A stretch of DNA of 64,000 bases, taken from an uncultured Eubacteriales bacterium. GTDB taxonomy: Bacteria > Bacillota > Clostridia > Oscillospirales > Ruminococcaceae. The stretch spans positions 40,665 to 104,664 of the forward strand of contig OMXI01000003.1 of the NCBI GenBank assembly GCA_900314975.1, given 5' to 3'. The notes below the pieces were generated by a model. The model searched no databases. It had not been told where the DNA came from and was given only the letters and a program-made list of their open reading frames with translations. Position 1 is the first letter of the stretch. Every line of letters begins with the position of its first letter. Positions 1-64,000 of the stretch are shown one piece after another. The translations under genes and the position numbers were made by a program.

Positions 1-1139
1 GCGCACCGAGCAATAAATTCCTGTGGCCAAAGTACCTTACCAAAGTTACCGAGGACGGCACGTTCGGCTACCTGATGGAGCTTAAACCTGCGAGCTTCGA
101 TTCGTTCGTTGATATTCTCAATACATACAAGCTCGTAGTCGACCCGCTTTCAGGCAGAGCCGTAAAGAAAAATGTACGCTTCACAAGCCTTTACGCTATG
201 GTAACGGCTGTGATAAATATAGCAAACGCTTTCAGACAGCTCCACCGTGCAGGTAAGAGCTATCAGGACCTTAACGACGGCGGTTTCTTTATCAATGTTG
301 ATACGGGCGCTGTTCTGGTGTGCGACTGCGATAATATCGCACCTGACGGAAGCAACTTCGGTATCGGCGGTAAGCCGGGCTATATGGCACCCGAAGTCGT
401 AAGAGGTACCACAAAGCCTAACGTTCAGACGGATAAGTATTCGCTCGCTGTCGTGCTGTTCAAGCTGCTGTTCAGAGGCGACCCGATGGAAGGCGAAAAG
501 GTCATCAAGGACATCTGCCTTACAGAGTCGTCAGAGCTTAAACACTACGGTCAGAATGCGGTGTTCGTTTATGACCCGAATGATGCTTCAAACAGACCTG
601 TAAGAGGTATCCACGACAATGTTATCAAGTTCTGGAGACTGTACCCCGAGTATATCAGAGAGGCTTTTACCGAGTCATTTACCACAGGTATCAAAGAGCC
701 TAACAAGCGTATAATCGAGAACGAATGGCAAAAGCTGTTCATCAGACTCAGAAGTGAGATAATCATGTGCGGCTGCGGCAGAACAAACTTTACCTCTATG
801 TTTGTTCCGATAGACGAAAAGACCTATCAGTGTCCGAAGTGCGGTATGAAGTTCGGCTCACTCGGTTTCAGCAACCGCTCGTACAGAATGCCGCTGTATA
901 TCGGCTGCAAGTTCTACAACTGCGAGATCGACCCCGATTCAGACGATTTCCTCACGGTTGCGGGCGAGCTTGTCGAGAATACGCTCAAGCCGGGTGTTCT
1001 TGGTATCAAGAACGTTTCAGGCAGAACATGGCGCGTTAAAATGCCCGACGGCACATTCTACAATATCGAACCCGGTAAGGGCTTCCCTGTATGGGCAGGT
1101 CTTGAAATAGATTTTGGAAATATCAAGGCACAGATTTAA
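1..1139 (+). CDS. Atypical protein kinase of the TerY-P triad, 5' end outside the window
   Basis: The reading frame is open from the window edge (first full codon at base 3), so the N-lobe is cut off; the first visible ATG at 75 is internal. The visible part has a catalytic loop YQDLND (HRD-like Asp, residue 65 counted from that ATG), a DCDN motif in place of DFG, and GYMAPE (APE motif). The Asn normally five residues after the catalytic Asp is Gly. After the kinase comes a CxC...CPKCG zinc ribbon and a small beta-rich C-terminal domain. It is followed 36 bp later by a VWA gene and then a PP2C gene, which is the known TerY-P triad (VWA, PP2C, kinase) linked to Ter-type stress systems. Activity is likely but the divergent motifs leave room for a pseudokinase. 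Confidence 0.85.
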   Translation, partial: APSNKFLWPKYLTKVTEDGTFGYLMELKPASFDSFVDILNTYKLVVDPLSGRAVKKNVRFTSLYAMVTAVINIANAFRQLHRAGKSYQDLNDGGFFINVDTGAVLVCDCDNIAPDGSNFGIGGKPGYMAPEVVRGTTKPNVQTDKYSLAVVLFKLLFRGDPMEGEKVIKDICLTESSELKHYGQNAVFVYDPNDASNRPVRGIHDNVIKFWRLYPEYIREAFTESFTTGIKEPNKRIIENEWQKLFIRLRSEIIMCGCGRTNFTSMFVPIDEKTYQCPKCGMKFGSLGFSNRSYRMPLYIGCKFYNCEIDPDSDDFLTVAGELVENTLKPGVLGIKNVSGRTWRVKMPDGTFYNIEPGKGFPVWAGLEIDFGNIKAQI

Positions 1140-1175
1140 GTCAAACCGAAAGTTTTTATAAAAGGAGTTTTATTT

Positions 1176-1982
1176 ATGAGCAAAAATGATAACATCAAAG
1201 AGAACACACAAGGTGCAAGCGTTCTTGATTTTGATGACGACGATCCCCTCAGCGCCACAAGCGTTTCAAAGAAAAGCTTGGTTATATTCTTCCTGATCGA
1301 TACATCAGGAAGTATGAGAGGTACTAAGATGGGTGAGCTTAATACCGTTATGGAAGAGCTTATCCCGGAGATCCGCCGCGTTGGTGAAGCTGACACTGAC
1401 GTTAAGCTCGCTGTACTTACCTTCTCCACAGATGTTAAGTGGATGTATTCACAGCCTATCAACATCGAGGACTTTGAGTGGACAAGACTTAACGCCGAAG
1501 GCGTTACCAGCATGGGCGCTGCTTTCAAGGAGCTTTCTCTGCGTATGTCAAGAAACAGCTTCCTTAACTCGCCTTCCCTCTCGTTCGCACCTGTTATCTT
1601 CCTTATGACAGACGGCTATCCTTCCGACGACTATCAGGCCGGTCTGAAGGCTCTGCAGTCAAACAGCTGGTACAAGTTCGGTCTTAAGGCTGCACTGGGT
1701 ATCGGTCAGGAAGCTAATGACGATATGCTCGCAGAGTTCACAGGCACAAAGGATACTGTTGTTCACGCTTATTCAGGCGGACAGCTCGCACAGATGATCA
1801 AGGTCGTTGCCGTTACCGCTTCGCAGATAGGCAGTAAGTCTATGACTCTGTCTACAGAGACAGGCGAAGAGATCGAGAACGAGGACGTTTATGCTGCAAA
1901 GCAGAAGCTTCTCGGTCAGCAGATCCAGGAATTTGTCGGCGACCAGAACAACGGAGACGTTCCTTTCGATATCGGTTGGTAA
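1176..1982 (+). CDS. TerY-like VWA domain protein
   Basis: This 268-residue soluble protein is one von Willebrand factor A domain. The metal-ion-dependent adhesion site is intact: DTSGS at residues 42-46, Thr111 in GVTSMGAAF and Asp146 in LMTDG. It resembles TerY, the VWA member of the TerY-P triad, thought to scaffold or present substrates to the kinase and PP2C partners. A clean AAAGGAG site precedes the ATG. It lies 36 bp after the kinase and 42 bp before the phosphatase on the same strand, so co-transcription is expected. No tellurite-resistance TerC/TerD genes are visible, so the usual tellurite label would be an over-reading. The acidic N-terminus (about 30 residues) is likely disordered. 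Confidence 0.88.
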   Translation: MSKNDNIKENTQGASVLDFDDDDPLSATSVSKKSLVIFFLIDTSGSMRGTKMGELNTVMEELIPEIRRVGEADTDVKLAVLTFSTDVKWMYSQPINIEDFEWTRLNAEGVTSMGAAFKELSLRMSRNSFLNSPSLSFAPVIFLMTDGYPSDDYQAGLKALQSNSWYKFGLKAALGIGQEANDDMLAEFTGTKDTVVHAYSGGQLAQMIKVVAVTASQIGSKSMTLSTETGEEIENEDVYAAKQKLLGQQIQEFVGDQNNGDVPFDIGW

Positions 1983-2024
1983 TTTCTCTGAACTCAAATC
2001 TAATCGTAAAGGAGAATAGTCCCA

Positions 2025-2930
2025 ATGTTTAAGGGTTTCAGCAACTCTGTCAGAGGTGCAAGCCATGAGCAGAGCGGTTTGGTATGCCAGGACAGTTCTG
2101 CACATTTCGTGGGCGAATACTACGCTGTTGCGGTAGTTGCCGACGGACACGGCAGTAAAAAACATTTCAGAAGCAATATGGGCTCAAAGTTTGCTGTTGA
2201 GGCTACTCTTGATACTATTGCAAACTTCTACAAGGACGTGGAGAGCTTTGAAAAGACTTTCCCTCTCAACCATAAATTCGTTATAAAGCGCATCAATAAG
2301 CAGATAATCGCTAACTGGAATTCAAAGGTCGCAGAGCATCTGAAGAACAATCCCGTTACTGCGGACGAAAGAAGAAAGTTTTCAGAAGCCGAGTTCGAGC
2401 AGATACCGCCCGAGTCTTACTACGGCACTACACTTATCGCCTGCATCGCGGGCAGAAACTTTACCTTCGGTCTTCAGATAGGCGACGGGAGCCTTATCAC
2501 AGTGTTTGACGACGGCGAGGCTGTCAATCCTATCGAGTATGATGAGTCCGCGCCTGCAAACATCACCGCATCACTTTGCAACGCGGGAGCAGTTTCCTAT
2601 TTCAACGGTTTCTATGTCGATAAGAAAAAGCTTATCGCGGCTTTTGCTTCGACAGACGGTCTTTACACTTCGTTCGGCAGCGACAATGACTTCCTTGATT
2701 ACCACACGATAATTACAAGTCAGCTTGCCGCTAATAACGAGTTTGAAGCAGCAGTACTTAAAAATATCACAAAGCGTTCGCATTTCGGTACGCAGGATGA
2801 CGTTTCACTCTCGTGTATCTACAATCCGCAGCTCGCTGCAGAAAATGTTGATATGCTCAACCGGAAGGTCGAGGAGAATAAGAAAAAGGCTGCCGAAAGA
2901 AAAGCTAATATGCTCAAGAGCAACTTGTGA
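2025..2930 (+). CDS. PP2C-family Ser/Thr protein phosphatase of the TerY-P triad
   Basis: This 301-residue protein carries the metal-binding acidic residues of PP2C phosphatases: VADGHG (Asp40), GDGS (Asp154), STDG (Asp211) and QDD (Asp258/Asp259). The start fits an AAAGGAG site. It should reverse phosphorylation by the kinase encoded two genes upstream; the VWA protein between them is the third triad partner. The last 30 residues are a lysine/glutamate-rich helix. All key residues are present, so I expect an active Mn/Mg-dependent enzyme. The deaminase-fold gene begins 22 bp downstream and is probably in the same transcript. Confidence 0.88.
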   Translation: MFKGFSNSVRGASHEQSGLVCQDSSAHFVGEYYAVAVVADGHGSKKHFRSNMGSKFAVEATLDTIANFYKDVESFEKTFPLNHKFVIKRINKQIIANWNSKVAEHLKNNPVTADERRKFSEAEFEQIPPESYYGTTLIACIAGRNFTFGLQIGDGSLITVFDDGEAVNPIEYDESAPANITASLCNAGAVSYFNGFYVDKKKLIAAFASTDGLYTSFGSDNDFLDYHTIITSQLAANNEFEAAVLKNITKRSHFGTQDDVSLSCIYNPQLAAENVDMLNRKVEENKKKAAERKANMLKSNL

Positions 2931-2952
2931 CGAAAGGATATCGGTGTAAGTT

Positions 2953-4026
2953 ATGGTTATAAATTCGTTTTATAATACGGCTAAAACCTATGCTGAAAAA
3001 ATCAGACAGGAGAAAACTGCTTATTACAAAGAGCCCGGCGCTACCCTGACCCTCGTTATGTCAGAGGAACAGGAGATTTTTTCGGGCGTTACAAGCATAA
3101 AGATCAACGAGGGAAAGGTCGACACTATTCACTCGGAGGCTATCGCTATTATGTCGATGATGGCTGCTAATCAGCCAAAGGCAAAGCAGATGGTAACTAT
3201 CGCGTTCAAAGACCAGAGCGTTGTTAAGCCTTGTGACGAGTGTCTTGACCTGCTTTTAAACGCTGACCCCGATAACAGCAAGTGCGAGATAGCTGTTGCT
3301 CCGACACAGACGGAAACCGCTATCAATCTTAAATCGCAGGCAACCAATATTACCGCTGAATTTCTCGAGAAAGACACAAAGACCGAGGTTGAGAAAGTTC
3401 CCGATCTGGGCGCTCCCGCAGAATTCGTTTCGGGCTTTGAGTTTGATGCAGACAACCCGTTCCTTGCGGGCGACGAGGAAATTCCCGAGGAAGTTAAGAC
3501 TATCGCTTCAGAGGCGGCAAAGCAGCCGCAGACAATTGACCCGGGTATGATGCAGCAGCCGGGCTATGCACAGCAGGTGTATCAGCAGCAGGGCTTTATG
3601 CAGCAGCCGATGGGCTTTATGCAGCAGCAGCCTATGGGCTATATGCCCCAGCAGCCGGGTATGTATCCGCAGCAGCAGGGATTCATACAGCAGCAGCCTG
3701 TGGGATATCCGCAGGGTGCATACGCACAGCAGCCTTCCGCATCAGCTTTTGCGCAGGGTTCTAACAAGTCTCTGTATGTTACAGATGTTATAAGCGCTCC
3801 GCACGACGAGCCTTACGAGCCTGTAAAGGCGGCATCAAAGTACGCAGATGCATCGGCTACCGCTGGCGGAAATGTGCTTAAGCAGCGTCTTGCAAGCCTG
3901 TTTGAAGAAGATGAGGACGACGACGGCGGAAACAATGCTACGATGTCCAAGGAAGAGCTTGAAAATCAGGCAAAGGAAATGAAGAAAAACGCTAAAACCA
4001 ATGCGAAATTCAAGAATAAGTTCTAA
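2953..4026 (+). CDS. Deaminase-fold protein with Gln/Met/Pro-rich tail (paralog A)
   Basis: The first 120 residues look like a cytidine/dCMP-deaminase fold: His60-x-Glu62 in TIHSEA and Pro93-Cys94-x-x-Cys97 in KPCDEC give all three zinc ligands and the catalytic Glu. Residues about 195-275 are a prion-like stretch rich in Gln, Met, Pro, Gly and Tyr built on QQP/GFMQQ repeats. The end has a short LKQRLASLFEEDED segment and a lysine-rich tail. A paralog at 9489-10313 shares the zinc motifs, the low-complexity middle and the LK.RL..LF..EDE end. The gene follows the kinase-VWA-PP2C triad by 22 bp and ends at a strong terminator. Substrate unknown; deamination of a free nucleotide, a nucleotide signal or nothing at all are all possible. 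Confidence 0.7.
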   Translation: MVINSFYNTAKTYAEKIRQEKTAYYKEPGATLTLVMSEEQEIFSGVTSIKINEGKVDTIHSEAIAIMSMMAANQPKAKQMVTIAFKDQSVVKPCDECLDLLLNADPDNSKCEIAVAPTQTETAINLKSQATNITAEFLEKDTKTEVEKVPDLGAPAEFVSGFEFDADNPFLAGDEEIPEEVKTIASEAAKQPQTIDPGMMQQPGYAQQVYQQQGFMQQPMGFMQQQPMGYMPQQPGMYPQQQGFIQQQPVGYPQGAYAQQPSASAFAQGSNKSLYVTDVISAPHDEPYEPVKAASKYADASATAGGNVLKQRLASLFEEDEDDDGGNNATMSKEELENQAKEMKKNAKTNAKFKNKF

Positions 4027-4044
4027 TCAATAAAACTCCGAAGG

Positions 4045-4080
4045 ACTGCGGCAGGACTACCCTGCTGCAGTTTTTATTTT
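4045..4080 (+). terminator. Rho-independent terminator of the kinase-phosphatase operon
   Basis: An 11-bp stem (4045-4055 with 4061-4071, one mismatch, 5-base loop) is followed by a run of T. It ends the plus-strand operon 19 bp after the deaminase-fold gene. Confidence 0.88.
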
Positions 4081-4096
4081 AGGAATATAACAGCAC

Positions 4097-4130
4097 AAAA
4101 AAAGACCTGCCCACATAGGACAGGTCTTTG
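4097..4130 (-). terminator. Terminator of the two-TM protein gene
   Basis: Stem AGACCTG/CAGGTCT (4103-4109 with 4121-4127) followed by a U tract in minus-strand sense. Together with the terminator just before it, it separates two converging transcripts. Confidence 0.8.
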
Positions 4131-4136
4131 GTTTTG

Positions 4137-4658
4137 CTATTTGAATTTGATACCCAGCTTTGATTGTATCATCTGGTACATCTTCATCTTTACGCTGCTC
4201 TTCTGCTTTACGTAAATGAATATTACTACGCCCGCAGCAACAATTGACATCAGGAAACCAAAAAGAATCTTTGATGTAGCGGTGCCCATAAGTACAAATG
4301 CAAGCACCCATACTACAACAACAGCTGCAACAATAAGCGGTAAGCAAAATGACTGGAATGTTCTGCTCGTAACCTTTACATAATGCAGGATATCCTTCTT
4401 GCTGAAGGAATTGTAGTTTCTTGCGATAAATGTGTCAGGTCTTGCCCATGCATAGAAATCAGTCAGCTGCTTGAACTCGATAAGATAATTCTGACCTGTT
4501 GAGGTAACACGGTAATCGAGCTGATAGCCGCCGTTCTTGAGTTTACGAGCATCCATGATATGAACTATCGTTCCTGCTTCTGCCTGCTTTGGAAATGTCT
4601 TTGTTACAAGGAACTTTCCATCGACAGCATCATTGATATTTTTGAGGATATATGCCAT
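4137..4658 (-). CDS. Unknown protein with two C-terminal membrane segments
   Basis: This 173-residue protein is not one I recognise. Residues 1-100 form a soluble, beta-rich part with no clear motif; two hydrophobic segments lie at about 104-124 and 131-151, followed by a short basic tail. The shape suggests a membrane-anchored accessory protein with both ends in the cytoplasm. A GGAAGG site precedes the ATG, and a promoter is visible at 4736-4764. It sits between the deaminase-fold gene and the hydrogenase-like gene, so it may be part of the same signalling locus, but only position supports that. Confidence 0.75.
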   Translation of the reverse strand: MAYILKNINDAVDGKFLVTKTFPKQAEAGTIVHIMDARKLKNGGYQLDYRVTSTGQNYLIEFKQLTDFYAWARPDTFIARNYNSFSKKDILHYVKVTSRTFQSFCLPLIVAAVVVVWVLAFVLMGTATSKILFGFLMSIVAAGVVIFIYVKQKSSVKMKMYQMIQSKLGIKFK

Positions 4659-4735
4659 GTTCTTATCTTCCTTCCTGACAAAAAGCGGTCAATGCTTTAA
4701 TTATTTCTTATAAAAACCATAGGGTGTCTACTATA

Positions 4736-4764
4736 ATTTTAGCACATTTTATCTCAAAATACAA
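4736..4764 (-). promoter_or_regulatory. SigA-type promoter for the two-TM gene
   Basis: In minus-strand sense TTGTAT (4759-4764), a 17-base spacer and TAAAAT (4736-4741). It lies about 80 bases upstream of the start codon. Confidence 0.6.
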
Positions 4765-4836
4765 TAGCTATTTAACGCTTTTTACATTTTGAACAAGCAA
4801 GTCCGTCATTTTGCCAATAAATTAAACATTTTGCAC

Positions 4837-4856
4837 ACGCTTTGTTTTCAAAGCGT
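4837..4856 (-). terminator. Hairpin after the hydrogenase-like gene
   Basis: A perfect 8-bp stem ACGCTTTG/CAAAGCGT with a 4-base loop, starting about 15 bases past the stop codon. No U tract follows, so it may be a weak terminator or an RNA-stabilising hairpin. Confidence 0.5.
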
Positions 4857-4871
4857 TAGTATTTCACAGAT

Positions 4872-6506
4872 TTACGCCTCTTTCAGCGATTCAACCAGCT
4901 CGGATATCTCGCTTATCGAAGCCTTGACAGCCTTTGCGCCCTCGTTAGCCTCGTCGAGATTTTCATCAAACGAAGTCAGCGAATTCATTGTGGTTTCAAG
5001 GATAGTAGCCATCTGCTTTACGCTTGCCTCGTCCATTGAGCTGTTCTTATTACAGAACGCGATGATGTTCTTCAGCAGCTCTGTAACGGTATCCTTCTTC
5101 TCTGCCGTCTTTGCGCTTGCGTCGTCTACTTTGCCGATATTTTCGGCGATAGCCTTTGCCTTTTCAGCGATCTGCTGATTAACCTCGGCATATTTAGCAG
5201 CCTTTTCGTCGTCCTTCTTGACCTCAGTCTGCGTATTGGCAAGGATATGGAAAAAGCAGTTTTCAGGGGTATTTATGCCTCTGTAGATAGCTGTTGCCAT
5301 ATCACGGCAGTTTGCATAACCGCAGTAGCCGCAGTTATAATTTCTTTGCTTATCGGTAGTTTTGCCCATATCGTTGAATACAGGCTCAAGGTCTGCATCT
5401 GTCGGGTTCGGAGAGGTTCTCTTGGGGGTATACGTTCTGATGAAATCATCGATTTCAAGCTCTTCGTCCATTTTTTTGAACGCCTTTTCGTCTCCCCACT
5501 TGACCTTACCTTTAGCCCTTGACCTTGCCTCGTTTTCAAGCGCCTTGAAAGAGTCGATAATATCGAAGCAGTTATTCTTCGGATTAGAGCCGGGACCCAT
5601 ACCGCAGCCGAAATCGCAAGCGAGAATATCAAGCAGTGCGGGGAGCTTATTGCTCGGAGTCTTTGAGAAGCTCGTTATCTGCTCAACAGACCTTTGCTGA
5701 CCTGACGAATAGATGACATTCGGTCCTTGTCTGAAATTGAAGATATTATCGCAAAGTCCGCCCGGTCTTGAATTAAGAGTACCGATATTAGCGATTTTCT
5801 CGTCGTAGTCAAAGTTGAAATCGGAGTAATTCTCGGTCGGGATATTGATATCGTTCTTCTGGAAATACTCCATAAGCTTTTTAAACGTTACGCTGAAATC
5901 AATAAGACCTGTTTCGACGCACTCGTACTTTCTTGCGATACAAGGCGAGAAAACGCATATTCTCTCGTTTCTTCTCAGGTAGTTCTTAACGTAGACAGCT
6001 GCGCACAGTGTTGGGCTGCATACAGGCGGAAGGTTCTGAATAAGTGAGGGGTGATACATTGATATGTAGTTTACCAGCGCACTGCAGGAATTGCTTATCA
6101 TATTCGGGACAGTTCTTGCATCGAGCATACTGAGCATTGCCCACACATAGATATCAGCACCGAAGCCGCCGTCGATAATGGTATAACTTCTCTTTTTGAA
6201 CCATGTGAGTATGCCCTTCCACTGATTAGGATAAGCGAGCTTGATAGCCGGGTCAACGATAATGACCATTCTCTCATCCTTGATCTTGGACATAAATACT
6301 GCTGTGTCATCAACATAGTCTCTCGCTTTATGCGAGCATACCTTAAGGCACTCTCCGCAGCCAATACATTTATCAACGTTAACGGTAGTGATTATCTGTC
6401 CGTTATCGAGCTTTTTAGTGATATTGGCTTCGGGTGCGGGGCAAACTCTGACACACGCATTACAGCCCGTACACCTTTCAGGTCTGACTATGATAATATC
6501 CTTCAT
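4872..6506 (-). CDS. [FeFe]-hydrogenase-like sensory iron-sulfur protein with C-terminal coiled coil
   Basis: This 544-residue protein has two N-terminal [4Fe-4S] motifs (Cys12/15/18/22 and 47/50/53/57), an iron-hydrogenase large-subunit domain (about 80-320), a four-Cys iron-sulfur domain (Cys392/395/400/417) and a C-terminal helical coiled coil (about 425-544). In the H-cluster domain the best alignment keeps all four cubane ligands (Cys141, 189, 297, 301), but the proton-relay Cys is Ser140, the usual MPC is SPC, the cyanide-binding Lys is Arg192 and the Met before the third motif is Leu295. This fits putative sensory (group C/D-like) enzymes rather than a bulk H2 producer. The coiled coil may pass a signal to partner proteins. 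An AGGAG site sits 10 bases before the ATG. HydE, HydF and HydG are not in the window. Confidence 0.82.
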   Translation of the reverse strand: MKDIIIVRPERCTGCNACVRVCPAPEANITKKLDNGQIITTVNVDKCIGCGECLKVCSHKARDYVDDTAVFMSKIKDERMVIIVDPAIKLAYPNQWKGILTWFKKRSYTIIDGGFGADIYVWAMLSMLDARTVPNMISNSCSALVNYISMYHPSLIQNLPPVCSPTLCAAVYVKNYLRRNERICVFSPCIARKYECVETGLIDFSVTFKKLMEYFQKNDINIPTENYSDFNFDYDEKIANIGTLNSRPGGLCDNIFNFRQGPNVIYSSGQQRSVEQITSFSKTPSNKLPALLDILACDFGCGMGPGSNPKNNCFDIIDSFKALENEARSRAKGKVKWGDEKAFKKMDEELEIDDFIRTYTPKRTSPNPTDADLEPVFNDMGKTTDKQRNYNCGYCGYANCRDMATAIYRGINTPENCFFHILANTQTEVKKDDEKAAKYAEVNQQIAEKAKAIAENIGKVDDASAKTAEKKDTVTELLKNIIAFCNKNSSMDEASVKQMATILETTMNSLTSFDENLDEANEGAKAVKASISEISELVESLKEA

Positions 6507-6544
6507 TACAAAACAACTCCTACTAATAACAAATTACTTTTTCC

Positions 6545-7588
6545 TTACTTGAGAGCCTCAGCCATTTTAGCGAGAGCGTCGAGGTCAAGACCGCCTGAAG
6601 ATTTCTCTTCCTTCTTATCAGCCTTCTTGGAATCCTTCTTATCGCTCTTCTTATTGTCGCCTGACAGTGACTGAGCCATATTCATGAGCTTTTCAAGCTC
6701 TTCATTCTTTTCAATATCGTCCTTTGACTTGCCTGTTTCATAAGAATAGTCCGTTTTACCGAGCTTCGGCTCGTCAGGCAGCGACGGAGAGATCTCCTCG
6801 GGGTTCTTGAACTTCGGAACGCCGTCCTTTTTAAGTGAATCCTCTGCGTCCTTGAGCATTGTTTCGCTCTTTGTAAGCTTATCTGTACCATCTGTCTGAA
6901 GTGAAACAAACAGCTCCTTGATTTTTGAAAGGTCTGCGCTTATCTTTTCGATATCGGTAAGCATTACAGCCTTCATATTTGACGATGCAGCCTTCATAGC
7001 CTCGTCGTCGTTAATAGCCTTTGCCTCGATCTCGGCAGCCTGTTTTTCAGCAGCGTAGACGATCTTAGCGGCTTTATTGTTAGCCTCGATTATCATATTA
7101 TCGGTGAGCTTCTGGGCATCGGATTTAAGATCATTAGCCTGCTTTTCGGCTTCTGAACGAACCATATCGGCAGATTTCTGCGCCTCGATAAACACCTTTG
7201 AGAGCATAGAAGCTTCGCCGTTCTCGACCTTATCGAGTCTGTTGTTAGCCTCTTTAAGCTCGCCCTTGAGCTTTTCGATCTCGGCATTGAGACCTGCTAT
7301 CTGCTCGTCCTTATCCTTTGATTCAGCCTTAAGCTCCTCAACGTGTCTTGACAGAGTTTCATTCTCCGCCTGTACCTTGGCGAGTTCCTTTGCGCTTGCA
7401 GCGACGATATTAGCCTTATTATCAGCCTCGTCAAGACCGTCCTTTCTGTTAGCTGCATAAAGCTCACTGTCTCTGACTTGATTTTTCAGGTCATACACCT
7501 GTGTAAAGAGGTCTTCAACGACCTTGTCGGTCTCCGGCTTATCGTAGCCGCCGAATGCTGTGGATTTGATAAAAAGGGAACCTGCCAT
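6545..7588 (-). CDS. DivIVA-like coiled-coil protein
   Basis: This 347-residue acidic protein begins with a FGGYDKPETDKVVEDL segment resembling the membrane-binding N-terminus of DivIVA/GpsB proteins. Long heptad-rich coiled coil runs from about 25 to 250, then comes a Pro/Lys-rich disordered region and a short amphipathic helix (LDLDALAKMAEAL) at the end. It is the first gene of a two-gene unit with the hydrogenase-like gene 38 bp downstream. It starts at a perfect AGGAGG site and is driven by a consensus promoter at 7692-7720. A scaffold or polar-localisation role for the sensor is an inference; only the coiled coil is directly visible. Confidence 0.75.
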   Translation of the reverse strand: MAGSLFIKSTAFGGYDKPETDKVVEDLFTQVYDLKNQVRDSELYAANRKDGLDEADNKANIVAASAKELAKVQAENETLSRHVEELKAESKDKDEQIAGLNAEIEKLKGELKEANNRLDKVENGEASMLSKVFIEAQKSADMVRSEAEKQANDLKSDAQKLTDNMIIEANNKAAKIVYAAEKQAAEIEAKAINDDEAMKAASSNMKAVMLTDIEKISADLSKIKELFVSLQTDGTDKLTKSETMLKDAEDSLKKDGVPKFKNPEEISPSLPDEPKLGKTDYSYETGKSKDDIEKNEELEKLMNMAQSLSGDNKKSDKKDSKKADKKEEKSSGGLDLDALAKMAEALK

Positions 7589-7691
7589 AGTAAATTCCTC
7601 CTATGAAAAAAATTCAGCCCTCAAACGAGCTTTACAAAGCTGCTCTGAAGAGCAGTATAATAGATTTATCACCACTCTTATACATATTAAA

Positions 7692-7720
7692 ATTATACAA
7701 CAAAATTTATAGATTGTCAA
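7692..7720 (-). promoter_or_regulatory. Perfect consensus SigA promoter for the coiled-coil/hydrogenase-like unit
   Basis: In minus-strand sense TTGACA (7715-7720), exactly 17 bases, TATAAT (7692-7697). Such a strong core suggests high basal expression. Confidence 0.85.
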
Positions 7721-7832
7721 TATTATTCTTATGGTATTTCCCAATTTTCACGAATTTTTTATTGAGTTTTTTATGTACTTTGTTTAATAATTAAACCTCT
7801 TTCCAAAAATACAGATTTTACTGTGCAGACGC

Positions 7833-7867
7833 AAAAAAGTCCGCAGACTAATGCAGCCTGCGGACTT
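7833..7867 (-). terminator. Terminator after the dCache-GGDEF gene
   Basis: A 10-bp perfect stem AAGTCCGCAG/CTGCGGACTT (7837-7846 with 7858-7867) followed by a U tract in minus-strand sense. Confidence 0.88.
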
Positions 7868-7890
7868 GATTATTCAGCTATTGGGAGATA

Positions 7891-9489
7891 TCAATAAGCG
7901 TCCATATCAACATATGTTGCGGTGTTATCCATAGAAACGCCGTTCTTATTGATGATATCCTTCAGAGTGATAAGAACTGCAGGCGAGATAGCCGTACCCT
8001 TCTTAACAACTGCTGCTGCGTACTGCAGAGAAACGATATCGTTGCCCAGCTTACGAGGTCTCATCAGCTCGCCGAGTGTTTCGTTAACATCTGCAATGAC
8101 CTGATGTGTATCGCTTGTATCGCTCTTGATGGCTACAACGAACTCGTCAGAACCTGTTCTGTAAACGTTCTGTGCGCCAAACTTCTCCTTGAGGATATCA
8201 GCTGTGGAAGCAAGAGCAGCGTCACCTACGTCATGACCGTAGTTGATGTTTACATCAGAGAATCTGGAGATAGAGTACATAGCGAAGCAGTAAGGTGCGT
8301 TCGGGCAGTCATCTATCTTATTATTGCCGTCGTCGTCCTTACCGAAGTCATCAACGAACTTGATTCTGTTGTTAACGTCTGTGAGGATATCCTTGAGAGC
8401 TGCGATATGCAGGTTCTTGGTGATAGCGGCCTGCTTTCTCTTGGACTGTTCAAGTCTTTGCAGAGTAGCTTCCTGTCTGATAGAAACGATATTGAATATG
8501 ATGATAAGTATGATACATACTGCGCAGAAGATGATCATCTGAAGGTTGATGGATCTTGAGAATTCAAATACATCCTTGGATGGTGTTTCGTTGAACAGGA
8601 TCCAGTGATTATCGCTCATGTAGGAGTAGAATGTTACGTTGTTGCCGTCCTCGAAGTCGCCGTCTTCGTCATCAACGCTGTTCTTAAACTTGTTGGTAAG
8701 GTCAAGAACTTCCTTTTCGCTTGCAGTGGTAGCGACCTTATCGGAATCGTTATGGAAGATGTAGTTGTTATCAAGTGAGTTTACCATGTAGAAGTTTGAG
8801 TTTGATTCAACGTTTTTAAGAGCGTCTACCAGCTTATCTGTGAAGATACCAAGACCAACGAATCCGAGCGGTTCGCCGTTATCGTCCTTAACGATCTTGT
8901 ACATGGAAATGATCTGCTTCTTTGTAGCAGGTGAGATGATGATACCAACGTTGTAAACGCCGTCGCCTGCGTTGATAAGTCCGTTACGCAGAGCCTCAAG
9001 GGGCTTTTCAAATTTTTCCGGGTCTTTCTTTGCATTTCTTGTTGTCATACCCGGAGTGTTGGGGTCGGTATGTGTAAGGCAGTGTGTATCCCAGTCACCT
9101 ACCCAAAGACCCTCGACGCCTGTGATAGTCTTTGAGTACTCCTCGGTATACCTCTGAGCCTTTTCAAGAGCTGAACTTGCAACTATATCCTTGCCTGCTG
9201 CTTTTTTGAGGTCCTCAGCGTTCTCGGCAGCGGAGATGTCCTCTCTGCCCTGAACTGCTCTGAGCAGGTCCTTTACCTCAGGAGATGCACCGAAGCCCAT
9301 AAGGGTATTCTTGGCGTTCTCAACGAAGCTCTGGATCATAGATGCCTGCTGATTGGTTATCGACTTCATGTTGTCGATAGCGTTCTTACGTGTTTTTGAC
9401 GACGTATTGATGACCATTATGATAGTCAGCGCGATGATAGCGATGATTACAATGGACGTCGTGATAATTCGTCTTACGGTTTTAGACAT
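7891..9489 (-). CDS. Membrane dCache sensor with degenerate GGDEF domain
   Basis: This 532-residue protein has TM1 (about 8-28), an extracytoplasmic dCache-type sensing region (about 35-310), TM2 (about 315-337), a short coiled linker and a GGDEF-fold domain (about 362-525). The signature reads TGSDEF (residues 445-450) instead of GGDEF, and the two Asp of the usual DID metal site are Ser406 and Ser408. That loss argues against diguanylate cyclase activity; the domain may bind nucleotide or act by protein contact. The start overlaps the stop of the upstream deaminase-fold gene (TAATG), so the two are translationally coupled. This places the sensor in the signalling locus. Confidence 0.83.
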   Translation of the reverse strand: MSKTVRRIITTSIVIIAIIALTIIMVINTSSKTRKNAIDNMKSITNQQASMIQSFVENAKNTLMGFGASPEVKDLLRAVQGREDISAAENAEDLKKAAGKDIVASSALEKAQRYTEEYSKTITGVEGLWVGDWDTHCLTHTDPNTPGMTTRNAKKDPEKFEKPLEALRNGLINAGDGVYNVGIIISPATKKQIISMYKIVKDDNGEPLGFVGLGIFTDKLVDALKNVESNSNFYMVNSLDNNYIFHNDSDKVATTASEKEVLDLTNKFKNSVDDEDGDFEDGNNVTFYSYMSDNHWILFNETPSKDVFEFSRSINLQMIIFCAVCIILIIIFNIVSIRQEATLQRLEQSKRKQAAITKNLHIAALKDILTDVNNRIKFVDDFGKDDDGNNKIDDCPNAPYCFAMYSISRFSDVNINYGHDVGDAALASTADILKEKFGAQNVYRTGSDEFVVAIKSDTSDTHQVIADVNETLGELMRPRKLGNDIVSLQYAAAVVKKGTAISPAVLITLKDIINKNGVSMDNTATYVDMDAY

Positions 9490-10313
9490 TAATCTTCACT
9501 CTCTTCCTTAAAGAATTTACGTTTTTTCTTCTGCGCAGCTTTTTCCTGTGCCTTTTTAGCCTTCATGTCTTCGATATCCATCTCGTCCTCGACGCTGAAC
9601 AGCTTGTCAAGACGGCCTTTCAGATAGCTTCCGCTGTCTGTATCGCCGCTTTCGAGGTACTGCGATGTAGTTTCGGTATACTGGCTCTTTGTTCCTGCAT
9701 ACTGCGATGCTGCCGGTGCTGCCGGTGCTGCCGGCTGTGCAGGAGTCTGCGGAGGCATAGCATACTGCTGAGGCTGACCGGGCATAGCGTACTGCTGCGC
9801 GGGCATAGGCTGACCCATACCCTGCATCGGCATACCACCGTACGGCATTGCCTGATACTGTCCCATATTGACGGGCATACCATTGTAAACCATACCCTGA
9901 CCCATAGGCATCTGAAGCTGGCTTTGTGACTGTATGTACGCACCCATCTGTGACAAAGCAACATTCTGGGTGGGCAGTAACACAAGTGTATTTGAGTTTG
10001 CAGGATTCATTGCCATTATCCTTGCTGCACAATCTGTACAGGGAAGCATCGGCTGCAAGCTTGCTGCATTGAACACTGCCATCTCCTGAATAGCCGTATC
10101 GTTCTCACGCATCACATTGTTGCACATATCAACTTCTGCATGGAACTGCATAGGCATATTGTTTACCATCGTAATACTGCTCACACCGACATAGATTTTG
10201 CTGCTGGCGGTGAATGCCACGCAGATGGTATCGTTGAAACTCAAAGGCATATTGCTGCTCATTCTCTGAGTCACAACATTTCTGGCTACCTGGCTCATTT
10301 CATCGAATAGCAT
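9489..10313 (-). CDS. Deaminase-fold protein with Met/Gln/Pro-rich tail (paralog B)
   Basis: This 274-residue protein is a paralog of the one at 2953-4026. Residues 1-120 carry His58-Ala-Glu60 and Pro91-Cys92-x-x-Cys95, the zinc and catalytic residues of deaminase-fold enzymes, and share the pattern I(F/Y).GV.SI before them. Residues about 120-215 are low-complexity, rich in Met, Gln, Gly, Pro and Ala. The end has YLKGRLDKLFSVEDE and a lysine-rich tail, matching the ending of paralog A. The ATG start agrees with the paralog's start but has no clear ribosome binding site; a 21-codon leader ORF runs into it. It is coupled by TAATG to the dCache-GGDEF gene. Function unknown. Confidence 0.72.
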   Translation of the reverse strand: MLFDEMSQVARNVVTQRMSSNMPLSFNDTICVAFTASSKIYVGVSSITMVNNMPMQFHAEVDMCNNVMRENDTAIQEMAVFNAASLQPMLPCTDCAARIMAMNPANSNTLVLLPTQNVALSQMGAYIQSQSQLQMPMGQGMVYNGMPVNMGQYQAMPYGGMPMQGMGQPMPAQQYAMPGQPQQYAMPPQTPAQPAAPAAPAASQYAGTKSQYTETTSQYLESGDTDSGSYLKGRLDKLFSVEDEMDIEDMKAKKAQEKAAQKKKRKFFKEESED

Positions 10314-10365
10314 TGAATTTGCGCTGCCATTTTATGACCGTTAAGGCTTTGACCTTTACAATCAA
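10300..10365 (-). CDS. Possible 21-codon leader peptide overlapping the deaminase-fold gene start
   Basis: A TTG codon at 10365 sits 8 bases after a perfect AAAGGAG (10374-10380). The frame runs 21 codons and stops at TGA, 14 bases inside the following gene, which itself lacks a good ribosome binding site. The likely use is translational coupling: ribosomes ending the leader would restart at the nearby ATG. No homology is expected for so short a peptide. It is also possible that the site is used differently and the peptide is incidental. Confidence 0.4.
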   Translation of the reverse strand: MIVKVKALTVIKWQRKFNAIR

Positions 10366-10401
10366 GGCAGCTACTCCTTTCATATAGAATTTTAATATTC
10401 C

Positions 10402-10495
10402 CCGAAAGCTTTCACGCTCAAGCGGTACAGCCGTTTTGCGCTGTTCTTTCGGACGAGAGACAGACTTTTCGCCCTGACGAACGTACTGTCAGGGC
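10402..10495 (-). promoter_or_regulatory. Structured 5' leader RNA, candidate cis-regulatory element
   Basis: In minus-strand sense the leader starts with an 8-bp hairpin GCCCTGAC/GTCAGGGC (10471-10478 with 10488-10495). Next is a closing stem CCGAAAG/CTTTCGG (10402-10408 with 10446-10452) that encloses two small hairpins (ACAGC/GCTGT-like and CGCT/AGCG), giving a three-way-junction layout. It lies between the promoter and the leader ORF. I could not match it to a known riboswitch class by eye. The elements are visible; a regulatory function is inferred. Confidence 0.45.
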
Positions 10496-10526
10496 ATAAT
10501 AACACCAATTTAATTATTCTTCATAC

Positions 10527-10556
10527 ATTGTATCACAAATCTAACACATTTGTCAA
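10527..10556 (-). promoter_or_regulatory. SigA promoter of the deaminase-GGDEF unit
   Basis: TTGACA (10551-10556), 18-base spacer, TACAAT (10527-10532) in minus-strand sense. It implies an untranslated leader of about 200 bases. Confidence 0.7.
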
Positions 10557-10628
10557 GACACCGCAAGCACAAATACTAAAAAAATGTATACTTTCACTAA
10601 AAAAACGTACGTTTTTTCAACAACACGC

Positions 10629-11243
10629 TTATTCGCGGTATTTTATGCTGATAAATCCTTTGATTATATCAACGCACGTCTGGTAATCCATATGGCTTGT
10701 GTCCAGGCAGATGTTATAATTTCGGGCATCTTCCCAGTTTCTGCCCGTATAGTGCTTATAATAGGCACTTCTGTCCTTATCGGTCTTTTCGATAAGCTTT
10801 CTCGCGTCCTTTTCGTTTCCGCCGTAAGCCTCGATAACGTTATGCACCGCGGTATCGGCATTGCAGAAGATAAACAGCTTGATAACGTCATCCTTATCCT
10901 TGAGCACGAAATCTGCGCATCTGCCGACTATTACGGCTGGCTCTTTTTCCGCAAGTTCTTTGATTATCTTCGCCTGAAAGTTGAACAGGTTCGCATCGCT
11001 TGTGAAATCCTTGCTTGACGGGTCGATGATACCGCCCTTATACACGCCGTTTTTGCGGATGAACGAGCTTTTGACCTTCTCGTCTACCCTGCCGAAGAAC
11101 GCCTCGTTGATGCCGCTGTCCTCGCTGGCGAGCCTGATAAGCTCTTTATCGTAGTATTTGATGCCCAGCTGTTCGGAAAGCATTTTGCCGATAGTTCTTC
11201 CGCCGCTGCCCATACCTCTTGCGATAGTGATTATCCTTGCCAT
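10629..11243 (-). CDS. Cytidylate-kinase-like protein
   Basis: This 204-residue protein begins with a P-loop variant (RGMGSGGRTIG) and matches the cytidylate-kinase-like family found in many Firmicutes, distinct from the housekeeping Cmk. Such proteins bind and probably phosphorylate a nucleotide; the substrate is not established. It lies 10 bp after the last liv gene in the same direction and has its own AGGAGG site, so it is probably the last gene of the liv transcript. Being next to the deaminase-fold genes invites a link in pyrimidine chemistry, but it belongs to a different transcript and I give that little weight. Confidence 0.78.
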   Translation of the reverse strand: MARIITIARGMGSGGRTIGKMLSEQLGIKYYDKELIRLASEDSGINEAFFGRVDEKVKSSFIRKNGVYKGGIIDPSSKDFTSDANLFNFQAKIIKELAEKEPAVIVGRCADFVLKDKDDVIKLFIFCNADTAVHNVIEAYGGNEKDARKLIEKTDKDRSAYYKHYTGRNWEDARNYNICLDTSHMDYQTCVDIIKGFISIKYRE

Positions 11244-11253
11244 GCTTATCCTC

Positions 11254-11964
11254 CTATTCTCCCAAGTAGGCTTTCTTTACCGACTCGTCGTTGATGAGGT
11301 CGCTCGCCTTGCCCGAAAGCACGATTTTCCCCGTTTCAAGAACATACGCTCTGTCAGAAATGGACAGGGCTTTTTTCGCATTCTGCTCGACGAGCAAAAC
11401 GGTAGTTCCCTGCTTTCTTATCGACTCGATAATATTGAATATCTCGCTTACAAGTATCGGCGAAAGTCCCATTGAAGGCTCGTCCATAACGACGATTCGC
11501 GGCTTTGACATAAGCGCTCTGCCCATTGCGAGCATCTGCTGCTCGCCGCCCGAGAGGGTACCCGCTATCTGCGTTTTTCTCTCTTCAAGTCTTGGGAACA
11601 GCTTGTAGACCTTCTCGATGTCCTGCGCTATGCTGTCCTTGTCCTTTCTGGTGAAAGCGCCGAGGCGGATATTGTCAAGCACCGTGAGGTTCTGAAATAT
11701 TCTTCTGCCCTCGGGGACGTGGGCGATACCCATTTTTACTATTTTATGCGCCGCAGTTTTGGTTATGTCCTTTCCGTCAAGGATTATGCTGCCCGATTTT
11801 GCGCTGAGCAGTCCCGTGATAGTATGCAGCGTAGTGGTTTTACCTGCGCCGTTTGCGCCGATAAGAGCGATTACCTCGCCCTCGTTGACCTCGAAAGTTA
11901 TGCCTTTGAGGGCTTTGATAACGCCGTAGTTGACACAAAGGTCTTTTATCTCAAGCATTGCCAT
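11254..11964 (-). CDS. livF: Branched-chain amino-acid ABC transporter ATPase LivF
   Basis: This 236-residue ATPase has Walker A GANGAGKTT, signature LSGGEQQ and Walker B VVMDEPS. It pairs with LivG to drive uptake through LivH/LivM. The open frame extends further upstream, but the ATG at 11964 follows an AAGGAGGG site by 8 bases and fits the family N-terminus. It is 13 bp after livG. Confidence 0.92.
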   Translation of the reverse strand: MAMLEIKDLCVNYGVIKALKGITFEVNEGEVIALIGANGAGKTTTLHTITGLLSAKSGSIILDGKDITKTAAHKIVKMGIAHVPEGRRIFQNLTVLDNIRLGAFTRKDKDSIAQDIEKVYKLFPRLEERKTQIAGTLSGGEQQMLAMGRALMSKPRIVVMDEPSMGLSPILVSEIFNIIESIRKQGTTVLLVEQNAKKALSISDRAYVLETGKIVLSGKASDLINDESVKKAYLGE

Positions 11965-11977
11965 ATTGTCGCCCTCC

Positions 11978-12736
11978 TTATTCTCCAAGATATGCGGTGA
12001 TGACCTCTGGGTTTGAAAGCACCTCTGAGGTCTCGCCCTGGCAAAGCAGCTGACCGAAATTAAGCACCGACAGCCTCTCGCAGATACCTGAAACAAGGCT
12101 CATATCGTGCTCGATAAGCAGCACGGTCATATCAAAGTTATCGCGCACAAAGCGGATAGTGTTCATCAGCTCTGCGGTCTCGTTGGGGTTCATGCCCGCA
12201 GCCGGCTCGTCAAGCAGCAGCAGCTTTGGCTGCGTAGCGAGCGCTCTTGCTATCTCCAGCTTTCTCTGCTTGCCGTATGGCAGACCCGACGCAGGCAGAT
12301 ACGCCTCGCCCTCAAGGTCGAACACGCGCAGCAGCTCAAGTGCCTTTTTGTTCATTTCCTTTTCAGTTCTAAAGAACTTTGGCAGTCTGAAAACGCCCGT
12401 ACCTGCGGAGTATTTATAGTGATTATGCAGACCCACCTTAACGTTGTCGATAACGCTCAGGTTGTGGAAAAGTCTGATATTCTGGAAGGTTCTTGCGATA
12501 CCTGCGTGGTTTATCTGTATGGTAGACTTGCCCGTGATGTCCTCACCGTCGAGGATTATCGAGCCGTCCGTTGGCTTATACACGCCTGTAAGCAGGTTGA
12601 ATATCGTAGTTTTGCCCGCGCCGTTAGGTCCGATAAGACCGTACAGCTCGCCTTTTTCGATTTTTATCGAGAACTCGTCAACGGCACGCAGACCGCCGAA
12701 GGATATACCCAGCTTTTTGACCTCAAGAAGTGCCAT
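11978..12736 (-). CDS. livG: Branched-chain amino-acid ABC transporter ATPase LivG
   Basis: This 252-residue ATPase has Walker A GPNGAGKTT and Walker B LLLLDEPAAGMN, and the longer insert typical of LivG over LivF. An AAAGGAGGG site sits in the end of livM and the start codon is one base after the livM stop, so the two are coupled. Confidence 0.92.
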   Translation of the reverse strand: MALLEVKKLGISFGGLRAVDEFSIKIEKGELYGLIGPNGAGKTTIFNLLTGVYKPTDGSIILDGEDITGKSTIQINHAGIARTFQNIRLFHNLSVIDNVKVGLHNHYKYSAGTGVFRLPKFFRTEKEMNKKALELLRVFDLEGEAYLPASGLPYGKQRKLEIARALATQPKLLLLDEPAAGMNPNETAELMNTIRFVRDNFDMTVLLIEHDMSLVSGICERLSVLNFGQLLCQGETSEVLSNPEVITAYLGE

Positions 12737-12737
12737 A

Positions 12738-13823
12738 TTACTCGCCCTCCTTTGCAGTCTCGCCCGCGGACTTTTTCTTTATGATAAGACCCTTGAGCTT
12801 TTCAAAGTTGCGCACAAAGAAGTTTCTTACGGTTGCGTTTGATGTACATATCATCATAACGATAAGTATCACTGCGTAGAAAAGCATACGGTATTTGTTT
12901 ATGCTTCGCAGGTACTCGGGCAGCATTGTAAGCACTGCCGCGGCGATAACGCTGCCTCTTACGCTGCCTATGCCGCCCAGAACGACGAACACGAGCACGA
13001 GGATAGACAGGTTATAGTCAAACTTTGATGCCTGCAGCGAATAGAAGTTGTGCGAGTACAGAACGCCTGCAACACCTGCAAGGAACGCTGTCAGACCGAA
13101 TGTTATCAGCTTGTACTTGGTGATGTTTATGCCCACGGACTCCGCAGCGATACGGTTGTCTCTTATCGACATTACTGCGCGTCCTGTGCGCGAGTTGATG
13201 AAATTGTAGCTGATGATAAGGGTGATAAACAGTATCACCGCAGCTATCTCAAACGTAGAGTCATTCGGTGTGCCGCTGATGCCCAGCGCGCCGTTGATTA
13301 TCATTTTGCCGTCTGAAGCGAGATTAAGGTCGCCCTGGCTTTTAAGTGAGATATGCAGCCCTGCGCTGTCGTAGCCGATATACAGCGCCGCAAAGACGTT
13401 CTTGATTATCTCGCCGAACGCAAGCGTTACGATTGCGAGATAGTCGCCGCGCAGTCTCAAAACAGGTATGCCTATGATTATTCCGAACACCGCTGCGCAT
13501 ATTCCGCCGATTATTATTGCAAGCGGAAATCTTATCATCGGTTCGGTAATGCTGTCCTTGACGAGATTTGAGAATATCGCGCTGGAGTATGCGCCTATGC
13601 ACATAAATCCTGCCTGTCCCAGACTCAACTCACCAAGTATGCCGACTGTAAGGTTGAGCGACACCGCAAGTATCGCATACACACATATCGGCACGAGAAG
13701 TCCCTGCAGCATACTGCTTATATTGCCCGTATTGACCATTATTTCCACGGCAATAATAACGATAAGCAGCAGAGCGTATGTAACAAAGCTTTTTCTTGTC
13801 TGCACGTTAAGCTTTTTCTTCAC
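12738..13823 (-). CDS. livM: Branched-chain amino-acid ABC transporter permease LivM
   Basis: This 361-residue permease has about nine to ten hydrophobic segments and the LivM pattern LRGDYLAIVTLAFGEI. It starts with GTG after an AAAGGA site. The C-terminus has a lysine-rich cytoplasmic tail. It sits between livH and livG in the normal family order. Confidence 0.9.
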   Translation of the reverse strand: MKKKLNVQTRKSFVTYALLLIVIIAVEIMVNTGNISSMLQGLLVPICVYAILAVSLNLTVGILGELSLGQAGFMCIGAYSSAIFSNLVKDSITEPMIRFPLAIIIGGICAAVFGIIIGIPVLRLRGDYLAIVTLAFGEIIKNVFAALYIGYDSAGLHISLKSQGDLNLASDGKMIINGALGISGTPNDSTFEIAAVILFITLIISYNFINSRTGRAVMSIRDNRIAAESVGINITKYKLITFGLTAFLAGVAGVLYSHNFYSLQASKFDYNLSILVLVFVVLGGIGSVRGSVIAAAVLTMLPEYLRSINKYRMLFYAVILIVMMICTSNATVRNFFVRNFEKLKGLIIKKKSAGETAKEGE

Positions 13824-13859
13824 CTGTATCTGTCCTTTCGGTAATTATTTGTATGTTTA

Positions 13860-14741
13860 TCAGACCTTTTCGTTTATCTTCTTGCCAAGGATACCCGTAG
13901 GCTTGACCATAAGCACGAGTATAAGCACGGCGAAAACGATAGCGTCGGCAAGCTGCGGCGAGATATACGCTCTGCCGAGAATTTCGATAACGCCTATCGT
14001 TATACCGCCTATCATAGCGCCCGGGATAGAGCCTATACCGCCAAGAACGGCAGCAACGAAGGCTTTGATACCGGGCATAGCGCCTGTGGTGTTTGAAAGA
14101 ATGGGGTAAGACGAGCAAAGCAGCACGCCCGCAATAGCGGCAAGTCCCGAACCTATCGCAAAGGTAAGGGAGATAGTGCTGTTGACGTTGATACCCATAA
14201 GCTGTGCAGCGTCCTTATCCTCGGAGACTGCGAGCATAGCTCTGCCCTTTTGTGTGTGGTTGACAAACAGCGAAAGACCGATAACGATAAGGATAGATGC
14301 GATTATCGCTGCGGTAGTCTCGCCCTTGATAACTACCTTGCCGTCAAACAGGCTTATCTTTGGTATATCAATGACTGATGTGAATGTAACAGGCTTTTCG
14401 CCGAACACAAGCAGCGCCATATTCTGCAAAAAGTAGCTGACACCTATCGCGGTGATAAGTACCGAAAGGCTGCTTGCCTTTCGCAGCGGCTTGTAAGCCA
14501 CCTTTTCGATAGTTATACCCAGCACTGTGCAGGCAACTACTGCAAGCGCAACAGACACCCACGGGTTGAGATTTGCCTTTACAATGGCGTTGAACACAAC
14601 GTATCCGCCGACCATAATGACATCACCGTGAGCAAAATTGAGCATTTTTGCGATACCGTACACCAGCGTATAGCCAAGTGCGATAACGGCATAGATACTG
14701 CCTAGGCTTATGCCGTTTATCAGGTTCTCGAGAAAAGCCAT
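13860..14741 (-). CDS. livH: Branched-chain amino-acid ABC transporter permease LivH
   Basis: The start chosen is the second ATG (14741, MAFLENLIN), because the GGAAGG site is spaced 9 bases from it and abuts the earlier ATG at 14750. The 293-residue protein has about eight membrane segments and the family pattern ALGYTLVYGIAKMLNFAHGD. It is the first gene after the livJ terminator and has its own promoter at 14824-14852. Confidence 0.9.
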   Translation of the reverse strand: MAFLENLINGISLGSIYAVIALGYTLVYGIAKMLNFAHGDVIMVGGYVVFNAIVKANLNPWVSVALAVVACTVLGITIEKVAYKPLRKASSLSVLITAIGVSYFLQNMALLVFGEKPVTFTSVIDIPKISLFDGKVVIKGETTAAIIASILIVIGLSLFVNHTQKGRAMLAVSEDKDAAQLMGINVNSTISLTFAIGSGLAAIAGVLLCSSYPILSNTTGAMPGIKAFVAAVLGGIGSIPGAMIGGITIGVIEILGRAYISPQLADAIVFAVLILVLMVKPTGILGKKINEKV

Positions 14742-14823
14742 ACAAAACATCCTTCCATAGTTGTATATATACGTTTTTGCGCCCGTCTGAACACATAAAA
14801 TGTCTCGGACACAATCTTAAATT

Positions 14824-14852
14824 ATTATATCACATTCAAAATCATTTTGCAA
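14824..14852 (-). promoter_or_regulatory. Promoter for livHMGF
   Basis: TTGCAA (14847-14852), 17 bases, TATAAT (14824-14829) in minus-strand sense, between the livJ terminator and livH. It allows the membrane genes to be expressed apart from the binding protein. Confidence 0.65.
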
Positions 14853-14883
14853 CAACAAATGCGCAAAATGCAAGAATTTTTAC

Positions 14884-14918
14884 AAAAAAAGTGAGCTGCC
14901 GCAAACGCAGCAGCCCAC
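14884..14918 (-). terminator. Terminator after livJ
   Basis: A 12-base stem (14891-14902 with 14907-14918, one mismatch) followed by seven U in minus-strand sense. Partial read-through would give more binding protein than permease, a common pattern for ABC importers. Confidence 0.85.
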
Positions 14919-14937
14919 ATCATTGCAAGCTATGATA

Positions 14938-16122
14938 TTAAAGTGCGGAATAGTTGCCGTCCTTGATAACAACAGCCTTTGGATTCTTTGAAACAGCGCC
15001 GTCTGCGCTCCAGGTCATACCCTGACCTGTAAGACCGTCATAGCTGAAGCCGTCGGTGATAGCCTTCTTGAGCTTGTCGCAGATCTCGCTCTTGCTCATG
15101 TTGCCCTTGATGCTTTCCTTTTCAACGAGCTTTGCGATGATCTTTACGCCGTCGTAAGCATCAGCTGCAAACTGGTTAGGTGTCTCGTCCTTGTACTTTT
15201 CCTTGTAAGCCTTAACGAACTTCTGTGTAGCCTCATCTTCAGCATCTGCTGCGAAAGGTGTAAGAAGCATTACGCCCTCTGCAAGAGACTTGTCGAAGTT
15301 GTCAACGCTCAAAATTCCGTCAAGACCGTCGCAGCCGAAGAACTTTGGTGTGAAGTCAGCAGACTTGCACTGTGCAAGGATAAGTGATGCCTCCTGATAG
15401 TAGATAGGCAGGAAAAGAAGCTCTGCCTCTGCGCTCTTTGCAGCGGAGATCTGTGCGGAAAAGTCGGTCTTGGAATCCTTTGTGAAAGACTGCTCTGCAA
15501 CGATGTCAAGACCCTTTTCCTTTGCCTCGCTCTTGAAGGTATTGAAGATACCTGAAGAATAAGCATCGGAGTTATCGTAGATAACTGCTATCTTCTTTGC
15601 GATGTTGTTGTCTGCGATGTAGTCAGCAGAAGCTTTACCCTGGTTAGGGTCAGTGAAGCAAACCTGGAAAGCGTTGTCGTTCTTGATAACGTCCTGTGCG
15701 GAAGCAGAAGGAGTTATCTGGAAGATGTTGTCGCTCTTTGTCTTGTCGATAACAGCAAGGCATGAACCTGTTGTTACGGTACCGAGCATTACCTGCATAC
15801 CCTTGTCCTTGAGCTGATTGTAAGCATTGATAGCCTTATCGCCCGGGTCAGCCTCGTCGTCCTCAAATACGAGCTTGAACTTAACGCCATTTACGCCGCC
15901 AGCCTCGTTTATCTCGTCAACTGCGAGCTGTGCAGCGTTCTTAACTGCAACGCCGTACTGTGCTGCGCCGCCTGTGAGCGGACCGCTGCCGCCGATAACG
16001 ATAGTGTTCTCGTCACCGCTCTTGCCGCCGTCTGCCTTGCTTGAATCGCCGCAGGCTGTGAGGCAGGAACCTGCCATTACAGCAGCAAGTGAAAGTGCCA
16101 TAAGTTTTTTAGCAAATTTCAT
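14938..16122 (-). CDS. livJ: Branched-chain amino-acid ABC transporter substrate-binding lipoprotein
   Basis: This 394-residue exported protein has a lipoprotein signal peptide with lipobox LTAC (Cys24) and a Ser/Gly/Lys linker, then a periplasmic-binding-protein type 1 fold (GSGPLTGGAAQYG near the start, TVTTGSCLAV for the ligand site). It feeds LivHMGF encoded next. An AAGGAG site is 8 bases before the ATG. Leucine, isoleucine or valine is the usual ligand, but the exact one cannot be read from sequence. Confidence 0.92.
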   Translation of the reverse strand: MKFAKKLMALSLAAVMAGSCLTACGDSSKADGGKSGDENTIVIGGSGPLTGGAAQYGVAVKNAAQLAVDEINEAGGVNGVKFKLVFEDDEADPGDKAINAYNQLKDKGMQVMLGTVTTGSCLAVIDKTKSDNIFQITPSASAQDVIKNDNAFQVCFTDPNQGKASADYIADNNIAKKIAVIYDNSDAYSSGIFNTFKSEAKEKGLDIVAEQSFTKDSKTDFSAQISAAKSAEAELLFLPIYYQEASLILAQCKSADFTPKFFGCDGLDGILSVDNFDKSLAEGVMLLTPFAADAEDEATQKFVKAYKEKYKDETPNQFAADAYDGVKIIAKLVEKESIKGNMSKSEICDKLKKAITDGFSYDGLTGQGMTWSADGAVSKNPKAVVIKDGNYSAL

Positions 16123-16170
16123 TTTAATTCACTCCTTATAAATTTTCCCTACTATTTTTAGGATAATTCT

Positions 16171-16200
16171 AATATAACACGCATTTACGCTGTTTGTCAA
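16171..16200 (-). promoter_or_regulatory. Promoter for livJ
   Basis: TTGACA (16195-16200), 18-base spacer, TATATT (16171-16176) in minus-strand sense, about 50 bases before the start codon. Confidence 0.65.
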
Positions 16201-16267
16201 TGTTAAATCAAACAAAGTTAATTCGGGCTGTCAAAAACTAATTAGGCATTTTACACATTAACGCGGT

Positions 16268-16296
16268 GAATAATTTGTCAAAACGCCCAATACAAC
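16268..16296 (+). promoter_or_regulatory. Possible SigE-type (mother-cell) promoter for cotJABC
   Basis: GAATAAT (16268-16274), 14 bases, AATACAAC (16289-16296) resembles the sporulation SigE pattern. No SigA core is obvious here. Two short hairpins built on CAAAGC/GCTTTG and AAAGCC/GGGCTTT follow in the leader (16319-16368). Confidence 0.45.
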
Positions 16297-16387
16297 TTTT
16301 GTGAAAAAGCATTATGTGACAAAGCGCTGTGCTTTGGCATAGGATAAGACAAAGCCAAGGGCTTTAAACTTACAAGGAGGTATCAGT

Positions 16388-16642
16388 TTGGCAAACGAAC
16401 AAGAAGTTTTTTTCAGGCTTTTTGACAAAAAGAATGATAACGAAGACTGCGGCGTAAAGGAATGTCCTCTGCCCGTCGGTGCTTTCCCCGAGGATACACC
16501 TCTTGCGATGGCATATGTACCCTATCAGGTGTGGGAAACGCCTTACGAGGAGGACGTAGCTTTGCAGCGCGGTACTATTTTCCGCTCGCTCGACAAGCCG
16601 TTCATTGGGGAGGAGGCTGTGAAGAATGGCAATTCTAAATGA
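16388..16642 (+). CDS. cotJA: Spore coat-associated protein CotJA
   Basis: This 84-residue protein has the CotJA core PLAMAYVPYQ.W...Y....AL..GT.F..LDKPF. It starts with TTG, 8 bases after an AAGGAGG site. In Bacillus the cotJ operon is mother-cell expressed and its products go into the spore coat. It overlaps cotJB by 17 bases. Confidence 0.9.
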   Translation: MANEQEVFFRLFDKKNDNEDCGVKECPLPVGAFPEDTPLAMAYVPYQVWETPYEEDVALQRGTIFRSLDKPFIGEEAVKNGNSK

Positions 16643-16889
16643 AAAGCAGCAGCTTATGCGCAGGATACAGCAGGAGTCATTCGCTCTGGTCGAGGCAAAT
16701 CTGTATCTTGACAGCCACCCGACCTGTCCTATGGGGCTGAAATATTTTGCGCAGCACAAGAAAGAGTATGACGAGCTTATGGAAAAGTATGCAGAAAAGT
16801 ACGGTCCTATCACGGTGGGACAGTCAAGCACCGAGAAAAAGTGGGGCTGGGTAACTACCCCGTTCCCGTGGGAAAGAGGTGAGAGCTGA
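16626..16889 (+). CDS. cotJB: Spore coat protein CotJB
   Basis: This 87-residue protein matches CotJB (LYLDSHP.....L.YF....KEY......Y....GP). Its GGAGGAGG site lies inside cotJA and its stop overlaps the cotJC start, so the three genes are tightly coupled. Confidence 0.9.
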   Translation: MAILNEKQQLMRRIQQESFALVEANLYLDSHPTCPMGLKYFAQHKKEYDELMEKYAEKYGPITVGQSSTEKKWGWVTTPFPWERGES

Positions 16890-17485
16890 TGTGGCAGTAT
16901 GAGAAGAAATTGCAGTACCCTGTAAACATCAAAAACCCAAATCCTGCGCTTGCAAAGGTCATCGTGAGCCAGCTCGGCGGTCCCGACGGCGAGCTGGGGG
17001 CAGCTTTGCGTTATCTCAACCAGCGCTACTCTGCTCCCTGCCGCGAGGTGCAGGCGGTACTTTCGGACATCGGCACGGAGGAGCTTTCGCACATGGAGAT
17101 GATAGGCACTATCCTCTACCAGCTGACGAGGAACCTGTCGATGAAGGAGATAAAGGAAAGCGGCTTTGATGTGTACTTTGTCGACCACACCACAGGCGTT
17201 TATCCTATTGCCGCATCGGGTGTGCCGTTCACTGCGGCGACATTCCAGAGCACAGGCGACGCTATCGCCGACCTCAACGAAGACCTCGCTGCCGAACAGA
17301 AAGCGCGCGTGACCTACGACAACATTCTGCGCCTTGCAGATGACCCCGACGTGCGCGACCCGATAAAGTTTCTGCGTGCAAGAGAGATAGTGCATTTCCA
17401 GCGCTTCGGCGAGGCACAAAGAATGGTGCAGGAGATGCTTGACTCAAAGAATTTCTACGCTTTCAATCCCAGCTTTGACAAGTAA
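16889..17485 (+). CDS. cotJC: CotJC, manganese-catalase-type spore coat protein
   Basis: This 198-residue protein belongs to the manganese catalase (ferritin-like) family. Metal-ligand Glu and His residues are visible in TEELSHMEM and in REIVHFQRFGEA. It would break down hydrogen peroxide at the spore surface. The start overlaps the cotJB stop (TGATG). Confidence 0.92.
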   Translation: MWQYEKKLQYPVNIKNPNPALAKVIVSQLGGPDGELGAALRYLNQRYSAPCREVQAVLSDIGTEELSHMEMIGTILYQLTRNLSMKEIKESGFDVYFVDHTTGVYPIAASGVPFTAATFQSTGDAIADLNEDLAAEQKARVTYDNILRLADDPDVRDPIKFLRAREIVHFQRFGEAQRMVQEMLDSKNFYAFNPSFDK

Positions 17486-17511
17486 AACTGATAAACTAAA
17501 ATGACGAATCA

Positions 17512-17550
17512 AAACAGGGAGGACTTGCGCAAAGTTCTCCCTGTTGTTAT
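17512..17550 (+). terminator. Terminator after cotJC
   Basis: Long stem AACAGGGAG/CTCCCTGTT extended by ACTT/AAGT, with a T-rich stretch after it. It may also serve the converging HAD gene. Confidence 0.75.
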
Positions 17551-18344
17551 TATATGAGTTCAAGCATTTCAAACGCCTTGTACAAGCCGTCATTTTCGAT
17601 CCTGTCGGTAACTATGTCAGCGTGCTGCTTTACAATGTCGGGAGCGTTGCCCATTGCCACGCCCAGCGCACAGAAATCAAGCATTTCGATATCGTTGCTG
17701 CCGTCGCCTATGGCGATAGTATCGGCTGCATCTGCGCCATAGTATTCAAGCACCTTTTGTATGCCGACAGACTTGTTGACGCCAATCTGCATTATCTCGC
17801 CACCCGTGGTCGAATCGGGATAGCTCAGAGTGATGACATTGCATATATCGCCAAGCTCCTTTTGCAGCTGCTCGTTTGTGCAGTCGGCAGATTTATAGAC
17901 AAACTTGCCTGCGGTAGAAATGCTTTTGGGCGTTTGCTGTGCAAAGCTGCCGCCGAGACTCAATATCCAGTCTTTCATCATCTCAAAATCATCACGATAA
18001 GTCTCGCCGAGCATTATTTCGCTTTCAAGCGTTTCAACGACTATCATTGCGCGGTGTCTGATAAGTGCGGCTACTATTCTGTCGTAGATATGCGGCTCAA
18101 AGGTTCGGTCGAAGATCACCCTGCCGTCACAAAAGACGTTCGCGCCCGCGGCAAACACGCCGTCGTCAAGGTGCAAAGGTGCAAGGCACTTTGGCACAAT
18201 GCCCTTGTATCTGCCCGAGCTGATAAACAGCTTGTGACCGTTTGCGCGCGCCTTTTCGACAGCGGTTATAGTTGACAGGTGAATAGTTTCGAGCTTATCG
18301 ACAAGCGTTCCGTCAATATCGAGAAATACGAGTTTTGATTTCAT
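17550..18344 (-). CDS. Cof-type HAD-superfamily phosphatase
   Basis: This 264-residue protein has HAD motif I FLDIDGT, motif II in FISSGR and motif IV AIGDGSNDIEM, with the C2 cap of Cof-type sugar/phosphate hydrolases. Substrates of this group are usually sugar phosphates or cofactor phosphates. The ATG at 18344 follows a GAGAGG site; the TTG at 18359 is too close to it. A strong terminator ends only 16 bases upstream of the start, so expression may need read-through (see the terminator at 18361-18395). Confidence 0.85.
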   Translation of the reverse strand: MKSKLVFLDIDGTLVDKLETIHLSTITAVEKARANGHKLFISSGRYKGIVPKCLAPLHLDDGVFAAGANVFCDGRVIFDRTFEPHIYDRIVAALIRHRAMIVVETLESEIMLGETYRDDFEMMKDWILSLGGSFAQQTPKSISTAGKFVYKSADCTNEQLQKELGDICNVITLSYPDSTTGGEIMQIGVNKSVGIQKVLEYYGADAADTIAIGDGSNDIEMLDFCALGVAMGNAPDIVKQHADIVTDRIENDGLYKAFEMLELI

Positions 18345-18360
18345 GGTCAGTCCTCTCAAA

Positions 18361-18395
18361 AAAGGTCTGTTGTACGTTTTTTTGTACAGCAGACC
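18361..18395 (-). terminator. Terminator or attenuator just before the HAD gene
   Basis: Stem GGTCTGCTGTAC/GTACAACAGACC (12 bases, one mismatch) with a U tract in minus-strand sense. It ends the pfk transcript, but its U tract runs to within 20 bases of the HAD start, leaving no room for a separate promoter. Confidence 0.8.
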
Positions 18396-18420
18396 GCAAT
18401 ATGTAACATAAAAGATATAT

Positions 18421-18458
18421 ACCCGAAGGGGTTTGGGGGCGACCGGAAAACCCCCAAA
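18421..18458. repeat. Dispersed 38-base structured repeat, copy 1
   Basis: About 90 percent identical to 38753-38790. The core can form GGGGTTT/AAACCCC around GGGGGCGACCGG. Located downstream of the phosphofructokinase gene. Confidence 0.75.
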
Positions 18459-18548
18459 TTAAATACAGGCTATGCTCTAAAAACTCACATCTAATACAAT
18501 ATAATATCAAAAAGCAAAGACAACTCTTTGGTTATCAAACTATTAACT

Positions 18549-19754
18549 CTACTTCAGTTTGAAATGTACGGGCATACCGTTTTTCATAGCTATCTTGACC
18601 TCGCCCTGTATAAGCGGCAGGAAATACTTGATAGCCTTGTCCTTAACGTCATTCTGGTCGTCTGTTATCCACTCTTTTGGGAAGAACTTTTCCTTGTTTG
18701 CAGTCTCGTGAGCGTCAACGGAATCTATCTTGACAACATAAGGCACATCGCTTATGCGCCTGAAGACCATTACCTTTCCCGTTTCGCCCGAAAGCGCTGC
18801 TTTTACAGCACTTGCGCCTATCTGCTCGGACTCGTCGATATCCGTCTTTGAGCAGATGTGCGAGGAACATCTTTGCATAACGTTAAGCTCTATCGAACGC
18901 ACCTTGCAGCCGATATTCTCGCGCACGAGGTTTTCAAGGGTCTTGCCAATGCCCGAAAGCTGCTGGTGTCCAAAAACGTCAACGCTGTCGTTGCGCAGGC
19001 TCTTGGTGTTTTCGATCTGCATACCCTCGGAAACGACGATTATTACGGCTTTGTGCTTTGCCTGCTGGCTGCGCACATCTTCAAGGAAGCCTTCCGATGT
19101 GAACTTGCACTCGGGCAGATAAATAAGGTGAGGCGCGATCTCGTCATTGGCTCTTAAAACGCAGGTAGAGGCTGCGAGCCAGCCTGCGTGTCTGCCCATT
19201 ATCTCGACAATGGTCACAGACTCTATCGAGTAAACGGACGAATCCCTGATTATCTCCTGAACGGTCGCAGCTACGTACTTTGCGGCGCTGCCAAAGCCCG
19301 GAGTGTGATCGGTAACGGGCAGGTCGTTGTCGATGGTCTTTGGTATGCCCACTACCTTGATATGTACATCGTGCGCCTTGAAATAGTCCGACAGCTTTGC
19401 AACGGTGTCCATAGAGTCGTTGCCGCCGATATAGAAAAACGCTTCGATACGGTGCTTTTCAAGGCAGGTGAGTATCTTTTCATAGGTTTCGCTGTTTTCG
19501 TCTGCATCGGGCAGCTTGTATCTGCACGAGCCAAGTACCGTTGACGGTGTCTGGCGCAGCAGCTCCATATCCTCGTTGGTTTTGATGATAAGCTTGAGGT
19601 CTACAAGCTCGTCGTTTATAATGCCCTCGATACCGTTGATAGAGCCAAAGACCGCATCTATCTGCGGAGTTTTGAGAGCCTCCTTGTAAACGCCGACGAG
19701 CGACGCATTTATCGCGCAGGTAGGACCGCCTGACTGTGCCACAGCTATATTCAT
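18549..19754 (-). CDS. Pyrophosphate-dependent 6-phosphofructokinase
   Basis: This 401-residue protein is a phosphofructokinase with GGNDSMDT and PKTIDNDL. The Asp in GGND and the Lys in PKTIDND are the residues that mark PPi-dependent enzymes; ATP enzymes have Gly at both places. MGRHAGW is the fructose-6-phosphate site. It would run the key glycolytic step using PPi, saving ATP and allowing reversal. The ATG at 19754 is better placed than the one at 19760 relative to the AAGGAG site. Promoter at 19816-19843. Confidence 0.9.
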   Translation of the reverse strand: MNIAVAQSGGPTCAINASLVGVYKEALKTPQIDAVFGSINGIEGIINDELVDLKLIIKTNEDMELLRQTPSTVLGSCRYKLPDADENSETYEKILTCLEKHRIEAFFYIGGNDSMDTVAKLSDYFKAHDVHIKVVGIPKTIDNDLPVTDHTPGFGSAAKYVAATVQEIIRDSSVYSIESVTIVEIMGRHAGWLAASTCVLRANDEIAPHLIYLPECKFTSEGFLEDVRSQQAKHKAVIIVVSEGMQIENTKSLRNDSVDVFGHQQLSGIGKTLENLVRENIGCKVRSIELNVMQRCSSHICSKTDIDESEQIGASAVKAALSGETGKVMVFRRISDVPYVVKIDSVDAHETANKEKFFPKEWITDDQNDVKDKAIKYFLPLIQGEVKIAMKNGMPVHFKLK

Positions 19755-19815
19755 TACCATTCTCCTTATCTTTCTTTTGGTGTGAAAGCTAAATTTTCAA
19801 CATTCACCTTAAATA

Positions 19816-19843
19816 AGTATAACATATTGTGATATTTTTTCAA
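19816..19843 (-). promoter_or_regulatory. Promoter for the phosphofructokinase gene
   Basis: TTGAAA (19838-19843), 16 bases, TATACT (19816-19821) in minus-strand sense. Confidence 0.65.
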
Positions 19844-19935
19844 GTAGGCAGACAAATTTTTTCTTTTTTCTGCATTAGTCACAATCTGCGTGCACTTTGC
19901 CTGTAAAGAATTAACGATTATGCCCACTTTCAGAC

Positions 19936-19964
19936 TTGACAAAGGCAGAGGAAAAAAGTATAAT
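19936..19964 (+). promoter_or_regulatory. Perfect SigA promoter for the SH3 membrane protein
   Basis: TTGACA (19936-19941), 17 bases, TATAAT (19959-19964). It lies inside the longest open frame, which shows that the real start is downstream at 20022. Confidence 0.85.
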
Positions 19965-20021
19965 AGTAATGTTAAGTTAAAGAATGTATCAGACTTCAAT
20001 ACTTATGAGAGGAAGAAAGTA

Positions 20022-20735
20022 ATGTCTGAAGATAACAGATTTCAGCAGGACGGCGAATTCGAGCCAAGCGAGCTTGAAATTCGCGATACTGAAAGTGAAG
20101 ATAACAACGATACCGAAAAAAGCAGACAGGACGAGCTTTCGCTGCGCCGTGCAAATGCGCGCAACGCAGGCAGGCAGTTCAGGCAGAGGATAACCGAGGC
20201 TGACGAGGAGGAAGAAAACGTCAGGCAGCCGCTGCTCTCCCCTGCGATAAAGGGCATAATCGCAATACTTATCGCGCTGATACTTGTGGCACTGGTAATT
20301 CTGCTGTTCGCAAAGGTGCTTTTCCTGCACGAGCCTAATCAGGAAGCAAAGACGGGTACTATCACAAGCACCGCGGCAACAGGTACTACTCCCGTAACTA
20401 CGACAGGTCTGCACCAGCGCCAGTCGCACTCGACAAAGGAGACCATAAAGTACAACGACAATGCCAAAAAGACCGAAACAGGTGATGGCAAGACGGCAGT
20501 GACAAAGATAAAGTGTATCTCACCCGTACTTGTTCACCCGCAGCCGAATTCAAGCTCGGCTAACCTGACGACAGTACCGCTTAACGCGCAGGTCGATTTC
20601 ATCAGAGACGAAAACGGCTGGTACTACATCACCTACAACGGCATTACAGGCTACGCGTGGGGTCAGTTCTTTGAGACGCCGAACGTAACAAACGGCGGAC
20701 AGAACGGTCAGAACGGACAGAACGCACAATACTGA
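20022..20735 (+). CDS. Single-pass membrane protein with extracellular SH3b domain
   Basis: This 237-residue protein has an acidic/charged cytoplasmic part (1-75), one membrane segment (about 77-101), a Thr/Ser-rich linker and an SH3b-like domain (about 165-222, ending GITGYAWGQFF), then an NGQ repeat tail. SH3b domains usually bind peptidoglycan peptides. The ATG follows a GAGAGG site and lies about 50 bases after the transcription start. A cell-wall sensing or anchoring role is inferred. Confidence 0.78.
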   Translation: MSEDNRFQQDGEFEPSELEIRDTESEDNNDTEKSRQDELSLRRANARNAGRQFRQRITEADEEEENVRQPLLSPAIKGIIAILIALILVALVILLFAKVLFLHEPNQEAKTGTITSTAATGTTPVTTTGLHQRQSHSTKETIKYNDNAKKTETGDGKTAVTKIKCISPVLVHPQPNSSSANLTTVPLNAQVDFIRDENGWYYITYNGITGYAWGQFFETPNVTNGGQNGQNGQNAQY

Positions 20736-20743
20736 TAAAACAC

Positions 20744-20776
20744 AAAGAGGATACCAAAGCGGTATCCTCTTTTTTT
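20744..20776 (+). terminator. Terminator after the SH3 protein gene
   Basis: A 12-bp perfect stem AAAGAGGATACC/GGTATCCTCTTT with a 5-base loop and T run. Confidence 0.9.
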
Positions 20777-20794
20777 GACTTGATAATGTTCAGG

Positions 20795-21133
20795 CTATTT
20801 TATTCCCTCGGCGTAGGATATAGGCACAGTGAAAAGCACGCCTGCATTCGGCTTGGAGAGATCCCCCGTGACTTTCTTTATTGCATCTATCGCGTCCTGC
20901 ACCTGCTCGTCATCAACCGCAACGAACACCGTTTTGCCCTTCTGCGAGGGGTCAACGCCCGTGAGTATCGTATTGAGCAGTCCAAGCGCTGCAAGGTTTC
21001 CTGCGCCGCTGATAGACTTTGCCATTCCGACGCTGTCTACGCACGTTCCGCCGTGAATGCCCGCCTGTGCAAGCGATATCATAACTTCATCCACAAGTTC
21101 TACTCTTTTAATTACAAGAAATAAAAGCTGCAT
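20795..21133 (-). CDS. PII-like regulatory protein
   Basis: This 112-residue protein has the small alpha/beta PII fold pattern and ends GVLFTVPISYAEGIK, like the C-terminus of PII proteins. The T-loop region is shortened and lacks the uridylylated Tyr, so it is a PII-like protein of unknown ligand rather than GlnB/GlnK. It follows prmA by 21 bp in the same transcript, with a GGAAG site. Confidence 0.72.
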   Translation of the reverse strand: MQLLFLVIKRVELVDEVMISLAQAGIHGGTCVDSVGMAKSISGAGNLAALGLLNTILTGVDPSQKGKTVFVAVDDEQVQDAIDAIKKVTGDLSKPNAGVLFTVPISYAEGIK

Positions 21134-21154
21134 AGTATTATCTTCCTTTCTTTT

Positions 21155-22123
21155 TTATCTGTATACAAAAGACGCTGCGACCCAGTCGTCCTTTTGCCGT
21201 GTTTGTATCAGCTCAAAGCCGTTTGCCTTTATTTTTTCAAGCACCTCGTCGCGCCGCGGCTCGATAATGCCCGAAACGACAAGCTTTCCTCCCTTTTTCA
21301 AGAACCCTGCGAATATGCCGCTCATGGCGACAAGCACATCTGCGACGATATTGGCACATACAATGTCGTAGCCCGTGCCGATTTGGGCGACAAGGCTTTC
21401 ATCGGTTATAATATTGCCCGCAATCGCCGTGTACCTATCAGTAGGGATATTATTTTTGCGTGCGTTTTCCGCGGCTATCTTCACCGAGTTTTCGTCGATA
21501 TCGACTGCCGTAGCGCTATGCGCACCGAGCAGTACCGCGGCGATAGACAGTATACCGCTGCCGCAGCCCAAATCAAGCAGGCGCTCGCCCTGCGAGATAT
21601 TGTTTTCAAGCAGCTCAAGGCAAAGCTGCGTTGTATTGTGCTGACCTGTACCGAATGATGCGGCGGGGTCGATTTCAAGTACCTTGCGTGTTTCGCCCTC
21701 GCTTACGCTTTCCCAGCTGGGCTTTATCAGCAGCTTTTCGCCCACGCAAAGCGGTTTGAAATACTGTTTCCAGTTGTTCGCCCAATCTTGCTCGCGAATA
21801 TTTTTAAGCTCACACTCCAGTCTGCCGAACTCGCCATTCGTATCGGTAAGCTTCAGCGCGTTCAGCTCTGCCCTTATCGCGCTGACAAGCTCGGGAGAAT
21901 TCGCATCGTCGGGGATATAGACCGTGACCGTCGTTTCGCAGTCCTTAAGACCCATAAGGTCGTCGTCGATATAGTCCCAATTGCCGTCCTTATCCTCAAG
22001 AAAGCTCTCAAAATCCTGCGCGTCCTTGATGACAAAGCCGTCTATGCCAAGACCGAGAAGTCTGCCCGTGACAGCCTCGATACCTTGTGTTGTGGTGTAT
22101 ACAGCGGTCTCTATCCAATCCAT
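21155..22123 (-). CDS. prmA: Ribosomal protein L11 methyltransferase
   Basis: This 322-residue SAM-dependent methyltransferase has motif I LDLGCGSGILSIAA and the catalytic-site pattern CANIVADV. It methylates ribosomal protein L11. An AGAGGTG site precedes the ATG. The promoter is at 22171-22198. Confidence 0.92.
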   Translation of the reverse strand: MDWIETAVYTTTQGIEAVTGRLLGLGIDGFVIKDAQDFESFLEDKDGNWDYIDDDLMGLKDCETTVTVYIPDDANSPELVSAIRAELNALKLTDTNGEFGRLECELKNIREQDWANNWKQYFKPLCVGEKLLIKPSWESVSEGETRKVLEIDPAASFGTGQHNTTQLCLELLENNISQGERLLDLGCGSGILSIAAVLLGAHSATAVDIDENSVKIAAENARKNNIPTDRYTAIAGNIITDESLVAQIGTGYDIVCANIVADVLVAMSGIFAGFLKKGGKLVVSGIIEPRRDEVLEKIKANGFELIQTRQKDDWVAASFVYR

Positions 22124-22170
22124 TGTGTTTCACCTCTGTTGACAAAAAGTGTTAATGTTATTTACACAAT

Positions 22171-22198
22171 ATTATAACATAAAATTGATTTTTTGTAA
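22171..22198 (-). promoter_or_regulatory. Promoter for prmA and the PII-like gene
   Basis: TTACAA (22193-22198), 16 bases, TATAAT (22171-22176) in minus-strand sense. Confidence 0.6.
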
Positions 22199-22210
22199 AG
22201 TCCCTTTCAC

Positions 22211-22237
22211 GAAAAAAGAGCGCCGAAGCACTCTTTT
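22211..22237 (-). terminator. Terminator after the VTT protein gene
   Basis: A stem AAAGAGTGC/GCGCTCTTT with a TTCG loop, followed by U residues in minus-strand sense. Confidence 0.85.
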
Positions 22238-22245
22238 GGATAAAA

Positions 22246-22935
22246 TCAGAAGTCTTTTTTGTCGTATTCCGTGCCCTTGCGGGAAATCTTTTTGTTAAGT
22301 GCAAAGGTAAGCGCCATTGTTGCAAGTATCATTGCGACCATAACGATGACCGAGCGCGCTGTAAGGTCTCTGAGGTTGCCGCCGATATAGGTCTCAACGA
22401 CCATTTCGGGAAAGACACCGAGTATCGAGCCAAGCAGATAAGGTCGGTATGGCATTTTCAGCGTGCCGAAAACTATCGAGGCAATGTCTCCCGGGACAAT
22501 GACCACTGCCCTTGTGATGTATGATGCAAACAGGTTGTTTCTGTGGCTGTACTCAACGAATTTTTTGGCTTTTGGGAAACGTTTGACGACTATTTCAAGC
22601 AGATCGCCGCCCGCAAATCTTCCAACAAGATAAGGCACGGTAAAGCAAAGCGCAAGACCAAGTATATTCAGCGGTATCGAAATGTATATCGGATAGACAA
22701 GCCCCGTTGCTATAAAGATAGCCGCAAGCGGAAAGACTACCGACACCGATTTGAACACGAAAAATCCAAGGAAAACTACCGCGGCAAGCGCACGGTTATC
22801 GGGAGTATAGGCAAGTATCTCGTTGAAATCGTGTCCTGCGAAAAAGACGATACACAGTATCATCATCACGCTTGTTATGATAATGGGGACAAATCGGCAA
22901 TATTTGAGGAATTTATCATTTTTCAGATATTTCAC
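22246..22935 (-). CDS. TVP38/TMEM64-type (VTT domain) membrane protein
   Basis: This 229-residue protein has about five membrane segments and the VTT/SNARE-associated pattern: GRFAGGD in the first part, then FASYITRAVVIVPGDI and a conserved glycine-rich segment. The family includes DedA-like transporters linked to lipid flipping and envelope homeostasis. It stands alone, with its own terminator. The exact cargo is unknown. Confidence 0.85.
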   Translation of the reverse strand: MKYLKNDKFLKYCRFVPIIITSVMMILCIVFFAGHDFNEILAYTPDNRALAAVVFLGFFVFKSVSVVFPLAAIFIATGLVYPIYISIPLNILGLALCFTVPYLVGRFAGGDLLEIVVKRFPKAKKFVEYSHRNNLFASYITRAVVIVPGDIASIVFGTLKMPYRPYLLGSILGVFPEMVVETYIGGNLRDLTARSVIVMVAMILATMALTFALNKKISRKGTEYDKKDF

Positions 22936-23004
22936 GACATTACCCCTTTCATTGTGACTTTTTTCAATAATACCATATAAATATGTCTAAAGTATGAAAA
23001 TAAA

Positions 23005-23037
23005 CAAAAAAGCTTTGCGAAAAATTCACAAAGCTTT
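23005..23037 (-). terminator. Terminator after the cohesin-like exported protein gene
   Basis: Stem AAAGCTTTG/CAAAGCTTT with an 11-base loop and U run in minus-strand sense. Confidence 0.85.
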
Positions 23038-23043
23038 CGACAC

Positions 23044-24114
23044 TTATCGTCTGTAGTTTCTCGGGTCATAATTCTGTCTTGGACGGGCTTGGTATCTTGG
23101 GTCGTAATAACCGCGCCGGACAGGCTTTTGGGCATATGCAGCTTTTCTATGACGCGGCTTTAGTATAACAAGATACTCCGAAAAGACAAGCGAAAGGCAA
23201 AGCAGCACAGGCACACCGAGATTCACGCTCAGTTTAGCCTTTGGTGCGGCGGCTTTCTTTTTGTCCGTATCCTTTTTGGGTGCGCCGTCGCCGTCCTGTG
23301 CGCTGTAGACCTCTATCTTCACTCTCTGTATCGTATAGTCCTTACGGATAAGCTTTGCGTTTACGGTTCCCGGGGTCATAGCTACTATGCCGCCCTCGGA
23401 GTACTTTGCAACGTCGCTTCCCTCTATCTCGCAATTGATGATGTTCTCAAAACCAAGTTCTTCAAAGGTATACGGTCTTGCGAACTGTGCAAGGCGTACA
23501 GCCTTGATATCCTGCGCGATATTCGGCGAAGATGTAGGGCTGACAATGCCGTCGGTCTTATTGAAGCTGACAGACTGTGACGAGTCATTTTGCACCGACT
23601 GTATATTCAAAAACAGCACGTCGTCTTTTTTAGCCTCTTTTATCAGCTCAAACGTGAACAGTATATACTGACCGTTTCGCTGCGAGCCGCCCTCGCACGC
23701 ATACTTGAACGAATACTTTCCGTCTGCTTTTTCGTCGGTAAGTGTGCCGCTGTCGTCCTTTGAAAGCTGCGCGGAAAGCAGTCTGTACTCGTTGACGTCA
23801 TAGCCCAGCGAGCCTTCGATATACGTCAGTTTCTCTTTAGTATTGATATCCAGCGATGCGGTGAACTTATTGTCCTCAATATTTGAAACGTTCAGCGCGA
23901 TATTAACAGCGTGGTCTTCAAGCTCTTTTGCGTGGCTGCTCGGAGGAAGCTGTGTCCATATCACGCCGTTTTGTCCCTCGGCAGATGTGCCCGTGGTAGT
24001 GGTGACGACGTAGTTTTCGCCTTGCTGTTCATCCTCGGCATAGCACAAAACGCCGCAGCTTATCATACACGCAGCTGCAGCAGCCGCTGTTATCAGCCGT
24101 TTAATTGGTTTCAT
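23044..24114 (-). CDS. Exported, membrane-anchored protein with cohesin-like domain
   Basis: This 356-residue protein has a signal peptide (about 1-26, ending in CYA-E). Residues about 65-190 look like a beta-sandwich of cohesin/CBM type, with a pattern LTYIEGSLGYD...FTFELIKEAKKDDVLFLNI. A Lys/Ala linker, one membrane segment near residue 305 and a basic, Tyr/Pro/Arg-rich tail follow. Cohesin-like modules in ruminococci take part in cellulosome assembly, but no dockerin protein is in the window, so a scaffold role is only possible. The charged tail would be cytoplasmic. Confidence 0.62.
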   Translation of the reverse strand: MKPIKRLITAAAAAACMISCGVLCYAEDEQQGENYVVTTTTGTSAEGQNGVIWTQLPPSSHAKELEDHAVNIALNVSNIEDNKFTASLDINTKEKLTYIEGSLGYDVNEYRLLSAQLSKDDSGTLTDEKADGKYSFKYACEGGSQRNGQYILFTFELIKEAKKDDVLFLNIQSVQNDSSQSVSFNKTDGIVSPTSSPNIAQDIKAVRLAQFARPYTFEELGFENIINCEIEGSDVAKYSEGGIVAMTPGTVNAKLIRKDYTIQRVKIEVYSAQDGDGAPKKDTDKKKAAAPKAKLSVNLGVPVLLCLSLVFSEYLVILKPRHRKAAYAQKPVRRGYYDPRYQARPRQNYDPRNYRR

Positions 24115-24179
24115 AATCTCTTCCTTTTATTGCAATACAATATCCTCTGCAAGCAAAAATGTTACAGAGGATAGAATTT

Positions 24180-24650
24180 TTATTCCAGTGTTACCGATTT
24201 CATGACCTGCGGAACTGTCGGTTTGTCGCGGAAATCAGTCTGCACCGCAGCTATCTCGTCAACTACCTCGATACCCTCTATGACCTTGCCGAAAGCGGCA
24301 TACTGACCGTCGAGGTGAGGCGCGTCCTTATGCATAATGAAAAACTGTGAGCTTGCGGAGTCGGGGTTTGCAGACCTTGCCATTGAGATGACACCGCGCA
24401 CGTGCTTGATATCATTCTGAACGCCGTTAGACCTGAACTCGCCCTTTATCTTGTTCTTTGAGCCGCCTGTGCCGTTGCCAAGCGGGTCGCCGCCCTGTAT
24501 CATAAAGCCGCTGATAACTCTGTGAAAGCAAAGCCCGTTATAAAAGCCTTCCTTAACGAGCTTTTCAAAGTTCTCGACAGTTATCGGTGCTTTATCGGGG
24601 TAAATCTCTATCTTTATCTTCTTGCCGTTTTCCATTTCTATTACAACCAT
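24180..24650 (-). CDS. Cyclophilin-type peptidyl-prolyl isomerase
   Basis: This 156-residue cytoplasmic protein is a short bacterial cyclophilin with FHRVISGFMIQGGDP, SASSQFFI (active-site Gln-Phe-Phe) and FGKVIEG. It speeds proline isomerisation in folding proteins. It is the third gene after two unknown proteins (25944 and 25209) in one unit. Confidence 0.93.
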   Translation of the reverse strand: MVVIEMENGKKIKIEIYPDKAPITVENFEKLVKEGFYNGLCFHRVISGFMIQGGDPLGNGTGGSKNKIKGEFRSNGVQNDIKHVRGVISMARSANPDSASSQFFIMHKDAPHLDGQYAAFGKVIEGIEVVDEIAAVQTDFRDKPTVPQVMKSVTLE

Positions 24651-24660
24651 TTTGATTACC

Positions 24661-25209
24661 TCATTGTCTGTTTTCTAATCTTTTAAGCTTCTTTTCATCT
24701 TCCTTGCTTTTGGGCAGAACGCCTCTTTTGTTTCTGTCCATAAGCTCTCTGAAGTACATTGTATGCATTGACGGGACTTTCTTGAACATACCCTGCTTTT
24801 CGGTGGAATTGCACACGATATAGTCTCTGTCGCCGTCGTTGTTGACGCAGTAGAGTCTGTCAATGCGTCTGAAACTGCCGTCGGGGTTATCCATATTCTT
24901 ATCAAAGCAGCCGAAGATATCCTTTGCCATAAGCTCGACAAGGTTCATTACCCTCTGATAGTTCGACAGATTTGACCAGCTGTCCAGTTCCTCCTTGAAG
25001 AACTGCTGGACGGGTACGTCATTGACCTCCATTTTTCTGATTATCCTTGCAAGGCAGATAGATACGTCCTTATCGGTCAGCTTGTCTATCCTTGCATTTT
25101 TGTACTCAAGTATATACTTATTGAGTGTTTCATAAAAAATCTTATCGTAGGGAAATGGCTTTCCCTTTGCTGAAAACTTGATTATTGCGTTATCGGTATT
25201 TATCTCCAA
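24661..25209 (-). CDS. Unknown soluble protein
   Basis: This 182-residue, charged protein has no motif I recognise; it ends in a Lys/Arg/Glu-rich helix. It starts with TTG, 9 bases after a GGGAG site. It lies 18 bp after the acidic protein gene and 10 bp before the cyclophilin gene, so all three share a transcript. It could be a small folding-related or structural partner, but nothing in the sequence says so. Confidence 0.7.
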   Translation of the reverse strand: MEINTDNAIIKFSAKGKPFPYDKIFYETLNKYILEYKNARIDKLTDKDVSICLARIIRKMEVNDVPVQQFFKEELDSWSNLSNYQRVMNLVELMAKDIFGCFDKNMDNPDGSFRRIDRLYCVNNDGDRDYIVCNSTEKQGMFKKVPSMHTMYFRELMDRNKRGVLPKSKEDEKKLKRLENRQ

Positions 25210-25227
25210 CTGTATTCGCTCCCGGAA

Positions 25228-25944
25228 TTATTTTTTCTCTTTTGCGGCACGTTCTTTTTCAAACTTATCTGTCGCCTCTGCAAGCTGCTCTGCCGTTACC
25301 TCGCCGATCTCGTCGGGGTCGTTGCTGTGGTCGATAGAACCCAGCTTATCAACCTCGTCCTGCGAAACGGTAACGCCCTTGATGTCCTTATAATGCTCGT
25401 ACTCCTCTTCCTTGAGAGCGTACGGCAAATCGGCAAGCTTTGCCTGCACCTCGTCGTCACCGACGGTATTGAAGTCATAATCCATAGTCTCCAGCTCGTG
25501 CAGCTTGGTATTATGCTCTTCTATCATCACGCGCAGCTTGTCGTCGATCTCCTCAAGATTTGCAACCGAGATGTCCTCGTGGTGCGAATCGACATAAGCC
25601 TTGTGAGAGATAGCATAGTCCCTCTCAAAGCCCTCCTGCGCCTTTGTTACCTCGTCCTGATGGACGGGATCGGTATCAAAGTCGTGATATGTAACAGGTG
25701 CTTTTGCGTCTCTTTCCTCAACGAATTTGTCAAGCTGTGCCATGTTGCGCTTGAGTTCCTCCTGGTCAACAGACACTACGCCTTCAACAACTTCCGTCTT
25801 TGTATCGTCAAATTTCGATTCCTTGATCGAAACTGTCTCCCTCTTTGGTCTTACAGGCGTATTCCAGATGTCATCGGCATTGACAGTCGTAGGTCTGTTT
25901 ACAGCCTGTGCAGGTTCATCCTTCTTTTTTCCGAACAATCCCAT
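25228..25944 (-). CDS. Unknown acidic, helical protein
   Basis: This 238-residue protein is rich in Asp, Glu and Lys, with an N-terminal MGLFGKKKDEPAQ segment and predicted coiled helices across 65-235. No known domain is visible. It is first in a transcript with an unknown protein and cyclophilin, starts at a GGAGG site and is driven by the promoter at 26106-26134. It is divergent from the J-like membrane protein gene, with which it shares a 470-bp control region. Confidence 0.7.
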   Translation of the reverse strand: MGLFGKKKDEPAQAVNRPTTVNADDIWNTPVRPKRETVSIKESKFDDTKTEVVEGVVSVDQEELKRNMAQLDKFVEERDAKAPVTYHDFDTDPVHQDEVTKAQEGFERDYAISHKAYVDSHHEDISVANLEEIDDKLRVMIEEHNTKLHELETMDYDFNTVGDDEVQAKLADLPYALKEEEYEHYKDIKGVTVSQDEVDKLGSIDHSNDPDEIGEVTAEQLAEATDKFEKERAAKEKK

Positions 25945-26414
25945 TGTGTTACCTCCGATAAATTATTTGGATATCACATAATGAACGCAGCGAATCGGCA
26001 AGCTGTCCGATTTTCACACATTTTCCGTCGCTTTTCGGCATTTGTATAATGACGAAAGAGAGAAAAAATACGGACAGATACGACTCAACCCAATCATTCT
26101 ATTACATTATACTATATTTTACCCAAAAATGCAAACAATTTAGGAGGGCAATATTAGATAAATTTTCGACAACTTTTTGTATATTTAGTTGCTTGTTCAC
26201 ATTTAGATAATATAATGTTGTTATTTTGTTGATTTATGAACGAATAGAATTTGTTATAATAACATAAAGTTGTATACTTTTGAGCATTTTTAGCTTTGTT
26301 TAATTATTTAAATTTAACGGAATTGTTAAATCCAAAATATTTAACTTAAAAGCAAGTATCAGGATTATACAGCAAATATGAAGAAAATACAATCTTTACA
26401 AAGGAGGGCTTTAG
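25945..26414. other. Divergent, AT-rich control region
   Basis: A 470-base region between divergent genes. It holds the minus-strand promoter at 26106-26134 and, toward the plus gene, a TATAAT-like -10 in TTATAATAAC near 26255-26264 without a convincing -35. The remaining stretch is AT-rich and I see no gene in it. Confidence 0.6.
26106..26134 (-). promoter_or_regulatory. Promoter for the acidic protein-cyclophilin unit
   Basis: TTGCAT (26129-26134), 17 bases, TATAAT (26106-26111) in minus-strand sense. Confidence 0.65.
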
Positions 26415-28247
26415 TTGCCAAACCTTAAACTTGGAGTTACTGCCACAGAGCTTTTCACCTACAATCCGTACAGAATACTCGGAACAGCGGTTGACACACC
26501 TGCGGAAAAAATCACCGAGCTGTACAATAAGCTTTTGGAGATGGCTGAAAGTGGCACTATAAGCCAATACACCACAAAGTATGACTTCCCTGTTTCTCTG
26601 CCGCCGTTCCAGAGAGATTCCAGTGCGCTGAAAACTGCTTATGCAAAGGTAGCCAGCAACGGTTACAGATGCTTTGCTTACTCCAGCGACCAGTTCGCAA
26701 CACCGCTGAACATTGACGACATTATGCTCAATCTTCGCGACATTACCTGTTACGACTGTTTCCTCAGATGTTATATGTGGCTTATCACTAATGACAGAGA
26801 TTTTGAGGAGAAAGAGCTGTGGGTACTGCTGTGCAAATACATAGACAGCATGATTATGTCTACGCCTGACCAGTGGACAAAGTTCTTTGACCACAGATTC
26901 CCCGAAAATATGATGGGCGACAGAGTATCTACATTCAGAACTCTGTATGCAACATTCTGCGATATCATTTTGCTTCCTATCAAGGAAATGGTAAGAGGCT
27001 CGATGAAGTGCTCTACCGCTACGGAGATACTTGAGGTCGCAGGCATAGACGTTAACGAAGAATTTGAGTATGTGGATATTCCGCAGGCTAACGTTCCAAA
27101 GCCGGGTCAGCCTGCACCGCTGCTGAAGATTGCTGTTAAGGACGGCGAAGAGTATTTCGACGTTACACAGGGGCATATGGTAAGCTTCAAGTCAGAGGCA
27201 GAGGCTGTTGTGGAGTCCAACCAGTTTGACACATCAACAAGAACTATCTCTGCTGCTGCAATTATCGGCGACAAGGCACCTGTTGACAAGACAGACTTTA
27301 TCCCTCCCGAGCCGACATTTACAAAGGAAGCTCCGCCTGAGGCTGACAAGCTCGAAAAGATCAAGCCGCTGCCTGTTAAGCCAAAGGCAACAGGTCCGAT
27401 AAAGCCCGCAGCCGGCGTTGCACCTGCTGCTAACGTTACTGCTGCACCTGCGGCTCCTGCTGCTCCCGCGTCAACAGCTGCTCCAGCACCTGTCGTTCAC
27501 AAGACTGCACAGCAGATAAACGAGGAGACCGTTGCAAACACCGACGAGGACGGAGATGTTATCATCCCGACAAGAAAGCAGCGCTTTAAGATCCCTCCGA
27601 AGAATGCACAGTCATCGGCTTCGCTTACTGCTGTTGACGATACACCTAACCTCTCGTTTACCACACCTAATCCAAGCAGCAAACCGCTGCCTGTAAGCAG
27701 CGGCGAAAAGAGAACCGTATTCAAGAAGAATCAGAAATCACTTGCTGATTTTGTTGACGAGGTGGATGAAACACCTGTCGGCGGTGACAATGACGAGGAA
27801 GAGGACGAGGAGAACATCTACACCAACGTTCTTATCAAGATGCTTCGTTCCAACAGAGCCGAGACGATGAAGGGCGTTGACACCAAGCACGTTTTCGATA
27901 ACGGCGACAGTCTTGGAATCGCTGCAGAACCCGGTCTTGAAATGGACGCTATCAACGAGAAGCGCAAAGATAACAGTCTGCTGGCAAATTCGCTTGAGCC
28001 CGACCTTGATACAGATGATCCCAAGAAGCTCATGGCTGAAAAGTACAAGGGTATCAACATCGACGATATGCTCAATCCTATTTCGCCGAACAAGTTTGCG
28101 CAGGGATTCAAGCAAAACGCTATACATGAATATCAGAGCAACAAAGCAAGAACCAAAAAGACCAATATGGCTATCATCAAGTTCATACTGCTTTTGTTTA
28201 TGGTAATTATGATACTTGTTCTGCTGTATCTTTTCGGAGTACTTTGA
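26415..28247 (+). CDS. Tail-anchored protein with J-domain-like N-terminus
   Basis: This 610-residue protein starts with TTG after AAAGGAGGG. Residues 16-45 (YNPYRILGTAVDTPAEKI) resemble the first half of a DnaJ J-domain, but the HPD motif needed to stimulate Hsp70 is absent. Residues about 46-215 are helical and cysteine-bearing; about 260-480 is a low-complexity Pro/Ala/Thr/Lys linker; the last 20 residues are one membrane segment, making it tail-anchored with a large cytoplasmic part. Role unknown. The low-complexity linker recalls the deaminase-fold proteins of the first locus, but no direct link is visible. Confidence 0.7.
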   Translation: MPNLKLGVTATELFTYNPYRILGTAVDTPAEKITELYNKLLEMAESGTISQYTTKYDFPVSLPPFQRDSSALKTAYAKVASNGYRCFAYSSDQFATPLNIDDIMLNLRDITCYDCFLRCYMWLITNDRDFEEKELWVLLCKYIDSMIMSTPDQWTKFFDHRFPENMMGDRVSTFRTLYATFCDIILLPIKEMVRGSMKCSTATEILEVAGIDVNEEFEYVDIPQANVPKPGQPAPLLKIAVKDGEEYFDVTQGHMVSFKSEAEAVVESNQFDTSTRTISAAAIIGDKAPVDKTDFIPPEPTFTKEAPPEADKLEKIKPLPVKPKATGPIKPAAGVAPAANVTAAPAAPAAPASTAAPAPVVHKTAQQINEETVANTDEDGDVIIPTRKQRFKIPPKNAQSSASLTAVDDTPNLSFTTPNPSSKPLPVSSGEKRTVFKKNQKSLADFVDEVDETPVGGDNDEEEDEENIYTNVLIKMLRSNRAETMKGVDTKHVFDNGDSLGIAAEPGLEMDAINEKRKDNSLLANSLEPDLDTDDPKKLMAEKYKGINIDDMLNPISPNKFAQGFKQNAIHEYQSNKARTKKTNMAIIKFILLLFMVIMILVLLYLFGVL

Positions 28248-28331
28248 TATTTTGACACACTGCCGACTCCGCAAAAGCAGAGTCGGTTTTCTTATAGCAA
28301 AGGAAAGATAATACATTTATGGAGGTGTGAT

Positions 28332-29510
28332 GTGGACAGTTTTAATTATTTCAGCCCGACCGAATTTGTTTTCGGTGACGGCAGAGAAAGTGAGGTCGGC
28401 GCGCTTGCCAAAAAGTACGGCGCAGGCAGAGTGCTTGTCCACTACGGCTCAGGCTCGGCGGTAAAGTCGGGACTTATAGACAGGGTAACGCGCTCGCTTG
28501 ACGAGGCAGGGCTAAAATATACCCTGCTGGGCGGCGTTCAGCCTAATCCGCGTGACACGCTGGTTTACAAAGGGATCGAGCTTTGCAGGAAAGAAAACAT
28601 TGATTTTATTCTCGCTGTCGGCGGCGGCTCGGTAATAGACTCGTCAAAGGCTATCGCGGCAGGCGTTTGCTATGACGGCGACCTGTGGGATTTCTACTGC
28701 GGCAAAGCGCAAATACAAAAGGCTTTGCCTGTCGGTACGGTGCTGACTATCGCGGCATCTGGCAGCGAGGGTTCAAGCTCGTCGGTAATTACAAAGCAGG
28801 ACGGAATGGTCAAGCGCGGCACGCACTCTGACCTTATCAGACCTAAATTCTCGGTGCTTGACCCGCGCCTTACGTTCACACTCCCCGCTTATCAGACCGC
28901 CTGCGGTGCAACAGACATTATGGCACACGTTTTTGAGAGGTATTTTACCAACACCAAGGAGGTCGAGATAACCGACAGGCTTTGCGAGGCGGTGCTGATA
29001 ACTATGGTGAAAGAAACTCCGATCGCGGTAAAGCAGCCGGGCAACTACGGCGCACGCGCAAACATCATGTGGGCGGGAACTATCGCGCACAACGATATAG
29101 TCGGTGTGGGCAGAAGTCAGGACTGGAACAGCCACGGTATCGAGCACGAGCTTTCGGGACTGTATGACTGCGCACACGGTGCAGGGCTTGCAGTCGTCAT
29201 GCCTGCGTGGATGCAGTATGTTTACAAGCACGATGTTATGCGCTTTGCGCAGATGGCAACGCGGGTATTCGGCTGTCAGATGGACTTTGAAAACCCTGAA
29301 AGCACCGCGCTTGAGGGCATACACGCTTTCAGAAAATTTCTGCACGGCATAGGTATGCCGATAAACTTTGCGCAGCTGGGTGCAAAAGAGGAGGACATTC
29401 CCACGCTTGCAGGCAATATGGCTGAAAAGTACACAACGCGCGGGTTTGTCAAGCTGACAAGAGATGATGTGCGCAGAATACTTACTATCGCGGCACACGC
29501 TGAAATCTGA
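28332..29510 (+). CDS. Iron-containing (butanol-type) alcohol dehydrogenase
   Basis: This 392-residue protein has the group III alcohol dehydrogenase pattern: GGGSVIDSSKAIAAG for the nucleotide site and metal-ligand residues in DIMAHVFERYF and HGIEHELSGLYDCAHGAGLAVV. It resembles NAD(P)H-dependent butanol dehydrogenase/aldehyde reductase. It would dispose of reducing power in fermentation. Start is GTG, 6 bases after GGAGG. An SDR gene follows 17 bp later. Confidence 0.9.
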   Translation: MDSFNYFSPTEFVFGDGRESEVGALAKKYGAGRVLVHYGSGSAVKSGLIDRVTRSLDEAGLKYTLLGGVQPNPRDTLVYKGIELCRKENIDFILAVGGGSVIDSSKAIAAGVCYDGDLWDFYCGKAQIQKALPVGTVLTIAASGSEGSSSSVITKQDGMVKRGTHSDLIRPKFSVLDPRLTFTLPAYQTACGATDIMAHVFERYFTNTKEVEITDRLCEAVLITMVKETPIAVKQPGNYGARANIMWAGTIAHNDIVGVGRSQDWNSHGIEHELSGLYDCAHGAGLAVVMPAWMQYVYKHDVMRFAQMATRVFGCQMDFENPESTALEGIHAFRKFLHGIGMPINFAQLGAKEEDIPTLAGNMAEKYTTRGFVKLTRDDVRRILTIAAHAEI

Positions 29511-29527
29511 TAAATGGGGGTATTGAT

Positions 29528-30271
29528 ATGACAGACGTGAAAGGAAAATGGGCATTTATTACGGGCGCAAGCAGAGGACTTGGCTATCTTGCGGCGGTCG
29601 AGCTTGCAAAGCGCGGCTGCAATCTTATCCTTCAGAGCAGGTCACAGGAGCATACGCAAAAGGCTGCCGCAGAGCTTGAAAAGTACGGCATACAGGTCAA
29701 ATGCGTAAGCTGCGAGCTTGCAGACGAAAGCGCGGTAAGGGCGATGCTTGACGAGATAGACTCGTTCGGCGTTTCGGTTGATATCGTGCTTAACAACGCA
29801 GGCTTACAGATAGCTTACAGAACGCAGTATTTCACAACGCCCGTGAACGACTTCACTGTGAGCTTTGCGGTAAACACTATCGCGCCTGCTCTTATCTGCT
29901 ATCACTTTATGCCAAAGATGATCGAAAAGGGCTTTGGCAGGATAGTCAACACCACAAGCGGAATCGCGCTCGAACCCGAACAGGCGGGCTACTCCGCGAG
30001 CAAGGCGGCGCTTGACAAGATAACCGTTGACCTGGGGCACACTGTAAACGGCACGGACGTTTGCATAAACCTTGTTGACCCCGGCTGGTGCAGAACAGAC
30101 CTGGGCGGTCCGAACGCACCGAACTCCCCCGAAAGCGCTATACCCGGTGTTATCGTGGGTGCATTTGTTGATGACAGGCGCTCTGGCAGACTTTTCAGAG
30201 CGCAGGAATTTGCGGGAATGACGCTTGAACAGGCTGTGGAACAAGCACAGAATATCGCCGCACCGTACTGA
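29528..30271 (+). CDS. Short-chain dehydrogenase/reductase
   Basis: This 247-residue protein has the Rossmann pattern TGASRGLG, NNAG, catalytic Ser in NTTSG and YSASK. It is a classical SDR; the substrate cannot be read. It is in one unit with the alcohol dehydrogenase, so both may act on carbonyl compounds. Confidence 0.9.
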   Translation: MTDVKGKWAFITGASRGLGYLAAVELAKRGCNLILQSRSQEHTQKAAAELEKYGIQVKCVSCELADESAVRAMLDEIDSFGVSVDIVLNNAGLQIAYRTQYFTTPVNDFTVSFAVNTIAPALICYHFMPKMIEKGFGRIVNTTSGIALEPEQAGYSASKAALDKITVDLGHTVNGTDVCINLVDPGWCRTDLGGPNAPNSPESAIPGVIVGAFVDDRRSGRLFRAQEFAGMTLEQAVEQAQNIAAPY

Positions 30272-30280
30272 TACAAACGA

Positions 30281-30315
30281 AAAAGGAACTGTCACAAAGG
30301 CAGTTCCTTTAATTT
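30281..30315 (+). terminator. Terminator after the SDR gene
   Basis: Stem AAAGGAACTG/CAGTTCCTTT followed by a T-rich stretch. The converging gene ends at the same place. Confidence 0.85.
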
Positions 30316-30824
30316 TATCGGTATATAAAATCTTTCTTTTCGTAGGGTATGTCTGTGGGGTTGTTTATAGCAAACTCCGCAACAGCATCGCTGATATAAT
30401 CGTACAGGTCGTCGTCAACGTATGCAAATTTTACTGGGTCAGCCTCATCTTCAGGTATCTCACCCGCACCATATCTGTAAGCATACTCACCGCACTCCTT
30501 TACAAAGTCAAGTAAGCGCGAAAGGTTATCAATACGCTTTGCATCAAACAGCTTCGATTCTGCAAGCGTCTGCTTTATGTTATCGCAGAAAAACGCAAAG
30601 TTATCATCCCAGTTTATGTTGCCGTTGTCCTGCGCCTCGCAGCACAGTTTTTCGACCTCGCGCAGCAGCTCGCCCTGAAGTGTATCAGCCTGTCCTGTTT
30701 TGCCGACCTTGGTTTTCCACAGGTTTTTGCAGACCTCAAAATGCTGCATCTCGTACCCGCGCAGACCAAGCTCGTCCATAAGCACATACATCTGTTCCCA
30801 GTCGATGATGTCGTTGTCAGCCAT
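30315..30824 (-). CDS. Unknown acidic protein
   Basis: This 169-residue, acidic, soluble protein (MADNDIIDWEQMYVLMDE...) is not one I recognise. It looks all-helical, with conserved-looking Trp and Tyr residues. It is the last gene of the run from 34894, 19 bp after lactate dehydrogenase, with an AAGGGGAG site. No function can be given. Confidence 0.7.
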   Translation of the reverse strand: MADNDIIDWEQMYVLMDELGLRGYEMQHFEVCKNLWKTKVGKTGQADTLQGELLREVEKLCCEAQDNGNINWDDNFAFFCDNIKQTLAESKLFDAKRIDNLSRLLDFVKECGEYAYRYGAGEIPEDEADPVKFAYVDDDLYDYISDAVAEFAINNPTDIPYEKKDFIYR

Positions 30825-30843
30825 AAAATCACTCCCCTTTTTA

Positions 30844-31797
30844 TCAGAGTTTCAAGCCCTCGAACGATTCCTTGAGCACCTGCTTTGACTTGTCGAATTT
30901 CTCTCTTTCCTCGTCGGTGAGCGAAAGCTCAAGCACTTCCTTTACGCCGTTTCTGCCGATAATGCTCGGCACTCCGATGAACACGTCATTTCCGCCGTAC
31001 TCGCCCGACAGCTTTGCAGATACGGTAAGCACGCTGTTCTCGTCGCCGAGTATCGCCTTAACTATTCTTGTGATAGCCATACCGATGCCGTAATAGGTAG
31101 CCTTTTTCGCCTCGATTATCTTATATGCAGAGGTTCTCACCTGCTCCTCTATCTTGGTCATTTCGTCGATGTTGTAAGGGTATCTGTTGTCCTCAAGTAT
31201 CTCGGTAACAGACTTTGTTGCAAGCATTACCTGCGAAAGCGGAACAAACTCGCTGTCGCCGTGCTCGCCGATAACGTAGGCGTGGATATTCTTTGGGTCA
31301 ACGCTGAAATAGTCTCCGAGAAGATAGCGCAGCCTTGCGGTGTCAAGCGTTGTACCTGTGCCTATGACTTTAGCCGCACCGAAGCGCGAAAGCTCAAAGG
31401 TGACGCGTGTCATAATATCAACAGGGTTTGTCGCAACGAGGAAGATTCCGTCAAAGCCCGATTTAACAACGGGTGTGATTATCGAGCGGAAAACCTCAAC
31501 GTTTCTTTGCAGCAGATCAAGCCTTGTCTCGCCCTCTTTTTGCGCAACGCCCGCTGCGATAACAACGATATCTGCGCCGCGGCAGTCCTTATAGTCGCCC
31601 GCCTTTATCTGCATATTTGATTTTGCAAACGCAAGACCGTGGTTTAAGTCCATTGCCTCGCCGTTTGCTTTTTCTTTATTAACGTCGATAAGCACAAGCT
31701 CGTTGCAGATGCCGCCCTGGTTTACAAGCGCATACGCAAAGCTCATACCCACCATACCTGTGCCGATAAGCACAACTTTTCTTGTATCAGTGGTCAT
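30844..31797 (-). CDS. ldh: L-lactate dehydrogenase
   Basis: This 317-residue enzyme has GTGMVGMSFAYALV (NAD site), AGVAQKEGETRL where Gln marks pyruvate rather than oxaloacetate specificity, NPVDIMT and the catalytic GEHGDSEF. It reduces pyruvate to L-lactate, recycling NADH. It sits in an odd operon with a sugar epimerase and a glycosyltransferase. Confidence 0.93.
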   Translation of the reverse strand: MTTDTRKVVLIGTGMVGMSFAYALVNQGGICNELVLIDVNKEKANGEAMDLNHGLAFAKSNMQIKAGDYKDCRGADIVVIAAGVAQKEGETRLDLLQRNVEVFRSIITPVVKSGFDGIFLVATNPVDIMTRVTFELSRFGAAKVIGTGTTLDTARLRYLLGDYFSVDPKNIHAYVIGEHGDSEFVPLSQVMLATKSVTEILEDNRYPYNIDEMTKIEEQVRTSAYKIIEAKKATYYGIGMAITRIVKAILGDENSVLTVSAKLSGEYGGNDVFIGVPSIIGRNGVKEVLELSLTDEEREKFDKSKQVLKESFEGLKL

Positions 31798-31815
31798 ATA
31801 CTCAAAACCTTTCCG

Positions 31816-32886
31816 TCAGAATTTTTCTCTTATAATTTCACATATTTTCTCCGCGGCGTGACCATCACCGAACGGCTGATAGCTCGGGTCGATATGCTGC
31901 TGCGCGGACAGCTTTTCAAGGATATCGTTCTTATCCGCTTTGGCAAGCTGGTTGCGGTTATCCACCATTGTTTCGGGCCACACAACAAAGTCAAGAATGA
32001 ACACGCACTGCACGCCTGCGTAGAACGCCTCGCACTGCAGACCGCCCGAATCGGTGACTATCTTTTTGGCGTGGGTGATAAGGTGGACCGAATCGCTGTA
32101 GCCCACGGGCTGCGTGAGAATGATATTGCCAAGACCCTGTGCCTCGCAGATACGCTTTGCACGGTCGTGGTTTCTCGGGTGAACGGCATATACCGTCTTT
32201 GCGTCAAGCGAGTTCATAGCAAGAAGTATCTGTGTAAGCGGCTCGTCGGAATATGTATTCTCCTGTCTGTGACAGGTCATAAAGTAGTATTCGCTCGGAA
32301 CGGTAACTTTATTCCCGTCAAAGTCAAGAATGTTCGGTTCGTCCCACGGCTTGTCCTTAAAATGCAGGAACGAATCGTACATTATATTGCCCACGCAGTA
32401 GGAACGCTCGCCCAAGCCCTCTCTTTTGAGGTTTTCAAGCGCGTCCTGCGTAGCGCAGAAATCAAGTGTTGAGAGGTGGTCGGTGGTTATGCGGTTTATC
32501 TCCTCGGGGTTATCAAGAGTGCCCAGCCTGTTGCCTGCCTCTACGTGAATAACGGGGATATGTATCTTTACTGCGGCAAGCCCTGCTGCGAGCGTGGAAT
32601 TGGTATCGCCGTAGACAAGCAGCGCATCGGGCTTTTCCTTTTGCAGAATTTCCTCAATACCCGTAAGCATTCCTGCGGTCATCTGCGCATGGCTTCCGCC
32701 CGAAATGCCGAGGTTGTAATCAGGTGCGGGTATACCCATTTCTCTGAAAAAGACAGCCGACATATTGTCGTCAAAATGCTGACCTGTATGTACAAGTATC
32801 TCGGTATGCTCTTTCCTTATCTGCCTTGAACCTGCGGCAGCTTTAATAAACTGAGGTCTTGCACCTACAACTGTTACTATCTTCAA
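31816..32886 (-). CDS. wecB: UDP-N-acetylglucosamine 2-epimerase
   Basis: This 356-residue protein has GARPQFIKAA, HTGQHFDDNMS, GDTNS and HVEAG, all typical of non-hydrolysing UDP-GlcNAc 2-epimerase. The product, UDP-ManNAc, goes into wall teichoic acid or surface polysaccharide. It starts with TTG after an AGGAG site. The neighbouring GT4 gene fits a polysaccharide role. Confidence 0.92.
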   Translation of the reverse strand: MKIVTVVGARPQFIKAAAGSRQIRKEHTEILVHTGQHFDDNMSAVFFREMGIPAPDYNLGISGGSHAQMTAGMLTGIEEILQKEKPDALLVYGDTNSTLAAGLAAVKIHIPVIHVEAGNRLGTLDNPEEINRITTDHLSTLDFCATQDALENLKREGLGERSYCVGNIMYDSFLHFKDKPWDEPNILDFDGNKVTVPSEYYFMTCHRQENTYSDEPLTQILLAMNSLDAKTVYAVHPRNHDRAKRICEAQGLGNIILTQPVGYSDSVHLITHAKKIVTDSGGLQCEAFYAGVQCVFILDFVVWPETMVDNRNQLAKADKNDILEKLSAQQHIDPSYQPFGDGHAAEKICEIIREKF

Positions 32887-32903
32887 AAGACCACTCCTGT
32901 TCG

Positions 32904-33656
32904 TCAGTAATCAAGTATTATCATTGTGCCGTGCTTGCGCGCGTGCTTTACCGCCTGCCAGAAAATCGAGAATGCAAACTTTGCAAGCGATTCGGTATTG
33001 TACTGCGTATGTTTTTGCACCATTTCGACCTTGCCGTCTTTATAGTAGGCGTCATCGGGATAGCCCTCGGTATCTGCCCACGAAAGTATCGTCTGCTTAT
33101 CGGCTTTCCAGTCGATAGCGTTTATCTCTTTGAGTTCCTGATAAAGCAAGCCGACCGTGGCAAACATTCTCTCGTGACCTGTGGGCAGCTTTGCGGGAAA
33201 CATAATACACTCCGACAGCGGCAGCCACCACTCGCACTCAAAGAGAGAATAGCGGTTCTGCTTGGTTTTCATAAAGCGGTTGTATATCGGGTCGTCAAAG
33301 ACGTTAAAGTCCTTGGGTATCGTTTCGGGAACCTTTTCGCCAAGGTACTTTGCCGCAAAGAACAACTGCAGTGCCTCGTACGCGCACCAGTCGGGTTTTG
33401 CGGTATAGTAGGGTGTGGTATCGTTATCCTCGTTCCAAAGCTGGTTGGGAGCGATATGACCCTCAAGTCCTTCTATGATTGCCTCGCGCCACTGGGTCAC
33501 GCCTGTGATTATATCCTCAACGGGTGCTGTTTCTTCATTGTTTGCGCGAACCATACGCACCTCAAAGCCGTTATCAAGCCCCCACTGCTGAACGCTTGTG
33601 AGCCAGTTGCGCGAATAGTATCTGACAAGGCACCCTGAATACACATCAAGTCCCAT
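32904..33656 (-). CDS. Unknown protein in a polysaccharide operon
   Basis: The 250-residue protein from the second Met (MGLDVYSG...) has a good AGGGAGG site; a start at 33677 would lie inside the upstream gene. It is Trp/Tyr-rich with no motif I recognise and no membrane segments. The position between a glycosyltransferase and an epimerase hints at a surface sugar role, but it could equally be a stand-alone cytoplasmic protein. Confidence 0.68.
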   Translation of the reverse strand: MGLDVYSGCLVRYYSRNWLTSVQQWGLDNGFEVRMVRANNEETAPVEDIITGVTQWREAIIEGLEGHIAPNQLWNEDNDTTPYYTAKPDWCAYEALQLFFAAKYLGEKVPETIPKDFNVFDDPIYNRFMKTKQNRYSLFECEWWLPLSECIMFPAKLPTGHERMFATVGLLYQELKEINAIDWKADKQTILSWADTEGYPDDAYYKDGKVEMVQKHTQYNTESLAKFAFSIFWQAVKHARKHGTMIILDY

Positions 33657-33670
33657 AATAGAACCTCCCT

Positions 33671-34894
33671 CTAACACTTTTCCATAATATCAAGGAAACG
33701 CTGTGCGAGCTTTTCATAGGTGAAGTTTTCAAGCACTGCTTTTCTGCCGTTTTCGCCCATAGCATCCCTTTCCTGTGCAGTCATTGCCTTGAGCATATGC
33801 ACCGCATCACTTATTGTGCGCACATCGGCAGGGTCTGCCATAAAGCCGCAGTCATACTGCTCAACGAGCGTTTTCGGTGCATTTATTGCGCACACTATCG
33901 GCTTGCCCGCCATCATACAGTCGTACATTTTGTTAAGGCAAAGCCCGAAGCGGTAAAGCGGCGAATCGAGCGCGCCCATATACGAACAGTCTGCCTTTTC
34001 AACAAGCGAGGGCACCATTGTTTTGGGTACAGGCGGCAGAAAATACACATTATCGAGCTTTTCGTCGTTTTTGCGCTTAACAAGGCGGGACTTTTCCACG
34101 CCGTCGCCGACAAGCACGAAAGCGATATCCTTATCCTTTTCCTGCGCAGCGCAGTCAAGCAGGATATCAAGCGCATTTGACAGAGCGTGTCCGCCCATAT
34201 ACATTACTATGAACTTATCCTTTAGCTTTTCAAAAAGCTCGGTATGCTCGCTTGGAAGCGGCTGCTTATCAGCCCACTCCTGCGAGAGAACGCCGTTTTG
34301 GATATTATTGAACTTATGCGGTGCAAGCCCGTGCTTTACCATATACTTTTTTGTATACGGCAGCAGCGCAACTACCGCGTCGCAGTGCTTATACGCGCTG
34401 TTTTCGGCTGCCTGCATCATCACAACGAACGGGTGCTTTTTTGACATACCGCCTATTTCGTACAGCGTTGCAGGCCACATATCGTGTACCTCGTGGATAT
34501 ACTTTGCACCCGCGCACTTTGCTATTTTCCTTGCGGCATATGTCTCAAGCGGATATGTTGAGGACGCTATGACCACATCGGGTCTCCACGCTCTTGCTAT
34601 TCTTTCAGCATTTGTATACAGCTTGCCGACATAGCGCAGCATAGACTCGGCACGCTTAACGCCGTTGCCCTCGTACTCGCCCGTTTTGAGCCAGGTATAC
34701 TTTATGCCGTCGATAGTCTGTGTGGTGAAGTCCTTTTTTATCTTCGGATTTTTAATGCGCAGGTGAGAAAAATCTCCGCCGACGATACGCACGCTATGTC
34801 CCTGCTTTACCCACTCGCGCGCCATATAGTAAGGTCTGAACTCCATACCCATAGCGGGACTGCCTGCATAGTGGTCCATAAGAATAATGTTCAT
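33671..34894 (-). CDS. Glycosyltransferase family 4 protein
   Basis: This 407-residue GT-B enzyme has GMEFRPYYMAREWVKQGH at the N-terminus and GGHALSN...ALDILLDCA with the C-terminal donor domain (YRFGLCLNKMYDCMMAGKPIVCA). It resembles WbuB-type transferases that add an amino sugar in surface polysaccharide synthesis. It starts the operon ending at 30315 and has its own promoter (34933-34961). Confidence 0.87.
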   Translation of the reverse strand: MNIILMDHYAGSPAMGMEFRPYYMAREWVKQGHSVRIVGGDFSHLRIKNPKIKKDFTTQTIDGIKYTWLKTGEYEGNGVKRAESMLRYVGKLYTNAERIARAWRPDVVIASSTYPLETYAARKIAKCAGAKYIHEVHDMWPATLYEIGGMSKKHPFVVMMQAAENSAYKHCDAVVALLPYTKKYMVKHGLAPHKFNNIQNGVLSQEWADKQPLPSEHTELFEKLKDKFIVMYMGGHALSNALDILLDCAAQEKDKDIAFVLVGDGVEKSRLVKRKNDEKLDNVYFLPPVPKTMVPSLVEKADCSYMGALDSPLYRFGLCLNKMYDCMMAGKPIVCAINAPKTLVEQYDCGFMADPADVRTISDAVHMLKAMTAQERDAMGENGRKAVLENFTYEKLAQRFLDIMEKC

Positions 34895-34932
34895 ATTTTT
34901 AGTCCTTTTCAGTCAAGTATACTTTACATTAG

Positions 34933-34961
34933 ATTTTACCACATTTTCAGCCTAAAGTCAA
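34933..34961 (-). promoter_or_regulatory. Promoter for the glycosyltransferase operon
   Basis: TTGACT (34956-34961), 17 bases, TAAAAT (34933-34938) in minus-strand sense. Confidence 0.65.
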
Positions 34962-34973
34962 TCACACGGCAGC

Positions 34974-35004
34974 AAAAAAGCGGACAGTGTTTTCTGTCCG
35001 CCGT
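34974..35004 (-). terminator. Terminator after the PrsA-like gene
   Basis: Stem CGGACAG/CTGTCCG with an AAAACA loop and U run in minus-strand sense. Confidence 0.87.
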
Positions 35005-35010
35005 TTGTTA

Positions 35011-36294
35011 TCAGGTAATGCTGTCGGCGTTGAGTTTATCCCAGCCGTCGCAGTAGGTGACCTTCATATTTGAGCCCCATTCGGTTATCAGCTTATTGAT
35101 GATAGGCTTGTCATAATCGCTTATAAGCGCGTCCAGATTCTTTTCAACATAGGTCATATCAACAGGGACACGCTTTACGATAAAGTAGCCGTAGATCTCG
35201 TGAGTTACAACGTCTTTTGCGACCTCGTTTTCTTTGAGGCTGAACGTCTTGTCGATAAGCTCTTTAGGGAACGCCGTATTATCAGGGCTGAAATAGTATC
35301 CGCTTTCCTTGCCTGCAAGCGCGCTGTCCCAGCTGTATTCGGTCATAAGCTTTGAAAAGTCCTCGCCTGCAAGTGCCCTTTTAAGAATCTCGTCTGCCTT
35401 TGCCTTTGCAGCCTCCTGAACCTTTTTCTTGCTTGCTTCGTCAAGTGCGGCATAAGCCTTCTGCTTTGCCTGCGCCTTATTGTCAAGCGTCATTGAATCG
35501 TAGGTCTTCTGTGTCTCCGCGTCAAGCTCTGCCTCGGAGTAGAACGGTATCATTATATGAAGCTCGCAGGCATACTTTGAGGTATCCTTGACGATATTCT
35601 TGAAATCTGCACGCTTGGTAGCGTATTTTCCGTCGTTGGTGAGCAGTGTATTGCTTATCTTCTCGGTGAGCTGTGCATATTCAAGGTTCTTTTTGAACAG
35701 TGCTTCCGTCAAGTGAGCGTTTTTCAGCTGCACCTGGAATTCTTCCTCGCTGCTGAAATTCTTCTTGGTACTTTCATAATTCTCTTCGATTTTTTTCTTG
35801 TCGTCGTCGGTAAGGGTGATGTTGTTCTCCTTGACAAGCTTGTCCACGATGATACGGTTGTTCTTGATATTCTCTATCGTCTGCTTGAGCAGGTCTTCAA
35901 AGCCGCCCTTTGCGTTGGAGATAGTATTGAGGTCAGCGCCGTACTCCTGCGTGAACATATCAATGGTGTAGAAATAGAAATATCTGAATGTCATAAAGTC
36001 GATATCAACGCCGTCGATAGTACACATAACAAAATTGTCGATATTCTGCTTTTTATCGCCGATAGTCAGCGAGGGGTCTTTGGCTGTGACCTGCGATATC
36101 TGTGAGGAATCGCCCGTGCTTGAGGCTTCAGACGAGTCGGCAGATGACGAGTTTTCGCTTGATGCATCAGATGTGCTGCTTGACTCGGCAGCGGAGCTTG
36201 TATCTGCATCGCTTGAGCTTGATTTACCGCAGCTTGTAAACATACATACGCTCAAAGTCAGTGCGATAAGCGCAGCGGAAATTTTCTTTATCAT
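35011..36294 (-). CDS. PrsA/SurA-like peptidyl-prolyl isomerase lipoprotein
   Basis: This 427-residue exported lipoprotein has lipobox FTSC (Cys22) then a Ser/Asp-rich linker. A SurA-N-like helical region (about 90-220) is followed by a parvulin-type domain (about 280-400; AGKESGYYFSPDNTAFPKEL). It would assist folding of exported proteins at the membrane surface. A single gene with its own terminator. Confidence 0.82.
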   Translation of the reverse strand: MIKKISAALIALTLSVCMFTSCGKSSSSDADTSSAAESSSTSDASSENSSSADSSEASSTGDSSQISQVTAKDPSLTIGDKKQNIDNFVMCTIDGVDIDFMTFRYFYFYTIDMFTQEYGADLNTISNAKGGFEDLLKQTIENIKNNRIIVDKLVKENNITLTDDDKKKIEENYESTKKNFSSEEEFQVQLKNAHLTEALFKKNLEYAQLTEKISNTLLTNDGKYATKRADFKNIVKDTSKYACELHIMIPFYSEAELDAETQKTYDSMTLDNKAQAKQKAYAALDEASKKKVQEAAKAKADEILKRALAGEDFSKLMTEYSWDSALAGKESGYYFSPDNTAFPKELIDKTFSLKENEVAKDVVTHEIYGYFIVKRVPVDMTYVEKNLDALISDYDKPIINKLITEWGSNMKVTYCDGWDKLNADSIT

Positions 36295-36600
36295 ATCATT
36301 TTTCCTTTCATTACTTGGTTTGGTTAAATAGACACAAAAGAATTGTACAATATTTATGTGATGATTATGTATGCCAAAAGATTAACTTTCTATGAACAAC
36401 TTAATTGATTTTGCACAATGCGCTGTTTGAGAAATTGTGCAAGGCTACAAAAATTTTTGAAAGATGCACATTTTTGGCTTTCTCATTCGTTATATATAGC
36501 AGAGGTGTAAACATTTGTAATTATATGTCTTGCTATTGTAATGGCAATGTTTACCTTTTGTAACGGTATTTATGCTATAATTATCCAAAGGGGTGATTTT
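36295..36600. other. Divergent intergenic region
   Basis: About 306 AT-rich bases between two divergent genes. It holds the inverted repeat at 36507-36554 and a TATAAT (36576-36581) for the plus gene. No gene is visible. Confidence 0.55.
36507..36554. promoter_or_regulatory. Inverted repeat, possible operator
   Basis: GTAAACATT (36507-36515) and AATGTTTAC (36546-36554), a perfect 9-bp inverted repeat around 30 bases, ending 21 bases before the TATAAT of the exported-protein pair. It could bind a dimeric regulator at two half-sites or form a hairpin. Confidence 0.4.
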
Positions 36601-37392
36601 ATGAAAAGACATCTTGTGAAAAAAATTACTTGCGCGCTTGCGGCGGCGGTGATGATGATTGCGTGCGCTATGCCCGCTTTTGCGCGGGAAATCGACACAA
36701 CAAAGGCTTATCTTGAAATAAATAATGCACCCGAGGGAACGGCTATGATAGAGATACTTGTTCCCGCAGCACACGCAGGTGACAGCCTTTGCGAAACACA
36801 GGATTTCACTGTTAAAAAAGAAACATCCCGCTACAAAACAGTGCAGAGATATTACAATCTTACGGATAAAGAAAATCAGGATATTGTTATCGGTAAAGAC
36901 AGCGAGATAGCACAGTACAATGACGATGACGGCTATTTCAGCATTTGCGCACACACCGACAGCGTAAAGGAAATAAAGCTGTATGTTAGCACCTATGACG
37001 ATGACGAAAGCAAGACGGAAAGAAAGTGCCTGCTGTATCTGCAAGACTCTGCGAAAAACGGCAAGCCTTCGGTAGATATAAAGGAACTCGAAAAGATGTT
37101 TGGAAAGTTCAAAGCTGCCTACATAGACGAAAAAGGCAATATCCTCGGTGTGACGGAAGTATTTGAGGTCGCCTATGCTGATGAAGATTATGCGTTCAAA
37201 GCAGACGGCAATAAGCTGACACTGGTTATGAATAACTATGCTGAAACGGTCAAAAGTACGCTGCTTGTGAATTTTGGCTTTCCCGTAATTATTTTTATAG
37301 CTGTGCTGGTGACTGTTTTTATAGTTGCACTGGTGTTATTTATATTGGCATCTCAAAAGGACAAAGAAAAAATGCAGGACGAAGAACTATGA
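36601..37392 (+). CDS. Exported membrane-anchored protein, first of a tandem pair
   Basis: This 263-residue protein has a signal peptide (1-28, ending MPAFA) and a C-terminal membrane segment (about 226-255) with a charged tail. The middle is beta-rich with repeated motifs NAPEGTAMIEILVP, IGKDSEIAQYNDDDGYFS and KAAYIDEKGNILGVT, shared with the next gene. An AGGGGTG site precedes the ATG. Function unknown; it is a type I membrane protein with an exposed outer domain. Confidence 0.75.
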   Translation: MKRHLVKKITCALAAAVMMIACAMPAFAREIDTTKAYLEINNAPEGTAMIEILVPAAHAGDSLCETQDFTVKKETSRYKTVQRYYNLTDKENQDIVIGKDSEIAQYNDDDGYFSICAHTDSVKEIKLYVSTYDDDESKTERKCLLYLQDSAKNGKPSVDIKELEKMFGKFKAAYIDEKGNILGVTEVFEVAYADEDYAFKADGNKLTLVMNNYAETVKSTLLVNFGFPVIIFIAVLVTVFIVALVLFILASQKDKEKMQDEEL

Positions 37393-37407
37393 CAAAGGGG
37401 TAATGCT

Positions 37408-38193
37408 ATGAAATCACGGATAATCAAAAGGCTACTTTTGGCGGCGGTGATGATGATAATGTGCAGTATGCCCGCTTTTGCGTGGGATATGGATATGGGT
37501 TATGCAGATCTGACATTCTCCAATGCGCCCGCGGGTACAAAGTACATTGATATACTTGTACCCATATTCAGAGCGCGCAGCTATTTCGATGGCACTCACG
37601 ACATCAAGCTGACGTTTATAAAAAAGCTCCGTACGAAGGATAGCTACAAAGAAGAAACGGTCGAAAAAACAATCGGCAAGGACAGCGAGATAGCTAAATA
37701 CGTTGACGAGGACGGCTTTATCAGTCTTACGGCACACACCGACCTTGTCAAAGGTTTGGTTTCTTACGGCAATTTTAGAAGTGAAAAAACTTTCGATAAG
37801 GCTGATGACACCTATGGTTATCAGATTTGCTTCAGCGGCTCTGATTATTACTGGCAGCAGCAGTACGATAAAGGAAACGATAATTACAAAAGATGGGACG
37901 TTGATGATATAAACAATACATTCAAGGAGTTCAAGGCGGCTTACATAGACGAAAAGGGTAACGTTCTCGGCGTGACAAAGGAATTCGAGGTCAAGAAAAA
38001 TGAAAACTGTCAGCATACATTCATAGCGGACGGGGATAAGCTTACGCTGGTGATAAACAATCACCTTGAAAAGTTCTGGTGGGAATTGATCCGAAAACTA
38101 ATTCCGTTTGCAATATCCTTTATAGGTTTAATAGTAATATTTATTTTATTCATTAAATGGATAATTCAGGGCGTTAGAGCTTCAAAAGAATGA
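37408..38193 (+). CDS. Exported membrane-anchored protein, second of a tandem pair
   Basis: This 261-residue protein is a paralog of the preceding one: it shares the MPAFA signal-peptide end, NAPAGTKYIDILVP, GKDSEIAKYVDEDGF and KAAYIDEKGNVLGVT, and a C-terminal membrane segment (about 230-255). It starts 15 bp after the first, so the pair came from a tandem duplication and is co-transcribed. The mid-region differs more and has extra Tyr/Asp. No known family is recognised. Confidence 0.75.
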   Translation: MKSRIIKRLLLAAVMMIMCSMPAFAWDMDMGYADLTFSNAPAGTKYIDILVPIFRARSYFDGTHDIKLTFIKKLRTKDSYKEETVEKTIGKDSEIAKYVDEDGFISLTAHTDLVKGLVSYGNFRSEKTFDKADDTYGYQICFSGSDYYWQQQYDKGNDNYKRWDVDDINNTFKEFKAAYIDEKGNVLGVTKEFEVKKNENCQHTFIADGDKLTLVINNHLEKFWWELIRKLIPFAISFIGLIVIFILFIKWIIQGVRASKE

Positions 38194-38203
38194 CAAAAAA
38201 TCC

Positions 38204-38232
38204 TTGACAAACTTTGAAAGGCGTGATATAAT
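38204..38232 (+). promoter_or_regulatory. Perfect SigA promoter for smpB
   Basis: TTGACA (38204-38209), 17 bases, TATAAT (38227-38232). Confidence 0.88.
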
Positions 38233-38260
38233 AAAATACTCTTAAAAGGGAGGGAGAAAA

Positions 38261-38734
38261 TTGGCTGTTAACAAGAAAGGCACCAAGCAGATAGCTGACA
38301 ACCGCAAGGCGCGCCACGACTATTTCGTGCTTGAAAGCATTGAGTGCGGCATTGAACTGGTCGGCACCGAGGTAAAGTCTATCCGCGGCGGCGGTGTCAA
38401 TCTCAAAGACAGCTGGTGCAGTATCGACGGCGGCGAGATGTGGGTGGTAAAGGGTATGCACATTTCACCCTACGAGCAGGGCAATATTTTCAACCGCGAC
38501 CCTTTGAGAGTAAGGCGGCTTTTGCTGCACAAGCGCGAGATAATGCGGCTGCTTGGCAAGGTAAAACAGGAGGGCTTGACGCTAATACCACTCTCGCTGT
38601 ACTTTAAGGACAGCAGGGTCAAGCTGGAGCTTGGACTTTGCAAGGGCAAAAAGCTGCACGACAAGCGCGAGGATATGGCAAACAAGGCTGCCGCACGGGA
38701 GATAGAGCGCACTCTTAAAGAAAGAAATCAATAA
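38261..38734 (+). CDS. smpB: SsrA-binding protein SmpB
   Basis: This 157-residue protein has the SmpB core [26 protein letters not shown] and the C-terminal basic helix. It delivers tmRNA to stalled ribosomes. It starts with TTG after GGGAGGGAG. The tmRNA gene is 170 bases downstream on the same strand. Confidence 0.95.
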
Positions 38735-38752
38735 CGGATTTTTTAAATTTGC

Positions 38753-38790
38753 ACCCGAAGGGCTTTGGGGGCGACCGGAAAGCCCCCAAC
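38753..38790. repeat. Dispersed 38-base structured repeat, copy 2
   Basis: Nearly identical to 18421-18458. The core stem is GGGCTTT/AAAGCCC here and GGGGTTT/AAACCCC in copy 1, a compensatory change that supports a folded structure. Confidence 0.75.
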
Positions 38791-38876
38791 TAGAAGCTAG
38801 ATAATTAGAGGCAAGAAGCAAGAAATTGATTTTTCGCACTTGCTCGTCGACTCCACTTCTAGCCTCTTGCCTCTGA
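38790..38876. repeat. Heptad-repeat inverted structure upstream of ssrA
   Basis: Two arms built of heptamers of the AGGCAAGA/AAGCAAGA/GCTAGAA kind face each other (left arm about 38790-38822, right arm about 38840-38876) and can pair over AGAGGCAAG and CTAGAAG. It fills the space where the ssrA promoter would be expected. Confidence 0.65.
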
Positions 38877-38903
38877 AAGCGCAGCGTTCTAATCTCTAAA
38901 TTC

Positions 38904-39261
38904 GGGGATGTAAAGGTTTCGACGGGGATCTTGAAGTGTGATAAGCGAGTAGAGTTGTGCAAACTCTTAAAACGGCACACGTTTTAAAATTAGACGACAA
39001 CGATAATTTTGAACTGGCTGCTGCCTAAGCGCAGTGCCCGTCTTGCCTGTGAGTACCACGGCTCAGGTAAAGGCGTCGACTTAGTGGTGAACGCTTATAG
39101 GCGACGGCTGTGACCTGTAAGTGTATTACAGCCTACCGAGCGTAAAAGCGTGTCTGCTTGCTTAACGTGAGGGAAACGGGGTGACCCAAAATAACAGACT
39201 ATACTCGTAGAAATTCGCAGGGATTGGTTTTCGGACAGGAGTTCGATTCTCCTCATCTCCA
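38904..39261 (+). ncRNA. ssrA: tmRNA (SsrA)
   Basis: The 358-base gene begins GGGGATG and ends CATCTCC-A, which pair as the tRNA-like acceptor stem; GTTCGATTC is the T-loop. The final CCA is not encoded. The tag frame starts after TAGAC at 38996 and reads DNDNFELAAA followed by TAA (39026-39028). The terminal AAA, with LAAA rather than the usual LAA, is slightly unusual. It tags stalled proteins for proteolysis together with SmpB, encoded just upstream. Confidence 0.93.
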
Positions 39262-39267
39262 GTAACG

Positions 39268-39289
39268 CCTTGATGCTGAAGCATCAAGG
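39268..39289 (+). terminator. Hairpin after ssrA
   Basis: A perfect 9-bp stem CCTTGATGC/GCATCAAGG with a TGAA loop, seven bases after the tmRNA end. T-poor tail, but its position fits termination or 3'-end protection. Confidence 0.7.
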
Positions 39290-39292
39290 TCT

Positions 39293-39385
39293 CAATGAAT
39301 AGTGAATAGTGAAAAGTGAATAGTGAACAATGTTGGCAGAGCGTTACTGTACTATTCACTATTCGTTATTCATTATTCACTATTC
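39293..39385. repeat. Heptad-repeat inverted structure downstream of ssrA
   Basis: About four to five copies of a GAATAGT-like heptamer (39293-39329) are followed, after 20 bases, by the reverse-complement set ACTATTC (39350-39385). The whole could fold into a long hairpin. The ribosome binding site of the next gene begins right after it. Confidence 0.8.
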
Positions 39386-39397
39386 AAAGGAGTGCCA

Positions 39398-39895
39398 ATG
39401 GGAAATTACACACACATCACCCACACCTTTGAGCCTGTGTTTGACGCGCATAGCAGGGTGCTTATCCTTGGCAGTCTGCCGTCGGTCAAGTCGCGCGAGC
39501 AGGGGTTTTACTACGGACACCCGCAAAACCGTTTCTGGAAAGTGCTTGCGGCACTGACACAAAGCGATACTGCGCAGACGGTACGGGAAAAGAAAGCGCT
39601 TTTGCTGCGTTCGCATATTGCGGTATGGGACGTGATACAGGAGTGCGACATTATCGGTTCAAGTGATGCGAGCATAAAAAACGTCACGCCGACAGACCTC
39701 AAAATAATTCTTGACAGCTGTGAAATACAGGCTATATTTGCAAACGGCACTACTGCGGCGAGGCTGTATGAAAAATTCCAAAAGCCGCTCACCTGCCGCG
39801 AGATAGTCCGCCTGCCCTCGACAAGTCCCGCAAACGCTGCGTGCAGTCTGCAAAGGCTTATCGAAAAGTGGGGCTGCATCAAAAAGTACATTTAA
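39398..39895 (+). CDS. DNA-deoxyinosine/uracil glycosylase family protein
   Basis: This 165-residue protein has LILGSLPSVKSREQGFYYGHPQNRFWKVL, the motif I region of the UDG superfamily branch that removes hypoxanthine, and LPSTSPAN near the end. It would start base-excision repair of deaminated bases. The start at 39398 follows AAAGGAG; the longer frame would begin in the heptad repeats. In some bacteria this family is called hypoxanthine-DNA glycosylase. Confidence 0.85.
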   Translation: MGNYTHITHTFEPVFDAHSRVLILGSLPSVKSREQGFYYGHPQNRFWKVLAALTQSDTAQTVREKKALLLRSHIAVWDVIQECDIIGSSDASIKNVTPTDLKIILDSCEIQAIFANGTTAARLYEKFQKPLTCREIVRLPSTSPANAACSLQRLIEKWGCIKKYI

Positions 39896-40053
39896 CGGCG
39901 CTGCTTAACAGGCGGCACTTTTTGTATCACAAAGGCGAAAAAGAACATAAGATAAAACAAACGAAAAGTTGTGCAAGGGTGATTAAAACTCTTTGCAGCG
40001 GGAATAATCATAGTGTGGATAAACCACAAGAAACTTGATTGGAGTTGTTTGTT

Positions 40054-40410
40054 TTGACTGTTCGCAGAGGAGAGATATATTACGCCGACTTAAGCCCTGT
40101 GGTCGGCTCGGAACAGGGCGGCTTAAGACCTGTACTGATAGTTCAGAACGATGTGGGCAACAGACATTCGCCGACAGTTATTGCCGCGGCGATAACCAGC
40201 CAGCAGGACAAGGCACGGCTGCCGACACACATAAAGCTGGACAGCAGAAAATGCGGTCTTGCAAAGGATTCGGTGGTATTGCTTGAACAGATACGTACAT
40301 TAGACAAGCAAAGGCTGCGCGAGAAGATGGGCGCGCTTGACAACACATCGATGAACGCAGTGAACTCGGCGCTGTCGGTGAGCTTCGGGCTGGGCAGCAA
40401 TCAATTTTGA
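40054..40410 (+). CDS. MazF/PemK-type mRNA interferase
   Basis: This 118-residue protein has [29 protein letters not shown] and the typical PTVIAAAIT segment of MazF/EndoA ribonucleases, which cut mRNA at short specific sites. The TTG at 40054 sits 9 bases after GGAG and fits the family start; TTG at 40039 would give extra residues before the conserved VRRG. No antitoxin gene is visible upstream or downstream, so it appears as an orphan. Confidence 0.85.
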
Positions 40411-40450
40411 GCTTTAAGGGAGAATGCAGAGTATGCATTTCTCCCTTTAA
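40411..40450 (+). terminator. Long hairpin after the MazF-like gene
   Basis: A near-perfect stem of about 16 bases (TTTAAGGGAGAA.TGC paired with GCATTTCTCCCTTTAAA) around a 7-base loop. It lacks a T tract; it likely ends the transcript and shields the next promoter. Confidence 0.65.
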
Positions 40451-40455
40451 ACAGC

Positions 40456-40484
40456 TTGACACTTTTTATTAAAAGGTGTATAAT
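40456..40484 (+). promoter_or_regulatory. Perfect SigA promoter for the C39-like lipoprotein
   Basis: TTGACA (40456-40461), 17 bases, TATAAT (40479-40484). Confidence 0.87.
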
Positions 40485-40507
40485 ATTATTGATTTTTGTC
40501 GAGGGAG

Positions 40508-41713
40508 GTGGTCAAAACGAAACGTATAGCAGCGGTAATACTCGGCTTTTTGCTGATACTTGGCACAAGCGGCTGCGGTGAAGAACCGCACGAAATAAAG
40601 CGGTATGAAGCCGTTTCGACGCAGGAACAGCAGACTCAGGCGTCATCGGAAACGACCACGACCACAAGTGCATCTGTTGAGGTCACAGCACCCGAGACAA
40701 CAGAGGAAATAACGGAAACGAACTATGTAGCAGCTGATATAGCTGAAACGGAACTCTCGACAACTACCACAACCACCACAACGACTACCACAACTGCCCC
40801 GACTACAACGACAAAGAAAACTACCAAAGCACCTGTAACGACAACAGCTAAGGCGACTACTACTGCTTCAAAAGCAAAAACGACTACCGTAACGTCTCCC
40901 ACGGCAACGGCAGCCCCTGCGGTGACAACTACCGTAACAACAAAGGCTGCGCCCGATTACAGCGACACATCACCCAAACTGTTTTACATAACCCAGAACA
41001 CAAATCTTTATGACCTTAACAAGAACCATACGGGAGCTGTTTACGCAGGCTGCTTTTATTCAGGTCACTATGATCCGAAATACAGGGGCTATGCGGTAAT
41101 TGATTATCTTTACGGTCAGTACCTTGTTGCAGATGTCAGCGTGAAGGTACAGTCAAACGCGAAAATACTCCCGACAGCTGCGATAGGTCAGATGGGCGGC
41201 TCTATCTACGGGCAGGCAGCCTGCGGACCCACTGCGGCAGCGATACTTGCAAACAGCCAGCTCGGGCTTGGCTGGTCAAAGGACGATCTGATCGTTTACT
41301 GCGAAAACAACAAGCTCAACGACCAAGGCAGCCTGCGCTACGGCGGCGGAATCACGGCTCCCAACCTTATGAAAGCGATAAACGGCTTTTCGGGCGGCAC
41401 TGTCACGGCAAGCAACATCTACGCCTCCGACCCCGCATCTATCCTCAAAAAGCAGATAGACGCAGGCAACCGCAGCATAGTTGTTGTACAGTACACATCA
41501 ACGATCGTCACGCATTATAACTCGGGAACGCATTTTGTAGTTATATGCGGTTACGAGAACATAGGCGGCGTTTTGTATTTCTACTATGCAGACCCCTATT
41601 ACATCAGCGGCGGAAGAAGTCTGCTGCGGGTAAATGCTTCGGTGCTTGCGACCTCGATGAATATGGTCAGCATTGAACCGCGCTGCATTATCACAATCAA
41701 AAAAACAAAGTAA
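40508..41713 (+). CDS. Lipoprotein with Thr-rich linker and C39-like peptidase domain
   Basis: About 401 residues. After a lipoprotein signal peptide with lipobox TSGC there is a linker of Thr/Ser/Ala repeats (about residues 30-150), then a papain-like C39_2-type domain: Gln and Cys in QAACGPTAAAIL, His in THFVVICGYE and Asp in YYADPYY. The start is unclear: no ATG is present. The GTG at 40508 overlaps the GGGAGG site, the TTG at 40496 lies before it, and an in-frame ACG at 40517 has the better spacing. Surface peptidase or peptidoglycan hydrolase; target unknown. Confidence 0.78.
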   Translation: MVKTKRIAAVILGFLLILGTSGCGEEPHEIKRYEAVSTQEQQTQASSETTTTTSASVEVTAPETTEEITETNYVAADIAETELSTTTTTTTTTTTTAPTTTTKKTTKAPVTTTAKATTTASKAKTTTVTSPTATAAPAVTTTVTTKAAPDYSDTSPKLFYITQNTNLYDLNKNHTGAVYAGCFYSGHYDPKYRGYAVIDYLYGQYLVADVSVKVQSNAKILPTAAIGQMGGSIYGQAACGPTAAAILANSQLGLGWSKDDLIVYCENNKLNDQGSLRYGGGITAPNLMKAINGFSGGTVTASNIYASDPASILKKQIDAGNRSIVVVQYTSTIVTHYNSGTHFVVICGYENIGGVLYFYYADPYYISGGRSLLRVNASVLATSMNMVSIEPRCIITIKKTK

Positions 41714-41716
41714 GCA

Positions 41717-41758
41717 AAAAGCTTTGGAATACCCGTTGGGGCGCTCCAAAGCTTTTAT
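41717..41758. terminator. Bidirectional terminator
   Basis: Stem AAAAGCTTTGGA/TCCAAAGCTTTT with A and T runs on both sides, between converging genes. Confidence 0.85.
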
Positions 41759-41760
41759 TT

Positions 41761-42378
41761 TTATATCAGTTGTTTATAAAGCTCGCTCGAGCGTGCGGCG
41801 CACAAAGCGACGTGGTCTGTGTTGAGAAACTGCGGCGGCTGTGTGCTTATCTTGTCCTTGTAGTCGTTCACGACATAGTCACGGTACTCACTCACCTGCT
41901 CGGCGGTAACTGTCGCTATCGCTCTGGGCTGCGCTTTTTCAAGCTCACTCACGGCGCTTAAAAAGTCCTCTCTGCCGACAAGCAGGCTGTTAAAGCGGAA
42001 AAGCTCCTCCCATTTGAGCTTGGTGATCTCCTCGCGGGTAAGCTCGCCGCGGCTTTGCAGATACTCAAACAGCTTTGGCTGCACCGCCTCGTCCCACGCG
42101 ATATCCGTAATGCAGTGGAACACATAGCCTTTGAGGTAGTCTGCACAATCCTGAAACTTCGCAAGGTTTTGCTTATAAAACTGCGAAAGATCGTTTTTCC
42201 AGACCTCGTAATCGACACTGCGAATATGCGCGCCGTAGCGCACATCCCGGCTTGCAAAGCCTTTAAGGTTAACGCTGTCGGGCGCGATAGTGCCGAGCAT
42301 AAACTCGGGCTTGCTGCTTACGCCTATCTCGCCGCAGAGCATCTGTGCGACGACGATATGCACGGGAAACGACGGCAT
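41761..42378 (-). CDS. Zinc-dependent phospholipase C-like protein
   Basis: This 205-residue cytoplasmic protein resembles the zinc-dependent phospholipase C family: PVHIVVAQ (His), GTIAPDS (Asp), HIRSVD and FHCITDIAWDE supply His/Asp metal ligands. There is no signal peptide. Its start overlaps the ricT stop (TAATG). The true substrate is not known; many members are uncharacterised. Confidence 0.7.
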   Translation of the reverse strand: MPSFPVHIVVAQMLCGEIGVSSKPEFMLGTIAPDSVNLKGFASRDVRYGAHIRSVDYEVWKNDLSQFYKQNLAKFQDCADYLKGYVFHCITDIAWDEAVQPKLFEYLQSRGELTREEITKLKWEELFRFNSLLVGREDFLSAVSELEKAQPRAIATVTAEQVSEYRDYVVNDYKDKISTQPPQFLNTDHVALCAARSSELYKQLI

Positions 42379-43241
42379 TACTTACCCTCCAGTGATTTGA
42401 GCGCCTTCATCTCGTTTTTATCAATACGGATGACGCTGTCCTTTATTACCTCGACCTCTTTTTTGTCAAAGGTCACGAGGTTGTCGTTGCTGTCAAGCTT
42501 TACGCGCAGCTTGCCTGTGATAAGGTTGACCTCCTCGACAACTCCCCTGCCGCTTGTGGTTTTAACGATAGCGCCCTGCTTTGGCGTGGTTTTGAGCAGA
42601 TCCTCGTAGGCGTCCTGCTCGTATTTGAGGCAGCACATAAGTCTGCCGCAGGTGCCCGATATCTTTGTGGGGTTGAGCGACAAGCCCTGCTCCTTTGCCA
42701 TTTTGATAGAAACGGGCTGGAAATCACCCAGAAATCTTGAACAGCAAAACGGCTGACCGCACACGCCGAGTCCACCGAGCATTTTTGCCTCGTCTCTTAC
42801 GCCTATCTGGCGCAGCTCAATTCTGGTTCTGAAAACGGCAGCGAGGTCTTTGACAAGCTCACGGAAATCGACTCTGTTCTCTGCGGTGAAATAAAACAGC
42901 AGCTTGTTGTTGTCAAAGGTACACTCAACGTCAATAAGGTTCATATTCAGCTTGTGGGCTGCGATTTTGCTCTCGCAAATCTTGAAAGCCTCTTTTTCCT
43001 TTGCTTTGTTGCGCTCGATACGCTTCATATCCTCGTCGGTAGCGATTCGGATTATGGGCTTTATGGGGTTGCTGAACGCAGTCTCGTCGATCTCTCTGTC
43101 AGCAACGGCTACCTCGCCGCACTCGACACCCCTTGCAGTCTCGACTATTACCTTATCGCCCTGCTTAACGTCCTTTCCCTGCGGGTCAAAGTAGTAGACC
43201 TTGCCCACACTTTTGAAACGAACTCCGATTATTTTCAACAT
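42378..43241 (-). CDS. ricT: RicT/YaaT, PSP1-domain protein
   Basis: This 287-residue protein has the PSP1 core with CGQPFCCSRFL and GTCGRLMCCLKYE, the Cys that bind an iron-sulfur cluster in the RicA-F-T complex. In Bacillus that complex affects RNase Y, sporulation and competence. It follows holB by 22 bp, as in the known gene order. Confidence 0.9.
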   Translation of the reverse strand: MLKIIGVRFKSVGKVYYFDPQGKDVKQGDKVIVETARGVECGEVAVADREIDETAFSNPIKPIIRIATDEDMKRIERNKAKEKEAFKICESKIAAHKLNMNLIDVECTFDNNKLLFYFTAENRVDFRELVKDLAAVFRTRIELRQIGVRDEAKMLGGLGVCGQPFCCSRFLGDFQPVSIKMAKEQGLSLNPTKISGTCGRLMCCLKYEQDAYEDLLKTTPKQGAIVKTTSGRGVVEEVNLITGKLRVKLDSNDNLVTFDKKEVEVIKDSVIRIDKNEMKALKSLEGK

Positions 43242-43263
43242 AACATTTTCCTTTCTGACTTAC

Positions 43264-44271
43264 CTATCTGACAGCCTGTGCAAGCTTTGCGGCAAAGCTG
43301 CCTAAAGTAAGTGACAAATTACAGTTGGCGTCTATCCTGCCCTCGTAATCGCATATTGTATCATACAGTTTGATGCACGCGGGCGCTGAAAGAGACGAGC
43401 ACAGCTTGCGCGCGCCCTGTGCGTAGCAGCTGACCGACAGCCTTTCGTCAGTCTCGCCGAGCCTGTCTGCGCAGGCATCACGCACTATCTCACCGAACAG
43501 GCTTATACACTCCCTCGCAAGCGCTTTTTTGCCCTCAACGCTATGCAGCGCCGCAAGGATTTTATATCCGTCGCAGGTGGCAGCCGCATCGCAAAGCGCT
43601 CTTGCTGCCTGCACGCTGTCGTAAAAGCTGTCCTTTTCAATGTAAGATTTGCACCTGCCGATATTGCCGCGTCCTGCGCTTACTGCCTCTTTCAGCTGCT
43701 CTGAAGGTATCTGCACAGTGTTTTCACGCAGATACTGCAAGCTTTCCTCCTCGCTTACCGCAGAGACCGCAAGCGAAAGCGTTCTTGACACGATAGTCGG
43801 CAAAAAGACCTCCTTGCTGCGCGCAGTCATTATGACGACCACGTGCTCTGGCGGCTCTTCTATCAGCTTGAGCAGGATATTCTGCACCGCGACAGCAGTA
43901 TTGACCGACCTGTCAAGGTCGGGGATAATGTACACCTTATACCTGCTCTCGTTCGGCATTACGGCAGAATCGGCGACTATCGGTCTTATCGACTCGTCGA
44001 TGATATAGTTGCCGTTGGCGTTTGACCGGACATTCATTATATCGGGGTGTGTGCCGTGCATGACCATTCTGCACGATTTGCACACGCCGCACGGCTCGCC
44101 GTCATGGCACTCGCACAAATAACTTGCGGCGATATACTGTGCAAGATGCTTTTTGCCAAGCCCTTTTTCGCCGTGTATCATTATAGAGCGCTGTTCTCTG
44201 CCCTTGAGTATCATTCTGCGGATAAGCTCCAGCGCGGCGGCATTGCCGTAGACCTTAAGCTCCATACTCAA
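43264..44271 (-). CDS. holB: DNA polymerase III delta' subunit
   Basis: This 335-residue clamp-loader protein has Walker A GEKGLGKKH, a zinc-binding set CHDGEPCGVCKSC and the pattern KLIEEPPEH, then VSRT. It loads the beta clamp with DnaX. It overlaps darA by 4 bases (ATGA). Confidence 0.9.
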   Translation of the reverse strand: MSMELKVYGNAAALELIRRMILKGREQRSIMIHGEKGLGKKHLAQYIAASYLCECHDGEPCGVCKSCRMVMHGTHPDIMNVRSNANGNYIIDESIRPIVADSAVMPNESRYKVYIIPDLDRSVNTAVAVQNILLKLIEEPPEHVVVIMTARSKEVFLPTIVSRTLSLAVSAVSEEESLQYLRENTVQIPSEQLKEAVSAGRGNIGRCKSYIEKDSFYDSVQAARALCDAAATCDGYKILAALHSVEGKKALARECISLFGEIVRDACADRLGETDERLSVSCYAQGARKLCSSLSAPACIKLYDTICDYEGRIDANCNLSLTLGSFAAKLAQAVR

Positions 44272-44591
44272 ACCTGCTCAAAGCGCTCGATATCGGTAAC
44301 AAAAATGGTTGCGCCGCCTATGGTGACCTCAACAGGCTCGGCATCGGAAAACCCTCTTTCAAGGACTGTCGATGCGGGAACGGTCTGCTTTCTTTTCTTT
44401 GAATACTGCTTGCAGACCTCTATGACGTTATCGACCTGTTCATCTGAGCAGCAGATCATAAATGTGGTATTGCCCTTTGAGAGAAAGCCGCCTGTGGATG
44501 CGAGCTTTGTAGCTCTGATACCCGCGCCCGAAAGCGCTTTATTAACAGCATAAGCGTCGTCGCTGTTTACTATTGCGTATACTAATTTCAT
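44268..44591 (-). CDS. darA: Cyclic-di-AMP receptor DarA/PstA
   Basis: This 107-residue PII-like protein has the start MKLVYAIVNSDDA and GATIFV, diagnostic of the c-di-AMP receptor DarA (PstA). It binds c-di-AMP and signals it to unknown partners. The usual gene order tmk-darA-yaaR-holB-ricT is kept except that tmk and yaaR are missing here. Confidence 0.92.
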   Translation of the reverse strand: MKLVYAIVNSDDAYAVNKALSGAGIRATKLASTGGFLSKGNTTFMICCSDEQVDNVIEVCKQYSKKRKQTVPASTVLERGFSDAEPVEVTIGGATIFVTDIERFEQV

Positions 44592-44649
44592 ATATTTCTC
44601 CTTTTCGGATAGCGTACTTTGTGCGGTGCTCTATTGCACCCGACTAATA

Positions 44650-45981
44650 TTATAGCACATTTACAGACAAAATGCTATACCTTTTAAGAATTTTTATTAT
44701 ATCCTCACTGATGACCTCGCCGCTGACGACGACAGGCACCGACGGCTGACAGGACGTGACTGTCAAGGCACAAACCTTGTCAAGAGATTTTTCAACGTCA
44801 ACGGTACGGTACGCCTGTAAAGCTGCCTGCCTTGCAGGCATAGCTCTGCGTGCAGGTCTGATGTACGGAAGGTCAAGTTCAAGCGGTGACTTGACGGGGA
44901 TTTCACTCAAAACTTTGACAAGTTTGTCAAAGTCAGACTGCGTATTGGATATGCCTGCCATAAGAACAACATACTCGGTATCGCTGTACTCGGGCTCTAT
45001 GCCGCCCGCGCGCAGCAGGTCTGCAAGCTGCAAGCCTGTATAACCGCACTTTGCGGCGTGCAGGGTTATCTTCATCTTTTCATTTCCGCAAAGCACCCAG
45101 CCTTGCTTGATAAGGCTTTGCCTGCACTTTGTGACCATACTGACAGACGTTTCAAGCGCCTTTGCGAACTCGCCCGAGTGCAGCATTTCGCTGCAAAGGT
45201 CAAGGCTTTGCAGGATAAGATACGACGGGCTTGTTGAGCCGAACATTGACATAACGCTTTTTGCGCACTTCGCAAAGGGTTTGGGTGCGCTTTTTGAGAT
45301 GTGCAGGTAAGCCGCGCCCGTGTAGCACGGCAGCGTTTTGTGTGCAGAATCGCAGCACATATCCGCGCCGAGCGCTATGGGGTGGGTGTTTTCCCTCAAA
45401 AAAGCCGTATACGCGCCGTGAGCGTTATCCACCACCAGCGGCACGCCCATGCTTTTACATATCTGCGCGATAGTCTTTATATCCGCGATATTTCCCAGAT
45501 AATCGGGACTTGTGACGTAGCAGCAGTCTATGCCGCCCTGCGAAAGAGCGTTTTCAAACTGTTCGGGGCTGATATCGGCGCAGCAGACAGAGGTCGTCGG
45601 CACCAACGGATACAGCCACTTTATATCGAGATCGAGCAGGATACACGCGTCAATAAACGCCTTGTGGACGTTGCGCGGTGCAAGCACGGTTACTCGCTCG
45701 CTGCGGCTGTTTTGCTTTACAATGCCAAGCATCGTCTTTATGCACTGGCTTGAACCCTCGGTAGAATACAGCGTTTTTGCGCTGCCGAAAGCCTGCGCGG
45801 TCTGCGCCTCGCTGCGCCCTATTATTCCGTTTGCGTCATAAAGGTAATCTGCGCCGCTTATCTCGGTTATGTCAAGCCCTTCAAGCCCGTGAAAGACCTT
45901 CCCCTTATGCCCGGGCATATGAAAGCGCACAATGCCGCTTTGGCTGTACGCCTTTACAAAATCGTTTATCGGTGTTGACAC
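44650..45981 (-). CDS. Orn/Lys/Arg decarboxylase family protein (YaaO-like)
   Basis: This 443-residue PLP enzyme has HKGK near the start, STEGSSQC, and the PLP-Lys in DSAHKTLPCYTG. It is the short type related to YaaO, whose natural substrate is not settled; arginine and lysine are candidates. In Bacillus yaaO also lies next to tmk-yaaQ. Length and residues suggest an active enzyme. Confidence 0.85.
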   Translation of the reverse strand: MSTPINDFVKAYSQSGIVRFHMPGHKGKVFHGLEGLDITEISGADYLYDANGIIGRSEAQTAQAFGSAKTLYSTEGSSQCIKTMLGIVKQNSRSERVTVLAPRNVHKAFIDACILLDLDIKWLYPLVPTTSVCCADISPEQFENALSQGGIDCCYVTSPDYLGNIADIKTIAQICKSMGVPLVVDNAHGAYTAFLRENTHPIALGADMCCDSAHKTLPCYTGAAYLHISKSAPKPFAKCAKSVMSMFGSTSPSYLILQSLDLCSEMLHSGEFAKALETSVSMVTKCRQSLIKQGWVLCGNEKMKITLHAAKCGYTGLQLADLLRAGGIEPEYSDTEYVVLMAGISNTQSDFDKLVKVLSEIPVKSPLELDLPYIRPARRAMPARQAALQAYRTVDVEKSLDKVCALTVTSCQPSVPVVVSGEVISEDIIKILKRYSILSVNVL

Positions 45982-45997
45982 GGCTGTACCCTCCTTA

Positions 45998-46306
45998 TCA
46001 TAGCTTTTGTATCAGCCTGCGCAGCTCGTCGTCTCGCAGACCTTTTATTATGCGGTCTCTGCCTCTTGCTATCGTTCGCGAGACGGTGGACTTTGCAACG
46101 CAGCAGGCATCGGCTATCTCGTCCATTGTCATATTGTCCCTGTAGTACATCAGCAGGTAGCGTTTCTGCTTGGCGGTGGTCTGCTCAAACATTACGCGGT
46201 GCAAGTCAATCGTGCGGTTAGAAGAGCCGCCGTCGTCTGTCAAGTCGAAAAACTTGTCACGGACGTATCCGTCGATGTCTGTCAAGGTAACTCTCTTGTA
46301 CTTCAT
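45998..46306 (-). CDS. Small sigma-70 region-4-like DNA-binding protein
   Basis: This 102-residue protein has an HTH (MTMDEIADACCVAKSTVSRTIARGRDRI) like region 4 of sigma factors or phage-type regulators. The start is the ATG at 46306, 5 bases after AAAGGGGA. It lies 17 bp before the YaaO-like gene and shares its promoter (46371-46398). It lacks a region 2, so it is not a full sigma factor. Confidence 0.7.
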   Translation of the reverse strand: MKYKRVTLTDIDGYVRDKFFDLTDDGGSSNRTIDLHRVMFEQTTAKQKRYLLMYYRDNMTMDEIADACCVAKSTVSRTIARGRDRIIKGLRDDELRRLIQKL

Positions 46307-46370
46307 TTCATTCCCCTTTAACTCGATTAACAAAAAGTTTACAATTTAAAATTTGAAATAATTCACTTAC

Positions 46371-46398
46371 ATTATACCACATCTTGTACTTTTTTCAA
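46371..46398 (-). promoter_or_regulatory. Promoter for the sigma-like/yaaO/darA/holB/ricT operon
   Basis: TTGAAA (46393-46398), 16 bases, TATAAT (46371-46376) in minus-strand sense. Confidence 0.65.
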
Positions 46399-46469
46399 GA
46401 GCAAACACAATATAATTATTTTTTGTGCAAATGGAGGGAAATTCATTGGACAGTTTGTGCAAAAATGCC

Positions 46470-46498
46470 TTGAAATTTCGGAAATAGTGTGCTATAAT
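46470..46498 (+). promoter_or_regulatory. Promoter for UPF0291 and WYL genes
   Basis: TTGAAA (46470-46475), 17 bases, TATAAT (46493-46498), giving a leader of about 180 bases. Confidence 0.7.
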
Positions 46499-46686
46499 GA
46501 CAAACGTAGACGAAAATGGGCATTTTGTTGTACACAAAGAAAAAGAAATACAGTTAATAAACACTATCGGTATGCAAAGTGATAATTTTCGGACACAAAA
46601 GGCGGTATTGTGTAAGCCGCCCTACTATTCTTGAACGGACAAGACTCAAAAATGGGCGGTCCGCATAAGGAGAAGTGTAAAAATTT

Positions 46687-46908
46687 ATGGAGAAGAAAAA
46701 GCTTGACAGACTGTCGGAGCTTACTGCTATTTCCCGCAAGCGCGAGCTTACGCAGGCTGAAAAAGCCGAACGTGAGCAGCTCAGGAACGAATACAGAGCG
46801 GGTGTGGTGGCTAATCTCACAGCGCAGCTGGACAACACAGTTATTGTGCGCCCTGACGGCACGACAGTTCAGGTGAAGAATATGAAACGCAGCGGGGAGG
46901 AATCATAA
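46687..46908 (+). CDS. UPF0291/DUF896 family protein
   Basis: This 73-residue protein has the family core LDRLSELTAISRKRELTQAEKAEREQLR and VIVRPDGT. In Bacillus a relative (YnzC) is under SOS control, but the role is unknown. AAGGAG site. The WYL regulator gene begins one base after its stop. Confidence 0.88.
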   Translation: MEKKKLDRLSELTAISRKRELTQAEKAEREQLRNEYRAGVVANLTAQLDNTVIVRPDGTTVQVKNMKRSGEES

Positions 46909-46909
46909 C

Positions 46910-47896
46910 TTGGCAGGTTTATCAAGACAAAAGCAGAAGCTGCTGACTATGAAGCAGTACTTTGAACGCAAGACTGATGAAAATCACTCGATAACGGGCA
47001 ATAAGCTTATCGACATACTTGCGACGTACGGCATCAAGGCAGAGAGAAAAACTATCTATGACGATATAAAGACGCTTATTGACAGCGGTATGGATATCGT
47101 TACGGTCAAGGACGGTCACTCAAACGCTTATTATATGGGCGTAAGAACCTTTCAGGACGAGGAGCTTTTTGTGCTGGTAGACGCTATCGCCTCCTGCAAA
47201 TTCCTCACAAAGAAAAAATCGCAGGAGCTTATCGCCAAGATACAGGGTCTGACCAGCGAATACAAGGCGCAGCAGCTGCGCCGCGAGGTTTTTGTAAATG
47301 ACCGTTCAAGAACTGTGAACGAGCAGATATACTACAATCTCAACAGCGTACAGGAAGGTATCTTTGAGAAAAAGACTATTTCCTTCCAGTACTATGACTA
47401 CAACTCAAACAAGAAAAAGGTCTTGAAGCACGACGGCGAGGTGTATACAGTCTCCCCTTACGTTACTGTATGGGAACAGGACAACTACTATCTTGTGTGC
47501 TACTGCAACAAGCACGAAAAGATATGCCGTTACAGAATAGACCGAATGACTAACGTTAAAGTGAACAGCGAAAAACGCAGAGAGCTTACCGATGACGAAA
47601 AGAAAGAGGTAAACAATCAGCAGTCTGTTTACAGTATGTACGGCGGTGAACCTACAAATATCACCCTTGAATTTGAAAACGAGCTGCTTGCTACCGTTAT
47701 CGACAGATTCGGCGACAAGATAGTTTGTCATCAAAGCACAGACCACTCCTTCTACATAAACACAGAGGTTCAGATATCGCCTACATTCTGGGGCTGGCTT
47801 TTCCAGTTCGGCGGCAGAGCAAAGGTTACTGCCCCCGAAAGCGTGGTTGAAAAAGCAAAGCAGCAGCTTGAGGTCATCAGAAAGCAGTATGATTAG
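46910..47896 (+). CDS. WYL-domain transcriptional regulator
   Basis: This 328-residue protein has an N-terminal winged HTH (about 1-65), a WYL domain (about 145-230; ISFQYYDYNS...YTVSPYVTVWE.DNYYLVCYC) and a C-terminal extension. WYL proteins sense ligands or nucleic-acid damage and control genes. It starts with TTG after GGGGAGG. Co-transcribed with UPF0291. Confidence 0.87.
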   Translation: MAGLSRQKQKLLTMKQYFERKTDENHSITGNKLIDILATYGIKAERKTIYDDIKTLIDSGMDIVTVKDGHSNAYYMGVRTFQDEELFVLVDAIASCKFLTKKKSQELIAKIQGLTSEYKAQQLRREVFVNDRSRTVNEQIYYNLNSVQEGIFEKKTISFQYYDYNSNKKKVLKHDGEVYTVSPYVTVWEQDNYYLVCYCNKHEKICRYRIDRMTNVKVNSEKRRELTDDEKKEVNNQQSVYSMYGGEPTNITLEFENELLATVIDRFGDKIVCHQSTDHSFYINTEVQISPTFWGWLFQFGGRAKVTAPESVVEKAKQQLEVIRKQYD

Positions 47897-47970
47897 TTTT
47901 TACGCTGTTTCATTACAGCTTATGTAAAAATCCCGAGGAAGAGAGCAAAAGAGATAAAGCTTTAAGGGAA

Positions 47971-48004
47971 AAAGTCCGACTTGAAAAGGGTCGGACTTTT
48001 TTTG
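47971..48004 (+). terminator. Terminator after the WYL regulator gene
   Basis: Perfect 10-bp stem AAAGTCCGAC/GTCGGACTTT with T run, 75 bases past the stop. Confidence 0.9.
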
Positions 48005-48073
48005 CTTATTTTACACATATATCAAGGCGTACAGGCTCTGTTTTAGCTGAATTGACAAAATACTGAAAAACGC

Positions 48074-48102
48074 TTGATAAAAAGCAAAAATTATGATATA
48101 AT
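48074..48102 (+). promoter_or_regulatory. Promoter for the MacB-like transporter gene
   Basis: TTGATA (48074-48079), 17 bases, TATAAT (48097-48102). Confidence 0.7.
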
Positions 48103-48153
48103 TAAACGGTCGGATTTTTTAACAATTGACAACAGAAAGGAGCAGATTACCCG

Positions 48154-50916
48154 ATGCTCAGTCTAAAAGAGATATGCAAATCGTACAAAACGGGCGACAC
48201 CGAGGTACAGGCGCTTAAAGGCGTAAGCATGGATTTCCGCGACAGCGAATTCGTGTCGATACTCGGTCCGTCGGGCTGCGGAAAGACTACCCTTTTGAAC
48301 ATTATCGGCGGTCTTGACCAGTATTCCTCGGGCGACCTTATCATCAATCAGAAGTCTACGAAAGACTTTAAGGACGCCGATTGGGATTCCTACAGAAACC
48401 ACAGGGTCGGCTTTGTTTTCCAAAGCTACAACCTTATACCGCATCAGACGGTACTGTCAAACGTTGAGCTTGCGCTCACGCTTTCGGGCGTTTCCAAGTC
48501 AGAGAGAAGAAAAAGAGCAAAGGAAGCGCTTGAACAGGTCGGTCTTGGTGACCAGCTGAACAAAAAGCCCAATCAGATGTCGGGCGGACAGATGCAGCGT
48601 GTGGCTATCGCGCGTGCGCTGGTAAACGACCCCGATATACTGCTTGCCGACGAGCCGACAGGTGCGCTGGACACGCAGACAAGTGTTCAGGTAATGGAGA
48701 TACTCAAAAAGATAAGCAAGGATAAGCTTATCGTTATGGTAACGCATAACCCCGAGCTTGCCGAGTCTTATTCTTCAAGGATAATCAAGCTGCTTGACGG
48801 CGAGGTGGTCAGCGATTCAGACCCGTTCACCTGCCCGCAGCCCGAGCAGACAGAGAAACTTGACAAAAAGGCTGCGAAAAAGGCTGCCAAGGCAGAGCGC
48901 AAAAAACTCAAGACATCTATGAGCTTTCTTACGGCGCTGTCGCTTTCAAAGAACAATCTGCTTACCAAAAAGGCAAGAACGATACTCACCTCGTTTGCGG
49001 GCAGTATCGGTATCATAGGCATAGCGCTTATCCTTTCGCTTTCAAACGGCGTACAGGTATACATCGACCAGGTGCAGAGCGACACGCTTTCGAGCTACCC
49101 TCTTACTATTACAAAGACTACTACTAATACAGAGTCTATGATGAAGATAATGGCTGAAGGCAGAAACTCAAAGGACGTTGACCACGACAAGAAACAGGTC
49201 TACTCGCAGAACCAGATGGGTAAGCTTATAAACTCGTATATGCAGGAGACAAAGGTAAACGACCTTGAAAAGTTCAAGTCGTTCCTTGACGGAAACAAGG
49301 ATATCGAAAAGTATGTTACCAGCATACAGTACTCCTACTCTACCACGCCGTACATCTATAGCACCGATACCTCAAAGGGTGTTGAACAGGTCAATCCGTC
49401 AACGCTGGGCGAATATATGGGTATGGGTGAATCGTTCGGAATGAGCGCATCTATGGAAAGTATGTCGGGTATGAGCAGCAGTATGTTCGGCGGACAAAGC
49501 ACTAACATCTTCGGTGAGATGATAGACAACGACGAGCTTATACAAAAGCAGTACGACCTGCTCGCAGGTAAGTTCCCCGAAAAGTATGACGAGGTCGTTC
49601 TTGTTGTCGACAAGAACAACGAGATACACGATTATGTGCTTTACACACTCGGCTGGCTTGACAAAAAGCCTCTTGAAAACATTGTATCAAAGGTGTTTGC
49701 GGGACAGAAGGTCGAAGGACTTGATGCGGGACAGAAAGCATACACCTATGACCAGATGCTTGCACTGCGCTTCAAGCTGCTCGCTCCTACGGACAGATAT
49801 GAAAAGCAGGGCGAGATATGGGTGGATATGTCCAAGGACGAGGAGTTTATGAAGAAGGCTCTTGCGGCAGCACCCGATATAAAGGTCGTAGGCGTTATCA
49901 GACCAAACGAGGACGCAGCGGCTGCCTCGATAAGCGGTAATATCGGCTACAGACACGAGCTTGCAAGCTACCTTGTTGAAAGAGTGAGCAAGAGCGAGAT
50001 AGTTAAGCAGCAGCTTGAAAACAAGGACATTGACGTTTTCACTGGGCTGAAATTCGGTGACGGAAAGACTCCCAAGCTGTCCGAGGCACAAAAGCAGCAG
50101 CTTATGGCACAGCAGCAAAGCGGCACGGGTATGATGGGTATGAGCAGTCAGACACCTGCTGATATGATGACGGAGTCAGAGAAAAAGTATATGGAGTCGC
50201 TTACACCCGAGCAGATGCAGCTTATGCAGCAGATGGCAAAGGAAAGAATGGAAATGCTGCAAAAAGGCAGCGGTGACGGTCTGACCTCGGATTCGACGTT
50301 TGACCAGAATATGACCGAGCTTGGCTACGCAGAGATTGAAAAGCCGAGCTACATCAACATCTACCCCAAGGATTTTGAATCAAAGGAAAAGATAGTTGAC
50401 ATTATTGAAGACTACAACAAGAAAGCAAAGAACGAGGGCAGAGAGGAAGACACTATCGAGTACACAGACTATGTCGGACTGATGATGTCATCCATCACTA
50501 CGATAATCAGCGCTATAAGCTATATACTTATTGCGTTCGTTGCGATTTCTCTCGTGGTTTCGTCAATTATGATAGGCATTATCACCTACATCTCCGTTCT
50601 TGAAAGAACAAAGGAGATAGGCATACTGCGTGCGATAGGTGCATCGAAAAAGGACATTTCGCACGTGTTCAATGCAGAGACTGCAATCGTGGGATTTGTC
50701 GCGGGTGCGCTGGGCATACTGGTTTCGTATCTGCTGACGATACCGATAAATCTGATAATCGCGAGTCTGACAGATGTGAATATGCGTGCGCAGATCCCTG
50801 TTTTGGGCGCGGCGATACTCGTGGGTATAAGCATTATACTCACCTTGATAGCGGGCTTGCTGCCGTCAAGAATTGCTGCAAAGAAAGACCCGGTCGTAGC
50901 GCTGAGAACAGAATAA
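48154..50916 (+). CDS. MacB-like ABC transporter, fused ATPase and FtsX-type permease
   Basis: This 920-residue fusion has an ATPase (about 1-230; GPSGCGKTT, MSGGQMQR, LLADEPTGALD), a Lys/Ala linker, a membrane segment (about 285), a large outer domain (about 305-760) and three C-terminal membrane segments of FtsX/MacB type. The fold order matches MacB. Two parts of the outer domain are strongly Met/Ser/Gln-rich (around 425-450 and 650-705). It may pump a peptide, antibiotic or lipoprotein, or act as a mechanical transmitter. No separate adaptor gene is next to it. Confidence 0.87.
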   Translation: MLSLKEICKSYKTGDTEVQALKGVSMDFRDSEFVSILGPSGCGKTTLLNIIGGLDQYSSGDLIINQKSTKDFKDADWDSYRNHRVGFVFQSYNLIPHQTVLSNVELALTLSGVSKSERRKRAKEALEQVGLGDQLNKKPNQMSGGQMQRVAIARALVNDPDILLADEPTGALDTQTSVQVMEILKKISKDKLIVMVTHNPELAESYSSRIIKLLDGEVVSDSDPFTCPQPEQTEKLDKKAAKKAAKAERKKLKTSMSFLTALSLSKNNLLTKKARTILTSFAGSIGIIGIALILSLSNGVQVYIDQVQSDTLSSYPLTITKTTTNTESMMKIMAEGRNSKDVDHDKKQVYSQNQMGKLINSYMQETKVNDLEKFKSFLDGNKDIEKYVTSIQYSYSTTPYIYSTDTSKGVEQVNPSTLGEYMGMGESFGMSASMESMSGMSSSMFGGQSTNIFGEMIDNDELIQKQYDLLAGKFPEKYDEVVLVVDKNNEIHDYVLYTLGWLDKKPLENIVSKVFAGQKVEGLDAGQKAYTYDQMLALRFKLLAPTDRYEKQGEIWVDMSKDEEFMKKALAAAPDIKVVGVIRPNEDAAAASISGNIGYRHELASYLVERVSKSEIVKQQLENKDIDVFTGLKFGDGKTPKLSEAQKQQLMAQQQSGTGMMGMSSQTPADMMTESEKKYMESLTPEQMQLMQQMAKERMEMLQKGSGDGLTSDSTFDQNMTELGYAEIEKPSYINIYPKDFESKEKIVDIIEDYNKKAKNEGREEDTIEYTDYVGLMMSSITTIISAISYILIAFVAISLVVSSIMIGIITYISVLERTKEIGILRAIGASKKDISHVFNAETAIVGFVAGALGILVSYLLTIPINLIIASLTDVNMRAQIPVLGAAILVGISIILTLIAGLLPSRIAAKKDPVVALRTE

Positions 50917-50926
50917 CAGCACAATT

Positions 50927-50956
50927 AAGACCTCAGGATCTTCTTGGGGTCTTTTT
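50927..50956 (+). terminator. Terminator after the MacB-like gene
   Basis: Stem AAGACCTCA/TGGGGTCTT with T run. Confidence 0.8.
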
Positions 50957-51031
50957 GAATAGAAAACGTTATCGAAATTTATACAACTGTACGAAAATTG
51001 TCACTGATAGGGTTATTTTTTGCGTATTTTA

Positions 51032-51060
51032 TTGACAAAGCTAAACGTGAGTGCTATACT
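51032..51060 (+). promoter_or_regulatory. Promoter for the aquaporin gene
   Basis: TTGACA (51032-51037), 17 bases, TATACT (51055-51060). It lies within the longer open frame and so sets the start at 51100. Confidence 0.8.
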
Positions 51061-51099
51061 ATCCTTAAAATAATGCTTTATGCAGAAAGAAGAGAAGAT

Positions 51100-51894
51100 A
51101 TGAAAAAATACTTTGCGGAATTCATCGGTACATTTACGCTGACAACGCTCGGCTGCGGTACTGCTATGCTGGTCGGCTGCAACGCTGATAACGGCTGCGG
51201 ATACATTCTTACAGCGCTGGCGTTCGGTCTTTCGATCGTGGCTATGGCATACTGTATCGGCAACATTTCGGGCTGCCACATCAACCCTGCGGTCTCGCTT
51301 GCTTTCCTTATCAGAGGAGAACTCAAGATTGCTGATTTCTGCGGATATGTTATCGCGCAGTGTCTGGGTGCATTTGCAGGCGGCGGTATTCTTTACGGTA
51401 TATTCGGTCTTGGACAGGTAACCGACAGAACGGGCGGCTACGGCACGAACGGTCTTGCGGGCGTTCACGGCAGCGTTGGCGCGGGTCTTATTGTTGAGTG
51501 TCTGCTGACATTCATATTTGTTCTCACAATTATGGGTGTTACATCAAAGAAGTTCAAGCACGGATCTTTCGGCGGACTGGTTATCGGTCTTTCGCTGACA
51601 TTTGTACACATCTTCGGCATCGGTCTTACAGGCACATCTGTAAACCCTGCAAGAAGCCTGGGTCCTGCTATCGTGGCAGCAATCGACGGAAATGACGCAC
51701 CTCTCGGTGATGTGTGGATATTCATTGTTGCTCCGCTCGTTGGTGCGGCACTTGCAGCTATTGTTTACACTCTGCTCGAGTCAGACAGCGCTGAAGCTGC
51801 TGATGATGACGACAAGCCTGTTGCTGCTTCGGCAAGCACACCTGCTAAAACAAACAACGGTGCAAGAAAGAACAGAAATAAAAACCGCAGATAA
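51100..51894 (+). CDS. Aquaporin (MIP family channel)
   Basis: This 265-residue channel has two NPA boxes (HINPAVS and SVNPARS) and six membrane segments. The second-box Arg follows NPA. It would pass water or small solutes. A Ser/Ala/Asp/Lys-rich C-terminal tail of about 35 residues is unusual in length. The start was chosen after the promoter; the longer frame from 50998 covers it. Confidence 0.9.
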   Translation: MKKYFAEFIGTFTLTTLGCGTAMLVGCNADNGCGYILTALAFGLSIVAMAYCIGNISGCHINPAVSLAFLIRGELKIADFCGYVIAQCLGAFAGGGILYGIFGLGQVTDRTGGYGTNGLAGVHGSVGAGLIVECLLTFIFVLTIMGVTSKKFKHGSFGGLVIGLSLTFVHIFGIGLTGTSVNPARSLGPAIVAAIDGNDAPLGDVWIFIVAPLVGAALAAIVYTLLESDSAEAADDDDKPVAASASTPAKTNNGARKNRNKNRR

Positions 51895-51911
51895 TTTTCT
51901 ATAACCAAAAG

Positions 51912-51938
51912 CTCCCGTTTTAAAGCGGGAGTTTTTTT
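51912..51938 (+). terminator. Terminator after the aquaporin gene
   Basis: Stem CTCCCG/CGGGAG extended by TTT/AAA, with seven T. Confidence 0.85.
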
Positions 51939-51942
51939 GCGC

Positions 51943-51971
51943 AAAAAAGACCTCTGAACAACAGAGGTCTT
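51943..51971 (-). terminator. Terminator after the unknown gene at 51977
   Basis: A 10-bp stem AAGACCTCTG/CAGAGGTCTT with U run in minus-strand sense. Confidence 0.85.
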
Positions 51972-51976
51972 TGATA

Positions 51977-52540
51977 TTACATTTCTCTTTTTATTCTGCC
52001 AAAGGTAACATCGCCCGCTTTATAACAGTTTGTGATATCTGTAAAGCTTGGCATATCAGACGAGAACTGCCCTACCGCGTCGTCCTCGTTTCTGCGGAAC
52101 TGTGCATAAACTCTCAATCTGCCAGCCTTGTTCTTTTCAATGAAAACAAACGCTTCACCGCAGGCTTCGTCAACAAGGAACTGCACTATCTCGTGATAGT
52201 CGCCGCTGCAGGAGATCTCCTCCGTCTGCTCCTCGTCATACTCTCTGTCCCTTGCACGAAAATACTCTCTGGACTGTTCAAACCTGCTTTGCGCACTCAT
52301 CAGCTTGAATACGCAGCGCTCGATATTTCTCGAAACGCTCATAGCAAAATGCATTCTCGGGTCGATAACTATTGCCGTGCTTTCAGGCTCACCTTCACTG
52401 ACCGCTGTGGTCTGGCTGATATCAGGACTGCCGTCCTGCGCCTTTTTTCTGCGGCTGAAAAGTATGCGTTTCTGATGCCTTTGTCTTTCGGCGTCGGTAT
52501 TGATCGCAAACAGCGAAGATACGAGTTCTCCCAGTCCCAT
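51977..52540 (-). CDS. Unknown soluble protein
   Basis: This 187-residue protein has an Arg/Lys-rich N-terminus and a charged helical middle followed by a short beta-rich part (HEIVQFLVDEACGEAFVFIEKNKAG). I recognise no family. It is a single gene with its own AAGGAGG site and terminator. Confidence 0.68.
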   Translation of the reverse strand: MGLGELVSSLFAINTDAERQRHQKRILFSRRKKAQDGSPDISQTTAVSEGEPESTAIVIDPRMHFAMSVSRNIERCVFKLMSAQSRFEQSREYFRARDREYDEEQTEEISCSGDYHEIVQFLVDEACGEAFVFIEKNKAGRLRVYAQFRRNEDDAVGQFSSDMPSFTDITNCYKAGDVTFGRIKREM

Positions 52541-52623
52541 ACGGTCTCCTCCTTACAAAAGGGTGATAAGTACATATAGTTTACAATACTTATTCCGATT
52601 TGTCAAGAGATTTTATAAATTAT

Positions 52624-54879
52624 TTACAAATTGCCCTGTACAAGAGGCTTTTTTGCTAATTTTTTAGGTTTTTCGGGACGTTTTCCTTTTGCGATCAGCT
52701 TCCAGCTTTGCTTATACTGTTCATACGCTTGTGCGAACTGCTCGGCTGTCGGCTCTATCGAACCGAAGCACGCACTCTGGAAAAGCTCTACAAGCAGGTC
52801 GATATTTCCGCCGAGCTGCTTAACATACTCCCCTATTGCCTCGGGGGTATAGCCGTCAAACTCTTTGGTGTGCGAACGGTTGAGCAGCTTGATGACACGC
52901 TGATAGAGTGTCAATGCTTTTCTGCCAAGCGGCTTTGAATGGTTTCTTATGCGGAAAATGCGCTCGTCTATACGGTCAAGCAGGATTATGAAGATAAGCA
53001 CAAAGGCTGCTCCCAAAAACAGCGCTGCTCTGCCAAGATACATTGCTACAGTTTTAATAGTACCTGATGCGTTTCCTCCTGTGCTGCTTCGTATTGCCAT
53101 ATACTCGGGCACTGTGGGGTCAAAGGTCATCCAGCCGACACCTGCTATAAAGCACTCAACAAAGGCATGGGCGTTGGTATCCTTGACTATCATCTGATTG
53201 GGAGAGTCGTGGTCTTTCTCGTATGCGGCAAAGCCCTCGACGTATCTTGTCGGAAGACCAAGACTTCTTGCCATAAGCGTCATAGCTGTGGCATAGCTGG
53301 TGCAGGAACCTCTTTTGCTGGTGAACAAAAAGTAGTCTATCGACTCATCGGGTGGGATATAATCCATATCGTAGGTATAGCCATTGGTTGCAAAATAGTT
53401 TACGATAGCGTTTGCTTTTTCGTAATCGTTGGAACAGTTGATGGTTATCTGCTGTGCAAGCTGCTTCATATCGTCTGAAATGGTGTAATAGTCATCAGAT
53501 GTATAGAAATACCTTATGTTTTCCATACTGCGATACTGCCTTGCCGTTATCACATCATTACTGCGCATATCTTTCAGCAGTTCATAGAATTGTGCGGTAT
53601 CAAACGGCATATTCTTTGCCTGCGTTTCCATCTGCTCGGTAATGGGATAATAGTAATATGTCAGATCACCGAGCTCGCTGTTATAGCTATACGGGTAGAC
53701 CTCTGAATGCGCACTGCGTCCCATACGGATAGTGTTGTCCGATGCACGCGGCTCAATGGTGAGAACTGCGGGGATATATGCAGGTCTGAACGACTCCTCG
53801 TAATACAGACTAACAGAACGCAGGTCATTCTCGGAGAGCGGTTTTGCTACGGCGTATTGATCAAATACAGTTTTGAACTGCGCATCGGCAGGGGTATATT
53901 TCTGCGCGGCGCTTATCATCATCGCGCGGTATGCCGTGTTTGACGCTGTGGGGTCGGTATTGCCGTTCAGCGTCTGCTGGTACTCGAGCAGGTCACGGTT
54001 GGACACCCATTTTTCACGTCTGAAAGTATCAAAGGTCTGTCTTCTCAGATAAAGGACACTTTCGCCCGAATCGGTAGATGCTCTGAAGATCGTTTCACCC
54101 GTAGCGCTTGCGCCGAATCTGTCCGAGGATTCCTCATTGAGTGATGAAAAGGCGTTCAGGTCGCTGTCGATACGGAAATCAAAAAAGTTGCGGTTGTTTT
54201 CAAGGTATGACTCGATCTGCGGCTTTGGCACGAACATAGTTATCATACCGACAAACGTTACAAACACAAGTGCGGTAATGATATACGAATAGTTGAACAC
54301 TGTATCGCGCTTGACATCGTCTGCGGTGAGCCTGCAATGGAAAACAAGCCCGAGGTACACTGTTACCATAAGCGTCATATCAAAGCCGTCAATGCTCAAG
54401 GAGCGCTTTCCGTAGATAATGAACGGCAAAAGCACTGCCAGCATCAGCCCCGATGCTCTGTATCTGATTATGGAAAAATAGTACACGACTGATGCAAGGA
54501 AAAAGCTGAAAAAGATGAATATGACCGCTTCGTACTCGCTTACCCTTGCAATATCTGTACCCGAAACGTAGAACCAGTTAATAAACAGCACACGCGAGCT
54601 ATTCCAGCCCGAGCTCATAAGCAAGCTGCAAACAAACACTATTGCCGCGCATAGAAGTAAAAATACTATTGCTCTGATTATCTTCTTTGGCTTTATTTTT
54701 TCGTAGATGAAAAACAGCATAGCCATAAAGACAACACTCAATGCCGTCATAGCTGCGGCACCTGTTGCAAAATATGTTTTTATGATTATCCGCATTACCG
54801 AGTAGCATAACAGCAGCGGAAGAAGGTAATTCAGCAGCGTTTTATAAATTGTCTGCTTATGCTTGATGATAAATTGCAT
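52624..54879 (-). CDS. Transglutaminase-like membrane protein
   Basis: This 751-residue protein has about seven membrane segments in its first 225 residues, an outer region with a transglutaminase-like domain (about 440-580) and one more membrane segment near 610, then a DUF4129-like tail. The catalytic triad is visible: Cys in RGSCTSYA, His in NAHAFVE and Asp in FDPT. Together with MoxR and DUF58 it forms a common conserved operon. It may cross-link or cut peptides at the surface. Confidence 0.87.
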   Translation of the reverse strand: MQFIIKHKQTIYKTLLNYLLPLLLCYSVMRIIIKTYFATGAAAMTALSVVFMAMLFFIYEKIKPKKIIRAIVFLLLCAAIVFVCSLLMSSGWNSSRVLFINWFYVSGTDIARVSEYEAVIFIFFSFFLASVVYYFSIIRYRASGLMLAVLLPFIIYGKRSLSIDGFDMTLMVTVYLGLVFHCRLTADDVKRDTVFNYSYIITALVFVTFVGMITMFVPKPQIESYLENNRNFFDFRIDSDLNAFSSLNEESSDRFGASATGETIFRASTDSGESVLYLRRQTFDTFRREKWVSNRDLLEYQQTLNGNTDPTASNTAYRAMMISAAQKYTPADAQFKTVFDQYAVAKPLSENDLRSVSLYYEESFRPAYIPAVLTIEPRASDNTIRMGRSAHSEVYPYSYNSELGDLTYYYYPITEQMETQAKNMPFDTAQFYELLKDMRSNDVITARQYRSMENIRYFYTSDDYYTISDDMKQLAQQITINCSNDYEKANAIVNYFATNGYTYDMDYIPPDESIDYFLFTSKRGSCTSYATAMTLMARSLGLPTRYVEGFAAYEKDHDSPNQMIVKDTNAHAFVECFIAGVGWMTFDPTVPEYMAIRSSTGGNASGTIKTVAMYLGRAALFLGAAFVLIFIILLDRIDERIFRIRNHSKPLGRKALTLYQRVIKLLNRSHTKEFDGYTPEAIGEYVKQLGGNIDLLVELFQSACFGSIEPTAEQFAQAYEQYKQSWKLIAKGKRPEKPKKLAKKPLVQGNL

Positions 54880-54899
54880 TTATTCCTCCGATAAAAATA

Positions 54900-56060
54900 T
54901 TACATTGCGACAAACTCGAAATCCTCGGTTATCTTCCACATATTCGTACTTATCTTGCTTATGCCGCTTTGCTCTGTGACAACGAGCGAACAGCCCTTGG
55001 ACTTGTAAAACGCCGATATCTCCTGCGGCATATTTGAGGTACAGCAGGTAAAGCAGATAACGGTATTGTCTGCCTCCATAACCGCCTCGTTTCTCGCCTG
55101 CATTGGAGTGGGTCGTATGCCTGCAAGCTCCTCCTGGAGATACAAAAGACCCTTTTCGTCGCTTACCTCTACTGTCTGCCAGGTGCCGAGGTAGTAAGTA
55201 TAGGTACTTTCATACCCTTGCAGCAAAAGCATTGAAAGCAGCGAAAGGCTCGCCTCGATTATCATATCGACATTTTTGTAGTACTGCCTGTCGGGTACTG
55301 TTACCAGCGGGTAGTCAAGAATAAAGCTCTGCGAGGACGAAAGCACCTTATCGTCAAGGCGCACCATAAGCTCGTCTCTTTTTGAGGACAGCTTCCAGTT
55401 GACTCTTTTCAGCGGGTCGCCCACCTCGTACTTTCTGTGCTCGTAGCCTGCAACGCCTGTAAGACCGATAGCTGACTCGTTGGACTCCTCCTCTTCCTCC
55501 TCGTAAGAGGCGGCATTTTCAGAGGTAGCTTTGAGCACGTCTGCCTGAACGCCCGCATCTCTAATCTGCGGCATAATGCGCACAGCTGAACGAATTGACT
55601 GTGTATCTGCGCTTGGCAGCTTAATAGCGACGATACCGAGGTAGTCGATAAGCCTTACATCTGAAAGCATGACCGTTGCCTCGCCGCAGAACTCGGTTTT
55701 AAGCGGTACGGTGATTATATCACCTGTTCGCCTTGCAGAAATGACCTTGAAGGTCTTTAAATGCTCTGTGGTGATGTTGGGTGTCATATCAAGCGTTATT
55801 TCTACATAAGATGTGGGTAGAAACGTTGATTTTGCTATGCTTATTTCAAGCTCGACATCCTCGCCCTTGTTGGCGATAGACGTTGACAGCTTTACGCTGA
55901 CGCTGACAGTCTTTTTAGACACAATAATAAGCACCAGCGAAAAAACGAGCGTAAGTCCCAGCAGTATAAGTATGAACAAGCCGCCCAGTCCGCTGACAAA
56001 GACACACAGCAAAACCGCAAGGGCAATGCACAATGCATAGTTGGCAAAATTTCTTAACAC
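54900..56060 (-). CDS. DUF58 domain protein
   Basis: This 386-residue protein has two N-terminal membrane segments and a DUF58 domain (DPLKRVNWKLSSKRDELMVR), a VWA-like fold. It starts with GTG after GGAGG. It is the middle gene of the MoxR-DUF58-transglutaminase operon, a set often linked with envelope or assembly tasks. Confidence 0.87.
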   Translation of the reverse strand: MLRNFANYALCIALAVLLCVFVSGLGGLFILILLGLTLVFSLVLIIVSKKTVSVSVKLSTSIANKGEDVELEISIAKSTFLPTSYVEITLDMTPNITTEHLKTFKVISARRTGDIITVPLKTEFCGEATVMLSDVRLIDYLGIVAIKLPSADTQSIRSAVRIMPQIRDAGVQADVLKATSENAASYEEEEEESNESAIGLTGVAGYEHRKYEVGDPLKRVNWKLSSKRDELMVRLDDKVLSSSQSFILDYPLVTVPDRQYYKNVDMIIEASLSLLSMLLLQGYESTYTYYLGTWQTVEVSDEKGLLYLQEELAGIRPTPMQARNEAVMEADNTVICFTCCTSNMPQEISAFYKSKGCSLVVTEQSGISKISTNMWKITEDFEFVAM

Positions 56061-56064
56061 GTTA

Positions 56065-57003
56065 TTACTGCGCCTCCACGGGTGATTGAACTGTCATTGA
56101 GATACCCTGCAAAGCCTGCTCGTTGGATTCAAACGCGCTCTTGCCCTTTGGCGAGAGTATCATTCTGTGTGCAAGCGTTTCTGACATTACCGCCTTAACG
56201 TCATCAGGAACGACATAGTTTCTGCCATTGACAAAAGCATATGCCTTTGATGTTCTCAAAAGTGCGATGCTTCCTCTGGGTGAAACGCCCAGCCGCACAT
56301 ACTGGCTGTTTCTTGTGGCGGTAACGATATCAAGGATATACTTTCTTACCGACGGCTTGACCTCGACCTTTTTTACCTCCTCGATAAGCTGTGAGATATC
56401 GTCTGTGGTCATAACGGGGGTAAGCGTTTTGGCTCTGTTTGAGCTATGCTCACCGTTTTCCATTATCAAAAGCTCGTCCTCAAATGCGGGATAGCCCATT
56501 GATATTTTCATTATAAATCTGTCCATCTGCGCTTCGGGCAGGTGGTATGTGCCGTAGGTCTCGACGGGGTTTTGTGTTGCAAGCGTCATAAACGGCTTTG
56601 GCAGGATATGTGTCTGTCCGTCGATAGAAATCTGATGCTCCTCCATTACCTCAAGCAAGCTGGACTGCGATTTCGGCGAGGCTCTGTTTATCTCGTCGGC
56701 AAGCAGGAAGTTGCACACTGCCGCACCCTCTTTGTATTCAAGCTCTCTTGTCACCTGATTGACCATTGAAAAGCCTACGATATCAGACGGCATGATGTCG
56801 GGGGTAAGCTGTATGCGGTTGAACTTTCCGTCAACACTTTTTGCAAGGGCGGAGATAAGCTGTGTTTTGCCAACGCCGGGCACGTCCTCGATAAGAACGT
56901 GTCCCTCGCAAAGCATTGCGGTGATTATCTTGGTTATAGGCTCGGTCTTGCCGACTATCACCTGCTCTATATTTTTGATAAGCTTTTCAACTCTGTTATC
57001 CAT
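56065..57003 (-). CDS. MoxR-type AAA+ ATPase
   Basis: This 312-residue ATPase has Walker A GVGKT, Walker B LADEINRASPKSQ and sensor motifs (TQNPVE), typical of MoxR. MoxR ATPases act as chaperones for assembling partner VWA-like proteins such as DUF58. It overlaps rlmD by 8 bases. Confidence 0.92.
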   Translation of the reverse strand: MDNRVEKLIKNIEQVIVGKTEPITKIITAMLCEGHVLIEDVPGVGKTQLISALAKSVDGKFNRIQLTPDIMPSDIVGFSMVNQVTRELEYKEGAAVCNFLLADEINRASPKSQSSLLEVMEEHQISIDGQTHILPKPFMTLATQNPVETYGTYHLPEAQMDRFIMKISMGYPAFEDELLIMENGEHSSNRAKTLTPVMTTDDISQLIEEVKKVEVKPSVRKYILDIVTATRNSQYVRLGVSPRGSIALLRTSKAYAFVNGRNYVVPDDVKAVMSETLAHRMILSPKGKSAFESNEQALQGISMTVQSPVEAQ

Positions 57004-58189
57004 TAGTATTCTCCTTTACTTTTTTCTTGAGCAGCACCACGGTCTCAATGCCCGTAGTGTGCGGGAACATATCAATCGGCTGGATAAGCTGTGCTTTATA
57101 GCCGCATTTTACAAACAGTTTCAAGTCCCTTTCAAGCGTTTCTATCTTGCAGGAAACGTATACCACGCTCTTTGGTGCGATCGACGAAACGGCGCTGATA
57201 AACTGCTCTGACGAGCCTGCGCGCGGCGGGTCCATTATAACGGTATCAAACCTTTCGCCCTTGAACGCCGATTCACAGATAAACTGCGTGGCATCGGCAT
57301 TAACAAAGCGGATATTTCCGAGCTTGTTCAGCCGTGCGTTTGCTATTGCATCTTTTACAGCACTCTTGTTGCTCTCGACACCTATCACCTGCGCGCCCTG
57401 CTTTGCGCAGACCATACCTATCGTGCCGACTCCGCAGTAAGCGTCAAGCACCTTTGTGCCTTCGCCGATATCTGCGGCTTTGACGGCGGTATCGTACAGT
57501 TTCTGCGTCTGCACGGGATTGACCTGATAAAATGACGCGGGCGAGATAAGAAACCTGCAAGTGCAAAGCTCGTCAACTATCTTGCCGCTGCCGTAGAGGA
57601 TATTGTTTCTGTCGCCCAGGGTAAGCGGTAAGGGGTCGTCGCAGATGTTCTGAACGATTGTTGTGATGTTCGGGCACTTTTCAATAAGCGCCTTGACGAA
57701 ATAATTCTTTGACGGGAAAATCGCGCCCTTTGTAACGATAACGAGCATTATCTGCCCTGTCTGCTTTGCCGTTCTTATCAGCGTGTGACGAAATATACCT
57801 CTGCCTGTGCGCTCGTCATACGGCAATATCTTGAAGGACAAAAACAGCTTTTTCAGCTCGCCGACAATTTTCTGTGCGGCAGTGTCCTCCAAAAAGCAGT
57901 CCTCAACTGCTGTGAGCGAACGCGAAGATGACTGGAACACGCCCGATATAAGTCTGCCCGACTGAACGCGCCTGTAAACAGTCTGCACCTTGTTGCGATA
58001 GTTGTAGGGGCTTTGCATTGGGATGATCTGCTCTACTTTGCAAAACCGCGAAAGCATACGCTGCGCTTTGGACATTTTCCATTCAAGCTGGTCTTTATAC
58101 GGCATATCCAGCTGGCAGCCTCCGCAGCGTTTAAAGCAGCTGCATTTGCGCTCACCCGTGGAAGTATTATGCTTTGTGTGTTTTACCAT
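56996..58189 (-). CDS. 23S rRNA (uracil-C5)-methyltransferase, RlmD/RlmCD family
   Basis: This 397-residue enzyme has an N-terminal iron-sulfur motif CSCFKRCGGCQ, SAM motif VLDAYCGVGTIG, VIMDPPRAG and a nucleophilic Cys in YVSCK. It makes 5-methyluridine in 23S rRNA. It is the first gene of the operon with MoxR, DUF58 and transglutaminase. The exact position (747 or 1939) cannot be read by eye. Confidence 0.9.
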   Translation of the reverse strand: MVKHTKHNTSTGERKCSCFKRCGGCQLDMPYKDQLEWKMSKAQRMLSRFCKVEQIIPMQSPYNYRNKVQTVYRRVQSGRLISGVFQSSSRSLTAVEDCFLEDTAAQKIVGELKKLFLSFKILPYDERTGRGIFRHTLIRTAKQTGQIMLVIVTKGAIFPSKNYFVKALIEKCPNITTIVQNICDDPLPLTLGDRNNILYGSGKIVDELCTCRFLISPASFYQVNPVQTQKLYDTAVKAADIGEGTKVLDAYCGVGTIGMVCAKQGAQVIGVESNKSAVKDAIANARLNKLGNIRFVNADATQFICESAFKGERFDTVIMDPPRAGSSEQFISAVSSIAPKSVVYVSCKIETLERDLKLFVKCGYKAQLIQPIDMFPHTTGIETVVLLKKKVKENTNG

Positions 58190-58221
58190 TGTGTTTCCTC
58201 ACAATTAATTTTTATCATTTA

Positions 58222-58250
58222 ATTATACCATTTTTACAGGTCAATGTCAA
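58222..58250 (-). promoter_or_regulatory. Perfect SigA promoter for rlmD-MoxR-DUF58-transglutaminase
   Basis: TTGACA (58245-58250), 17 bases, TATAAT (58222-58227) in minus-strand sense. Confidence 0.85.
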
Positions 58251-58309
58251 TAAAACCGACTGTAATCAGCACAAAAACAGTTACATATGCCGAAAAGCGA
58301 AAAAAATTG

Positions 58310-58338
58310 TTGATTTTTTGCACTTTGCGTGATATAAT
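58310..58338 (+). promoter_or_regulatory. Promoter for the CapA-like gene
   Basis: TTGATT (58310-58315), 17 bases, TATAAT (58333-58338), divergent from the rlmD promoter. Confidence 0.68.
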
Positions 58339-58391
58339 ATAAGGGTATTTGTATGAACATTTTAAGGTAAGGACAGGGAGGACAAGGTAAA

Positions 58392-59693
58392 ATGAACAGG
58401 TTCAGGAAAAAGCTGGCTGCGGTTTTCTGCGCGGCGGTGATCAGCATAACTGCTGTCGGCTGCGGAACGGAAATCTATGACGGACCGCTGAAGAAATCAG
58501 ATAACAGCACATATTCGTCAATCGTCACCAGCGATACAAGTTCAAAGGCAGATGAAAGCAGCAAGGGCGAAACTACACAGCCTGTGCAATCACAGCCTGA
58601 CAGCTCGGCACCCGATTCATCTTCGCAGCCTGTAAGCAGCGAGCCTTCCTACAAGGTATCGCTTGTGTGCGTGGGTGACAATCTTATTCACGACAATATT
58701 TATATCGAGGCTGAAAAGAAAAGCGGTCAGAAGGGCAAATACAATTTTGATGACGCTTACAAGCCTATCGAAAGCTACATCAAGGGCAACGACCTTGCTA
58801 TCATCAATCAGGAGACCATCGTAACGGACACTGTTCCGCCTGAATCGTTCCCGACCTTTGCGACACCGAAGGCTGTTGCAGACAAGGTCAAGAGTCTTGG
58901 CTTCAACGCGGTATCTATGTGCAACAACCACGTTCTCGACCAGGGTGACGCGGCAATACAGGATTCTATCAAGTACTGGGACAGCCTCGGTATGCTGCAC
59001 TACGGCGTATACGCTGACCAGGCTGACTGCGACAACATCAAGACAAAGGAGATAAACGGCATCAAGTTTGCGTTTGTGGGCTATATGGAGCATACCAACG
59101 GTCTTTCGCTGCCCGCAGGCTCAAGCGCTACATACATTACTCTTTCGCAGGAGGACAAGGTAAAGGCACAGATACAAAAGGCTGACAAGATGGCTGATGT
59201 AGTTGTGGTTTCCTGCCACTACGGCACGGAGATAATGAACGAGCTTAACACGCAGCAGAAAACTATCACACCAAAGCTGGTCGAATGGGGTGCAGATATT
59301 ATAATCGGCACACAGGCTCACGCATTAAGCACAAGCGAGTATATTGACAAGCCCGACGGCACAAAGGCATTTGTTTTCTACGGGCTGGGAAACTTCCTCA
59401 ACACAATGTACGACAAGAACTCGGTCATCGGTCTTATGGGCAAGCTGAACGTCATAAAGAACAAGGACACAGGAAAGATATCACTTGAAAATGTTAAGTG
59501 CATACCTGTTATATCGCACTTTGAAGCTGATTCATATGACAGCGACTGGTACAACTGCACTATCTACCCATACGCAAAGTACACGGACGAGCTTTTCGCA
59601 AAGCACTATGTAAAGGCTGACGGCTTCAACAGAGCGTATGTTGACGAAATACTTTCAAAGTTTGTACCGAAAGAATTTTTGAGCATTGAATAA
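58392..59693 (+). CDS. CapA-family (poly-gamma-glutamate synthesis type) lipoprotein
   Basis: This 433-residue exported lipoprotein has lipobox AVGC (Cys24), a Ser/Asp-rich linker and a CapA-type metallophosphatase-like domain: CVGDNLIHD, INQETI, FNAVSMCNNHVLDQG and HYGTEI. Some members help make poly-gamma-glutamate; no capBC genes are here, so the role is unclear. Confidence 0.87.
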   Translation: MNRFRKKLAAVFCAAVISITAVGCGTEIYDGPLKKSDNSTYSSIVTSDTSSKADESSKGETTQPVQSQPDSSAPDSSSQPVSSEPSYKVSLVCVGDNLIHDNIYIEAEKKSGQKGKYNFDDAYKPIESYIKGNDLAIINQETIVTDTVPPESFPTFATPKAVADKVKSLGFNAVSMCNNHVLDQGDAAIQDSIKYWDSLGMLHYGVYADQADCDNIKTKEINGIKFAFVGYMEHTNGLSLPAGSSATYITLSQEDKVKAQIQKADKMADVVVVSCHYGTEIMNELNTQQKTITPKLVEWGADIIIGTQAHALSTSEYIDKPDGTKAFVFYGLGNFLNTMYDKNSVIGLMGKLNVIKNKDTGKISLENVKCIPVISHFEADSYDSDWYNCTIYPYAKYTDELFAKHYVKADGFNRAYVDEILSKFVPKEFLSIE

Positions 59694-59703
59694 ACTTTAC
59701 AAT

Positions 59704-59738
59704 GAGCTTTTCGCAAAGGCGAAAGGCTCTTGTTATTA
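59704..59738 (+). terminator. Terminator after the CapA-like gene
   Basis: Stem GAGCTTTTCGC/GCGAAAGGCTC with a T-rich tail. Confidence 0.75.
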
Positions 59739-59751
59739 GGAGGCGCAGGGC

Positions 59752-60639
59752 GTGGAGAGGCAGAAAAACGAGCCGAGGTCTTTTATAATGCTGATAGGCG
59801 CGATGTTCATATACGGAACTATCGGCGTTTTCAGAAGATACATACCCATTTCGTCGGCTGCTCTGGCGCTTTTTCGCGGCATAATCGGCAGCCTGCTTTT
59901 GCTGGGAATAAAGCTGGTATCCAGAAAAAGCGTTTTGCCAAAGGCTGATAAAAGAACGCTTTTGCTGCTGGTGATATCGGGCGGACTTATCGGGTTCAAC
60001 TGGATATTTCTGTTTGAAAGCTACAACTACACCACTGTAGCGACTGCAACGCTTTGCTACTATCTTGAGCCGTCGATAGTCATGCTGCTCTCCCCTGTTT
60101 TTTTCAAGGAAAAGCTGACGGTCAAAAAGCTGATTTGCGTTATTGCGGCATTTGTCGGTATGATACTCGTTTCGGGAGTTATACAGACAGGCATACCGGG
60201 CATAAAAGAAATCAAGGGCATACTGTTCGGCATAGCGGCGGCAGCGATATACTCCGCTGTGGTGATACTAAACAAAAAGCTGCCAAAGATAGAGCCGCTG
60301 TCAAAGACGCTGGTGCAGCTTATCAGCGCATCTGTCGTGATACTCCCCTACGTTTTTATTTCGCAGGGATTTTCGGGACTGCCCACCGATGCGCGCTCGT
60401 TAGTGCTTATCGCGGTAGTCGGCGTGGTGCATACAGGTATTGCCTACGCGCTGTATTTTGGCTCAATGAACGGGCTGAACACGCAGACGGTAGCAATTTT
60501 CAGCTACGTTGACCCCGTAACTGCGCTGTTTCTTTCGCTGTTTGTGCTGCACGAAAAGGTCACGGTACTGGGTATTGTCGGCGCTGTGCTGATGATAGGC
60601 TCGGCAATCGTGAGCGTTACAGGCAAAGAGCAAGAGTGA
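59752..60639 (+). CDS. EamA-family (DMT) transporter
   Basis: This 295-residue protein has ten membrane segments in two EamA repeats (residues about 12-140 and 150-290). Substrate unknown; the family moves metabolites, amino acids or drugs. It starts with GTG, 8 bases after AGGAGG. Confidence 0.85.
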   Translation: MERQKNEPRSFIMLIGAMFIYGTIGVFRRYIPISSAALALFRGIIGSLLLLGIKLVSRKSVLPKADKRTLLLLVISGGLIGFNWIFLFESYNYTTVATATLCYYLEPSIVMLLSPVFFKEKLTVKKLICVIAAFVGMILVSGVIQTGIPGIKEIKGILFGIAAAAIYSAVVILNKKLPKIEPLSKTLVQLISASVVILPYVFISQGFSGLPTDARSLVLIAVVGVVHTGIAYALYFGSMNGLNTQTVAIFSYVDPVTALFLSLFVLHEKVTVLGIVGAVLMIGSAIVSVTGKEQE

Positions 60640-60729
60640 GCGCATTATTCTCTATTGTCATTATAGCACACATTGTGCCGAATTACAAATACCTATGACA
60701 AATAGCTCGCTATACATTTTGAGAATAAC

Positions 60730-60762
60730 AAAAAAGGACTGCCGATTTTTTTTGCAGTCCTT
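60730..60762 (-). terminator. Terminator after the GGDEF-EAL gene
   Basis: A 9-bp stem AAGGACTGC/GCAGTCCTT with U run in minus-strand sense. Confidence 0.87.
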
Positions 60763-60777
60763 AAATTATGCTGTTGG

Positions 60778-62445
60778 TTATTGATTTTTGCATATCTCAA
60801 ATGCGTCATCAAAGCTCATCGGCTTGGCAAGCAGGAAGCCCTGAATAACGTCACATTCGTACTGCTTGAGCTTTACAAGCTGCTTTTGTGTTTCCACACC
60901 CTCTGCGACTATCCTGCAGCCGAGCAGGTGTCCCATGGAGATTATCGCCTGTACGAACTCGTCATTGCCGTTTTCCTCGTCAAGTGTGTCAATAAACGAC
61001 TTGTCGATTTTCAGCACATCGATCGGCAGCTTGTGCAGGTAGCTGAGCGATGCATAGCCTGTACCGAAATCGTCAAGGGCGATATTCACACCCATAGCTT
61101 TAAGTGCAGAAAGCACTTCCTTTGCGACCTCTGTCGAGGATATGAACAGGTTCTCCGTTACCTCGACAACAAGGTTCTTCGCAGGGAAGCCTGTTTCCGC
61201 GAGCGCTCTCTTGACAGTCCTCAAAAAGTCGCTGCTGAGCAGAAAGGCAACCGAGACATTGACCGAGACCTTTATATCGGGGTTCAGATCGACCGCGGGT
61301 TTCATCTTCTTCATTGAGTTTTCCATTACCCACTTGTCGATATAGCTTATGTAGTTCAGCTTTTCGGCGATACGGATATACTCGTACGGGCGGATAAGCT
61401 CGTCATTCTCGCCCTTGAATCTGATAAGCGTTTCGTAGCCCGAAAGCTTGTTTGAGTTTGCATAGTAAAGCGGCTGATAGACGACCTGGAAGCGCTGGGA
61501 ATTGACGGCGTTCTTTACAAAGTTCTCGCCCTCAACGTCTGCGTTCATCATCTCCATCTGCTTTTGGTTGAAAAGGCAGATCTGGTGCTTGCCCTCACTT
61601 TTGGCGTTGTACATAGCGGTATCGGCATAACGCAGCAGTATCGACGAATCGGTCGAGTTATCAGGGAAAAACGAAACACCGATACTTGCGGTGATATAAA
61701 AATCCTTGCCGTTGATAAGGAACTTTTCCTTGAGCGTGTACTGGTATCTTTCGACCAGCGCTTTGACATCAGACGATTCTTTATAGCCGCTGATGATAAG
61801 AGCAAACTCGTCACCGCCGAGCCTTGCAAGGAAATGCTTTTCACCGAGTATGCTGTTCCAGCGGCGGGCTATCTCGATAAGCACATGGTTGCCGTAGTCG
61901 TGACCCATCGTATCGTTGATGTTCTTGAAGTTGTCGATATCTATAAACGCGATGGCAAACTTTTCACCGCACTCAATATACTCTTTAATTGCCTGGTTGA
62001 ACGCACGGCGGTTCGGCAGGCTCGTCAGCGAGTCAGAATGCGCCATTTTATCAAGCTCTTCCTCATTAGTGCGCAGCTTTTCAAGCACCCTGTGCAAAAG
62101 CAGCACCATAAAGAAGTTTACAAATACGATACACAGTCCCGGGAGGGCGCTGCCAACTTTTTTGAAAACAATTACCAGCAGCATCCATGACAGGTTTACG
62201 GCAAGTATCATCCGTGCTACTTTGAAACCTGTTCTGCCTGCCAGAAGCACAAGTACCATGTTTATTACCACTTGCATCAGCGAAAAAATACCGCATATAG
62301 TCTGTGAAGGGATAATCATCGAGCCTAACACGATAGGTTCCTGCCGCGAGGTGAAGATTTTCATACACACCTGCATGAGCAGGTACATTATACAGCATAT
62401 AACAATTATGGCAGCAGTGACTTTTTTACTGCGCTGTTTACCCAT
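60778..62445 (-). CDS. Membrane GGDEF-EAL protein for c-di-GMP metabolism
   Basis: From the ATG at 62445, after AAGGAGGG, it has 555 residues: four to five membrane segments, a GGDEF domain with intact FIDIDNFKNIND and ARLGGDEF, and an EAL domain with ETLIRF in place of EALLR, LVVEVTEN, DDFGTGYASLSYL, KIDKSF and EGVET. Both halves look active, so it could make or break c-di-GMP. The longer open frame adds residues with no ribosome binding site. It contrasts with the degenerate GGDEF at 7891-9489. Confidence 0.9.
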   Translation of the reverse strand: MGKQRSKKVTAAIIVICCIMYLLMQVCMKIFTSRQEPIVLGSMIIPSQTICGIFSLMQVVINMVLVLLAGRTGFKVARMILAVNLSWMLLVIVFKKVGSALPGLCIVFVNFFMVLLLHRVLEKLRTNEEELDKMAHSDSLTSLPNRRAFNQAIKEYIECGEKFAIAFIDIDNFKNINDTMGHDYGNHVLIEIARRWNSILGEKHFLARLGGDEFALIISGYKESSDVKALVERYQYTLKEKFLINGKDFYITASIGVSFFPDNSTDSSILLRYADTAMYNAKSEGKHQICLFNQKQMEMMNADVEGENFVKNAVNSQRFQVVYQPLYYANSNKLSGYETLIRFKGENDELIRPYEYIRIAEKLNYISYIDKWVMENSMKKMKPAVDLNPDIKVSVNVSVAFLLSSDFLRTVKRALAETGFPAKNLVVEVTENLFISSTEVAKEVLSALKAMGVNIALDDFGTGYASLSYLHKLPIDVLKIDKSFIDTLDEENGNDEFVQAIISMGHLLGCRIVAEGVETQKQLVKLKQYECDVIQGFLLAKPMSFDDAFEICKNQ

Positions 62446-62479
62446 ACGCACCCTCCTTACAGAATTTTTCATCATACTG

Positions 62480-62508
62480 ATTATATCACATAAACAAGCT
62501 GATTTCAA
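62480..62508 (-). promoter_or_regulatory. Promoter for the GGDEF-EAL gene
   Basis: TTGAAA (62503-62508), 17 bases, TATAAT (62480-62485) in minus-strand sense. Confidence 0.75.
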
Positions 62509-62518
62509 GCGTTTTTGA

Positions 62519-62547
62519 TTGACACACAATAATTTGTATGCTATAAT
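62519..62547 (+). promoter_or_regulatory. Perfect SigA promoter for the DUF3783/EamA pair
   Basis: TTGACA (62519-62524), 17 bases, TATAAT (62542-62547); divergent from the GGDEF-EAL promoter. Confidence 0.85.
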
Positions 62548-62630
62548 CAACAAGTAAGCGTTTTGGGCGATATGTCGAAAAACGCCGATTTAAAGGGATT
62601 TGCGAGAAAGGGAGTTTAGCTTTCACAATT

Positions 62631-63029
62631 ATGAAATCAATAATAAAAACAAAATTTGAAAAGATGTTACTTACAGTTAATATAAGTGAAGATAAAAATG
62701 CGAAACTGCGCGATATAATGAAAGTACACGGCGGCGATATAAAGCCTGTCGGTGCAGACTGCGGCGGGCAGCAGCTGGGATATCTGCTCGGGTTTTCTGG
62801 GTTTGCCCACAGCGACAGTAAGCAGGAGGTTACGCAGGAATGCATCATCTTTTCGGGTGTCGACGGCAAGGAGCTTAACGCGATACTCAAGCAAATGCGC
62901 GAAAAAGATGCGGCAGTCGAGCTTAAAGCGGTATGCACCGCATACAATCAGCGCTGGACACTTACGCAGCTTGCAGACGAGCTTGAAAAGGAACACAAGG
63001 CAATGACCGGGGGCGGTAAGGTTGAATAA
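62631..63029 (+). CDS. DUF3783-like protein
   Basis: This 132-residue protein resembles DUF3783 proteins, which occur in many Firmicutes without known function. The conserved part may begin at the second Met (62664, MLLTVNISED); neither ATG has a well-spaced ribosome binding site (a GGGAG lies about 18 bases before the first), so the start is uncertain. It overlaps the next gene by 8 bases. Confidence 0.7.
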   Translation: MKSIIKTKFEKMLLTVNISEDKNAKLRDIMKVHGGDIKPVGADCGGQQLGYLLGFSGFAHSDSKQEVTQECIIFSGVDGKELNAILKQMREKDAAVELKAVCTAYNQRWTLTQLADELEKEHKAMTGGGKVE

Positions 63030-63903
63030 GAGAAACAAGGCGATACTGCTGATAATTCTGTCGGCGTTCAGCTTTGCATTTATGTTTGCGTTTGTACGGC
63101 TTTCGGGCGACCTGCCGACGATGCAGAAGGTATTTTTCAGAAACTTTGTGGCGTTGTTTTTTGCGCTGGGTGTGATGAAGAAAAAGCACATACGGTTCGG
63201 GTGCAAGACGAAGATGAACTCGTTTGTGCTGTTTATAAGGGCATTGGGCGGCTCACTTGGAATGATTGGCAATTTTTACGCCATTGATGTGCTGGTGCTT
63301 TCGGACGCATCTATCCTTAACAAGATGTCGCCGTTTTTCTGCGTACTGTTCTCTTTCATTTTCCTGCGTGAAAAGCTGAAGCTGTTCAACATACTGACTA
63401 TCGCAGGTGCGTTCGCGGGTGCGCTTTTTGTTATCAAGCCGACCTTTGCAAATGCCGATTTGTTCGCGTCGGTCGTAGGTTTCCTTGGCGGTATGAGTGC
63501 GGGGCTTGCCTACACCTGCGTAAGATACCTCGGTCAGCACGGCGAAAAGGGACCGATGATAGTCGCGTACTTTTCGCTTTTCTCCTGCCTTATCACTCTG
63601 CCGTGGCTTATTTTTGATTTTCACCCGATGTCGTGGTGGCAGGTGCTTTGCCTGCTCGGTGCAGGTCTTGGCGCGGCGGGTGGACAGTTCTCCATTACGG
63701 CGGCATACTCTAACGCGCCAGCGCGGGAGATTTCGATTTTCGACTACACGCAGATAATATTTACCGCGACGCTGGGCTTTATGATGTTCGGGGACAAGCC
63801 TGACTTATGGAGTTTGCTTGGGTACATAATAATCATATCAATGGCGCTGATAGTTTTTATGTACAGCAACAAAAAGAATCACGAGCAAGCAAAGGAAACA
63901 TAA
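63022..63903 (+). CDS. EamA-family (DMT) transporter
   Basis: This 293-residue protein has ten membrane segments in two EamA repeats. It starts with TTG inside the end of the DUF3783 gene, after GGTAAGG. It is distinct from the EamA protein at 59752. Substrate unknown. Confidence 0.85.
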   Translation: MNKRNKAILLIILSAFSFAFMFAFVRLSGDLPTMQKVFFRNFVALFFALGVMKKKHIRFGCKTKMNSFVLFIRALGGSLGMIGNFYAIDVLVLSDASILNKMSPFFCVLFSFIFLREKLKLFNILTIAGAFAGALFVIKPTFANADLFASVVGFLGGMSAGLAYTCVRYLGQHGEKGPMIVAYFSLFSCLITLPWLIFDFHPMSWWQVLCLLGAGLGAAGGQFSITAAYSNAPAREISIFDYTQIIFTATLGFMMFGDKPDLWSLLGYIIIISMALIVFMYSNKKNHEQAKET

Positions 63904-63943
63904 ATCAGAATTTGCCGCGGCACGTTTGGTGAATAATCGGGCT

Positions 63944-63966
63944 GGAACTCTTTTGAGAAGAGTTCC
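63944..63966. repeat. Hairpin with C-rich tail at the window end
   Basis: GGAACTCTT/AAGAGTTCC with a short loop, followed by CCCCGTACCCCCC. It looks like an intergenic repeat or terminator of the EamA gene; the window ends too soon to tell. Confidence 0.5.
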
Positions 63967-64000
63967 CCCCGTACCCCCCTCAGAAACCTTTTAATGATTT

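Follow-up and report, generated by a model that had tools for sequence, protein, structure and literature searches.

A conserved Ruminococcus locus pairs a TerY-P-like kinase-VWA-phosphatase triad with a hydrogenase-like putative receptor

The window analyzed here is a 64,000-nucleotide stretch of contig OMXI01000003.1 (assembly GCA_900314975.1) from an uncultured Ruminococcaceae bacterium with a Ruminococcus-type genome. Its first 10,556 positions hold the following genes and transcription-like signals:

1..1139, plus strand: KIN, 3' part of a gene for a Ser/Thr kinase with a C-terminal zinc ribbon (Pkinase, 34.8 bits; the gene starts some 200 bases ahead of the window edge, L002:12457-13803)
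1176..1982, plus strand: VWA, a TerY-like protein (VWA, 38.7 bits)
2025..2930, plus strand: PP2C-type phosphatase (PP2C_2, 111.8 bits)
2953..4026, plus strand: DEA1, with a cytidine-deaminase-fold domain, an NPF-containing motif, a Q/P/G/M/Y-rich tail and a basic C terminus
4101..4129, minus strand: terminator-like hairpin after TM (12-pair stem, T run)
4137..4658, minus strand: TM, a small protein with two likely transmembrane helices (judged by eye)
4872..6506, minus strand: HYD, an [FeFe]-hydrogenase-like protein with two N-terminal and one C-terminal 4Fe-4S motifs and a short coiled coil (Fe_hyd_lg_C, 74.0 bits)
6545..7588, minus strand: COIL, a DivIVA-like coiled-coil protein encoded directly upstream of HYD (DivIVA, 26.4 bits against a cut-off of 28)
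7692..7720, minus strand: promoter-like site TTGACA-17-TATAAT before COIL-HYD (12/12 consensus positions; consensus match only)
7837..7867, minus strand: terminator-like hairpin (14-pair stem, T run) that follows the GGDEF gene, with the DEA2-GGDEF pair on one side and COIL-HYD on the other
7891..9489, minus strand: dCache-GGDEF membrane protein with RTGSDEF instead of GGDEF (GGDEF, 46.1 bits; dCache_1, 31.4 bits)
9489..10313, minus strand: DEA2, a second deaminase-fold protein with HAE/PCTDC motifs and a tail rich in Q, P and M; its gene overlaps the GGDEF gene start
10527..10556, minus strand: promoter-like site TTGACA-18-TACAAT before DEA2 (11/12 consensus positions; consensus match only)

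A further member, an LRR/zinc-ribbon gene, lies just beyond the window edge. We collected 80 related loci, with R. albus and R. flavefaciens among the species named in their titles, and took the 55 with full flanks as the basis of the gene-presence counts. LRR, KIN, VWA, PP2C and DEA1 each occur in 55/55, TM in 52/55, and HYD with COIL, at about 10 kb or less from the kinase, in 49/55. The VWA, PP2C and kinase genes are adjacent in all 55, and in 59 of the 60 loci that have both, COIL immediately precedes HYD and shares its strand. KIN, VWA, PP2C, DEA1, TM, HYD, COIL and LRR thus form one conserved locus. The first-pass annotation had read nine neighboring genes as a single signaling locus that links a TerY-P triad with a hydrogenase-like sensor protein. 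The neighborhood check proposed with it, the recurrence of at least five of the nine genes within 15 kb, came out in its favor. Linkage supports this union and retains the triad, DEA1, TM, HYD and COIL, but not the dCache-GGDEF/DEA2 pair (4/55). The homologs are clustered rather than scattered in relatives: HYD is present in 20/29 Ruminococcus genomes, and 8 of the 9 genomes lacking it also lack the kinase.

The locus stays compact while its layout varies. HYD lies upstream of the kinase on the opposite strand in 28 loci, upstream on the same strand in 18, downstream on the opposite strand in 2 (3 including the window) and downstream on the same strand in 1. Its side or strand relative to the kinase switched at least five times on a 56-row KIN+VWA+PP2C tree built by a quick method, and the whole gene set nevertheless remains within at most 15.6 kb. 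Three extra families recur in 47/55, 43/55 and 41/55 loci, the first being another membrane GGDEF protein and the last a sugar-binding lipoprotein; the next family reaches 9/55, which marks a sharp boundary. These counts cover genes of at least 90 residues. It is very improbable, in our judgment, that general gene-order conservation in the genus merely keeps two or more unrelated units side by side. The promoter-like and terminator-like sites, which suggest four transcription units in the window, and the separation of the DEA2-GGDEF pair in most loci would fit such a view; it is contradicted by the turnover of other neighbors, by HYD and COIL switching sides yet staying close, and by the joint absence of kinase and HYD from 8/29 genomes. 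HYD seems dispensable for the locus, as HYD-COIL is not nearby in 6/55 loci and a 100% complete genome of another genus (G237) carries LRR, KIN, VWA, PP2C, GGDEF, DEA1 and TM as a set but gave no HYD match at 1e-10. The triad was found near HYD homologs in 0/20 class-level stretches, so that no case beyond Ruminococcus was seen.

The dCache-GGDEF/DEA2 pair was ruled out as a core component. It had been proposed as part of the locus, and is better described as an occasional neighbor with promoter-like and terminator-like sites of its own; across the region, such sites number 25 against 16.2 expected (promoter-like) and 14 against 10.6 (terminator-like). In three fetched relatives (L099-L101) the pair lies elsewhere in the genome, and most of the 55 loci carry the lipoprotein and the other membrane GGDEF protein in its place. 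Another lineage (L179, L182 and L183) likewise has the pair next to the locus, and a looser link is possible. The window dCache-GGDEF protein has GSDEF in place of GG(D/E)EF, a motif kept in the eight proteins aligned; the recurrent GGDEF family has TGNEF in two long members and GGDEF in the R. albus KH2T6 member.

Motifs of the triad are preserved. K46, D159, D178 and D180 of KIN are invariant among 21 aligned homologs, as are the zinc-ribbon cysteines C326, C328, C347 and C350 (21/21), which Pfam zinc-finger models match weakly. The VWA metal-site motifs (DTSGS...GVTSMG...TDG) and the PP2C motifs (ADGHG, GDG, STDGL and DD) are each kept in 19/19. TM matches no Pfam family above cut-off, and the rows listed in a structure comparison of the LRR protein were filled by its LRR part, none of them spanning the N-terminal helical domain (model residues 34-127). 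In the accessible text of its description, the TerY-P triad comprises a TerY-like VWA protein, a PP2C phosphatase and a Ser/Thr kinase with a zinc ribbon (PMC11090510). Adjacent genes, intact motifs and the kinase zinc ribbon bear out the assignment of these genes to a TerY-P-like triad. The same architectural match, together with the association of TerY-P triads with restriction systems and the defensive action of related modules, could point to an anti-phage or general stress (Ter-type) module triggered by HYD and COIL. We find this improbable. PADLOC kinase models match KIN weakly (best E, 5.7e-8), and the scan of ten proteins gave no other noteworthy match; the annotated extra families, the sugar-binding lipoprotein and the GGDEF protein, are more typical of metabolism or lifestyle signaling; and the triad tree keeps R. 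albus rows, and most R. flavefaciens rows, together, unlike an often-transferred module. A defense system was rejected, PADLOC matches being weak throughout, with the kinase as the best.

Across an alignment of 75 distinct Ruminococcus HYDs, 16 iron-sulfur cysteines are invariant, and two N-terminal 4Fe-4S motifs, four H-cluster cysteines and a C-terminal Cx2Cx4Cx16C (C392-C395-C400-C417 in the window HYD) are present in 75/75. The P231 position (75/75) and an extra cysteine, Cys168, are also invariant. The proton-relay C299 position is Cys in 0/75 (Pro in 50, Gln in 17, Ser in 7 and His in 1), a loss not common to the outgroup of group C-type rows, 5/6 of which have Cys. The M353 position holds Ser (59/75) or Thr (16/75), and M497 holds Leu (72/75) or Met (3/75). 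Pfam gave no PAS match and no MCPsignal match in the window HYD, and the MCP signaling tip was found by pattern in 0/25 Ruminococcus HYDs. HYD clusters with 21 class-level homologs, of which 16 have the MCP tip by pattern and 2 more by eye, and 3 are histidine kinases. By sequence, HYD nests among hydrogenase-chemoreceptor (MCP) fusions, having kept all iron-sulfur cysteines and lost the chemoreceptor tip, with a long-branch caution for the HYD tree that includes distant group C rows and, for two rows, for the class-level tree. The earlier reading of HYD as a sensory hydrogenase-like protein is supported, with the correction that HYD is nearer to MCP fusions than to the HydS type of R. albus. 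A second HYD copy lies away from the locus in the window genome.

The ligand of HYD allows more than one reading. Near the diiron site, the K358 position is Lys in 46/75 HYDs and another residue in 29/75, with Arg in the window HYD, and other pocket positions also differ from group A enzymes. Nar1/NARF-type relatives hold only 4Fe-4S clusters. Since K358 is not always Lys, HYD may likewise hold only 4Fe-4S clusters and never sense H2, acting as an iron-sulfur sensor of redox, oxygen or iron status in an otherwise unchanged circuit; we deem this unlikely, though a serious contender. The window genome encodes HydF (561 bits), a protein with a part in H-cluster assembly; this speaks for a diiron site, although the canonical hydrogenase encoded there would also need HydF. 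A TM1266-like regulator of hydrogenase systems, found between HYD and LRR in 7/40 of the first stretches (4/80 loci overall in a separate scan), points the same way, as do the invariant P231 position and H-cluster ligands. Finally, Ser and Leu at M353/M497 also occur in TamHydS, which, in the accessible part of its report, still turns over H2 when given a synthetic diiron site (PMC8163306).

DEA1 raises the question of output. The window protein carries the zinc motifs HSE/PCDEC, and its domain is close to blasticidin S and cytidine deaminases by fold comparison, which alone matched; a PDB sequence search with the deaminase-domain alignment and DEA2 as queries returned no deaminase. Among 86 DEA1 homologs, 8 have both zinc motifs, 4 have PCxxC alone and 74 have neither, by a pattern without the CxE form (found once by eye, in homolog L180). 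In DEA2, both motifs are present by pattern in 9/10 homologs, and the tenth (L070), with a longer called start, has PCSDC by eye. An LKxRLxxL tail motif appeared common to DEA1 and DEA2 by eye; the pattern, probably too strict, matched 1/96 proteins. As a rule, DEA1 thus looks like a pseudo-deaminase, usually with a repetitive tail. With the gene in 55/55 loci and 74/86 homologs lacking both motifs, its conserved role is probably not catalysis. The proposal of deaminase-fold effectors therefore survives in its fold and not, as a general role, in its catalysis, and deaminase effectors were ruled out in that role. In the window lineage, DEA1 and DEA2 might still be active as deaminases, producing or removing a nucleoside-like signal under phosphorylation control, with zinc-less homologs having decayed. 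The HSE/PCDEC and HAE/PCTDC motifs, the fold and the occurrence of zinc motifs in three separate places on the DEA1 tree would agree with this; the persistence of the gene in every full-flank locus despite the widespread loss of both motifs, and the four further homologs with PCxxC only, leave it little likelihood.

Conserved linkage, folds, kept and lost motifs and kinship with MCP-fused hydrogenases are shown by sequence and are the ground for a model in which the locus is one signaling unit, with HYD as receptor input, a kinase/PP2C balance and DEA1 as the main target; we give it a little less than an even chance. What HYD binds, which proteins touch each other, which way the signal runs and the choice of DEA1 as target are all inferred. 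The HYD H-domain, with an H-cluster-type site, would read H2 or the ferredoxin pool's redox state, with slow turnover expected from the loss of the proton-relay cysteine. In ancestral forms of HYD, a chemoreceptor (MCP) hairpin presumably received the signal; the Ruminococcus protein has lost the hairpin tip, and the leftover coiled coil might pass the signal to COIL, probably at the membrane. COIL-HYD would then tune the balance between kinase and PP2C phosphatase; the metal-site VWA protein would serve as adaptor and the zinc-ribbon/LRR protein as a docking part. The main target would be DEA1, a deaminase-fold domain mostly borne on a long repetitive tail, and a likely binding module because its zinc motifs are usually absent. 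TM may anchor the assembly. An outside signal could enter via membrane GGDEF proteins, through the sugar-binding lipoprotein in most species and the dCache domain in the window species. Counting against this model are the six loci and the G237 set that lack HYD, the variable K358 position, the second HYD copy away from the locus, the absence of cases among the class-level stretches, the scarcity of the TM1266-like regulator (4/80 loci) and the signs of four transcription units. A bolder and rather doubtful extension is that a hydrogen chemoreceptor was uncoupled from chemotaxis in Ruminococcus and, in rebuilt form, now feeds a Ser/Thr phosphorylation circuit of eukaryote-like type. As output, phosphorylation would control how a pseudo-deaminase with a prion-like repetitive tail assembles, and a DivIVA-like protein would position it; this would be a new type of H2-responsive cell-organizing system in fiber-degrading gut bacteria.

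In the rumen, H2 pressure governs fermentation, cross-feeding and the formation of methane, and the main fiber degraders there include Ruminococcus species. The presence of a HYD relative beside a kinase-phosphatase set in many rumen and gut Ruminococcus suggests a way to couple H2 or redox state to protein phosphorylation. A literature search covering titles, abstract starts and passages, with most subscription papers outside its scope, found no description of a hydrogenase-type sensor united with a TerY-P-like set, and within that scope the claim that the combination is undescribed holds. In R. albus, H2 sensing has been tentatively assigned, in the accessible text, to one PAS-type HydS operon (PMC6776011). 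The locus would add a second, quite different candidate in R. albus, R. flavefaciens and others, with a testable partner set. If the model is true, the locus would also show clearly how a chemoreceptor can be reconnected to a kinase-phosphatase pathway and how a deaminase fold can become a scaffold.

Compared with known systems, the locus shares with the TerY-P triad three adjacent genes with intact motifs and a kinase ending in a zinc ribbon. It differs in its recurring partners, which are the hydrogenase-type HYD, the DivIVA-like COIL, the pseudo-deaminase DEA1, the LRR/zinc-ribbon protein and TM, and no Ter/tellurite, restriction or DNA-processing genes were recognized among the core genes and the minority of non-core families that were annotated. 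Unlike tetrameric cytidine deaminases and blasticidin S deaminase, most DEA1 homologs have lost the zinc motifs and most have a long repetitive tail. HydDB group C2, listed in its group table as 'chemotactic (putative)' [FeFe]-hydrogenases (PMC5037454, consulted in part), resembles HYD in that the nearest relatives of HYD are hydrogenase-MCP fusions with the same cysteines and pocket changes, as judged by tree and motifs rather than by the HydDB classifier; however, the MCP tip is missing, by pattern, from 25/25 Ruminococcus proteins, and TerY-P-type genes adjoin instead. The accessible description of TamHydS (group D, M2e) reports M353 to Ser, M497 to Leu, loss of C299, no PAS and a C-terminal Cx2Cx4Cx16C (PMC8163306). 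Against that description, HYD agrees in all these features, but it lacks an adjacent group A hydrogenase gene, has the extra Cys168 and a coiled-coil tail, and does not always keep K358. The R. albus HydS is a group C protein with PAS, encoded with a ferredoxin-only hydrogenase and a phosphatase, for which the accessible text proposes putative H2 sensing tied to a Ser/Thr phosphatase (PMC6776011). HYD comes from the same genus and would share that link, but it has no PAS match, whereas HydS and HydDB C3 have PAS and lie beside a SpoIIE-type phosphatase and HydA; the phosphatase here is of the PP2C_2 type, and the tree separates HYD from the HydS type. Genome G022 encodes the two types apart, with HYD at C5:646440 and a HydS-like gene at C1:143844 that has another hydrogenase gene some 3 kb away. 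In the alignment, the HydS-like protein has Gly and Ser at the M353 and M497 positions, respectively, and Cys at C299.

Gene calls and Pfam placed in the window all nine genes (1..10556) that the first-pass annotation had proposed as one signaling locus. The plus-strand run begins one gene upstream of the window, which is a portion of contig C57 of a 2.9-Mb genome. Promoter-like and terminator-like sites suggest four transcription units.

Unit 1, plus strand: LRR (zinc ribbon plus BspA-type LRR), KIN (zinc-ribbon Ser/Thr kinase, starting roughly 200 bases ahead of the window), VWA (TerY-like), PP2C (phosphatase), DEA1 (deaminase fold)
Unit 2, minus strand: DEA2 (deaminase fold), dCache-GGDEF; promoter-like site 10556-10527, terminator-like site 7867-7837
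Unit 3, minus strand: COIL (DivIVA-like coiled coil), HYD ([FeFe]-hydrogenase-like); promoter-like TTGACA-17-TATAAT, 7720-7692
Unit 4, minus strand: TM (two-TM protein)

These sites are consensus matches alone, and the region totals 25 promoter-like sites versus 16.2 expected and 14 terminator-like sites versus 10.6 expected. Catalytic and metal motifs of KIN, VWA and PP2C are retained. Genes downstream of 10629 look unrelated to the locus. A cytidylate-kinase-like gene and then an apparent branched-chain amino-acid ABC transporter run occupy 10629-16122 (minus strand); in two relatives (L100 and L101), too, a cytidylate-kinase-like gene is found no more than about 5 kb from DEA2-GGDEF. Farther along on the plus strand, 26415-28247 encodes a 610-residue protein matching no Pfam family above cut-off, with a J-domain-like start (by eye), a proline-rich middle and a C-terminal hydrophobic helix, and 36541-38193, shortly ahead of the tmRNA gene (38904-39261), encodes two similar tandem proteins judged by eye to be secreted or anchored in the membrane.

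Searching 84,980 species genomes with an alignment of 21 KIN sequences yielded 264 relatives, of which the best 80 (79-98% identity) were taken; picked by kinase similarity, these loci are uninformative on the remaining 184. They are labeled Ruminococcus, Oscillospiraceae or uncultured Clostridia, R. albus and R. flavefaciens strains among them. VWA, PP2C, LRR and DEA1 each occur in all 55 loci with full flanks (at least 8.5 kb either side of the kinase), TM in 52, and HYD and COIL in 49 each; across all 80, many ended by contig ends, HYD and COIL each occur in 60. In 59 of the 60 loci with both genes, COIL and HYD share a strand and COIL comes immediately before HYD. The proposed neighborhood was borne out: at least five of the nine gene types, with a GGDEF gene from any locus family accepted, fall within 15 kb in 54 of the 55 full-flank loci, and at least seven in 47. 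Where HYD is present (49 loci), the span of KIN, VWA, PP2C, DEA1, HYD and COIL has a median of 12,075 bases and a maximum of 15,550.

Three further families (genes under 90 residues excluded) recur at these 55 loci, namely membrane GGDEF proteins (median 402 residues; 47 loci), an unnamed 189-residue family (43) and a Peripla_BP_4 sugar-binding-type lipoprotein (41); the next commonest reaches just 9. GGDEF members are of two sorts, long ones adjoining the lipoprotein gene and others between PP2C and DEA1 (9/55). Genes of about 190 residues, e.g., L147:5274-5831 and those at 42 other loci, often lie just upstream of COIL, and the two members scanned had no Pfam match. All three families are missing from the window's locus. 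The 189-residue family is encoded on another contig of its genome (G000:C43:62277-62825, 67% identity); the lipoprotein query found no match there at 1e-5, which, run with no positive control, shows little.

A second LRR-KIN-DEA1-like set, lacking VWA and PP2C, occurs in four genomes (L088:2356-8772, L089:4878-11360, L090:8503-14892, L091:9066-15480), alongside divergent genes for a Peripla_BP_4-type and a membrane GGDEF protein (Pfam on the L089 copies). This arrangement supports an association of outside-ligand proteins with LRR, KIN and DEA1. Some genomes have a MoxR-type ATPase and a DUF2201 VWA-like protein adjoining LRR. An extra large BspA-type LRR protein was seen upstream of LRR in L082, L084, L085, L116 and L117, between HYD and LRR where the contig carries HYD (that of L084 does not); in L085 a MoxR-type AAA ATPase and a DUF2201 VWA-like protein (Pfam) sit beside it, families shared by L082 and L084. 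In 7 of 40 first stretches (L072:8166-8408 and six others), HYD and LRR have between them a gene for a TM1266-like "iron-only hydrogenase system regulator"; it appears in just 4 of the 80 loci, one of them without HYD (L188).

Conserved gene order by itself would not account for the linkage of HYD to the locus. In the 55 full-flank loci HYD takes four placements: upstream of the kinase on the opposite strand (28) or on the kinase strand (18), and downstream of it on the opposite strand (2; 3 counting the window) or on the kinase strand (1); the other 6 have no HYD. Among loci having HYD, its placement changed at least five times on a 56-row tree (a quick method, with several long branches). 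HYD occurs in 20 of 29 genus genomes, on one stretch with the kinase or DEA1 in 19; in G018 it is on a different contig from the other locus genes. Eight of the nine genus genomes without HYD also lack the kinase, one of them (G003) giving only a weak 43-bit hydrogenase match; the ninth, with the kinase present, is 76% complete (G019). Against linkage counts G237, a 100% complete genome of another genus, where LRR-KIN-VWA-PP2C-GGDEF-DEA1-TM is present but no HYD match was found at 1e-10. Across the order, 5 of 245 genomes, the window's among them, have the kinase at 1e-20. In G235, G134, G127 and at another G237 locus, the triad occurs without HYD, COIL, DEA1 and TM; an LRR-type match is present somewhere in three of the four stretches.

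Sixteen HYD cysteines, for two ferredoxin-type clusters, the four H-cluster ligands and a C-terminal cluster, are invariant in 75 distinct genus proteins. By alignment to CpI, the proton-relay position C299 is Pro in 50, Gln in 17, Ser in 7 and His in 1; M353 is Ser in 59 and Thr in 16, M497 is Leu in 72 and Met in 3, and K358 is Lys in only 46. Cys168, common in MCP (chemoreceptor) fusions and Ala in group C-type rows, is present in all 75; position 163 is His in 66 and Cys in the window's HYD, where C163/C168 might form an extra metal or redox site. The window's genome encodes HydF, a canonical hydrogenase and a second HYD copy (G000:C41:6280-7932; L062:6247-8034) 43% identical to the first. 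In the tree this copy clusters with locus-type HYD of R. albus and R. flavefaciens, not with the window's own, implying a duplicated, partly relocated putative receptor in this lineage.

At class level, the HYD profile matched 30 of 391 genomes at 1e-30, the window's counted. Outside the window's genome, 22 places reached 1e-90 or better, and 21 of them were taken, in 20 stretches: 16 proteins have an MCP tip recognized by pattern, another 2 (L199 and L212) one recognized by eye, and 3 a histidine-kinase end; Pfam on eight found MCPsignal in six and HisKA/HATPase in two. The MCP tip pattern was found in none of 25 genus HYD proteins, and the 20 stretches, some being short contigs, contain neither the triad nor COIL. 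Ten genus HYDs form one clade (support 100/99) nested among the class-level homologs, its closest join (also 100/99) being two MCP fusions, one from the same family. The simplest history would make Ruminococcus HYD a descendant of an MCP-linked receptor that lost its MCP output, a direction that depends on the chosen outgroup.

The locus genes very likely act together, and HYD is likely, with slightly less assurance, a receptor. Whether its cue would be H2 or another redox signal is evenly poised, and the balance tilts modestly toward DEA1 as scaffold and kinase target. The joint reading, with HYD as an H2/redox receptor setting the kinase-phosphatase balance and DEA1 as main target, is tentative, at a little under an even chance.

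Precedents exist for the triad, for sensory hydrogenases and for hydrogenases linked to MCPs or kinases; no description of a union of triad and sensory hydrogenase was found in the literature searched. The locus resembles TerY-P systems in two features, triad adjacency and the kinase zinc ribbon, and HYD resembles sensory hydrogenases in its cysteines. Judged by features, HYD falls outside HydDB group C2, the MCP-linked group as named in the accessible text of PMC5037454, since it has no MCP link, and outside C3, since it has no PAS. Its Ser/Leu pair (M353/M497) and Cx2Cx4Cx16C tail match the group D enzyme TamHydS as described in the accessible part of PMC8163306. The sensory operon published for R. 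albus has PAS and a phosphatase in the portion of PMC6776011 available. A HydS-like protein of R. albus is encoded by a gene separate from HYD, at a separate place. That protein has Cys at C299, as do 5 of 6 group C-type rows overall in the alignments, so the loss of this residue distinguishes HYD from them.
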